Of a stretch of DNA of 34,564 bases, positions 1 to 34,564 are shown one piece after another. Made by a program: the position numbers and the translations under genes. The notes under the pieces are model-generated. The model was given only the letters and a program-made list of their open reading frames with translations, did no database searches and was not told the DNA's origin. This DNA is from Geobacteraceae bacterium. Its GTDB lineage: Bacteria; Desulfobacterota; Desulfuromonadia; Geobacterales; DSM-12255. The stretch spans positions 1 through 34,564 of the forward strand of contig JACABD010000036.1 of assembly GCA_013377075.1 (NCBI GenBank), read 5' to 3'. Within the stretch, counting starts at the first letter, position 1; each line of letters starts with the position of its first letter.

Positions 1-28
1 GTTCAACTCGTTGATCAACGGTTTCAGT

Positions 29-104
29 ATATAAGTAACTTGCTACCAATATAAGTAGCTTGTTATTCATATAAGTAACCCCTATGGTTGCCTATATAAG
101 TGAC
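29..104. repeat. Four spaced direct repeats, consensus ATATAAGTAAC
   Basis: Four copies of an 11-bp motif, ATATAAGTRRC-like, lie in the same orientation at 29-39, 49-59, 69-79 and 94-104. The first three start exactly 20 bp apart (about two helical turns) and the fourth 25 bp later. A perfect 12-bp palindrome (CGTTGATCAACG) sits just outside at 9-20. Regular spacing on one helix face suggests binding sites for a protein: a transposase end, an iteron cluster or an operator. They lie downstream of the 3' end of the gene at 118-465, so they are not its promoter. The array starts close to the window edge and may continue to the left. Confidence 0.6.
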
Positions 105-117
105 TTTTGCGAACGGT

Positions 118-465
118 TTATCGCGCCATTATCCTCGATTCGAGTTCAGTTCCACGAATCAGTCCGTACCGCACAAACCACATTTTCAAATCCCCGTCCC
201 ATCTTGCCCTCTTTCTGCGCAGCTGCTGCCGCAGCTCTTCTTCGTCATAAAAAACTGATACCGGAACTATCTCTTCATCGCTGAAACGCGGCTTAACCAA
301 AGGCTTTTCATCAACAATAATCTCAACTGTCTTTACCTTGACCTGCCGGATCTCGTCAAAACGATACCTGACGCAAAGCAAGGCGTCTCCATACTTCTCC
401 TTCAGCCGTACTGTCCCCTTTTGCCCCGGCTTCAGGTGAGCATATGCCTTCATATCCTTGAGCAT
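118..465 (-). CDS. Small conserved-looking hypothetical protein (115 aa)
   Basis: I do not recognise a named domain. The 115-residue product is charged and probably cytosolic, with no signal peptide or membrane segment. It is rich in beta-type segments (GTVRLKEKYGD, VKVKTVEIIVDE) followed by a basic helix (LRQQLRRKRARWD) and a tail WFVRYGLIRGTELESRI. The open frame extends upstream to an ATG at 609, but that codon lies inside the -35 box of a good promoter (581-609). The ATG at 465 is preceded by a purine-rich GGGAGGGAAG ribosome site, so 465 is the likely start. The repeat array at 29-104 lies beyond its stop codon, which would fit a cargo or accessory gene near the end of a mobile element, but that is inference. 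Confidence 0.6.
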   Translation of the reverse strand: MLKDMKAYAHLKPGQKGTVRLKEKYGDALLCVRYRFDEIRQVKVKTVEIIVDEKPLVKPRFSDEEIVPVSVFYDEEELRQQLRRKRARWDGDLKMWFVRYGLIRGTELESRIMAR

Positions 466-488
466 CTTCCCTCCCCAAAAACAGACAA

Positions 489-522
489 AGCCGCTCCACC
501 GTGAATACACGATAAAGCGGCT
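489..522 (-). promoter_or_regulatory. Possible 5'-leader hairpin of the 118-465 gene
   Basis: The 7-bp inverted repeat AGCCGCT (489-495) and AGCGGCT (516-522) encloses a 20-nt loop in the untranslated leader, 24-57 nt before the ATG at 465. It could be a leader structure or chance; no ligand or function can be assigned. Confidence 0.25.
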
Positions 523-580
523 CGAAAAGTCTAAGTGGTCATCTGCAACATCATTACACCCGCCAAATAAAAGTTGGCTC

Positions 581-609
581 ACATTACAATGCAAAAATGT
601 AACTGTCAA
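581..609 (-). promoter_or_regulatory. Sigma70-type promoter for the 118-465 gene
   Basis: On the minus strand a perfect -35 TTGACA (604-609) is followed after exactly 17 bp by TAATGT (581-586) as a weak -10. Transcription would begin near 574, giving a leader of roughly 108 nt that includes the hairpin at 489-522. The position rules out the ATG at 609 as the translation start. Confidence 0.5.
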
Positions 610-644
610 CAGCAGACACGGTCAGTCTGCAAAGCACTCATATT

Positions 645-983
645 CTACCTGCTAAACCGCTCCAACAGCAGGTCTTCCAGATTCCTTCTGCTGTCCAGCA
701 CCGCCATGACAAAGAGACAATCCCCTTCAGGACGGTAGATGATTCGCCATGGAGCAGTAATCAGCTCCCGATATTGGATTATGCCGTTTTGGTGGAGTTC
801 TGGGACGATTCGTCCCCTGTCAGGGAGGTTGCAAAGATTTTCGGCGCGTTCTCGAATCCGCTCAAATACCGAGAAAGCCGCTTCAAGATTATCATCCGCA
901 ATAAAGTCAACTATGGCGGCGAGATCTTCTTCAGCGGTTTTTGTCCAGAGAACCTTGAAAGGGATTTGCCGTTTTGCGGTCAT
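645..983 (-). CDS. ParE/RelE-family toxin (type II toxin-antitoxin)
   Basis: The 112-residue basic protein has the ParE/RelE fold signature: an N-terminal beta strand (FKVLWTKTAEEDL), a helix pair (IVDFIADDN...AAFSVFERIRERAENL), then the strand block with GRIVPEL, YRELITAPWRIIYR and VMAVLDSRRN near the C terminus. The YRELI...PWRIIYR and LDSRR segments are typical of the ParE branch. ParE toxins act on DNA gyrase and RelE toxins cleave mRNA on the ribosome; sequence alone does not separate the two securely. The start codon overlaps the antitoxin stop by one base (TGATG), so the two are translationally coupled, with the antitoxin made first as is usual. Confidence 0.88.
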   Translation of the reverse strand: MTAKRQIPFKVLWTKTAEEDLAAIVDFIADDNLEAAFSVFERIRERAENLCNLPDRGRIVPELHQNGIIQYRELITAPWRIIYRPEGDCLFVMAVLDSRRNLEDLLLERFSR

Positions 984-1270
984 CAGACAGTCTCAGCCCG
1001 CTTTTCCAGACGCTCCCTGATTCTGGCAAAGACCTCGTCCTGCCCGGAATGACGCCCGTGGCGGATATCTTCTTCACCCTGAACCATCAACTTCAGTAGA
1101 GCTATGGTGTTACGCATGCTTTCATAACTTGCGGTATCTTGCAAAACAGCGCGAGCCTGGCCGTTCTGGGTTATCACCACCGGGCGTCTTGTCTCGTTCA
1201 CCTGCTGCAAAAGGTTGGCAGCATGGCTTTTCATGTATGTGATCGGTTGAATATCGTTTGCCAGATTCAT
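983..1270 (-). CDS. Phd/YefM-family antitoxin
   Basis: The 95-residue protein has the Phd/YefM DNA-binding N-terminus: ITYMKSHAANLLQQVNETRRP followed by VVITQNGQARAVLQDTASYE. The C-terminal half (LKLMVQGEEDIRHGR and on) is the part expected to fold around and neutralise the toxin. The frame stays open upstream to 1312, but the ATG at 1270 has a strong GGAGGT site five bases before it, so it is chosen. The antitoxin and toxin genes overlap by one base. A near-perfect 22-bp palindrome just upstream is the expected autoregulatory operator. The locus sits 60 bp beyond the end of the pfaC-like gene, and the pair probably has its own promoter. Confidence 0.88.
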   Translation of the reverse strand: MNLANDIQPITYMKSHAANLLQQVNETRRPVVITQNGQARAVLQDTASYESMRNTIALLKLMVQGEEDIRHGRHSGQDEVFARIRERLEKRAETV

Positions 1271-1284
1271 AGCACACCTCCAGT

Positions 1285-1306
1285 CTGAATAAGGTACCAT
1301 ATTCAG
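1285..1306. promoter_or_regulatory. Palindromic operator of the toxin-antitoxin operon
   Basis: This 22-bp sequence (arms CTGAATA and TATTCAG, centre GGTACC) matches its own reverse complement at 20 of 22 positions. It lies 15 bp upstream of the antitoxin ATG and overlaps the proposed -10 of the promoter at 1291-1319. Phd/YefM antitoxins are known to repress their own operons by binding such palindromes, so this is the likely operator. Confidence 0.7.
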
Positions 1307-1319
1307 ATCCACTTAACAA
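1291..1319 (-). promoter_or_regulatory. Candidate promoter of the toxin-antitoxin operon
   Basis: On the minus strand TTGTTA (1314-1319) and TACCTT (1291-1296) are separated by 17 bp. The -10 is poor (3 of 6 consensus positions), but it sits inside the palindrome, which is the arrangement expected for repression by the antitoxin. Confidence 0.4.
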
Positions 1320-1329
1320 CAGGGCGAAT

Positions 1330-4300
1330 TCAGAGTGACGAAATCCTGACCGAAAAGTCATTCATCTGGTAGATGGTTTTGCCATCGACGGAGAGGAAGC
1401 CTGCGGCTGTCAGGGTGCGGCTGGTGTCGTCCAGAGCCGTGACCCAGGCGGTGACGGTGACGAGGCTGTTGGTCGGTACGATCTGGCCGCGGTAGAGCCA
1501 GCGGTGGGTTGTATTGAGGGCTGCCACTTCGAAGAGATCACCTTCCTGCCATCCCCAGCGCTCCAGAGCGGCAAACTTGAGGAGCTGCATGAAGGATTCG
1601 AGCCCCAGCGAACCGGGTGTGACCGGGTCTTCATAGAAGTGTGCCTTGAAGAACCACTCATCAGGGTCAACATGCTTGATACCGCGGATATAGCCCAGAC
1701 TTGCCGGGCCGCCGTCGGGGATGAAGCTCTCGATCCGGTCAATCATCTGCAGCTTCTTCTCCGGGAACGGTGCATCGGTCGGGTAGTCGAGGCTGCGGCT
1801 CCGCTCTGCTTCTGCCTCTGTGGGGAGGTACGGTTTTGCATCGCGGATGCCGACCTGATTGGCAAGGGCCTCTTTGGAGAAGAAGCCGAACATGGTCTCA
1901 CCTTTGTAGAGAATCCCTTTTGAGTCGGCAACGGTGAAATCGAACTCCTGAATGATCATGCCGCCGCTGGTGGCGGCCTTCTTCAGGGTTGCGCTGCAGG
2001 TGAGAACGCCGCTCTCTGGAGTAACCGGCCTTAGCTGAATGGCGCTGCCGCCGAGGTTGCGGAAGGAGATGTCCACCTGGCTCTGCAATGCCGAGCCCAC
2101 ATAGGCGGCAAGCCAGCCGCAGGGCTGCAGCGCTGCCTCAAGCAGCACCGAGAACGGCATGCGCAGCTGCCGCTCCACAGCAAAGAACCAGTCATCAACC
2201 GGCAGGTCGTATTGCGCCTCCACAAATGCCCCGGCGGTCATCTGCCACGGCTCACCTTTCACAGCCGTCACCCGGTCCATGAACTGGAACGGCGGGCCGG
2301 GAAGGCGGGCGATCTTGCGCCCTCCATCGGCGTCGAAGACTCTGTACCGATCGCCAAATCCGACCGAAGGATTGCCGTTACTGTAGGCAAGAATCTGGGC
2401 TTTGGTGTAGACCGCCGGTTTGCGGGGGTCTGCAGCAGTTGTACCGGTCGAATTCTGCTGCCACAAAGCCAGCAGCTTCTCCTGCGTCGTGCCGGTCAGC
2501 CGTGCCGACATGGTGCTGATCTCGACGATCGGCTTGCCGTCGGCGTACATGAGGGCGTCGCAGATGACGTAGGGCTCGGGGCGGTAGCCAAGCTCGCGGA
2601 TAGAGACTTCATAGGTAACGACTTTTGTCGTCTCCAGTACCTGACCGCGGCACTTGAGGCCGCTGGCAACGCCCGGCACCGGTTCAAAAACGCTGCTGCC
2701 GTCATTCTCTGCCACCCACCCCATTCTGAGGAGGAAGATCCGCAGGGTGTGCATGCAGCATTCGTACATCAGTGTCCCGGGCATGACCCGGTCATCGACA
2801 AAGTGGCAGGTGATAAACCAGTCGTCAGGGCGGATATCAGCCTCGGCCCGAATAAATCCTTCGCCGTAGCGGCCGCCACGGGGCTGCAGATCCATGACCC
2901 GGTGGACAAGCTGCATCCTGCCACCCGGAATGGTGAGGGGGTTATTGATGCTCAGACCTGAAAAGAGCTCGCCAAAGCAGCCTTGCAGATCGCCGCTGCG
3001 CAGAAGATCCAGCTGCTGCCCGGTGAAGCTCTCCTGCGCCATGGGCACCAGTTCCTGCCAGTCTGCCGGGCGTATACCGCTGGTGGGGCGCATATCCACG
3101 GCAGGGCGGACGATCCCCTTGCCGGCATCCAGCTCTTCGGCAGAAAAGAAACCGGCGCAGCCGTCACGCATGGAGAGAAGCGGCTGACCGTTAACGGTTG
3201 CTTCGAAGAAGAAACGGAACAGCCAGGTATCACCCTGACGGAAGAAACGCTCGATGTGGATATCGTAGCTGATGATCTCGCCCGGCTGGGGCAACCCACG
3301 GTGGAAGGTGACCACTGCGTCGAGCAGGCGGTAGACAGCCATCCCTTTGGTGATGAAATCGATGCCGAGGTAGCCTGAGAGGAAAAGATCGGCCTGACCG
3401 GCCTCCACGGCGATGCAGGTCGGTATCCTGTTGCCGTCCAGATACCATGCCCCCTGGTGAATGTCGTGCTCGGTGACGACCCGTCCATGGGTCATTGACA
3501 GGGGCTCACCTTCGAGGGTGACGATCCGGTCAACCAGCATCAGCGGTTCATCGGGGAGGCGAACCCGGGTCGGGAAACTGTCGGCTCCGGCAAACTTTTC
3601 ACCGAGCATCTTCGCCACCGAGCCGATGGCAAACTCCATACACATATCGCGGTCGAAGACGCACGGAGGAGCAGTTTTCCCCTCGCCCTGGGGGAGAGGG
3701 TGGCCGAAGGTCGGGTGAGGGGGAACATCCCCGCCAAGGGCCTGCTGCAGGGCTATTTCGAGAGAGAGTGCCTGTGCCATGGAGCTGTTCAGACTTTCAC
3801 TGAACCTTAAGTATGAATCGTGGGCCCCGATCTTTGCATCCTGTGCTGCTGCAAAACCCTGCAGCAGAGGCGACGACTGCTGCGACTGCGGTGACTGCTG
3901 GTGCTGAATCACCTTCGTTGGCAAAGGCTCTGCTTTCGGCTCCGCACGAACAACTTTTACCAGCGGCAGAGGCGGCGGTGACAGGGTTTCGCTCCCCCGC
4001 TTGATGAAGAGGGCGTTTGCTTTGACTGCTGCACCGGAAATTACCGGGGCAGGCAGGCAGAAGCTACTCAGATCCAGCGGCACACGCTCGGCAATGAGAC
4101 TTGCCAGAAGGCGCAGGATCGCTCCTTCGCCGTCCAGTTGGGGCGAACAGGCGGAGCGGGAGAGATGGGGTTTGCCTTCGAGAATCTGGCCGATCATCCG
4201 GCTGCAGGATGCTCCCGGCCCCATTTCTAAGAAGATCCGTACCCCTTCGTTGTAGGCGGCGTTGATCACTGCCGGATAGTTGATCCCTTCCAGCGCCTGG

Positions 4301-7300
4301 GCAAGAATGGCGTCGGCAGCGCTCTCGCGGCTGACTTCATAGGCCGCACCCTCGGCGCCGCTGTAGAAGGTGACTCCGGCTGGCGGGTTGGTTTCGAAGA
4401 GATGGAGGTTGCGGTACGGTTCGGCCACCTCCCGGGCAACCTCGCAGTGGACGGTGGTCACCCCGGAGAGCGGAAAGAACGGCGCACCGAGGATGCCGAC
4501 GACCCTGCGAACCCCTTTGGCATCGCCGCCGATAACGCATTCATTCTGGGTGTTGATGATGAGCAGATACACCCTGGTGGTCATGCGGATGGCGCGGCGC
4601 ACCTCTCTGGCCGGGGCGCTGACAACACCGATCTCCCACTCGACTCTTTTACCTTCCGGCAGACCCCAGGCCCGGGCCGCTGCACGGCACTCTCCAGCAA
4701 GGTCGTCTGTGAAGAGCGTTGAATCGTACATCTGCAGGAGCATGCTGTCCCGCTCTTGCCATGTGCCGGACGCGAACAGCGATGCCGATTCACCGAGGCT
4801 GTAGCCGATATATGAAGAAGGGGTTACACCAAAACTTTTGACAATGTCGCTGACAGCACAGCCGGTTGCCACCTGGCCGAAGATGACGGCACGGTGGTCA
4901 AAATCGATCTCATCCTGGGGAGCGCCGTTCCAGAAGACTTCAGGCTGAAACTGGCTGCGCAGGTAGTCGTTTTCGCTGTCCTGACGGCGGAAAATCTCCG
5001 GCCAGAGGGTGGAGAGCTCCATTCCCATCTTCGGGAAGTGATTGCCCGAACCGGGAAAGACAAAGGCGATTGTGCCCTCCTGCCCAAGGGGCTGCGGGTT
5101 GAAAAAGAGCCGGTCACGAAGCTGCGGGTGCTGTGGTGGCGCTGTCTCGGAGGCGATAGTCAGGTCGGCCAGATCAAGCAGGGCTGCCAGCTCATCCCCC
5201 TCTTTGGCGACAAAAGCAATGGCAAGGGGGTCTTCGTGTGCATAGCTCAGTTCAAGGGATTTAGCGGCAAGATCTTCTGCGCTGCCGCCATTGACGGCTG
5301 CTGCCAGTTCATGGAGCTTGGCGGCAATATCATGGCGATCAAGGCCGGAGATGGCAAAAAGCTGTTCCCCTCCCCTGCCAGGTTCCCTGCCAATGACGAT
5401 CTGCCGGTCAAGCCTCTGTTCATCGCTCTCTTCAAGGAGCAGATGGGCAGAAGTGCCGTCAACACCGCTTACGCCGACCGCGGCATAGCGTGGTCCCTCG
5501 ACCCGGTTCCGCAGCCAGTAGCGTGCCTCTTCGGGGAGATAGAAGGGTGATGGTTGCAAAAGCCCGTCAATGGGGGCAGCAGCGGCCTTTGACGGCGGAA
5601 TCATTTCAAAGTGGAGCGCCAGGGCGGCGCGTACCAGTGAAGCCATGCCGGAGGCGGCACCGCAGTGGCCGGTAAACCCTTTGACAGCGCCAAGGGCAAC
5701 GCGGCGACTCTCCCTGACCATGGCCGGAATCTCTTTGCTGTTTTGGAAATGACGTCCCAGGGCGGCAATCTCGCTGCGATCATCTTCCTTTAAACCGCTG
5801 GCACTGCAGTCGATGAAACCGATCTGTGAAGGGTTTACCGCAGCTTCTTTGCAGGCTTTGGCAAAGGATGAGGCGATGGAACTTTCATCAGGATGGACAA
5901 TAGTGCCGCTGGAGATGCCGACCCCTTTGATGACCGCATAGACCCGGTCACCGTCGCGGCGGGCATCGTCAAGCCGCTTCAGTACCACAGTCGCAGCGCC
6001 GTCACCGCATAGGGCGCCGCTGCTGGCGGTGTCAAAGGGGGTTGCTTCACCGGACAGGGCAAGTTTTCTGCTCAGGTGATGGCCGAGGACGGCGCGCAGG
6101 TCACCGGCAAGATCGACGGCGCCGACAACGGCGCGATCAATTTCCCCTTTCACCAGGAGCCTTGTGGCTGCGGCAAGGGAGGTGATCCCCGATGAATCCT
6201 CACTGGAGAAGGTGAAGCTTGGACCGCCGCACTTGAATTCACGGGCGATCCTGCTGGCAACGATGTTGCCGAGGGCCCCCATTGTCCGGTTGGCGGTCAG
6301 CGCCGGTGAAACTGCATCTTTAAGGGCTTCGGTCCAGCTATCCAGCTCGTCTTTGGGGAGCCCCCTTGTCTCGGCCCAGGTTTTCACCATGCGGGGGAGA
6401 GTCCAGCGCAGGCTGAAGCCGGTGCTGTTCAGATCGAGGGCTATACCGATGAAGACGCCGGTGTTGATGTTGCCGCTCCGGTCCAGTCCTGCATCCTCAA
6501 AAGCGGCAGCGGCGCTCTCCAGCATCAGCAGCTGCTGAGGGAGCATTTCCTGAAGCTCAAGTGGCGGAATGCGGAATTTGTCGGTGGAGATGGTAACACC
6601 GTCCAGGTATCTCCCCTTGAGGTAGCCACCGTTCAGGAGCCCTTTCAGCCAGTTCGAATCCTGGGCACCCCACCATTGACGGGGGTCTGCAGGCTCTGGC
6701 GGCGCGGTAACACCAAAGGCGATATCCTGAAACTCCTTCAGGGAAGTGGAGCCTGCCAGACGGGCATCCATACCGATAATGGCAATGTCGACCGCTTCGG
6801 GCGCAGCAGGTGACGCCTGCCCCTGCCAGTTGTTGGCAACGGCAATGGTGGCGGCCATATCGGCCATCTCCGGGAGCCACTCTTCAACAAGCAGATGGGC
6901 ATTGATGCCGCCAAAACCAAACGCGCTGACAGCGGCACGGCGCGGAATGCCGTCCCCTCTTCGTTGCCACTCCTCTCCCTTCGAAAGGACGCGAAACGGG
7001 CTACTTTCCAGTTCCATCCCCGGCTGGGGTGCGTTGAAGTTGGCAGTCGGCGGGAGAATTCCTGCGCGCATGGCAAGAAGAGTCTTGGTCAGGGCTGCTG
7101 CACCGGCTGCGGTCAAGAGGTGACCGATGTTGGACTTGACCGAGCCGATTACGCAGCTTCTGCCATTATCCATTCCGCTCCAGAGCTCTTTGAGGCTTGC
7201 CACTTCGGTGGCGTCGCCAACCGGGGTGCCGGTGGCATGACACTCGATCAGGTCGATGTCGTCGGGCCTCAGACCGGCAGAGCAATAGGCGGCGTTCATT

Positions 7301-8229
7301 GCCCTCAGCTGCCCTTCGGACATGGGCGCAAGGAGGCTGCCACCCACATCGTTGGCAAGACCTGCCCCGCGGATGATGCCGTAGATCCTGTCACCATGGG
7401 CGATGGCGTCTTCAGTCCGCTTCAGGAGGAAAATACCGGCACCTTCACCAACCACGAGACCGTCACCGGCGGCATCAAAGGGTGAACAGATACCACGTTT
7501 GGAGAGGGCGCGGAGCTGGGAGAAACCCATCTGGGTGTAGAGCGGATCAGGACGGGAGACGCCGCCGGAGAGCATGGCATCGGCGCGGCCGGAGAGGAGT
7601 TCCTCTGACGCAAGTTTTATGGCATAGAGCGATGAGGCGCAGGCTGCATCAAGGGTACAGGCGCCGCCGCCAAGCCCCAGGGCATAGGCAAGGAGTCCTG
7701 CAGGGAGTCCGGCCGGATATCGGTTGAGCGGATCGGTGGAGAGTTTTGTCCGGCTGGTCCCGAATAGTTTCTCTTCCAGGGTTTTACCGATTATCTCCCG
7801 TGAAAAAAGCGATGATTTTTCCGTTGGGAGGGCAAGGTTACCGATAATGACGCCGATGCGGGATGGATCAAGCGGTGCGGTGATGCCATCGGCATAGGCC
7901 TGTTTCCCTGCATGGAGAAGAACATGGAAAAGCGGGTCAAGACCGGAGGGGATTTTCGGTTCATTGGCAACGCCTGTCGAATGGGGCGTGCGCGGGGTGC
8001 CGGCAAGAAAGCACCCCTTTTTCGAGTAAACCGAATCCTTTTTACCAGCCTCGGGAGAGTAGACGTCATCAGGGGAGACCGCCCATCTGTCAGACGGGAT
8101 ATCACGGCTGGCTGACTGGGCAGAGAGGATGTTTTCCCAGAAACGATCAAGATCAGGGGCATCCGGGTAGATGCCCCCGATGCCGACAATCGCTACGGTA
8201 CCAAAAGGGGGGGTAACTTTCTGTTTCAT
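1330..8229 (-). CDS. pfaC: PfaC-type PUFA synthase subunit: KS-CLF-AT-DH (Pfa3-like)
   Basis: This 2299-residue protein is the largest subunit of the synthase. Domains in order: ketosynthase about 10-450 with the full triad Cys197 (DAACASS), His331 (HATGT) and His370 (NIGH); chain-length-factor-like KS about 480-932, where the cysteine position is Glu677 and the first histidine is Ser809 while His855 remains; acyltransferase about 1050-1385 with GYSLGES (Ser1144) and His1261; a low-complexity linker about 1400-1520; then four FabA-like hotdog halves, about 1556-1700, 1765-1915, 1975-2120 and 2150-2299. The second and fourth halves keep catalytic-type motifs (CHFVDDRVMPG with His1809; AHFYEDPVTPG with His2197); the first and third are degenerate, as in double-hotdog dehydratases. 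In marine clusters the AT is the separate PfaB; here it is fused as in myxobacterial Pfa3, but the AGPAT found at the end of that protein is absent. The ATG follows the pfaA stop by 17 nt with no clear Shine-Dalgarno, so translation may depend on coupling. Confidence 0.92.
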   Translation of the reverse strand: MKQKVTPPFGTVAIVGIGGIYPDAPDLDRFWENILSAQSASRDIPSDRWAVSPDDVYSPEAGKKDSVYSKKGCFLAGTPRTPHSTGVANEPKIPSGLDPLFHVLLHAGKQAYADGITAPLDPSRIGVIIGNLALPTEKSSLFSREIIGKTLEEKLFGTSRTKLSTDPLNRYPAGLPAGLLAYALGLGGGACTLDAACASSLYAIKLASEELLSGRADAMLSGGVSRPDPLYTQMGFSQLRALSKRGICSPFDAAGDGLVVGEGAGIFLLKRTEDAIAHGDRIYGIIRGAGLANDVGGSLLAPMSEGQLRAMNAAYCSAGLRPDDIDLIECHATGTPVGDATEVASLKELWSGMDNGRSCVIGSVKSNIGHLLTAAGAAALTKTLLAMRAGILPPTANFNAPQPGMELESSPFRVLSKGEEWQRRGDGIPRRAAVSAFGFGGINAHLLVEEWLPEMADMAATIAVANNWQGQASPAAPEAVDIAIIGMDARLAGSTSLKEFQDIAFGVTAPPEPADPRQWWGAQDSNWLKGLLNGGYLKGRYLDGVTISTDKFRIPPLELQEMLPQQLLMLESAAAAFEDAGLDRSGNINTGVFIGIALDLNSTGFSLRWTLPRMVKTWAETRGLPKDELDSWTEALKDAVSPALTANRTMGALGNIVASRIAREFKCGGPSFTFSSEDSSGITSLAAATRLLVKGEIDRAVVGAVDLAGDLRAVLGHHLSRKLALSGEATPFDTASSGALCGDGAATVVLKRLDDARRDGDRVYAVIKGVGISSGTIVHPDESSIASSFAKACKEAAVNPSQIGFIDCSASGLKEDDRSEIAALGRHFQNSKEIPAMVRESRRVALGAVKGFTGHCGAASGMASLVRAALALHFEMIPPSKAAAAPIDGLLQPSPFYLPEEARYWLRNRVEGPRYAAVGVSGVDGTSAHLLLEESDEQRLDRQIVIGREPGRGGEQLFAISGLDRHDIAAKLHELAAAVNGGSAEDLAAKSLELSYAHEDPLAIAFVAKEGDELAALLDLADLTIASETAPPQHPQLRDRLFFNPQPLGQEGTIAFVFPGSGNHFPKMGMELSTLWPEIFRRQDSENDYLRSQFQPEVFWNGAPQDEIDFDHRAVIFGQVATGCAVSDIVKSFGVTPSSYIGYSLGESASLFASGTWQERDSMLLQMYDSTLFTDDLAGECRAAARAWGLPEGKRVEWEIGVVSAPAREVRRAIRMTTRVYLLIINTQNECVIGGDAKGVRRVVGILGAPFFPLSGVTTVHCEVAREVAEPYRNLHLFETNPPAGVTFYSGAEGAAYEVSRESAADAILAQALEGINYPAVINAAYNEGVRIFLEMGPGASCSRMIGQILEGKPHLSRSACSPQLDGEGAILRLLASLIAERVPLDLSSFCLPAPVISGAAVKANALFIKRGSETLSPPPLPLVKVVRAEPKAEPLPTKVIQHQQSPQSQQSSPLLQGFAAAQDAKIGAHDSYLRFSESLNSSMAQALSLEIALQQALGGDVPPHPTFGHPLPQGEGKTAPPCVFDRDMCMEFAIGSVAKMLGEKFAGADSFPTRVRLPDEPLMLVDRIVTLEGEPLSMTHGRVVTEHDIHQGAWYLDGNRIPTCIAVEAGQADLFLSGYLGIDFITKGMAVYRLLDAVVTFHRGLPQPGEIISYDIHIERFFRQGDTWLFRFFFEATVNGQPLLSMRDGCAGFFSAEELDAGKGIVRPAVDMRPTSGIRPADWQELVPMAQESFTGQQLDLLRSGDLQGCFGELFSGLSINNPLTIPGGRMQLVHRVMDLQPRGGRYGEGFIRAEADIRPDDWFITCHFVDDRVMPGTLMYECCMHTLRIFLLRMGWVAENDGSSVFEPVPGVASGLKCRGQVLETTKVVTYEVSIRELGYRPEPYVICDALMYADGKPIVEISTMSARLTGTTQEKLLALWQQNSTGTTAADPRKPAVYTKAQILAYSNGNPSVGFGDRYRVFDADGGRKIARLPGPPFQFMDRVTAVKGEPWQMTAGAFVEAQYDLPVDDWFFAVERQLRMPFSVLLEAALQPCGWLAAYVGSALQSQVDISFRNLGGSAIQLRPVTPESGVLTCSATLKKAATSGGMIIQEFDFTVADSKGILYKGETMFGFFSKEALANQVGIRDAKPYLPTEAEAERSRSLDYPTDAPFPEKKLQMIDRIESFIPDGGPASLGYIRGIKHVDPDEWFFKAHFYEDPVTPGSLGLESFMQLLKFAALERWGWQEGDLFEVAALNTTHRWLYRGQIVPTNSLVTVTAWVTALDDTSRTLTAAGFLSVDGKTIYQMNDFSVRISSL
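3679..3723. repeat. REP-like palindromic insert within the pfaC linker
   Basis: This roughly 45-bp stretch encodes residues 1503-1517 of the PfaC-like protein (PPHPTFGHPLPQGEG). It contains near-palindromic C/G blocks (CCCTCTCCC and GGGCGAGGGG on the minus strand). The peptide and its DNA resemble widespread bacterial REP-type intergenic repeats, often read as PHPxxxPLPQGEG when translated. It lies in frame, in the Ala/Pro/Gln-rich linker between the AT and the first dehydratase hotdog, where an insertion would be tolerated. No other copy occurs in this window, so the call rests on recognition. Confidence 0.55.
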
Positions 8230-8246
8230 GGCAGGTCAGGCACTTG

Positions 8247-11200
8247 TCAGAGTGCCCCCGTGCCGCTCAGCTCAGGGCGGTTTTTGCTGAACGCTACCCC
8301 GAGGCTGGCATCGATGGTGCACTCGTAATCTTCAAGACGGGCCACCAGCTTGCCGCTCTGGCGATCAAGGAATTCGATATTTGCATGGGCACTGTTCTGA
8401 CGCTCTTCGGTCACCCTGATGACGATCATCACGCCGTCTTTGGGGAATGCGTCCTGGTACTGACGGTATCTGCCGGCAAAGCAGGGGAGCGAGCCAAAGC
8501 CGTAGCGCTCGAAGCTCCAGAGGATCATCATCTGGAATGCCGTGTCAAGAAGGAGCGGATCGGTGAGCCAGCTGCTGCGTAGTGGCTGTTTGAACCATGC
8601 CCCGGGGTTTGGTGCTTTTCTGGCAATTGCGGCGATCCCCTTTTCCGAGCAGCCGGTGACAGTTTCAATGCCGTGCAGATCAGGGCCGTGGAAGAGTCTG
8701 CCGCTATCATAGACCTGGCTGCTGTCATGGGGATAGGGGGTCATCGGGATCTCCTTGATGGAAGGAAGTCCTTCAGGCAGCCTGGTGGCAAGGATGATTT
8801 CTGCCCTGGCATGAAGAAGTGACCTGCCGCCACCGTTCACTCCGGTAAGTTCCACCGGCACGATGTAAAAGGAGTCCCGCTTCTCTGCCTTGCCGGCCAT
8901 GACGGTCAGCTTGCAGCTTTTCTCCTTTTCGAGCACAACACCTTTGCAGATGCGCAGGTCGTTGAAACCGTGGAAACGGAGCCCGGGATTGCCATGCAGA
9001 GCAGCATGGGCAAGCCATTCGGCGATCACTGCCATGGGGAGCACTGCTTTATTGTCAATGATATGGGAGCGGAGAAACGGATAGTCACCGAGATTGAGAT
9101 TTATGGCCAGCGCCTCGGTGAGGCTGCGGGTCTTCTGTGATACCGCTTCTGACGGGGCATGGTCGTTCTCTGCCAGGGCGATGATCTCCACCGGAGCAGA
9201 TTCTGCGGCAATCTCCCTGACAAGGAAGTCCCCCCCCTCGGCAAGGCCGATAAGGCCGATACCTTCGCCATCAAAAAGCTTTTTCAGAGAAGGCGTCACC
9301 ATGCCGCCATCCCAGGGACCCCAGTTAATACTTACGGTGCGGCATTCAGGCCGCTTTCGTGACTCATCCTGGGCAATCTTGTTGAGTACCTCGTTGGCCA
9401 CCGCATAGTCGACCTGTCCGGTTCTGCCGAATCTGCCGGTGGTAGAGGAGAAGAGTGCTATCACCTTGAGATTGTCCCTGGAGGTCGCTTCGAGAAGGGA
9501 GCGGAGACCCGACACCTTGGTTCCGTAGACAGAGGCGAACTGCTCTCTGGATTTGTCGGTGATGAGCCTGTCGGCAAGTACCCCGGCGCCATGGACAATG
9601 CCGCTGATGGGGCCCACAGTGGAGCGAATCTCATTGAAAAGAGCGGCAACCTCATCGCTGTTTCTGATGTCGACAGTGCGGTAAAGAGCCCTGCCACCTT
9701 CGGCGGCGATCCTGTCAAGTGTCTCCCGCAGCTCCCGACCGGCAACAACCTGCTGATAACGTTCTTCAATATCTTTCGGATGGAGCTTGCCATCGGCATT
9801 TTCGAGGATGGCGCGCTTGATCTTCGGCTCTTCGCTGAGGCCTGTCAGCCAGTCCGGCTCCGCTTTCGGCATGGCTGTGCGGCCAAGCAGCAGAAGTGTC
9901 GGATTGCAGGCCCTGGAAAGAGCCTGCGCAGCTGCTGCGGTTACGCCACGGCCGCCGCCGGTGATAACCACCACATCATCACTGTTCAGCGGATAGCGGT
10001 CAGGTGTCGGCGCAGCAGGGAGATCGATGAGACAAAGGGCTGTCGTGCCGCTTGCAGAGAGGCCGCGCTCAACCGGCCCGCTTTTAAGCAGCTCGTCGGC
10101 GGCTGCTGCTGCCGCGCTCTGTGCATCAGTAAATTCGCCAAGATCGAGGGCCGCGCAGTTTACATCGGACCATTCATGGGCTGCGGTTTTGCTTAGTCCG
10201 GCAAGCCCCCCTGAAGTAGGATCTGCAAGGGTTGATCCCTCCAGTGACCCGAAAGCACCGTCAAGACGGGAGATGGTAGCAAAAAGCGCCCCGCCATCTT
10301 CGCCCGAATGGCGCAGAGTCGATGCAGCTCTTTTCAGAAGGAGGAAGGACTCTTCGAGAAAAACATCGTCACATCCCGACTGGGGGGCGATGATAACCAG
10401 CCCGGAGATACGGGCGCTGGCAAAGGCATCCTCTTCATCAACCTGGATAAGACGCGGCTTCGCGCCACGATTGCTCAGCTGGGAGTAAAGTTCGGCAACA
10501 AAGGGTGAACCGTCATCGGTAATGAGAAGCTCGCCGTCTGCAAGAGCCAGCTGCTCGCGGCCCGTGCTGCCAAGTGGCTGATGGATGAGGGCACGGCGGT
10601 TAATGGGCGCGGCCTTGGCAGTTGGTATGACGGTTTCAGCCACAACGGCGGCGGTTGCTACCGATACTGGCGCAGCAGCCGTTGCAGGCTCACTGCTCTG
10701 GCCATTGCCGAGGAAGTTGGCTATCTCGCCCAGGGTGTTCAATGTCCCAAGATGTTCAGGGCCGATAACCGGTGCTTGCGGCAATCGCTCCTGCACAGCC
10801 GAGAGAATTTCCACCCGCTTGATTGAGTCGATGCCGAGATCGGCGTCAAGTCCCATGGATAGGTCGAGCATTTCCGTCGGGTAGCCGGTTTTTTCGCTGA
10901 CCACGGCAAGAAGGACCGATGCGGTATCGGCTGTGGCAACGGCAGTCACGGGGGATGACGCAACTGCTGCACCCTGTCCGAGAAATGCGGCAATCTCGCC
11001 GAGGGTGTTCAGGGTTCCGAGATGCTCGGGACCGATAACCGGTGCGCCCGGCAGCTTTTCCTGCACGGCGGAGAGGATCTCGACCCGCTTGATGGAGTCG
11101 ATGCCGAGATCGGCATCCAGCCCCATGGAGAGATCGAGCATTTCCGTCGGGTAACCGGTTTTTTCGCTGACGACGGCAAGGAGGGTTGCTGCAGTGTCAA

Positions 11201-14200
11201 CCGCCGGAGCGCTGGCTGCGACAGGTGCAGCGGATGTTACTGCAACCCCGCCGGTTCCGAGAAATGCGGCTATCTCGCCAAGAGTGTTCAATGTTCCGAG
11301 GTGTTCCGGGCCGATAACCGGTGCTCCCGGCAGTTTCTCCTGCACAGCCGAGAGAATCTCGACCCGCTTGATGGAGTCGATGCCGAGATCGGCGTCCAGC
11401 CCCATGGAGAGATCGAGCATCTCTACGGGATAACCGGTTTTTTCACTGACGACGGCAAGGAGGACAGCGGATGTGTCAACTGCCGGTGCACTTGAAGCAA
11501 CCGGCGCAGGTGCCGACACTGGCGCAGCAGTGGGCACAGCTGCCGGGGTAAAACTTGAAGCTGCCGTCGGGGCAGGCTCAAATCTGACCGGCTCGTATAC
11601 GGGAAGAGCAGCTGCAACTCCGCCTGCAAGCACCATCTGCTGACTCTCCAAAAGGGTCTGGAAGGTTCTGGCAGCCCGCTCCTGTCCGTCGAGGAACTGG
11701 CGGTGGAGCTTTGCCGTATCCTCCTGCATCTTCTGGAGAAGGGCCATGCTCTCTCTGGTCACTCGTAGCGACTCTGCCAGGGCATCGCGGGAGACCGGAG
11801 CTGCTCCCGGTTGGCTGCTGACTACCGGCCCCTGACTGCTGACTACCTGTTTGACAGGCGAAGGAGCCCGCTTCTGCCTCGGAGTGACATAATTCGCTCC
11901 GCAGAGTGGTATTGTCATTGCCGGTTTGGCCGACTTCTTTGGGGGAATGAAATCTTCGTCCCACTTGGCCAGATGGAGGGTTTGGCCGCTGGCAACCAGC
12001 TGGGCAAGAGCCTTTGCCAGATCAACGATTCCTGACTTCTTGCCGTTTGAGGCATCAATGGCAACGCTTAAGAATTCCCGCTCGCCGAGGATCGATTTTA
12101 CCAGACCGGTGAGACGTGCTCCGGGACCGATTTCGACAAAAGTCCGTACACCGTCTGCATACATCGCCTCGATTTCGGCAACGAACTCAACGGCCGAGGC
12201 GAGCTGGCCGGCGAGAAGCTGCCTTGCGTCTGCCTCTGCAGATGGATAGATGGCGGCGCTGCTGTTGGCGTAGACCGGTGTACTGCCCGGATTGATGGTG
12301 ATATTTGCAAGGGCGGCAAGGAACGGCTCTGCCGCACCTGCCACCAGCGGGCTGTGAAAAGCTGCGGCAACGGGAAGTTTTTTTGCAGTAACCCCCCGTG
12401 CGGCCATGATCGCGGCTCCGCGCTCTATCTCGGCTGTGGCGCCGGATAGCACGGCCTGTGACGGAGCATTTTTGTTGGCAATGACCAGATCAAGCCGTTC
12501 CTCGGCGATGATCGCCTCGACAGTGGCCAGCGGTGCGGAGACAGCCAGCATGCTGCCGCGATCGCCGCCATCGCCTGCCATCAGCTTGCCACGCAGGCGC
12601 GAGAGACTGTGCAGAGCGGCTTCATCAATCCTGCCCCCTGCACAGAGTGCGGTCAGTTCGCCGTAGCTGTGACCGGCAGCAGCTTCTGCTGTAAAGCCGA
12701 ATGACTCCAGAAGGCGCAGGGCGCCGATGCTCACCGCGCCGATGGCAGGCTGGGCGCAGTCCGTTGCCCGGAGGCTCTCTTCATTGCGTGTTGCTGCCCC
12801 ATCGGTAAAGTCGGAAAGAGGATAGATAAGCTCGGAGAGGAGTCTGTTTGAGCTGTGTTCAAAGCCGTCATCAGCTGCGGCAAGGGAGTCGGTCAGCTGG
12901 GGAAAGGCGCAGGCCAGATCCCGGAGCATGCCGCAGTACTGGGAGCCCTGACCGGGGAAGAGGGCGGCTGTCCTGCCCGCTGGTTTTTCCGCTGAGTAGC
13001 AGATGCCGTCGGGTGTGCTCCAGCTGCCTGCCGGGCTGCTTTTCAGTAGTGAAAGAGCCTTGGCTGCCAGGGCAGGAAGGTCACTCTTTCCGTCTTCGGC
13101 AACAAGGATCAGGCGGCAGTTGGCAGACGCATCGAAGCATTTGCGGGCATTATGGGCGAAGCTGCGCAGGTCAAGCCACGGAGCAGCTGTCGGCAGGGTG
13201 GAGAGGGCCGTTTCAATCCCTTTGGCATCGTCCGCAGTAAAGGGGATGATCTGTACTTTACCGTCCCAGTCTGTGGCTACTCTTTTCGGAGAGTATTCTT
13301 CGAGAACGGTGTGGAAGTTGGAACCGCCAAAGCCAAAGGCGCTGACAGCGGCGCGGCGCGGCATGCCGTCCCGGGTCAGCCAGGGGCGCTTTTCTGTGGA
13401 AATATAGAAAGGGGTGTTCCCCCTGGTAACTTCGTCCAGCGGTTTTGTTACCTTGATGGTTGGTGGAATGACTTTATAGTGCAGGGCCATCGCTGCCTTG
13501 ATCAGTCCGGCAGCACCTGCAGAAGCTTTAGTATGGCCGATTTGCGACTTTACCGAGCCAAGGGCGCACCATGGCAAGTCGCTCTCGCCATAGACATCAC
13601 GCAGCGCCGAGACTTCTACGGCATCGCCGACTTTTGTACCGGTACCATGGGCTTCGATCAGGCCGATACTCTGTGGATCTGTTCCGGCGATTGAGTAGGC
13701 ATCGAGCAGCGCCCGTTTCTGCCCTTGTGAGCTGGGGGCGTAGATTGCATCCCCCTTGCCGTCGCTGGAGGAGCCGATGCCGCGGATAACCGCGTAGATC
13801 CGGTCGCCATCGCGCTCGGCATCAGACAAGCGCTTCAGTACTACCACGCCGAGACCTTCGCCGAGAATAGTGCCGTCACCATTGGCGTCAAAAGGTTTGG
13901 CATTGCCGCTTGGCGAAAGTGCGGGAGTCTTGCTGAAGCACATGTACATGAAGATGTCGTTAAAGGTATCAATACCGCCGGTGACAACCATGTCAGATTT
14001 GCCGGAGAGGAGCTCAAGGCCAGCCAGATGCAGGGCGCTGAAGGAGCTGGCGCAGGCTGCATCAACGACGCAGTTGGTGCCGCCGAGGTCAAACTGCTTG
14101 CTGATTCTTCCGGCAACGACATTGCCGAGAAGTCCGGGGAAGGAGTTCTCCTGCCAGGGTACGTAACTGTCGGATATGCGCTGCACAACGTCTTCGGCGG

Positions 14201-14693
14201 TCGTGTCGTCAACGCCGGCGTCTTTCAGGGCATTGCGCCAGATTGGGTGGCCGAGCCTCGCGCCGAGGGGGATCACCAGCTCAAGGGTTCCGGTGACGCC
14301 AAGAATGACGCTGGTTCTGCTCCGGTCAAACTGCTTGTCAGTGCCGTAACCGGCATCGGTGAGCGCCTGTCCGGCAGCAACCATGCCGAGGAGCTGGGAG
14401 GTATCGATGGCCTCCAGGGTGTTCGGCGGGATATTGTACTCCATCGGATTGAACTGGAGTGGATCGAGGAAACCGCCACGCTGGCCATAGGTGAAATCGG
14501 GCTTTTTCTGATCGGCATTATAGTAATCAGCCGGGTTCCAGTGGGTTGTGGGGATTTCGCTGATCGCATCGACCCCTTCGCGGATATTTGCCCAGTAGGC
14601 GGACTTCTCAGCCGCTTTCGGGAAAAGACAGCCGATACCGATTATCGCCAGCCGGTCTTTCCCTTCAGCTACTGCTTGGTTATCACTTCTCAC
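8247..14693 (-). CDS. pfaA: PfaA-type PUFA synthase subunit: KS-AT-ACPx3-KR-DH (Pfa2-like)
   Basis: The 2148-residue protein carries the chain during elongation. Domains: ketosynthase about 13-466 (Cys214 in DAACASS, His349 in EAHGTGT, His387 in QIGH); malonyl-type acyltransferase about 575-905 (GQGSQ at 581, GHSYGE with Ser676, AAFHSP with His780); a helical linker about 968-1025 typical of these synthases; three acyl carrier domains about 1073-1146, 1166-1239 and 1256-1329, each with LGIDSIKR and phosphopantetheine serines at 1107, 1200 and 1290; ketoreductase about 1570-1840 (VVVITGGGRGVT, Ser1750, Tyr1763); and a PKS-type dehydratase about 1860-2130 with His1877 and Asp2050 (LLLDTAFQ). 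The start is GTG, supported by AAGGAG eight bases upstream, and it overlaps the pfaD-like stop by 11 nt. Marine PfaA proteins commonly have five or more ACPs, so three is few. Activation needs a phosphopantetheinyl transferase encoded elsewhere. Confidence 0.94.
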   Translation of the reverse strand: MRSDNQAVAEGKDRLAIIGIGCLFPKAAEKSAYWANIREGVDAISEIPTTHWNPADYYNADQKKPDFTYGQRGGFLDPLQFNPMEYNIPPNTLEAIDTSQLLGMVAAGQALTDAGYGTDKQFDRSRTSVILGVTGTLELVIPLGARLGHPIWRNALKDAGVDDTTAEDVVQRISDSYVPWQENSFPGLLGNVVAGRISKQFDLGGTNCVVDAACASSFSALHLAGLELLSGKSDMVVTGGIDTFNDIFMYMCFSKTPALSPSGNAKPFDANGDGTILGEGLGVVVLKRLSDAERDGDRIYAVIRGIGSSSDGKGDAIYAPSSQGQKRALLDAYSIAGTDPQSIGLIEAHGTGTKVGDAVEVSALRDVYGESDLPWCALGSVKSQIGHTKASAGAAGLIKAAMALHYKVIPPTIKVTKPLDEVTRGNTPFYISTEKRPWLTRDGMPRRAAVSAFGFGGSNFHTVLEEYSPKRVATDWDGKVQIIPFTADDAKGIETALSTLPTAAPWLDLRSFAHNARKCFDASANCRLILVAEDGKSDLPALAAKALSLLKSSPAGSWSTPDGICYSAEKPAGRTAALFPGQGSQYCGMLRDLACAFPQLTDSLAAADDGFEHSSNRLLSELIYPLSDFTDGAATRNEESLRATDCAQPAIGAVSIGALRLLESFGFTAEAAAGHSYGELTALCAGGRIDEAALHSLSRLRGKLMAGDGGDRGSMLAVSAPLATVEAIIAEERLDLVIANKNAPSQAVLSGATAEIERGAAIMAARGVTAKKLPVAAAFHSPLVAGAAEPFLAALANITINPGSTPVYANSSAAIYPSAEADARQLLAGQLASAVEFVAEIEAMYADGVRTFVEIGPGARLTGLVKSILGEREFLSVAIDASNGKKSGIVDLAKALAQLVASGQTLHLAKWDEDFIPPKKSAKPAMTIPLCGANYVTPRQKRAPSPVKQVVSSQGPVVSSQPGAAPVSRDALAESLRVTRESMALLQKMQEDTAKLHRQFLDGQERAARTFQTLLESQQMVLAGGVAAALPVYEPVRFEPAPTAASSFTPAAVPTAAPVSAPAPVASSAPAVDTSAVLLAVVSEKTGYPVEMLDLSMGLDADLGIDSIKRVEILSAVQEKLPGAPVIGPEHLGTLNTLGEIAAFLGTGGVAVTSAAPVAASAPAVDTAATLLAVVSEKTGYPTEMLDLSMGLDADLGIDSIKRVEILSAVQEKLPGAPVIGPEHLGTLNTLGEIAAFLGQGAAVASSPVTAVATADTASVLLAVVSEKTGYPTEMLDLSMGLDADLGIDSIKRVEILSAVQERLPQAPVIGPEHLGTLNTLGEIANFLGNGQSSEPATAAAPVSVATAAVVAETVIPTAKAAPINRRALIHQPLGSTGREQLALADGELLITDDGSPFVAELYSQLSNRGAKPRLIQVDEEDAFASARISGLVIIAPQSGCDDVFLEESFLLLKRAASTLRHSGEDGGALFATISRLDGAFGSLEGSTLADPTSGGLAGLSKTAAHEWSDVNCAALDLGEFTDAQSAAAAAADELLKSGPVERGLSASGTTALCLIDLPAAPTPDRYPLNSDDVVVITGGGRGVTAAAAQALSRACNPTLLLLGRTAMPKAEPDWLTGLSEEPKIKRAILENADGKLHPKDIEERYQQVVAGRELRETLDRIAAEGGRALYRTVDIRNSDEVAALFNEIRSTVGPISGIVHGAGVLADRLITDKSREQFASVYGTKVSGLRSLLEATSRDNLKVIALFSSTTGRFGRTGQVDYAVANEVLNKIAQDESRKRPECRTVSINWGPWDGGMVTPSLKKLFDGEGIGLIGLAEGGDFLVREIAAESAPVEIIALAENDHAPSEAVSQKTRSLTEALAINLNLGDYPFLRSHIIDNKAVLPMAVIAEWLAHAALHGNPGLRFHGFNDLRICKGVVLEKEKSCKLTVMAGKAEKRDSFYIVPVELTGVNGGGRSLLHARAEIILATRLPEGLPSIKEIPMTPYPHDSSQVYDSGRLFHGPDLHGIETVTGCSEKGIAAIARKAPNPGAWFKQPLRSSWLTDPLLLDTAFQMMILWSFERYGFGSLPCFAGRYRQYQDAFPKDGVMIVIRVTEERQNSAHANIEFLDRQSGKLVARLEDYECTIDASLGVAFSKNRPELSGTGAL
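10707..11477 (-). repeat. Tandem ACP-encoding repeats (three units)
   Basis: Three copies of a unit of about 222 bp at 11256-11477, 10977-11198 and 10707-10928 encode nearly identical carrier domains separated by Ala/Pro/Thr/Ser-rich linkers. Spacing between the modified serines is 93 and 90 residues. The DNA of the units is also very similar, including the block around CCGCTTGAT(G/T)GAGTCGATGC, pointing to duplication kept alike by gene conversion. Copy number may vary between strains and can collapse in short-read assemblies. Confidence 0.9.
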
Positions 14694-16242
14694 TGAAATA
14701 CTCCTTCAGCTCATTATCCTGAACAGGGGTGATTTTTACAGCTTCGGCAGGGAGTTCAACCCCCTGGGCACGGAGCATCGCCACTCTGGTAAGAAAAGCT
14801 GCTCCATAAAGAATGTTTCTGGCAACGGTGACAACCCGCCGCTCTTTTGCCTCGGCAAGGAGAGAGCCCGCTGCCCACTCATTGAAAGCACCCATGGCAG
14901 GACCTGCCCAGACCTGATAATCCATCTTGCGGGATGGATGACCGTCCTTGGCCCAGTGGGCCCCCTGTCCCAGATACCATCTGAAGACCAGTGCCATGAG
15001 ATGCTTCGGCTCGCGTTCTGCCCGCTCCACCTGTTTCGGGTCACGTTTTTCAAAGAAGGCTCTGGTGTCACGCCAGATTTGATCAAGTGGCGCAAGGAAA
15101 AGGGTCTTCTCCAGCTTCTCCCGCTCCGCAGCCGGAATGTCGTCGATGCTGGCGCAGCTTTTGTAGATTTCATAGAGCTTCTGAGCCCGCATCGGGAACA
15201 TTGTACCACGTTTCAGTACCTGTACAGTCACACCCATTTCAAACATGTCGGCTGCCGGAGCCATGGTGACATCGGCCTGGCGGGTTTCCACCAGCATTGC
15301 CCGGACGGTGTCCGAGGTCCCTGACTCGATGCAGGCCTGATTGACCGAGCCGGTGACGATATAGGCTGCTCCCATGGCAAAGGCCGCTGCTGCCGAAGCC
15401 GGAGTGGAGATGCCGCCGCCAAGGCCGACGCTGAGGCGGCATCTGTAGCCTTGTTCCTGCTGCATCCGCTCTGCAAGGGACTTGATGGTGGGGAAGAGGA
15501 CGATGGCCGGACGATTGTCCGTATGTCCGCCGGAGTCAGCCTCTGCCGTAACATACTGGGCCATGGGGACTTCTTTTGCCATCTCGGCCTGCTCAGGGGT
15601 TATCTCCCCTTTTGCAACCAGTTCCTTGAGGAACTTTTCCGGCGGCGGCGAGAAGAAGCGGGCGGCAAGCTCTTCCCGTGATACTTTGGCAATGATCCTG
15701 TTTGGGGTATGAACCGTGCCGTCAGCAAGGCGGCAGATGCCGTGAAGGCGGTATCTGACAAGGGTCAGAGTCAGGGAGAGAAAGGCGGAAGCCTCGATCA
15801 GCCGGACACCTTTTTTTATGTAGAGGGATACCAGGGCCTCTTCAAGATCGGGTTCATGGGGGGAGTGGATCAGGTTGAAGCCGAAGGGGGTGTCCCCAAG
15901 GGAGCTTTTCAGCCTGTCAACGGCAGCCTCCACTTCATGGAGTGGCAGACCGGCAGCGCCAAAAAAGCCGAGCATCCCGGCTTTGCCGAACTCTTCGGCC
16001 ATCAGCGCCGAGCTGATCCCCTTGGCCATGGAGCCGCCAATGTAGGGATAGCGGATGCCGAGATCCTTGCAGAAACGGCTGCAACCAAGGTTTGCGGGGA
16101 GAACAGGCGGAGCAAATGCGTTCAGACCAGCGGTCATTGAGGCAGGCTCCCCGGATGCATTGATGGAGAGTGCAGAGCCTATTTTGCGAAGAGCATCAAC
16201 TGAAGCAGCGCTTGCAGCTACAGTAAAAACGGTATTTCCCAT
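14683..16242 (-). CDS. pfaD: PfaD-type enoyl reductase of the PUFA synthase (Pfa1-like)
   Basis: The 519-residue protein belongs to the FMN-dependent PfaD/trans-acting enoyl reductase family, related to nitronate monooxygenases. Visible signatures are IGGSMAKGISSALMAEEFGKAG near 67-88, FGFNLIHSP, the segment TAEADSGGHTDNRPA in the barrel, and GLGGGISTPASAAAAFAMGAAYIVTGS, which should bind the flavin phosphate. The C-terminal third (FEKRDPKQVERAEREPKHLMALVFRWYLGQGAHWA) is the helical extension specific to PfaD. It would reduce enoyl-ACP intermediates in selected cycles, which governs where double bonds remain. It is the first gene of the operon; the ATG has an AGGTGA site six bases upstream. 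Its end overlaps pfaA by 11 nt. Confidence 0.93.
   Translation of the reverse strand: MGNTVFTVAASAASVDALRKIGSALSINASGEPASMTAGLNAFAPPVLPANLGCSRFCKDLGIRYPYIGGSMAKGISSALMAEEFGKAGMLGFFGAAGLPLHEVEAAVDRLKSSLGDTPFGFNLIHSPHEPDLEEALVSLYIKKGVRLIEASAFLSLTLTLVRYRLHGICRLADGTVHTPNRIIAKVSREELAARFFSPPPEKFLKELVAKGEITPEQAEMAKEVPMAQYVTAEADSGGHTDNRPAIVLFPTIKSLAERMQQEQGYRCRLSVGLGGGISTPASAAAAFAMGAAYIVTGSVNQACIESGTSDTVRAMLVETRQADVTMAPAADMFEMGVTVQVLKRGTMFPMRAQKLYEIYKSCASIDDIPAAEREKLEKTLFLAPLDQIWRDTRAFFEKRDPKQVERAEREPKHLMALVFRWYLGQGAHWAKDGHPSRKMDYQVWAGPAMGAFNEWAAGSLLAEAKERRVVTVARNILYGAAFLTRVAMLRAQGVELPAEAVKITPVQDNELKEYFSEK
14701..14706 (-). promoter_or_regulatory. Ribosome binding site deciding the GTG start of pfaA
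   Basis: AAGGAG on the minus strand lies seven to eight bases before the GTG at 14693, inside the last codons of the pfaD-like gene. No ATG is equally well placed, which supports the GTG start and coupled translation. Confidence 0.75.
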
Positions 16243-16263
16243 TGATTTTCACCTGATTACACT

Positions 16264-16269
16264 ATTTTA
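16264..16269 (-). promoter_or_regulatory. Possible -10 element upstream of the pfa operon
   Basis: TAAAAT on the minus strand matches TATAAT at 5 of 6 positions and lies 21 bp before the pfaD-like ATG in an AT-rich stretch (16243-16320). No good -35 is correctly spaced. An alternative pair further upstream, TTGATT then TAGATA with 17 bp between, has a weaker -10. The region between the terminator at 16329-16360 and the gene is the only place an operon promoter could be. Confidence 0.3.
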
Positions 16270-16328
16270 CAGAAAACTATTTATCTACCTGAAAAAGCTT
16301 CAAAAATCAAGAAAAACAGGGGGAAAGC

Positions 16329-16360
16329 AAAGGGGAGACCACTTTCGCGATCTCCCCTTT
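16329..16360 (-). terminator. Rho-independent-type terminator after the DksA-like gene
   Basis: A perfect 10-bp stem, AAAGGGGAGA (16329-16338) with TCTCCCCTTT (16351-16360), has a 12-nt loop and lies 31 bp beyond the stop of the DksA-like gene. T residues at the stem foot and more T-rich sequence follow on the minus strand (GCTTT, then GTTTTTC). It would insulate the pfa operon from upstream transcription. Confidence 0.65.
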
Positions 16361-16391
16361 GTAATGAGCATGTCTGATCTGAAGTAACAAA

Positions 16392-16811
16392 TCAGGACTC
16401 TTCCTCTTCGCTTGATGCAATCTCACGATAAACCCTGTCTTCTTCGAAGCGTTTGGTCTGTGCCTGGAGCTTCTCCAGGTCTGCTTTGCACTTCACGCAA
16501 AGGCGGGCAAACGGCATGGCTTTGAGGCGGCCAAGAGGAATCTCCTCTTCACAATCCTCGCACACGCCGTACTCACCTTCATCAAGTCTGGCAAGTGCTT
16601 CATCGATGTTTCTGATCTTCTCCCGCTCACGATCTCCAAGAAGAAGGGTAAGTTCCCGGTCGCGTTCGTTTGATGCCTGGTCGTATATGTCACCGCTCGG
16701 CTCGTCAGTAAGGGACTCGGTACCGGATTTGAGTGTTTTCCCGATCTCCTCGAATGCCTCTTCCTTGAGTTTGAGCAGAACTTCTCTCATTTCCTCTGCT
16801 TTTTCAACCAT
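16392..16811 (-). CDS. DksA/TraR-family zinc-finger transcription regulator
   Basis: The 139-residue acidic protein has the DksA architecture: an N-terminal coiled coil (about 1-80) and a C4 zinc finger with Cys84, Cys87, Cys105 and Cys108 (CEDC...CVKC). The coiled-coil tip carries D41-I-Y-D44-Q-A46, matching the DxxDxA motif by which DksA enters the secondary channel of RNA polymerase. DksA-type proteins modulate rRNA and amino-acid promoters together with ppGpp. The size, four cysteines and tip motif favour a functional DksA homologue, possibly one of several paralogues, over a short TraR protein. The ATG is preceded by CGGAGC. It is followed by a terminator, so it is probably not part of the pfa operon. 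Confidence 0.9.
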   Translation of the reverse strand: MVEKAEEMREVLLKLKEEAFEEIGKTLKSGTESLTDEPSGDIYDQASNERDRELTLLLGDREREKIRNIDEALARLDEGEYGVCEDCEEEIPLGRLKAMPFARLCVKCKADLEKLQAQTKRFEEDRVYREIASSEEEES

Positions 16812-16927
16812 TTGTTATTGCTCCGAATCTTCTGAATTTTAAAAATTAATATCTGCCAAAAAGCGGATGAATAATACAGCAACAGGGGGAGTTGTCAAGA
16901 GTAAAGCCCTCTGAAAAAGTTAATCCG

Positions 16928-18367
16928 CTATTTAATCTTCCACTCGGTTCCGGTGGCGGTATCGAGAAGCTCGATCCCTTTTGCAAGAAGCTGATCCCTG
17001 ATGGCATCACTCAGTTTGAAATCCCTGGCTTTTCTTGCGGCACTACGCTGCTCTACCAGTGCTTCAATCTCATCGGTGGAAATGCTCAGTTCCGAGCTTT
17101 TTCGGGACTTGATCCTTGCAAGGAATTCAGCCGGAACCGAATTAAATACGCCAAGAACTTCGGCCAGTCGGGCGATCTCGGCTTTTAACCTGCCCAGAAG
17201 CTCTGCACTGGCAGATTTTTCGGCAATGGCCTTGTTCAGGGCGCGAACCAGATCAAAAAGATGGGCAATGGCCAGGGCTGTGTTGAAGTCATCATCCATC
17301 GCCTCGCAGAAGCGTCCATGAAGTGATTCGACTTTTTCGACAAGTTCATCTGCTGAATTGCTTGCAGTTCCGGCAGAGGCAAGGAGTTCGTCCATGGCGG
17401 CAAGTGAGCTGTAGATCCTCTCCAGTCCTGCCTCTGCATCGGAGAGGTTTTGATCGGAGAAATCTATGGGTGAGCGGTAGTGGGCCGAGAGGAGGAAAAA
17501 ACGCAGCACTTCGCTGTCATAGGTGTCGAGAATGTCCCTGATTGTAAAGAAATTGCCAAGTGACTTGCTCATCTTCTCGGAATTGATATTAACGAAGCCG
17601 TTGTGCATCCAGTAGTGGACGAAAGGTTTTCCGCTGGCAGCTTCTGACTGGGCGATCTCGTTTTCGTGATGGGGGAAGACCAGATCCTTGCCGCCGCCGT
17701 GGATGTCGAAGGTTTCACCGAGAAGCTTCATACTCATGGCTGAGCACTCGATATGCCAGCCGGGGCGACCGTTCCCCCAGGGTGAGGTCCAGAAGGGTTC
17801 ACCCGGCTTGGCTCCCTTCCAGAGGGCAAAGTCCATTGGATGCTGTTTGCGTTCGTCAACATCCACACGTGCACCGGCCTGCATATCCTCAAGATTACGT
17901 TTCGACAGTTTCAGGTACTCTTCGTATTTTTCAACGGAAAAATAGACATCACCATCGGCAGGGTAGGCGGCTCCGGCTGCGATAAGCCGTGCAACAAGGG
18001 CAATGATTTCATCGACATATTCGGTGGCTTTGGGCTGATGGGTCGGCAGGGCCAGATTGAGCCGTGCCATATCCTCGTCAAACGCCTTGATGTAGCGCTC
18101 CGAGATGACGTTGAATTCTACTCCGTCACGGTTGGCGCGGTTGATGATCTTGTCGTCGATATCGGTATAGTTGCGGACATAGGTGACGTCGTAACCGCTA
18201 TGGCGAAGATATCTGTAGACCACATCAAAGGCGACATTTGCACGGGCATGGCCGATATGGCAGTTGTCATAGACGGTGACGCCGCAGACATACATGCCGA
18301 CTTTCCCGGGGGTGATGGGCTTGAACTCTTCCTTGGCGGAAGTCATGGTATTGAAGATGCGAAGCAT
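16928..18367 (-). CDS. cysS: Cysteinyl-tRNA synthetase
   Basis: The 479-residue class I aminoacyl-tRNA synthetase charges tRNA-Cys with cysteine in the cytosol. The signature HIGH is at 37-40 and KMSKS at 265-269. The zinc site that selects cysteine is intact: Cys28, Cys208, His233 and Glu237. Other family segments are [26 protein letters not shown] and the anticodon-binding helical C-terminus. The length is normal for bacteria and the protein looks complete. The start is supported by AGAGGATT about seven bases upstream of the ATG. The DksA-like gene follows on the same strand after 116 bp. Confidence 0.98.
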
Positions 18368-18427
18368 TTTAATCCTCTGTCAGTTAAAAGTCATGGGAAT
18401 CTAGCACAATGGGGGGATAAAGTGAAG

Positions 18428-18465
18428 GGGGTATCGGGATTGACCGCAGATCGTCCGGATACCCC
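18428..18465 (-). terminator. Possible terminator hairpin after the lipoprotein gene
   Basis: An 8-bp stem GGGGTATC (18428-18435) with GATACCCC (18458-18465) encloses 22 nt that could add a few inner pairs. It lies 18 bp beyond the lipoprotein stop. The following minus-strand sequence (CTTCACTTTATCC) is only mildly T-rich, so termination is uncertain. Confidence 0.4.
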
Positions 18466-18482
18466 GAATTGCAGGGTCTGTT

Positions 18483-18863
18483 TCAGTTGTTTTTTTGCGG
18501 CAGACATTCCTCGACAAAATCCTTTGTCAGATCGTTGCAGTTGAGGCGAAAGCCGAAGGGCCAGTAAACAAACGCATAGGGTGGCCAGAAAATCGAGATG
18601 ATCCGGAACTGGGCCGGAATCTGCCCCTGTTTAACTACTTTATCCTTTTGAACAAGGCTGTAGTTTATGTCAGCCGCAACATCCCAGAAAAAAGGGGTTG
18701 TTTTGAGGATCGGATTCCCTTTTTCATCTTTTTCAGACTCAAACACAACCCGCTCCCCCTTAATCATCAGGTCGGTGTCAGGTGGAAGCTTGAAACTGGC
18801 TGAAGTGCTGCATCCGCTAAGCATGGCGAAGAGAAGCAGGGGTACGAACAGCAAATATTTCAT
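18483..18863 (-). CDS. Small predicted lipoprotein, unknown function
   Basis: The 126-residue product begins with a lipoprotein signal peptide, MKYLLFVPLLLFAMLSGC. LSGC is the lipobox, and the cysteine at 18 would be lipidated. The mature part has a Lys/Glu-rich strand segment and an aromatic stretch (IISIFWPPYAFVYWPFGFRLNC) that may lie against the membrane, plus two later cysteines in FRLNCNDL and VEECLPQ. I do not recognise the family. After signal peptidase II cleavage it should be anchored to the inner or outer membrane. The ATG has GAGGT five to six bases upstream. It lies between cysS and the VWA-like gene on the same strand. Confidence 0.85.
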   Translation of the reverse strand: MKYLLFVPLLLFAMLSGCSTSASFKLPPDTDLMIKGERVVFESEKDEKGNPILKTTPFFWDVAADINYSLVQKDKVVKQGQIPAQFRIISIFWPPYAFVYWPFGFRLNCNDLTKDFVEECLPQKNN

Positions 18864-18919
18864 GATCTACCTCGCAGAAAATTTTATTTGAACTTTATCA
18901 TGGTTGCCAAGGCTGTCAA

Positions 18920-20089
18920 CTATGATTCAAGTCTCAGCTCAACCCCCCATGGCACCGGCTTCTCACCATCACCGGTCAGTACCCAGAGTGTCGGAAACTC
19001 CATCTCCCCTGGAGCCGGGCCGATACCGTCGGTCAGATATATGACAGCCGCAGGTCTTGGCTGCATTGTCCTGGCATAGTCGAACACCGGCCTCAGGTCG
19101 GTGAAGCCGCCGCCACTATAGCTTTCAACCGGGACGAAGCCGCTATTAAAACTCTCGATCCGCTGAATACGGCTGTTAGCATAAAGAACCGTAATTGCCG
19201 AATCTCCCCCCCTGGCAATCCTGACAAGTTCGGCGGCAAACGCTTCACGTAACTGCGGAGTATTGGTCGAGTCGCTGACATCGATGCCGACAAGGAGGTT
19301 CAGCCGGTGTCGCTTTCTCGCTCCCGGGGTTTGATGCTCAAAACGGCGGTTCTCCCGCTGCCAGGTCGATTTTCTGCCGACCCGACCGGCATTTGCCACG
19401 AACTGCCGCAGAATCATCTTCCACGGAATTCGTGGCGGCGCAAGGAAGACTTCAACCAGTGGCCGAAGCTCACCGGGGAGCTCACCGTCGCACTTTTCAA
19501 AGGCGTCCCTGACCATTGTCCTGACCATCTCCTCGGCAAGACGCAGCGGTGTCGAATCCGCTTCATCCCAGATTGCATGGTCGTCTATCGGCAAACAAAG
19601 ACTCTCATTTTCGCCTTTTCCGGCACGTCCGGCATCATCGACCTCGGCGCTTCCGACTCCGGCACCTTGCAGGTTGCCGGTGTCAAAGTGGTCAACAAGC
19701 TTCTGGTAATATTCCTCTGCGGCAAGGCCGTCCGGCAGGTGAAAATATTCGGGAAAAGGGGCAGAAAGGGGCATCCCCTCCAGAGCCGGATTGATAGCCA
19801 GGTCGCAGGCAATATCCCAGTCGTGGCGGTTACGCTCCTTCTTGCGCAAGGGGTGGAGGTGCAGGAGGTGCAGGATGCAGTGCTCCAGAAGGGCCTCCTG
19901 CTCCCGCAGAGGATAAATTGCAAGAGCCGTTTCATTCACTCTGAGGGTCGGAATGCCGGAACTGATGGTCAGCCCGAGCGGAGCATCAGATGATCCACCG
20001 CTTTTGCGCAGTCCTGCCAGCAGCCAGCCGTAGAACGGGCGCTTTTTGAGGAGGCGGACAATTGTATTTTCAATGATTTTTGAGCTCAT
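18920..20089 (-). CDS. VWA-like/DUF2201 putative metallopeptidase protein
   Basis: The 389-residue protein has the two-part DUF2201 layout. The N-terminal metallopeptidase-like domain (about 1-230) has H70-C-I-L-H74 followed by HLHP, and a WDIACDLAINPAL motif (91-103), the equivalent of the third metal-ligand region. The C-terminal VWA-like domain (about 262-389) starts LLVGIDVSDST, with a MIDAS-type D270-x-S272-x-S274, and includes SGGGFTDLRPVFDYA with a second metal-site threonine. Proteins of this type usually sit beside a MoxR AAA+ ATPase that loads metal centres or remodels targets; no such gene is in this window. Substrate is unknown. The ribosome site is weak (AAAGGCA, about ten bases from the ATG). 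Confidence 0.8.
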   Translation of the reverse strand: MSSKIIENTIVRLLKKRPFYGWLLAGLRKSGGSSDAPLGLTISSGIPTLRVNETALAIYPLREQEALLEHCILHLLHLHPLRKKERNRHDWDIACDLAINPALEGMPLSAPFPEYFHLPDGLAAEEYYQKLVDHFDTGNLQGAGVGSAEVDDAGRAGKGENESLCLPIDDHAIWDEADSTPLRLAEEMVRTMVRDAFEKCDGELPGELRPLVEVFLAPPRIPWKMILRQFVANAGRVGRKSTWQRENRRFEHQTPGARKRHRLNLLVGIDVSDSTNTPQLREAFAAELVRIARGGDSAITVLYANSRIQRIESFNSGFVPVESYSGGGFTDLRPVFDYARTMQPRPAAVIYLTDGIGPAPGEMEFPTLWVLTGDGEKPVPWGVELRLES

Positions 20090-20156
20090 GGTTTTATTGC
20101 CTTTGGGCAGGTGAAATATAGGATATCCCCCTGTAGGTTCTTCAGTTCCGCATAAT

Positions 20157-21458
20157 TCAAGCAGAAGGCGGCTTCGAAGCTCTGATAATCTTCAACTGTT
20201 CCTCTTCACAGGCAGGGCACATACCGTGGCTGAACAGTGCTTCTGAATGGTCGGTAATATATTTTTCCAGTTGTTGCCAACTATTCTTATCATCCCTGAT
20301 TTTCTTGCAGTACATGCAGATAGGGATGATCCCTTCCAACTGCTTGACGCGAGCAAGCGATGTCTCCAGTTCGAAGTTCTTTAGATTCAGTTCAGTTGTA
20401 CGATCAGAAACGCGCTGTTCCAGCTCTTCATTCAACCTGAATAGATTAACCTCAGCAAGTTTCTCCTGTTTGTATCTGGCGAATAATCCCCATGACAAAA
20501 ATATCGTGACCAGAACGTAAAACAGCGCCAGCGCCACAATCTTTGCCGTGTCGTACCGCCATCCGGCAAGATAGTCCCTGGTTGTCAGACCGACATTGAC
20601 AAAAAGAGGATACTTGCCGATTTTGTGGAAGGAGACAATTTTGGCGGTATTATCCCAGCTGGTAGGGGTAAAGAAGGTCCCCTCCGGCTTACCGGCATCA
20701 AACAGCCTGCGCAGTTCAGGTGACATGGTCTTGTTGCCGACGATAGAGCCGATCTCCTTGGGCGCCGGATAACGGGCAATTATCCCCATTTCAGCGTCAC
20801 GCAGGGATATGCCTCCGCTTGGGCCGATATCCAGCGAAGCAAATATTTTTGAAAAGAAATCGAGGGATAATGTCCCCCAGACAACTCCCAGAAAAGCGCC
20901 ATCCGGCCGGTTGATTCGACGGGCAACAACAACAAGCCACTTATTGCTCAATCGCCCCAGAATCGGTTTCGAGATGAATAGCCCTGCATTGGGGTCTTTT
21001 CGACAGGTTTTGAAGAAATCACGGTCAGCAATGCTTACTGTCTTGTCGCTTTTCAAATCTGCTCCGTAGACAATATCTCCTTTTGAGTCTGCCATCAGAA
21101 GGTTGTCCACCTCAAGAATGCGCACATGCTGCTTTGCCAAAACCTTATTCATGGCCTGTTTACTTAAACCACCGGATCTGTTGAGCTCGACAGCCTCATC
21201 CGAGGCAGAGAGCAGCACAATGTCAATCTTGTCGAGTATATTGGTAATATCATGTTCAAGCAGGCGGGAAATATTTTGGGCACTGATTTTCGCACGTTCT
21301 TCGTGCTCATGGTGAAGGTGCCAGGCGAACATGACTACCAGGCAGAGTACGATCAGATTGGCGAAAATGATCCCGGCAGCCAGTCGTACAGCAAAAGCAC
21401 GTATGGCTTGCTTAAATTCCTTTGGCTGCTCTTTGGATTCAGCGTGAAGATCTTGCAT
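20157..21458 (-). CDS. Membrane Cache-domain sensor with CxxC/CxxC tail
   Basis: The 433-residue protein has a membrane segment at about 22-46, an extracytoplasmic double-Cache-type ligand-binding region (about 55-300, including DNLLMADSKGDIVYG, DRDFFKTC and GRLSNKWLVVVARR), a second membrane segment at about 305-326 and a coiled coil (333-374). The cytosolic end has no kinase, GGDEF, EAL or methyl-accepting domain. It ends in a short module (about 375-420): EGIIPICMYCKKIRDDKNSW, then YITDHSEALFSHGMCPACEE, with Cys381, Cys384, Cys414 and Cys417. I recall a similar tail at the ends of many Geobacter sensor and response-regulator proteins; its function is not known to me. The four cysteines could bind zinc or act as a redox switch. 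The ATG has GAGGAGG upstream. A hemerythrin gene lies upstream on the same strand. Confidence 0.82.
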   Translation of the reverse strand: MQDLHAESKEQPKEFKQAIRAFAVRLAAGIIFANLIVLCLVVMFAWHLHHEHEERAKISAQNISRLLEHDITNILDKIDIVLLSASDEAVELNRSGGLSKQAMNKVLAKQHVRILEVDNLLMADSKGDIVYGADLKSDKTVSIADRDFFKTCRKDPNAGLFISKPILGRLSNKWLVVVARRINRPDGAFLGVVWGTLSLDFFSKIFASLDIGPSGGISLRDAEMGIIARYPAPKEIGSIVGNKTMSPELRRLFDAGKPEGTFFTPTSWDNTAKIVSFHKIGKYPLFVNVGLTTRDYLAGWRYDTAKIVALALFYVLVTIFLSWGLFARYKQEKLAEVNLFRLNEELEQRVSDRTTELNLKNFELETSLARVKQLEGIIPICMYCKKIRDDKNSWQQLEKYITDHSEALFSHGMCPACEEEQLKIIRASKPPSA

Positions 21459-21489
21459 GGCAGCCTCCTCTCATCCCTTCGGTGCGTAA

Positions 21490-21495
21490 AGTATA
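21490..21495 (-). promoter_or_regulatory. Possible -10 element of the Cache sensor gene
   Basis: TATACT on the minus strand (5 of 6 consensus) lies 31 bp before the sensor ATG, within the 101-bp gap after the hemerythrin gene. No good -35 is visible at 16-18 bp spacing, so this is tentative. Confidence 0.3.
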
Positions 21496-21559
21496 CCATC
21501 CGGGTCATAAATTGGCGCCTGTAGTACGAAAAAATGATAGAGTCAGCCCTGACTGACTG

Positions 21560-21967
21560 TTAACAGAGACCGTACTCGTTAAAGTGGCTCGAATATTTCA
21601 TATCCGTTCCGAGTATGTGATTCTGCAGCCAGTCCTTGAGAAAATCCAGTATTTCTATGGTAAACACAAAACCGGCACTCTCCAGTCTCCCATTTAAATC
21701 CTGTGCCTTTATGGAGAACTGATCATGCTCGGCCTTATGGGCAGAATACGCTGGGTAATTGAACCGCTGCATATACTTTTCTTCCATTTGAAAATGAGTC
21801 TGGGCATAACTTATCATTGAATTGATTATTTCTTTCTGAACCTCACGACCTTTCTGAGAAATATGAGCATCATACAAACGGTTAAGCATATCGATCAAGG
21901 CCTTGTGCTGATCATCGATCTCCTTCACCTTGACACTGAACGAATCTTCCCATGGGAAATATGCCAT
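21560..21967 (-). CDS. Bacteriohemerythrin
   Basis: The 135-residue four-helix protein binds O2 at a non-haem di-iron site. All seven iron ligands are present, numbered from the chosen start: His21 (DQHK), His58 and Glu62 (HFQMEE), His77 and His81 (AHKAEHD), His117 and Asp122 (HILGTD). The frame runs upstream to a TTG at 21982 and an ATG at 21973, but the ATG at 21967 is eight bases after GGAGG and gives the usual family start ([12 protein letters not shown]). Proteins of this kind store or deliver O2, or protect anaerobes from it. The downstream Cache sensor is on the same strand after 101 bp; a shared role in oxygen or redox response is possible but unproven. Confidence 0.94.
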
Positions 21968-22196
21968 TTTCATTGCCTCCAAATGAATATTTTGTGAACC
22001 GACAACAACGATTCACATAAATGAAAAAATAGACGAGCTTGTTGACAGTCATGATTTTGCATCAGCTGTGCCGGATGATCGCTGGCCCTCTCTGAGCACG
22101 GTTAGCGTCAATATCAGTGGCGATGCAGCAAAAAAATATTGTCGCAGATAAAAATGAACAACTAATTATCCACCTAATCCCTCCCTTTTTGACACC

Positions 22197-22307
22197 TCAC
22201 TGTGCGAAGCGTGCGGCCATCTGCCTCTGCAGTTCCTCCGCCGATACATCCTCGACATGGGTGGCCAGGTTCCAGATATTGCCGAACCGGTCTTGCGTCG
22301 CCGTTTG
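22197..22307 (-). pseudogene. Remnant of a VOC/glyoxalase-family gene (C-terminus only)
   Basis: Read on the minus strand, this open stretch encodes DRFGNIWNLATHVEDVSAEE followed by LQRQMAARFAQ and a stop. It matches the C-terminal end of the intact VOC protein at 33544-34014 (DPFGHKWSIATHVEDVSPEE). Upstream of 22307 the frame meets a stop and the next gene (LysE family) ends at 22315, so about three quarters of the gene is gone. The nucleotide sequences of the two copies clearly differ, so this is the remnant of a diverged relative and not a recent duplicate. The flanking 21968-22196 holds no gene I can see. Confidence 0.75.
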
Positions 22308-22314
22308 TCATGGA

Positions 22315-22929
22315 TCACTTCTCCGCTATGGCCAGATGCACCCCCAATCCGGCAAATGCGGCGGCAAAGCTGCGGCGCAACCAGACCTGAACCGGCTCCG
22401 ATTCGATGACGGTGGTGCGGAAGGCATGGGCCAGCAGCCCGTAGATGACAAAGACGACAAAGGTCATGGCCATGAAGACGCCGCTTAAGAGCAGCAGTTG
22501 CATGAGCGGCGCGGCGCCCCCCTGTGTCACGAACTGCGGCAGGAATGCCAGAAAGAAGATAGTCAGCTTGGGGTTGAGAATGTTGAGCAACAGTCCCTTC
22601 ACTACCAGTGACAGCGCCGTGCTTCGCAATGGCGTGGTGTCCAGGGCGAATGTTGCGGTGTCTCGCCAGGTCCCGTAGGCAATATAAAGCAGGTACGCCG
22701 CTCCGGCGTACTTGAGGGCCTGAAACGCCAGGGCGCTGGTGTGCATGATGGCGGCCAGACCGCAGATGGTTGCCAGTAGATGGGGAATGATCCCGGCAGT
22801 ACAGCCGAGCGCCGCATGGATGCTGGCCGTGCGCCCCTGGGCGATGCCGGTGGATACGGTGAAAATCACGCCGGTACCGGGGATCAGAACGACGATGAGC
22901 GAGGTGATAAGGAATTGGGTGCTGATCAT
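22315..22929 (-). CDS. LysE/RhtB-family amino acid exporter
   Basis: The 204-residue inner-membrane protein belongs to the LysE/RhtB exporter family. It shows the family start (MISTQFLITSLIVVLIPGTGVIFTVSTGIAQGR), where PGTG near residue 17 corresponds to the usual PGP, then six hydrophobic segments. GLLLNILNPKLTIFFLAFLPQF is the conserved NPK region in the middle. Such carriers export amino acids, homoserine lactone or related metabolites using the proton gradient; the substrate cannot be told. The ATG is seven bases after AAGGAG. A remnant of a VOC gene begins eight bases past its stop, so the 3' side is a rearrangement boundary; the protein's own end looks complete (GLGVHLAIAEK). Confidence 0.9.
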   Translation of the reverse strand: MISTQFLITSLIVVLIPGTGVIFTVSTGIAQGRTASIHAALGCTAGIIPHLLATICGLAAIMHTSALAFQALKYAGAAYLLYIAYGTWRDTATFALDTTPLRSTALSLVVKGLLLNILNPKLTIFFLAFLPQFVTQGGAAPLMQLLLLSGVFMAMTFVVFVIYGLLAHAFRTTVIESEPVQVWLRRSFAAAFAGLGVHLAIAEK

Positions 22930-22972
22930 AAACAGACTCCTTCACGATTCTACGTATAAATAATGCGTTAAG

Positions 22973-23467
22973 TCATAATTCCAACTTATAGCGCGCGTAG
23001 GGTGCCCCAGCGATGGGATTCAGCACTTTGTCCATCACAAATCCCATCCGTAGATAGAGCGGCAGTGCGACACTCATAACCGGGCTGGTGTGCAGGCCGA
23101 TGCAGTCGGCCCGATCGCGCCGGGCGCGACGGATGCATTCCTCGGTCAGCCTTCTGCCGATCCCTTTTCCCCGACAGGCCGGATGGGTAACAAGCATACG
23201 GATGGTCGGCCAACCTTCGGGGAACATGTCAGGATTCGAGGTCGTTGGAGGCATATAGCAGACCGCGCCTAAAATACTGCTCTGATCGGCGGCGACTATC
23301 AGTTCGCCTTTGGCCGCCAGACTGGACATATTCCCAATCGCTGCCAGCATAGCGTCCCACTGGCCGGGGTCATAACCGGGCTTCAGCACTTGCCATGCCT
23401 CAACCGCCAGTTCGTTGATTGTGAAATAGTCTTGCTCAAGGGCATTTCTGATTTCGTAGTGTCGCAT
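22973..23467 (-). CDS. GNAT-family N-acetyltransferase
   Basis: The 164-residue protein has the GNAT fold: an N-terminal YEIRNALEQDYFTINEL, then the acetyl-CoA binding motif A (MLVTHPACRGKGIGRRLTEEC; R-G-K-G-I-G-R binds the pyrophosphate) and motif B (IGLHTSPVMSVALPLYLRMGF). GNAT enzymes acetylate amines of small molecules, peptides or proteins; the target is not predictable here. The ATG follows GAGGAA by about eight bases. It lies 43 bp upstream of the LysE-type exporter on the same strand, and the two may be cotranscribed. Confidence 0.9.
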   Translation of the reverse strand: MRHYEIRNALEQDYFTINELAVEAWQVLKPGYDPGQWDAMLAAIGNMSSLAAKGELIVAADQSSILGAVCYMPPTTSNPDMFPEGWPTIRMLVTHPACRGKGIGRRLTEECIRRARRDRADCIGLHTSPVMSVALPLYLRMGFVMDKVLNPIAGAPYARYKLEL

Positions 23468-23494
23468 CGTCTTTCTTCCTCGATAATTCCGGTT

Positions 23495-24283
23495 TCATTT
23501 CGGGGTAATTTCCTTTTTCCAACCAACATAAACCGCAATTGGTACGGTATACATTACCGTTTCACCGTCTCTCCGAGCATTAATTCCAAGACGGTCTATT
23601 CCGATGTCATTTGTGACCATGTCTCTCAATTTCGGTTCGTCTCCTGGTTTTGGAAAGGATGCCCGTAGTTGAGTTTCCAACTCGATATTGACGCCATAGG
23701 TGCTCTGTCGGCAATCAAGCAGACCGGAATCTTGAAAAAACGCAGCAAACTCTTCATGAGTCAAGGCGTGGGTATGGGAAGGATCGCGCATGATTTCCAG
23801 TTGGTCGTAAAACTCAGACTTTGATGATTCCACTGCTACGTCTGCAACCATCACGCGACCACCCGGGCGGCACACCCTTATCATTTCCGACAACGCCTTT
23901 TCCGGTGTCAGCAAGTGATGAAAGCTGTAACGGGTTATCACCAGTGAAAATGAGTTGTCGGCATAGGGCAGCGGGACCGCTTCTCCAATGGCCCAGGTTA
24001 TGTTTTCAAGCTGCTGTTCCTGCTGACGCTTCTTTGCCTGCTCAATCATCGCCGGTGTAATGTCTACTCCGGTCACATGCCCGGCATGCCGGGCGAATTC
24101 GCAGGCGACCAGCCCCGGACCGCACGCAACGTCCAGCACAGTATCATCAGAACAAACGCCAGAAAGATTGATGAGTGTCTGCATAGCATCCAAGTGCCCA
24201 GGCACTTGTGCAAACGGAATGGCCTGGCGCGAGAATTGTTCGTCAATTTTGGCTTGATGCATCTGTTCTTTTTGACGGTTCAT
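23495..24283 (-). CDS. Class I SAM-dependent methyltransferase (UbiE-like)
   Basis: The 262-residue protein has the methyltransferase motifs in order: motif I VLDVACGPGLVACEFARHAG, the acidic residue ending strand 2 in VTGVDITPAMIEQAKKR, then ITWAIGEAVPLPYADNSFSLVITRYSFHHLLTPEKAL and CRPGGRVMVADV. It resembles UbiE/Methyltransf_11 enzymes acting on small molecules; substrate unknown. The frame extends upstream to 24394, but the ATG at 24283 has an excellent AAAGGAG site seven bases away, and the extension would run into the divergent AraC gene. The shared 77-bp region with the AraC-type regulator at 24361 suggests that regulator controls this gene. Confidence 0.88.
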   Translation of the reverse strand: MNRQKEQMHQAKIDEQFSRQAIPFAQVPGHLDAMQTLINLSGVCSDDTVLDVACGPGLVACEFARHAGHVTGVDITPAMIEQAKKRQQEQQLENITWAIGEAVPLPYADNSFSLVITRYSFHHLLTPEKALSEMIRVCRPGGRVMVADVAVESSKSEFYDQLEIMRDPSHTHALTHEEFAAFFQDSGLLDCRQSTYGVNIELETQLRASFPKPGDEPKLRDMVTNDIGIDRLGINARRDGETVMYTVPIAVYVGWKKEITPK

Positions 24284-24360
24284 AATAGCTTCTCCTTTTA
24301 ATGATGAGGTAAGGAGATAATACCTTGCAATGAGTCTGGCTGTCTTGCTATGCTTAGACA
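24284..24360. promoter_or_regulatory. Divergent promoter region, methyltransferase / AraC regulator
   Basis: The 77 bp between two divergent start codons must contain both promoters. It includes the near-repeats TTGCAATGAGTCTGG and TTAGACAATGAGTGTC (sharing CAATGAGT) about 30 bp apart, which could be binding half-sites for the AraC-type protein. No confident -35/-10 pair could be chosen by eye. Confidence 0.4.
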
Positions 24361-25161
24361 ATGAGTGTCGGAAAATTGCCAAAATTGTTGCCAATAGAAA
24401 TTGGATACAGAATTGACCCGGCGTTACCGATTATCCCTCTCGCAATGCAGGTTAACCAGGCGGGTTGCGCTGCGCCCCATGTTCACCCTCGTGGACAATT
24501 TATCTACGCCAGTAGTGGTGTCATGAGGGTTGTGTGCGGTCGAGATGTCTGGGTGGTACCTCCTTCACAGGCGGTATGGGTACCGCCAGAAATCGAACAT
24601 GAAGTATATTTTCCCGGAGAGGTTTCATTGCGCAATCTCTTCATTGCCCCTTCGGTTTCAGCAGATTTGCCGAAAGTTTGCACGATTGTTAAGGTGTCGC
24701 CCCTGTTACGCGAATTGATTTTAAAAGCCGTACTTGTTGGGGACAACTATGTGCCTGAAAGCCCAGGTTATCGGCTTATGATGGTGATTCTCGACGAACT
24801 GCGTCAGGCAGAGCCAACAGAACTTCACTTACCAATGGGCCGTGACGAAAGACTTCTGCGAGTATTAGAGGCATTGCTAAAAAATCCTGGAGCCCCCCGT
24901 GAACTGGATGAATTGGCTTCGATTGCCGGTGCCAGTCCTCGCACGCTATCACGCTTATTTGTTCGCGAGACGGGTCTGACTTTTGGTGCATGGCGGAAAA
25001 GGCTTCTTTTGCAGGAAGCTATCGACCGCCTGGGAAAAGGCCAAAATGTTACTTGTGTGGCCTTCGATTTAGGCTATCAGAGCCTTAGCGCGTTTATCGA
25101 AATGTTCCGTCAGTCGCTCGGGGCATCTCCGGGACAATATTTGCGGCAGAACCACAATTAA
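24361..25161 (+). CDS. AraC-family regulator with cupin N-terminus
   Basis: The 266-residue regulator is the only confident plus-strand gene. Its N-terminal half is a cupin-like sensor (HVHPRGQFIYASSGVMRV, then VVPPSQAVWVPPEIEHEV), and the C-terminal 100 residues are the double helix-turn-helix (ELASIAGASPRTLSRLFVRE; VAFDLGYQSLSAFIEMFRQS; SPGQYLR). The order of segments resembles the NimR/YdhB-like group that controls an adjacent, divergent gene, often an exporter or modifying enzyme. Here the divergent neighbour is a methyltransferase, followed by GNAT and LysE-exporter genes, so the three may be its regulon. The start is close to the upstream gene and its ribosome site is unremarkable. Confidence 0.9.
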   Translation: MSVGKLPKLLPIEIGYRIDPALPIIPLAMQVNQAGCAAPHVHPRGQFIYASSGVMRVVCGRDVWVVPPSQAVWVPPEIEHEVYFPGEVSLRNLFIAPSVSADLPKVCTIVKVSPLLRELILKAVLVGDNYVPESPGYRLMMVILDELRQAEPTELHLPMGRDERLLRVLEALLKNPGAPRELDELASIAGASPRTLSRLFVRETGLTFGAWRKRLLLQEAIDRLGKGQNVTCVAFDLGYQSLSAFIEMFRQSLGASPGQYLRQNHN

Positions 25162-25249
25162 TCGATATCCTCAGCACAAATCCACGGCATTAGTTGCCTG
25201 GCCCCATCTCACCCTCTGGCTGATGAATAAGATTCAAGTATTGGGATGT

Positions 25250-25594
25250 CTAAAATAAGCAGCCAGCTTCATCGACCGGGGCCTGATCACGGTCCGTATC
25301 GGTATAATCGCGCACCACCTGTGCCACTCGAATGCGGTACTTCTCGAACAGTTCGTCCTTCCCTTTCTTCTGCGCCAGCCGGTGTTCCAGCAGATTGCGC
25401 CACGCCTGCACCACCTCTTCGTTCTCCCAGAACGAGAGGCTCAATACTTTGCCCTCATCATTGAGACTCCGGAACCGCTCAATAGAGATGAATCCGGGAC
25501 GATTTTGCAGAAACTCCCGCAAATTGGCGGCAATGGCCAGATATTCGGCCATGCCTTCCTGTGTCGGGTAGACTTCGAAAATGACGGCAACCAT
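25250..25594 (-). CDS. ABM-family (antibiotic biosynthesis monooxygenase-like) protein
   Basis: The 114-residue protein has the ferredoxin-like dimeric alpha-beta fold of the ABM family: VIFEVYPTQEGMAEYLAIAANL, then PGFISIERFRSLNDEGKVLSLSFWENEEVVQAWR and HRLAQKKGKDELFEKYRIRVAQV. Relatives include quinol monooxygenases and haem-degrading or stress proteins, many of them cofactor-free; the function here is open. Its ATG abuts the stop of the upstream methyltransferase with no gap (TAAATG) and its GGGGGAG site lies inside that gene, so the pair is translationally coupled. The 88 bp beyond its stop separate it from the convergent AraC gene and hold no clear terminator. Confidence 0.85.
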   Translation of the reverse strand: MVAVIFEVYPTQEGMAEYLAIAANLREFLQNRPGFISIERFRSLNDEGKVLSLSFWENEEVVQAWRNLLEHRLAQKKGKDELFEKYRIRVAQVVRDYTDTDRDQAPVDEAGCLF

Positions 25595-26350
25595 TTACTC
25601 CCCCGAGGCAGCAATTGTTTTGCTGGATTTTCTCCCACCGAATAGAGCCAATTCAAATATCTTGAAGAAACAGTCAACATCCGCAAATCCAATCTCACGA
25701 AGCCATGCGCACTGAGCCTGAACCGGTGCAAGGATATTCTCGGCCTTGTCCGGACGATTGTAATGTTCATGAGCGATTTCCTCCCGTGATTTCGACGGGT
25801 CGTTGGCTCGGTGGAATTCATAAAGATGGTCGATGAAATAATTGTCGAATAGGTTTTCACCGGATGGTGTAGCCGATGCCACATGCTCAAGATTGAGAAA
25901 GACGCCTCCACTGTTCACCATTGTGAAGATCTCTGAGTACAGCGCTTTTTTTCGAAGATCGGGCTGATGATGAATGGCAAAACCCGATACCACGACGTCA
26001 ATCGATTCAAGAAAACCAATCGTGTCCATCCAAGAGGGCGAAGAGAAATCTACTTTAATTATTGAAGCTCGCACTCTGTTTTCAAGCTGCTTTTGTGCCG
26101 CCTCTAGCATGGGATCGGAGAAATCGGCGAAAATCACCCGGGCATCCGGGTACCGGTCAAGCAGAAAGCGGCCCAGCGCACCGTCGCCGCACCCCAGATC
26201 AAGAATGCAACGTGGATGTGGGCACCAGGATCGTACGATATGGTCAATCAGTTCCAGTTGCAAGCTGGCTGCGGGAATCGCTGAGCGAACACCCTGGAGA
26301 AAAGCATTTGCCGACTCTTCAGACTGCCAATGACTTTGATTTACTATCAT
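25595..26350 (-). CDS. Class I SAM-dependent methyltransferase
   Basis: The 251-residue protein has motif I as CILDLGCGDGALGRFLLDRYP, the strand-2 acid in VIFADFSDPMLEAA, and IDVVVSGFAIHHQPDLRKK before MVNSGGVFLNLEHV. It is of the Methyltransf_12/25 type, with a longer C-terminal lobe (YFIDHLYEFHRANDPSKSREE) that may shape the substrate pocket. The substrate is unknown. The frame begins with TTG at 26365, but the ATG at 26350 is seven bases from GGAGGT and is preferred. It is coupled to the ABM-family gene downstream and lies 35 bp after another methyltransferase gene on the same strand. Confidence 0.87.
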   Translation of the reverse strand: MIVNQSHWQSEESANAFLQGVRSAIPAASLQLELIDHIVRSWCPHPRCILDLGCGDGALGRFLLDRYPDARVIFADFSDPMLEAAQKQLENRVRASIIKVDFSSPSWMDTIGFLESIDVVVSGFAIHHQPDLRKKALYSEIFTMVNSGGVFLNLEHVASATPSGENLFDNYFIDHLYEFHRANDPSKSREEIAHEHYNRPDKAENILAPVQAQCAWLREIGFADVDCFFKIFELALFGGRKSSKTIAASGE

Positions 26351-26385
26351 TTGCACTACCTCCAATTTTCAACCTTCATCTCCAT

Positions 26386-27213
26386 TCAATACCCCATAGG
26401 CACCTTCATTCCGCAAGTATACAGTATGCTGACATCCAGCCAGATCCCTTCTGCGGTCGCCAGTCTGGCCACCTCCTGCAAATGCTCCTGCCGGAAACGC
26501 TCCAGGGCGTCCGGTTGCAGCTGCTTGAGCATACCGCGAAAACCGGCGTTCCAGATCAGATCCCACCAGTTACCGGCATCGGCAAGATAGAAACCCATAT
26601 TTTTCTGCTCCACCCGGATATCCGTCAGACCAGCCCGCTCGTATAGCTCCCGGCACCCGGCCTCGGTGGCTATGCGTTTCCAGGTCTGGGGCGGCAGTTG
26701 CACGCCGTAATCGATCAACCGCCCGATCATCAGCTCCCGGAGCGGATTGAAGTAGCTCTCCTGGAAGTTGCAGATGGCCACCGTGCCACCATCTCGAACC
26801 AGAGCGGCGATGCTGGACAATTGAGTGTCCATGTCCTCGACAAAAAAGATGCCGAAAGCGCAGGTTGCCACATCAAAACCGGCCTCACTAAGCGCGATAT
26901 CCTGCATGTCCATTTCGACGAATTCGACGTTGCTTATTCCCTGCTGTGCCCTCTTGTTACGGGCCTGCGCCAGCATCCCGGCAGAAAAGTCGATCCCCAG
27001 CACCGAACCGTGCGGCAACCGGTCGGCCAGCGCCAGGGCCACGTTGCCGGTGCCGGTAGCGATGTCGATAACACGTTCATCACCGCGCAGGTTCAGGGAG
27101 GCGGCCATCTCCCGGGCGCTGGCAGGAAAAAACCGCAGTGCCGGGGAGTCGTAAGCGTCGGAAACGGTGTTAAAGGTTTCTCTGATGATGGCGGTGCGTT
27201 GAGCGTTTTCCAC
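26386..27213 (-). CDS. Class I SAM-dependent methyltransferase (UbiE/COQ5-like)
   Basis: The 275-residue product has a UbiE/COQ5-type order of motifs: FNTVSDAYDSPALRFFPASA at the start, motif I VIDIATGTGNVALALADRLP, VLGIDFSAGMLAQARNKRAQ, then DMQDIALSEAGFDVATCAFGIFF and VRDGGTVAICNF. The C-terminal part is larger than in UbiE. The longest frame starts at a TTG at 27255, overlapping the neighbouring gene; a GTG at 27213 preceded by GAAAGGA eight bases away fits better and gives the usual family N-terminus. It is the third methyltransferase in under 4 kb. The substrate is unknown. Confidence 0.86.
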   Translation of the reverse strand: MENAQRTAIIRETFNTVSDAYDSPALRFFPASAREMAASLNLRGDERVIDIATGTGNVALALADRLPHGSVLGIDFSAGMLAQARNKRAQQGISNVEFVEMDMQDIALSEAGFDVATCAFGIFFVEDMDTQLSSIAALVRDGGTVAICNFQESYFNPLRELMIGRLIDYGVQLPPQTWKRIATEAGCRELYERAGLTDIRVEQKNMGFYLADAGNWWDLIWNAGFRGMLKQLQPDALERFRQEHLQEVARLATAEGIWLDVSILYTCGMKVPMGY

Positions 27214-27239
27214 AATATTGTCCTTTCGTTGGTGTACGC

Positions 27240-27914
27240 TCAACGCAATTGCCAAAGCAGGCGGTAGAGCGGAGCCAACTGCTGAAAGCCGGACTGTATC
27301 TCTTCCAAAAGCTGCGCCGAGAAGAGGCGGCTGGGGGGGCGATTGCAGACCAGGTAAAGGTTTTTACGCATATGCCATTGCTGGAGGTCATCGGGGAGCG
27401 CCGCATTCAACGGGCGTTTGTAGCTCTCGCCCGCGACAACGAACCGGTCCTGTCCGGCCAGCCAGGCAATCTCCTCACGGAAACGCTCAGGACTGCTTTC
27501 AATATACTGCCGAAGTCGGTCCATGGTGTCTTTAGCGGCGCAGTAGAAACCCATGCCGTAACGGTAGCCTTCGGCGTTAATCTCAAAATAGAAACAGGGA
27601 GTCTCCTTCCAGTCAGGGCGGTAACGCTTGAAGGTGAGCCACATGCGGCATTTATACGGCGACTTGTCGCGTGAAAAGCGGGTGTCGCGATAGATGCGGG
27701 AGATGGTTTTGTCCACCGCCGGCATAGTAACCAGTTCGCCATCGATAGCCACCATGGTATTGGCCAGTGCGGCAACGAGGGATTTAAGCGGCTCCAGCAG
27801 GAACTCCTCGTAATCTGAACGATGGGCCTCGAACCAGTCCTTCCGGTTGTTGGCTGCCAGCTCCTCAAAGAAGGCCAAAGCCTGGGGGGAGAATCCGGGA
27901 AAAGAACTACTCAT
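27240..27914 (-). CDS. DUF2461 family protein
   Basis: The 224-residue protein shows the DUF2461 pattern: FSPQALAFFEELAANNRKDWF at the N-terminus, SRIYRDTRFSRDKSPYKCRM in the middle, then CFYFEINAEGYRYGMGFY and a C-terminal DLQQWHMRKNLYLVC segment. Function is unknown for the family. It is soluble, with no signal peptide. The length is normal. The ATG has AAAGGATG about nine bases upstream. It is followed by a methyltransferase gene after 26 bp and preceded by a DJ-1-type gene 26 bp upstream, so this looks like an operon. Confidence 0.88.
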   Translation of the reverse strand: MSSSFPGFSPQALAFFEELAANNRKDWFEAHRSDYEEFLLEPLKSLVAALANTMVAIDGELVTMPAVDKTISRIYRDTRFSRDKSPYKCRMWLTFKRYRPDWKETPCFYFEINAEGYRYGMGFYCAAKDTMDRLRQYIESSPERFREEIAWLAGQDRFVVAGESYKRPLNAALPDDLQQWHMRKNLYLVCNRPPSRLFSAQLLEEIQSGFQQLAPLYRLLWQLR

Positions 27915-27940
27915 AATTTATCCATCCTTTTGCATTGCCC

Positions 27941-28564
27941 TCAAATCCGCCTCTCCAGACTCTCCGGGTAGGGATACTCCATGTGACACGCCGTGCTGCG
28001 GGCAATGGCCTCACCATAATACTCTGCGGTGACCAGCAGCGCCAGATCGATCCCGGCCGAGATTCCGGCGGAGGTGAAGAGGTTGCCGTCTCGAACCACA
28101 TGCTGCCGCTCCTCGACAATCACATCCGGGAACGACTCCTTCATCCACAAAAGCGACTTCCAGTGGGTCGTTGCCTGCCGCCCGGCCAGCAGCCCGGCTT
28201 TACCGAGCAGCATGGCGCCGGTGCAAACCGAGGTAAGGGTCGCCACTTCAGCTGCCCGCTGTGCGATCCACTTCATCAACCGCTCGTTGTTTATCTCCCG
28301 CCGCGTCCCCCAGCCACCTGGCACCAATAACATATCCAGTGGCGGGCATTCGGCTGTGGTCACATCGGGCAGTGTCCGCATGCCGCCGCTGTTCCTGACC
28401 AGATCGGCCTTTTCAGCCACCAGCAGCACATTGAACGGTGAAGGTTCTTCCCGACGGTTCTCCTCATTCAGCCGCACCGAACTGAACACCTCGTACGGGC
28501 CGCAGTAGTCCAGCACTTCAACGTCATCAAAAATCAGTATGCCGACGGTGGTACGCTTCAGCAT
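27941..28564 (-). CDS. DJ-1/PfpI-family protein (isonitrile hydratase-like)
   Basis: The 207-residue protein has the class I glutamine amidotransferase-like fold of DJ-1/PfpI: TVGILIFDDVEVLDYCGPYEV at the start, LLVPGGWGTRREINNERLM, and the nucleophile elbow TSVCTGAMLLGKAGLLAGRQ with the reactive cysteine, then ATTHW. The motif set is that of the subgroup containing isonitrile hydratase and the N-terminal half of GlxA regulators. It lacks the AraC DNA-binding half found in the related protein at 30387-31358. It could be a hydratase or a glyoxalase-type enzyme. The ATG has AGGAGA upstream; the DUF2461 gene follows after 26 bp. Confidence 0.88.
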   Translation of the reverse strand: MLKRTTVGILIFDDVEVLDYCGPYEVFSSVRLNEENRREEPSPFNVLLVAEKADLVRNSGGMRTLPDVTTAECPPLDMLLVPGGWGTRREINNERLMKWIAQRAAEVATLTSVCTGAMLLGKAGLLAGRQATTHWKSLLWMKESFPDVIVEERQHVVRDGNLFTSAGISAGIDLALLVTAEYYGEAIARSTACHMEYPYPESLERRI

Positions 28565-28640
28565 GGCTGTCTCCTGTTAGTTCAACAATTGTTCGGCGTA
28601 GCCGCTGCCCACAAGGGTTTGCTAGTTTTTACAGGCTCAG

Positions 28641-28997
28641 TCACGCGTAATGGGCAAAGACCTTCACAACCTTGTCATCCGGGCCAAAATGAAACACTTC
28701 GGCCGCAAGGCGTCCCCTCGCCCCCTTGTAATACAGGGTGATTGAGTTCACCCCCACCAAAATGGTTACCAGCTCGAAGCGCAGATCCGGGATGAGGCCG
28801 AGAGCCTTGGCCCAATAGGAGCCCACCGCTTCCTTGCCGTGCAACCGGCCGCTCGGCTCTCCGGCAATCTGGACGATGTACGGTGAATTCATCTCGAAAT
28901 CGTCGGCATAGTGGGCAAGAACCCGCTCCAGATCGTGGCTGTTCCAGGCATTGATCCAATCGTCTGCAAAATGTTCGGCAAAGGCATTGTCAATCAT
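28641..28997 (-). CDS. SnoaL-like/NTF2-fold protein
   Basis: The 118-residue protein has the SnoaL-like pattern: FADDWINAWNSHDLERVLAH, then YADDFEMNSPYI and GKEAVGSYWAKALGLIPDLR, followed by strands ending AEVFHFGPDDKVVKVFAHYA. The NTF2 fold is a cone-shaped pocket used by ketosteroid isomerases, polyketide cyclases and many small proteins of unknown ligand. The frame starts at 29039, but the ATG at 28997 with GAGGAGA eight bases away gives the normal N-terminus. A dapA remnant begins about 100 bp upstream. The 76 bp between it and the DJ-1-type gene hold a 10-bp palindrome (AACAATTGTT), which I cannot interpret. Confidence 0.83.
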   Translation of the reverse strand: MIDNAFAEHFADDWINAWNSHDLERVLAHYADDFEMNSPYIVQIAGEPSGRLHGKEAVGSYWAKALGLIPDLRFELVTILVGVNSITLYYKGARGRLAAEVFHFGPDDKVVKVFAHYA

Positions 28998-29099
28998 GTT
29001 TTGTCTCTCCTCTATCGGCGTGTCCACCGATCCGTCCAAACAGTTTTCAGATAAGATTGTATTCCTTCATAATGCTTCATATTGGCAGCCAATTTTGCC

Positions 29100-29246
29100 T
29101 TATTGCCATCTTCCAGCGGGCAGAGCGCAGAGCGGCAGACGCACATCTCCCGAGGCCTTACCCATCAGTATCAGGGCGGTCTTGACCGGCACCGGATTGG
29201 TTTCGATGAACATCGCGCTGCTGATCTTGAGCATCCGAGGGAACAC
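29100..29246 (-). pseudogene. dapA: Remnant of dapA (4-hydroxy-tetrahydrodipicolinate synthase C-terminus)
   Basis: On the minus strand this stretch reads VFPRMLKISSAMFIETNPVP, then VKTALILMGKASGDVRLPLC and a few more residues to a stop at 29100. It matches the C-terminal end of DapA (typically ALFIETNPIPVKTAL...LRLPL). Upstream (29247-29297) the frame stays open but loses similarity, and the next gene ends at 29298, so some 80% of the gene is missing. DapA catalyses the first lysine-pathway condensation of pyruvate with aspartate semialdehyde; this fragment cannot do so. A functional dapA must exist elsewhere if the cell makes lysine this way. Confidence 0.78.
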
Positions 29247-29297
29247 CCCCCTGAAAGCCACCTTGTAAACAGCAATACTTCGCCAACAATGTTCCTG

Positions 29298-29990
29298 TCA
29301 ACCCTGTCTGCAGTAGTTGACAATACTCTCCACATGAATGGCGGTCGTATTCAGAAACGGGATGCCAAAATCGCCTTTATCCAGGATCAGCGGCAATTCA
29401 GTACAGCCGAGAATCACTCCGTCGATTTCGTCCGAGGCTATCATACGGGCAATAACAGCCAGTAGCCCTTTTCTCGTCTCATCGGTAATTATTCCGAGCT
29501 CTATTTCGGTCATCAGCTTGTCATGGATATAGTCCTGATCAGTTGCTGAAGGCACAACGACCGAGACTCCCCGAGCGGAAAATTGCGGTAAGAAGAAGTT
29601 GCTCTCCATAGTGAACCTTGTTCCCAGCAAACCAACCTTCTTCAACCCAAGTTCCGTTGTTTTGTCCAGAGTCGCCGAGACAATACTCAGCAACGGCAGA
29701 GGTGAGTTTGCCTGAATCTCATCAAAAACAATGTGCGGGGTATTGGCCGAAATAACAGCGAAATCAACACCGGCGCGGTGCAGTGCCTTGATCTTTGCAA
29801 CCAGCAGGCATGTCAGACGACCCCACTCCTGTCGCGAGACGAGCGCCAGCACCTCCTCCAGGTCAACGCTGTAGATAACTATTTCCGGAGCAGTTAAGCT
29901 CCCTTCCATCCGAAATGACGCGATGATACTTTTATAGTAATCAACCGTTGATTCCGGGCCAAGGCCGCCGATAATGCCGATCAGTTTCAC
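29298..29990 (-). CDS. Aspartate/glutamate racemase family protein lacking the first Cys
   Basis: The 230-residue protein has the Asp/Glu racemase order of motifs: IGIIGGLGPESTVDYYKSII at the start, a middle VDFAVISANTPHIVFDEI, VGLLGTRFTMES, and VILGCTELPLILDKGDFGIP near the end. PLP-independent racemases use two cysteines. The second (GCTELPLI) is present; at the first the motif reads SANTPH, where classical enzymes have a cysteine (CNTxH). Related one-cysteine members are known to act as stereospecific or unusual racemases, so activity is uncertain. The start is GTG at 29990 with GGGAGGAA upstream. The product of a true racemase would be D-aspartate or D-glutamate. Confidence 0.85.
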   Translation of the reverse strand: MKLIGIIGGLGPESTVDYYKSIIASFRMEGSLTAPEIVIYSVDLEEVLALVSRQEWGRLTCLLVAKIKALHRAGVDFAVISANTPHIVFDEIQANSPLPLLSIVSATLDKTTELGLKKVGLLGTRFTMESNFFLPQFSARGVSVVVPSATDQDYIHDKLMTEIELGIITDETRKGLLAVIARMIASDEIDGVILGCTELPLILDKGDFGIPFLNTTAIHVESIVNYCRQG

Positions 29991-30036
29991 ATGAATTTCC
30001 TCCCTTCTTAGAAATGCCGCATTGACTTTTGGGTTG

Positions 30037-30312
30037 TCAAATGCCAGCTTTTGGCGCTCCAGCGAGAGTCAGCCTGATTGTCAACTGTATCGGTACGGCA
30101 TCGGGACATTGAATGTCAAAAAAGCAATCGGACAGCGACTCCAGCACTACGAGCCCTTCCCCCTCCCTGACAAAGCTGTCGCCGCGCTTAAGGAAAAAAT
30201 CACGGGAATCATCGGCGCGGGTCAACCATACCGCTCCCTCCTTCACCCGGATAACGGGGCTTGAGGCAGATGCCAGTGACATAACTTCACCCTTTTTCAG
30301 GAGGTATTCCAT
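30037..30312 (-). CDS. DUF2917 family protein
   Basis: The 91-residue protein is beta-rich and cupin-like: MEYLLKKGEVMSLASASSPV, then IRVKEGAVWLTRADDSRDFF and LKRGDSFVREGEGLVVLESL. This is the DUF2917 pattern, a small single-domain family of unknown function. No metal-binding His cluster is visible. The ATG follows GAGGAG by about eight bases. It lies between the racemase-family gene and the GlxA-type regulator, all on the same strand, and may be in one transcript. Confidence 0.8.
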   Translation of the reverse strand: MEYLLKKGEVMSLASASSPVIRVKEGAVWLTRADDSRDFFLKRGDSFVREGEGLVVLESLSDCFFDIQCPDAVPIQLTIRLTLAGAPKAGI

Positions 30313-30386
30313 TGCTCTACTCCTCTCTCCCGGCCTATCCGCTTTCGCAAATATTCCAGGCGTAACCTGCGAAAGGTTTAAAACAA

Positions 30387-31358
30387 TTAAAACCGTTCAC
30401 GGTACTCTATCGGGGTTATCCCCATACGCAGGCGGAACACTCGCCGCAACTGTTCGGCTGATGAGAAACCGCTCCCGGTTGCTACCATCTCCATAGGACA
30501 GGCGGTGTCTTCCAGAAGACGAATCGCCCGCTCCAGGCGGATCTGGTCGAGATATTTCAGCGGCGTCTTTCCCGTTTCCTTCAAAAATATCCGCGCAAAA
30601 TTGCGCGGGCTCATGGCGGCCTTTTCAGCCATATCTTCGATTGAAAGTTTGAGATGGGCGTTTTCCTCCAGCCAGGTGAGCAGGCGGGCCAGCGGTCCTT
30701 CAACGGCCATTTGCGCCCGCAGCTGGATGCTGAACTGGGTTTGCCCCCCAGGTCGCTTCAGATACAGCACCATCCTGCGCGCAATCGACAGGGCCACCTT
30801 CCGGCCGCAATCCTCCTCCACCAGCGCCAGCATCAGGTCTATGCCGGTGCTGATACCTGCCGAGGTGGCAACCTGCCCATCCCGCACATAGATGGCATCC
30901 GGTTCAACCGTTAGCCCCGGGTATTCCCTGCGCAGGCGCTCAACATCCATCCAGTGCGTCGTCACCCGCCGCCCATCCAGGAGCCCGGCTTCCGCCAGCA
31001 GGAACACCCCGGTGCAGACCGATACAAGACGCCGCACCTTGGGGGCGCTTGTTTTCAGCCATTCGATGAGCTTTCTGTCTGTCAGCGCACGATTCAGATG
31101 CTCATCCGGACTTCCGATCACGACGAGCGTATCGATATCCCGGCCGGCATCGTGCCAGCCAGCATCGGCGATCATACGCACTCCCGAAGAGGTGGCAAAT
31201 GGCCCAGCTTCGGATGCGAGCAGTTTGATGTCGTAGGCAGGTTCACTGCCCCCTTGCTCCCGAATACCCCTGTTAACCAGCTCAAAAACCTCGATTACCC
31301 CTGCGGTGTCGTGGATTTCAACCCCTTCATAGACGACGATGGCAATGGATTTCATCAT
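30387..31358 (-). CDS. GlxA-type transcription regulator (DJ-1/PfpI + AraC)
   Basis: The 323-residue regulator joins two domains. Residues about 1-190 are a DJ-1/PfpI sensor (SIAIVVYEGVEIHDTAGVIE, DTLVVIGSPDEHLNRALTD, VSVCTGVFLLAEAGLLDGRR with the reactive-type cysteine, VTTHW). Residues about 215-323 are an AraC double helix-turn-helix (SIEDMAEKAAMSPRNFARIF; EMVATGSGFSSAEQLRRVFR; TPIEYRERF). GlxA-type proteins regulate amino-acid or carnitine metabolism and stress genes; the ligand here is unknown. Two ATGs stand in tandem at the start; GGAGAG is better spaced for the second (31355). It could control the adjacent DUF2917, racemase and other genes, but no site was found. Confidence 0.92.
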   Translation of the reverse strand: MMKSIAIVVYEGVEIHDTAGVIEVFELVNRGIREQGGSEPAYDIKLLASEAGPFATSSGVRMIADAGWHDAGRDIDTLVVIGSPDEHLNRALTDRKLIEWLKTSAPKVRRLVSVCTGVFLLAEAGLLDGRRVTTHWMDVERLRREYPGLTVEPDAIYVRDGQVATSAGISTGIDLMLALVEEDCGRKVALSIARRMVLYLKRPGGQTQFSIQLRAQMAVEGPLARLLTWLEENAHLKLSIEDMAEKAAMSPRNFARIFLKETGKTPLKYLDQIRLERAIRLLEDTACPMEMVATGSGFSSAEQLRRVFRLRMGITPIEYRERF

Positions 31359-31504
31359 GTTCTCTCCGCTTTGCTATCTGCTCTGCAACCATTGATGGTC
31401 TGGAGATATCATTGCACGAAGCCGGAATTGGCACAATGACAACATACCAGCGGATCCTGCCAAAATATTTTGTTTGATCTTCAGTTATCGGTGTTCTGAA
31501 AAGC

Positions 31505-31530
31505 AAAAGGCGGCCAATTGGCCGCCTTTT
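31505..31530. terminator. 26-bp perfect palindrome, bidirectional-type terminator
   Basis: The sequence from 31505 to 31530 is an exact palindrome of 13+13 bp: AAAAGGCGGCCAA then its reverse complement. As RNA it folds into a stem capped by a tight AATT loop, with A-run and T-run arms, so it works in either direction. It lies 46 bp past the stop of the RibD-C/DHFR-like gene on the minus strand and probably terminates it before the GlxA-type gene. Confidence 0.8.
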
Positions 31531-31576
31531 GAAATATGATTTAGGTGACTTCAAGCCTACAGATTAACCCGCGCCA

Positions 31577-32188
31577 TCAAAGTTTCGGATAGCGCTCTCC
31601 GGCTGCGGCAATTTCGCCTGCACGCTCATAATTCACGACAATGACGCCATTCGGGGTGACTATGCTTTCAGTTACCTTGAACGCTGTCGGCATCGTGCCT
31701 TCTGCAAACAACCGCTTTCCAACTCCCAACGTTAGCGGGTATATCATCAGCCAAAACTGATCAACCAAATCATGCTTGATAAGCGTCTGAATGAGGTTGC
31801 CACTTCCCCAAACATGCAGATCCGGCCCTTGCTGGTGCTTAATGCCAGCGACTTTTTCCGCAATATCTCCGTTTACAAACAGGGACGGCTGCCACTCGCC
31901 GGAAGTCATGGTATGCGAGGTGACATACTTGGTCGCAGCATTGACGCCCGGCCATATGTCCCCATGGTGCGGCCAGTATGGCGCCCAGATATCGTAGGTC
32001 TTGCGCCCTAACAACAGGTCGAACGGCTTGTTCATCTGCTTTTTCAGAAGCGCTCCCAGAGTCGGGTCGGCATAGGGCGCTATCCAGCCGCCATACGTAA
32101 AACCGCCGCTGGTATCTTCATCCGGCCCGCCCGGGGCCTGGATGACTCCATCTAGAGTGATATGTTCAAGCACAATAACTTTTCGCAT
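31577..32188 (-). CDS. RibD C-terminal/dihydrofolate reductase-like protein
   Basis: The 203-residue protein has the RibD_C/DHFR-like fold: [18 protein letters not shown] at the start, [39 protein letters not shown] and [20 protein letters not shown]. These are typical of the stand-alone YyaP/YwjB-type reductase family found in stress and resistance clusters. It should bind NADPH, but it is not the biosynthetic FolA and the substrate is unknown. The ATG has GGAGGAGA upstream. The 238 bp upstream of its start, before the YCII gene, hold no gene but contain an inverted-repeat element. Confidence 0.88.
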
Positions 32189-32357
32189 GACTGAGTTTCT
32201 CCTCCATCCGGACCAATAGCTTCAGTAGCCCACGTCAGTTTGCATCTGAGCCTCGTTTTTCAGCCTGACTCTTTCATGTATGATTACGATGATTTTATCG
32301 CCGGCAACAATGAACTGTTCCGGCTCACAACTTCCTTCAGCCCAAGTGTGTGCATGA

Positions 32358-32419
32358 TGGGGTCAGGCCTGCAACGCTGCATTTTACTCTCTTTTTGCAG
32401 TTTTGCAGGCACGACCCCA
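32358..32419. repeat. 62-bp inverted-repeat element (REP/MITE-like)
   Basis: The ends are 17-bp inverted repeats: TGGGGTCAGGCCTGCAA (32358-32374) and the complement of TGGGGTCGTGCCTGCAA (32403-32419). They match at 15 of 17 positions, with the two mismatches adjacent. The 28-nt interior adds a second inverted pair (CTGCA/TGCAG). TGGGGTC-GACCCCA ends are typical of repeats mobilised by TnpA_REP/IS200-like transposases, but no transposase gene is in this window. The lack of a T-run argues against a simple terminator for the YCII gene, whose stop is seven bases away. Confidence 0.7.
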
Positions 32420-32426
32420 AGTAACC

Positions 32427-32768
32427 TCACGACTCTTGATAAACCCCGAATACCCGAAGCTCCTGATCACAGCGACACGCTTTCGCTAAACGTGCGGCCC
32501 ATGCGATGGCCTCCTTACTTGAAGGCAGCTCAAGTACAGTGAATCCACCATTGAGCGGAGGCGCCCACGGGTAGCCTCCCTCAGCGACTGAGCCATGGGC
32601 CGAAACTAGAACGGGTGGTACTGTTTCATCAATACCACCGCCGAAAACGTAGACGCCCGCTTCCTTCGCCTCGCGTATCACCGCATGAGCGTCTCGACCC
32701 ACCGCCTCCCACTCGCTGTCGGGTACATTCATTGCGGCACTGGGAAATGAAATTAGATACTGTGCCAT
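32427..32768 (-). CDS. YCII-related protein
   Basis: The 113-residue protein has the YCII/DGPF pattern: AQYLISFPSAAMNVPDSEWE, VYVFGGGIDETVPPVLVSAHG, PWAPPLNGGFTVLELPSSKE and AIAWAARLAKACRCDQELRVF. The family has a dimeric alpha-beta barrel-like fold and often sits beside ECF42-type sigma factors, SRPBCC and VOC proteins. The SRPBCC and VOC partners are close by here, but no sigma factor is visible. Biochemical role unknown. The ATG follows GAGGAA by about eight bases. The 140-bp gap upstream, to the VOC gene at 32909, holds nothing I recognise. Confidence 0.87.
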   Translation of the reverse strand: MAQYLISFPSAAMNVPDSEWEAVGRDAHAVIREAKEAGVYVFGGGIDETVPPVLVSAHGSVAEGGYPWAPPLNGGFTVLELPSSKEAIAWAARLAKACRCDQELRVFGVYQES

Positions 32769-32908
32769 GATCTTCTTCCTCTAAGAATTTTGCTGTTAGT
32801 GATTCAGTCCATGCCTAATCGGGTAGGAGGCGGGGACTCCCCTGCTATTCCTCGACAAGCATGACAGCGGCGCTCTTCGCGACCACGGAACGCTTCCAAG
32901 ATGCAACC

Positions 32909-33394
32909 TCAGCCGCGGCGTGCCGCTTCGATTGCTGCGATGTCGATCTTTTTCATCTGCATCATCGCCTCGAATGCGCGCTTGGCAACAGCGGGATCGG
33001 GATCGGTTACCGCTGTCGTCAGTGCCACCGGGGTAATCTGCCACGACAGGCCCCATTTGTCCCGGCACCAGCCGCAGTTACTCTCTTCGCCACCGTTGGC
33101 GACAATGGCGTTCCAGTAACGATCTGTCTCTTCCTGGTCAGCGGTTGCAACCTGAAACGAGAATGCCCAGTTGTGCGTGACCTCGGGTCCGCCATTGAGC
33201 CCGAGGCAGGGGATGCCCATCACGGTAAACTCGACCGTCAACACATCCCCTTGCTTGCCTGACGGGTAGTCCCCCGGTGCCAGGTGTACTGCGTCGACGG
33301 ATGAATCGGGAAAGGTTGCGGCATAAAACCGCGCTGCCTCCTCGGCGTCGCGGTCGTACCAAAGACATATTGTGTTCTTTGCTTGCTTACTCAT
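32909..33394 (-). CDS. VOC-superfamily protein (PhnB/3-dmu-9_3-mt-like)
   Basis: The 161-residue protein matches the PhnB-like VOC type (PF06983): NTICLWYDRDAEEAARFYAATFPDS, GDVLTVEFTVMGIPCLGLNGG, THNWAFSFQVATADQEETDRYW, and the signature block EESNCGWCRDKWGLSWQITP. The C-terminus (EAMMQMKKIDIAAIEAARRG) is typical of the longer branch. Related proteins bind small molecules and often show no catalysis; the two Cys in CGWC may be structural. The ATG is preceded by AAAGGAG. It is one of two intact VOC genes here; the second, at 33544, is only distantly similar. Confidence 0.88.
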   Translation of the reverse strand: MSKQAKNTICLWYDRDAEEAARFYAATFPDSSVDAVHLAPGDYPSGKQGDVLTVEFTVMGIPCLGLNGGPEVTHNWAFSFQVATADQEETDRYWNAIVANGGEESNCGWCRDKWGLSWQITPVALTTAVTDPDPAVAKRAFEAMMQMKKIDIAAIEAARRG

Positions 33395-33499
33395 TGCAGT
33401 TCTCCTTTGTGATTAAACTGTTCAGAAAAACTTGAATTATGTCAGTGTATTCAACTTGTTTTTCCACTTACCGGGACAACAAAAGTGCTGTCAGTTGTT

Positions 33500-33535
33500 G
33501 GCGGTTCCGTTCCCGGTTTTGAGAACGGAACCGCC
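33500..33535 (-). terminator. 13-bp-stem hairpin after the 33544-34014 VOC gene
   Basis: A perfect 13-bp stem, GGCGGTTCCGTTC (33500-33512) and its complement (33523-33535), with a 10-nt loop lies 8 bp beyond the stop of the VOC gene. No T-run follows on the minus strand (AACAACTGACAG), so it is not a canonical intrinsic terminator. It may block transcription with help, stabilise the 3' end or bind a protein. Confidence 0.55.
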
Positions 33536-33543
33536 AGTCTCCT

Positions 33544-34014
33544 TTACTTGGTGCAAAAGAGAGCTGATGCCCGCGTGCTCATCTCTTCCGGAGACACGTC
33601 TTCGACGTGGGTAGCAATGGACCACTTGTGACCAAACGGGTCGATAACCGTTCCCATGCGGTCACCCCAGAACTGATCCGATACCGGCATCACCGACCGT
33701 GCACCGGCCTCAACAGCCCTCTTTACAACGTCATCCACATTTTCAACGTAGAGGACAATCGACACCGTAGTTCCTCCCCGTGTCAATGGCCCGAGTGCAT
33801 CCCAATCGGGACATTCGTCGCAGAGCATGATCGGCGAATCCCCGATCTTGATTTCGGCGTGCATTACCTTGCCGTCAGGCCCCGGCAAGCGAGCCAGTTC
33901 GTTGGCACCGAAGACATCTTTATAGTATTCAATGGCCTTGTCAGCGTTTGCTGTAACCAGATACGGAGTGACCGTGTGGTATCCTTCCGGAATTTTTCTA
34001 ACTGTGGTTGTCAT
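33544..34014 (-). CDS. VOC/glyoxalase-family (PhnB-like) protein
   Basis: The 156-residue protein belongs to the VOC superfamily: EGYHTVTPYLVTANADKAIEYY, KVMHAEIKIGDSPIMLCDECPD, VSIVLYVENVDDVVKRAVEA, and DQFWGDRMGTVIDPFGHKWS. The closing segment ATHVEDVSPEEMSTRASALF is shared with the remnant at 22197-22307. Such proteins bind metal-chelating or aromatic small molecules, and some give bleomycin-type resistance, but the ligand here is unknown. The ATG is preceded by AAAAGGAG. It follows the SRPBCC gene by 32 bp on the same strand, so they are probably cotranscribed. Confidence 0.9.
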   Translation of the reverse strand: MTTTVRKIPEGYHTVTPYLVTANADKAIEYYKDVFGANELARLPGPDGKVMHAEIKIGDSPIMLCDECPDWDALGPLTRGGTTVSIVLYVENVDDVVKRAVEAGARSVMPVSDQFWGDRMGTVIDPFGHKWSIATHVEDVSPEEMSTRASALFCTK

Positions 34015-34046
34015 GATCTGTTCTCCTTTTTTGAATATATCTCTAT

Positions 34047-34564
34047 TTACTTTTCTGCCAATCTTTTCAATCCTGCCAGCCCTGTCTCAAAATCCTGTCC
34101 GACCATCTTATCCATGTTGAAAAACAGTCCCATCAGCTTGCTGACAAAGTTGCTCTTACCACTCATGGCCCACCTGACAGTGGTGGCATCACCAATGGGT
34201 ATCAGGGTGAATTCCACGCGATTACGGCAGTTGAACGGCTTGAGCATCTGCAGATCCATGGCGATCCTTGTCGGCGGAACCGACTCGGTGATCGTAATGC
34301 TTCCCTCACCGACTTCCCGGTTACCCATCCAGGCGGAACTGGCGCCTACTCCGCTGGCAGCGCCGCTGTAGGTCTTCTTCATTTCGCGGTCTTTGTTGTA
34401 CGGAGTCCAGGCGTCCCACTGATGGAAGTCATTGATGAGCGGGAATATTTTCTCCGGAGCTGCCTTGATAGTGGCCGAGCGTTCAACGCTGAACGTATCG
34501 GGCCGGAAGGCGGCAAAGACGAGAATAACTGCTATCAGAACGGCTACACCAATAAGAATTTTTA
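34047..34564 (-). CDS. SRPBCC-family protein with N-terminal membrane anchor (5' end outside window)
   Basis: The reading frame is open from the stop at 34047 to the window edge, so the gene is partial at its start. An internal ATG at 34382 is not the true start. Reading on through 34560-34562 gives a hydrophobic segment (KILIGVAVLIAVILVFAAF), followed by RPDTFSVERSATIKAAPEKI, then FPLINDFHQWDAWTPYNKD, the START/SRPBCC (polyketide cyclase-type) N-terminus. The rest shows ESVPPTRIAMDLQMLKPF and MSGKSNFVSKLMGLFFNMDK, with an FETGLAGLKRLAEK tail. The protein is probably a single-pass membrane-anchored ligand-binding domain; the ligand is unknown. The family often sits beside VOC and YCII genes, as here. 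Confidence 0.88.
   Translation of the reverse strand, partial: KILIGVAVLIAVILVFAAFRPDTFSVERSATIKAAPEKIFPLINDFHQWDAWTPYNKDREMKKTYSGAASGVGASSAWMGNREVGEGSITITESVPPTRIAMDLQMLKPFNCRNRVEFTLIPIGDATTVRWAMSGKSNFVSKLMGLFFNMDKMVGQDFETGLAGLKRLAEK

Follow-up and report, generated by a model that had tools for sequence, protein, structure and literature searches.

A three-gene operon in the genome of a Geobacteraceae bacterium raises the question of which kind of polyunsaturated-lipid synthase it encodes, how its carrier proteins are primed and where its chains go. The window, by which we mean the whole 34,564-nucleotide stretch of DNA that was analysed, carries on its minus strand three open reading frames of 519, 2148 and 2299 codons in the order pfaD, pfaA, pfaBC (Table 1); pfaD and pfaA overlap by 11 bases and a gap of 17 bases separates pfaA from pfaBC. 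The first product scores 611.8 bits against the PfaD family model TIGR02814 (curated NCBI cut-off 449.25) and the second 1619.3 bits against the omega_3_PfaA model TIGR02813 (cut-off 1010.1). An ordinary PKS or FAS identity was rejected, being beaten by these curated models. A sequence-only reading of the same DNA had recognised this gene order and domain anatomy (ER; KS-AT-ACP-KR-DH; KS-CLF-AT-DH), and was correct that the AT is fused behind the CLF in a plan that is not marine pfaABCD; it would have fallen had KS and CLF grouped with ordinary PKS or FAS, and by model scores and structure match they score with Pfa instead.

Table 1. Operon genes, their domains and the upstream neighbour, with positions in the window.
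Feature	Position	Strand	Basis
pfaD-type enoyl reductase, 519 aa, first gene of operon	14683..16242	-	TIGR02814
pfaA-type KS-AT-ACP-ACP-ACP-KR-(PS)DH, 2148 aa, GTG start	8247..14693	-	TIGR02813
PfaA KS; Cys in DAACASS, His in EAHGTGT and KSQIGHT	13296..14657	-	domain scan, motifs
PfaA AT, GHSYG	12084..12971	-	domain scan, motif
ACP 1, serine in GIDSI (aa 1104-1108)	11256..11468	-	domain scan, motif; approximate borders
ACP 2, serine in GIDSI (aa 1197-1201)	10980..11186	-	domain scan, motif; approximate borders
ACP 3, serine in GIDSI (aa 1287-1291)	10704..10916	-	domain scan, motif; approximate borders
PfaA KR	9309..9971	-	domain scan, motif check
PfaA C-terminal PKS-type dehydratase (PS-DH)	8316..9107	-	PF14765 over cut-off; PF21089 under its cut-off
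pfaBC fusion KS-CLF-AT-DH'-DH-DH'-DH, 2299 aa, without AGPAT	1330..8229	-	domain scans, structure match, motifs
PfaBC KS	6871..8196	-	domain scan, motifs
Chain-length factor, KS-like, without active-site Cys	5425..6792	-	structure match, motifs; approximate borders
PfaB-like AT, GYSLGES	4060..5079	-	TIGR02816 82.9 bits, under cut-off 144.3
FabA-type hot-dog repeats; His motif in two (CHFVDDRVMPGT, AHFYEDPVTPGS), absent from two	1354..3642	-	approximate borders
DksA-like zinc-finger gene, directly upstream of pfaD	16392..16811	-	

The PfaBC protein pairs a KS that carries active-site motifs with a second KS unit that reads FSSEDSS, the Cys missing as it should be in a chain-length factor, and adds FabA-type dehydratase stretches, four of them at a looser threshold and three at a stricter one. 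Its top solved-structure match is 6riw_A, 'ORF10', which we take to be the Moritella PfaC KS-CLF; among the best 60 of 144 matches, it alone covers KS and CLF together in its best stretch (query 11-890). The AT is weak (PF00698 30.3 bits, slightly below Pfam's 32.7) and stays under the cut-off of the PfaB-type model TIGR02816; it forms part of the PfaBC fusion, an arrangement shared with Type I. In PfaA, three PP-binding stretches lie in tandem with all three serines present. Upstream, the DksA-like gene precedes pfaD in two congeners too, and a scan of the region upstream of pfaD found a promoter-like site at 16871-16898 on the minus strand, ahead of the DksA-like gene and not of pfaD, and no terminator-like site.

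The sequence-only reading had taken the operon for a myxobacterial-type synthase with a reduced parts list, which proved too strong. A fused pfaBC in a delta-proteobacterial host corresponds to Type I, a type of its own known from Geobacter, Pelobacter, Desulfuromonas and Gemmata (PMC3098273). The named close relatives are Geobacter, Geotalea, Geomonas and Desulfuromonadales, and relatives show the identical gene order and fused PfaBC, with ole genes downstream and often a PPTase too. A Pfa-like secondary-lipid synthase from a Geobacter relative had been rightly called. The operon shares its PfaBC fusion, related hosts and ole-type genes in the genome with the Type I systems of Geobacter bemidjiensis, G. 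uraniireducens and Pelobacter propionicus (Shulse & Allen 2011, PMC3098273), and the D-A-BC order with the G. bemidjiensis tandem as described in excerpts of a review (PMC4882568); there, however, ole and pfaE follow in tandem, whereas here ole lies on two other contigs and an Sfp-type PPTase was not found in the assembly. Marine pfaABCDE systems (Types A and B) have the same KS, CLF, AT, KR, tandem ACP, FabA-type DH and ER activities, and a polyunsaturated hydrocarbon of Shewanella is made via Ole, according to the portion of PMC6463001 available; Type A, in contrast, has a separate pfaB and 4-6 ACPs (PMC3098273), against fused pfaBC and three ACPs here.

The myxobacterial Pfa1-2-3 clusters of Aetherobacter and Minicystis, placed under Type L in the review's excerpts (PMC4882568), resemble the operon in having ER first, the AT moved to the third protein and the PPTase gene outside the cluster (PMC4882568 and PMC6731297, both in excerpt). 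Their Pfa3, however, ends in an AGPAT, and for want of a C-terminal AGPAT the myxobacterial type was rejected here, where the close relatives are Geobacter kin with ole as partner genes. The domain scan bore out the lack of an AGPAT in the window's PfaBC, and none was found in any of the eight PfaBC proteins scanned, so that what had been counted as a missing part is ordinary; it is also expected, because the same excerpts confine fused AGPAT to the myxobacterial cluster (PMC4882568). Likewise, the count of three ACPs was accurate, and relatives carry one to five. Counted with a profile built from the window's own three ACPs, full-length PfaA proteins (n=51, with the window's own but without the split G069 PfaA, the G035 PKS and any PfaA truncated where a contig or region stops) have one ACP in 1 case, two in 6, three in 11, four in 14 and five in 19, and we therefore rejected the idea that three is unusual.

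No PPTase gene had been seen near the operon, and this holds for the whole genome as assembled: a search for a distant Sfp-type enzyme (PfaE) found none, PF01648 giving a single match, AcpS-type and on another contig, and the Sfp N-terminal model PF17837 two sub-threshold ones. The window starts at the first base of its contig, so the flank visible downstream of the operon is about 1.3 kb; it holds neither an AGPAT nor a PPTase gene, either of which would have counted against the sequence-only reading. A toxin-antitoxin pair lies there, downstream of pfaBC. Published types have a PPTase close by only 'most often' (PMC3098273), and the absence therefore lowers the claim to a complete marine-like system but not that to Type I. 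As far as the excerpted report goes (PMC2901515), marine Pfa synthases in E. coli gave no EPA or DHA unless pfaE was present or entD overexpressed.

The PfaA ACPs might still be primed by an Sfp-type PPTase, either so divergent that the models miss it or located in an assembly gap; the 126-contig assembly has a completeness of 95.5%, and this contig stops about 1.3 kb past pfaBC, where relatives often carry ole and a PPTase. We think this rather unlikely, since the genome is not alone: in 19 of 61 pfaD-bearing genomes, its own included, AcpS was found and an Sfp-type PPTase was not, and that set includes G018, a single contig, and G036, two contigs. A broad 24-sequence PPTase profile returned the AcpS locus alone at E <0.01 in all 19, its extra matches being one each in G001 and G005 (E 5.6 and 0.8); the same profile recovers the Sfp-type genes of G008, G022 and G042, a control that is not blind because these genes or close kin are among its 24 rows. 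PPTase state changes several times along the PfaD tree, and the opposite pattern occurs in one genus of the same family, which has one Sfp-type enzyme and in which AcpS was not found.

Another way to view the pattern is through the ACPs themselves. With kinship ignored, the mean net charge of helix II was 0.73 (sd 0.37) in 15 AcpS-only genomes, 0.88 (sd 0.27) in 38 genomes with both PPTases and 0.94 (sd 0.11) in 4 Sfp-only genomes, where three of the 50 matches behind the first mean, one per genome in G023, G036 and G060, are spurious and located far from the ACP array, and the other 4 of the 19 AcpS-only genomes (G001, G005, G009, G010) yielded no ACP. The remaining 47 matches all read DSIKRVEI. 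This comparison of charge and motif gave no sign of ACPs adapted to AcpS. We put at about even chances the proposal that several lineages of the order lost the Sfp-type PPTase and that AcpS primes their PUFA-type megasynthase, with a helix II motif the same as that of Sfp-bearing relatives.

For the outlet of the synthase, the genome holds an oleABCD-type set, OleA- and OleB-like on contig C35 and OleC- and OleD-like on contig C85. The OleA-like protein scores over the threshold of a model for 3-oxoacyl-ACP synthase III; OleB and OleD fall under the cut-offs of all models listed and OleC under the olefin-specific ones, and these three are therefore named for their resemblance to genes linked with pfa in relatives. 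Across 77 genomes, pfaD and oleC were jointly present or jointly absent in 75, the exceptions being G010 (pfaD only) and G012 (OleC only), and in genera g8, g9 and g15, where the pair is otherwise present, single members lack both. Among 80 named PfaBC loci, counted on the stretches fetched, many of them short contigs, an oleA-like gene is present in 51, one or more ole-like genes of any kind in 61 and an Sfp-type PPTase above 60 bits in 26. The usual partners of Type I are oleABCD and G. bemidjiensis makes the hydrocarbon C31:9 (PMC3098273; PMC4882568, in excerpt), and an in vivo link between OleA and Pfa ACPs has been reported (PMC6463001, in excerpt).

Alternatively, the product may be a free polyunsaturated fatty acid destined for the phospholipids of the membrane; the PfaB-like AT would release it and a separate acyltransferase of the PlsC type would pass it on. 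PfaB is the terminal acyltransferase in marine systems, by the part of PMC12895367 available, the genome has seven matches to PF01553 (PlsC-type acyltransferase), and operon and ole are on separate contigs here; the 75 of 77 co-occurrence and the frequent pfa-ole linkage in relatives nevertheless make this improbable. We consider it probable that the operon encodes a Pfa (secondary lipid) synthase of Type I that feeds the Ole route to polyunsaturated olefins, for example C31:9; the most likely role of such a synthase in this bacterial group is to supply a long membrane hydrocarbon with its polyunsaturated chains. Counted against the Pfa-Ole reading are ole genes on other contigs, the toxin-antitoxin pair after pfaBC and the low OleB, OleC and OleD scores, and also the Sfp-type PPTase not found in the assembly and the two co-occurrence exceptions. 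For this organism the reading rests on genes, with the product known from G. bemidjiensis, and we infer chain length, double bonds and product. The hydrocarbon precursor suggested from sequence was thus right at the strength of 'probably', its ole-type partners existing on contigs beyond that reading's view; the host is the Geobacter relative it supposed, but the anaerobic route it thought notable has already been proposed for G. bemidjiensis.

In the mechanism we propose, AcpS, the sole PPTase found, would prime the ACPs, and PfaA would hold the growing chain on its three ACPs while KS/CLF elongate it. PfaD, together with KR and a dehydratase/isomerase pair of FabA type, would give rise to methylene-interrupted cis double bonds, no oxygen being needed. 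OleA, presumably the usual outlet in this order, would condense two polyunsaturated chains head to head, and OleD, OleC and OleB would convert its product to a polyunsaturated long-chain olefin, for instance C31:9. That the operon is instead decaying and no longer functional is very improbable: ole on two other contigs, the PPTase not found and the toxin-antitoxin pair could be so read, but the three ORFs are full-length with active-site motifs present, the PPTase-less state recurs in 19 genomes and ACP motifs are conserved where ACPs are readable.

A known polyunsaturated-lipid pathway, probably anaerobic, thus gains another member, and pfa and ole travelling together through 77 genomes lends support to the idea, put forward in 2011, that olefin synthesis is supplied by Type I. 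Its only real novelty is the priming of these ACPs, which may be the work of AcpS. The PPTase pattern makes testable the common assumption that Pfa ACPs need an Sfp-type enzyme, and could matter for the transfer of these synthases to new hosts.

The pfa operon consists of three long, closely packed open reading frames, all on the minus strand of the window (listed below with neighbouring features). Within the fused PfaBC, the first KS has its Cys and two His, and the second KS-like unit, which has no Cys, is a chain-length factor (CLF). The AT scores 82.9 against the NCBI PfaB model, below the cut-off of 144.3. Pfam's looser threshold gives four FabA-type hot-dog stretches and its stricter one three, with the His motif present in two units and absent from two. 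The top solved-structure match is 6riw_A, the only one among the best 60 of 144 whose best stretch covers both KS and CLF. Domain content, the curated matches to PfaA and PfaD and the match to 6riw_A together show that the operon and domain plan read from the sequence alone was correct.

The pfa operon, its neighbours and lookalike genes in congeners
Feature	Position	Strand	Remark
Gene 1, PfaD-type enoyl reductase		minus	above NCBI curated cut-off
Gene 2, PfaA-type, KS-AT-ACP3-KR-DH		minus	above NCBI curated cut-off
Gene 3, fused PfaBC		minus	KS, CLF, PfaB-like AT, FabA-type hot-dog units
ParE-type toxin and Phd/YefM-type antitoxin pair	645-1312	minus	directly downstream of pfaBC, close to contig end
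DksA-like zinc-finger gene	16392-16811	minus	lies upstream of pfaD; scores under the cut-offs of DksA models
DksA-like lookalike, congener G003	L037:6331-6750		upstream of pfaD; by eye
DksA-like lookalike, congener G001	L152:3505-3999		upstream of pfaD; by eye
Three class I methyltransferase genes	23495-27255	minus	close together

Shulse and Allen (2011, PMC3098273) describe Type I secondary lipid synthases as a pfaBC-fusion cluster found in Geobacter bemidjiensis, G. lovleyi, G. uraniireducens, Pelobacter propionicus, Desulfuromonas acetoxidans, Gemmata and others. Since G. bemidjiensis produces the hydrocarbon C31:9, they propose Type I as a source of precursors for olefins. According to a 2016 review (PMC4882568), the tandem order in G. 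bemidjiensis is pfaD, A, B, C, oleA-D, pfaE, and the fused AGPAT is restricted to the myxobacterial cluster. The window's relatives bear out this gene plan: in several, ole genes and a PPTase lie downstream of pfaD-A-BC. Among the named PfaBC matches are Geobacter sp. AOG1, Geotalea sp. SG265 and Geomonas limicola. The window operon is a further member of the Type I synthases, real and mostly already known. The sequence-only reading was right to see a Pfa-like synthase, but the likeness is to Type I of Geobacter kin and not to myxobacteria, the AGPAT being absent. It had also taken three ACPs and the lack of a C-terminal AGPAT as signs of a reduced parts list. Three ACPs are ordinary, occurring in 11 of 51 full-length PfaA proteins, window included (one ACP in 1, two in 6, four in 14, five in 19), and the AGPAT, though indeed lacking, was absent from all eight PfaBC proteins scanned, again including the window's. 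Seven PF01553 matches lie elsewhere in the same genome.

A scan for PfaBC relatives confirmed at least 545 stretches, reaching records titled Planctomycetota, Elusimicrobia, Gammaproteobacteria, Verrucomicrobia and Gemmatimonadetes. Certain MAG titles seem unreliable (one reads Klebsiella pneumoniae). At the 80 named loci kept, counting matches above 60 bits on the fetched stretch only, oleA-, oleB-, oleC- and oleD-like genes occurred at 51, 45, 47 and 42 respectively, at least one of them at 61, and an Sfp-type PPTase at 26. The PfaBC relative titled Candidatus Kuenenia (L253) has oleA-D, and that titled Candidatus Anammoxibacter (L198) has no ole gene on its stretch. One relative's genome (G035) holds a second pfaD-family gene (locus L103, 670 bits) besides the Type I cluster; the neighbours of this second gene match PfaA along part of their length at just 31-32% identity, pointing to a polyketide synthase.

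Any ole genes beside the window's operon would be out of view because the contig begins at window base 1. The same assembly has adjoining OleA- and OleB-like genes on contig 35 and adjoining OleC- and OleD-like genes on contig 85. The OleA passes a 3-oxoacyl-ACP synthase III model (498.3, cut-off 285) and its PDB matches are likewise so named, several of which we take to be Xanthomonas OleA. The OleC passes a general ligase model (722.1, cut-off 478) and falls below the cut-offs of olefin-specific models; OleD and OleB score under those of their models. Across 77 genomes (this one and 76 relatives), pfaD and a close OleC each occur in 61 and are both present or both absent in 75, the exceptions being G010 (pfaD only) and G012 (OleC only). 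Both are missing from some members of genera g8, g9 and g15, which otherwise have both; this argues, as judged without a formal test, against mere shared ancestry. In the favoured mechanism OleA would draw polyunsaturated chains from the Pfa ACPs, as reported for Shewanella (PMC6463001), after which OleD, OleC and OleB would complete the olefin. The double bonds would be formed without oxygen, which would suit an anaerobe, as the host probably is, judging from its relatives.

The absence of a PPTase (pfaE) gene nearby extends to the assembled genome, whose single PF01648 match passes AcpS models. We sorted PF01648 matches in the 77 genomes against AcpS and Sfp-type references from the fetched loci and a pfa-linked PPTase profile, with matches retrieved individually for all AcpS-only and Sfp-only genomes and in part for those with both. 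The 61 pfaD-bearing genomes divided into 19 with AcpS only, 4 with an Sfp-type enzyme only (G004, G008, G011 and the divergent G042) and 38 with both. Among the 16 lacking pfaD, two had an Sfp-like match (G012 and, weakly, G046), and G054 had a second PF01648 match under the cut-off. All four genomes of genus g2 (G004, G012, G008, G011; loci L080, L087, L173, L174) have a single PPTase match, of Sfp type, with AcpS not found among their PF01648 matches.

With a broader profile, built on 24 Sfp-type sequences, the AcpS gene alone was found at E <0.01 in each of the 19 AcpS-only genomes; the weak extras were one match in G001 (E 5.6) and one in G005 (E 0.8). In G008, G022 and G042 the same profile recovers the Sfp-type genes, these or close kin being among its rows. 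Listed completeness is 90% or more for 16 of the 19, and G018 and G036 consist of one and two contigs, respectively. The AcpS-only state requires eight changes, at least four forced by well-supported branches, on a quick PfaD tree of the 61 genomes with SH-aLRT support only and 19 of 58 inner branches open. The motif DSIKRVEI occurs in all 47 ACPs from 15 AcpS-only genomes, and is the same in relatives with an Sfp-type enzyme.

E. coli possesses AcpS. In E. coli, pfaE-deficient marine clones are reported to give no EPA or DHA, with overexpressed entD restoring EPA (PMC2901515); Colwellia pfaABCD without pfaE is reported still to change the balance of C16:1 and C18:1 (PMC5029812). Given the AcpS-only genomes and the pfaE and entD results, either these bacteria have an AcpS of broader range than that of E. 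coli or another enzyme primes the ACPs. None of the matches listed in the open-licence PMC literature dealt with the priming of Pfa ACPs by AcpS. It is in this PPTase question, together with the clean co-occurrence of pfa and ole, that the interest of the operon lies.
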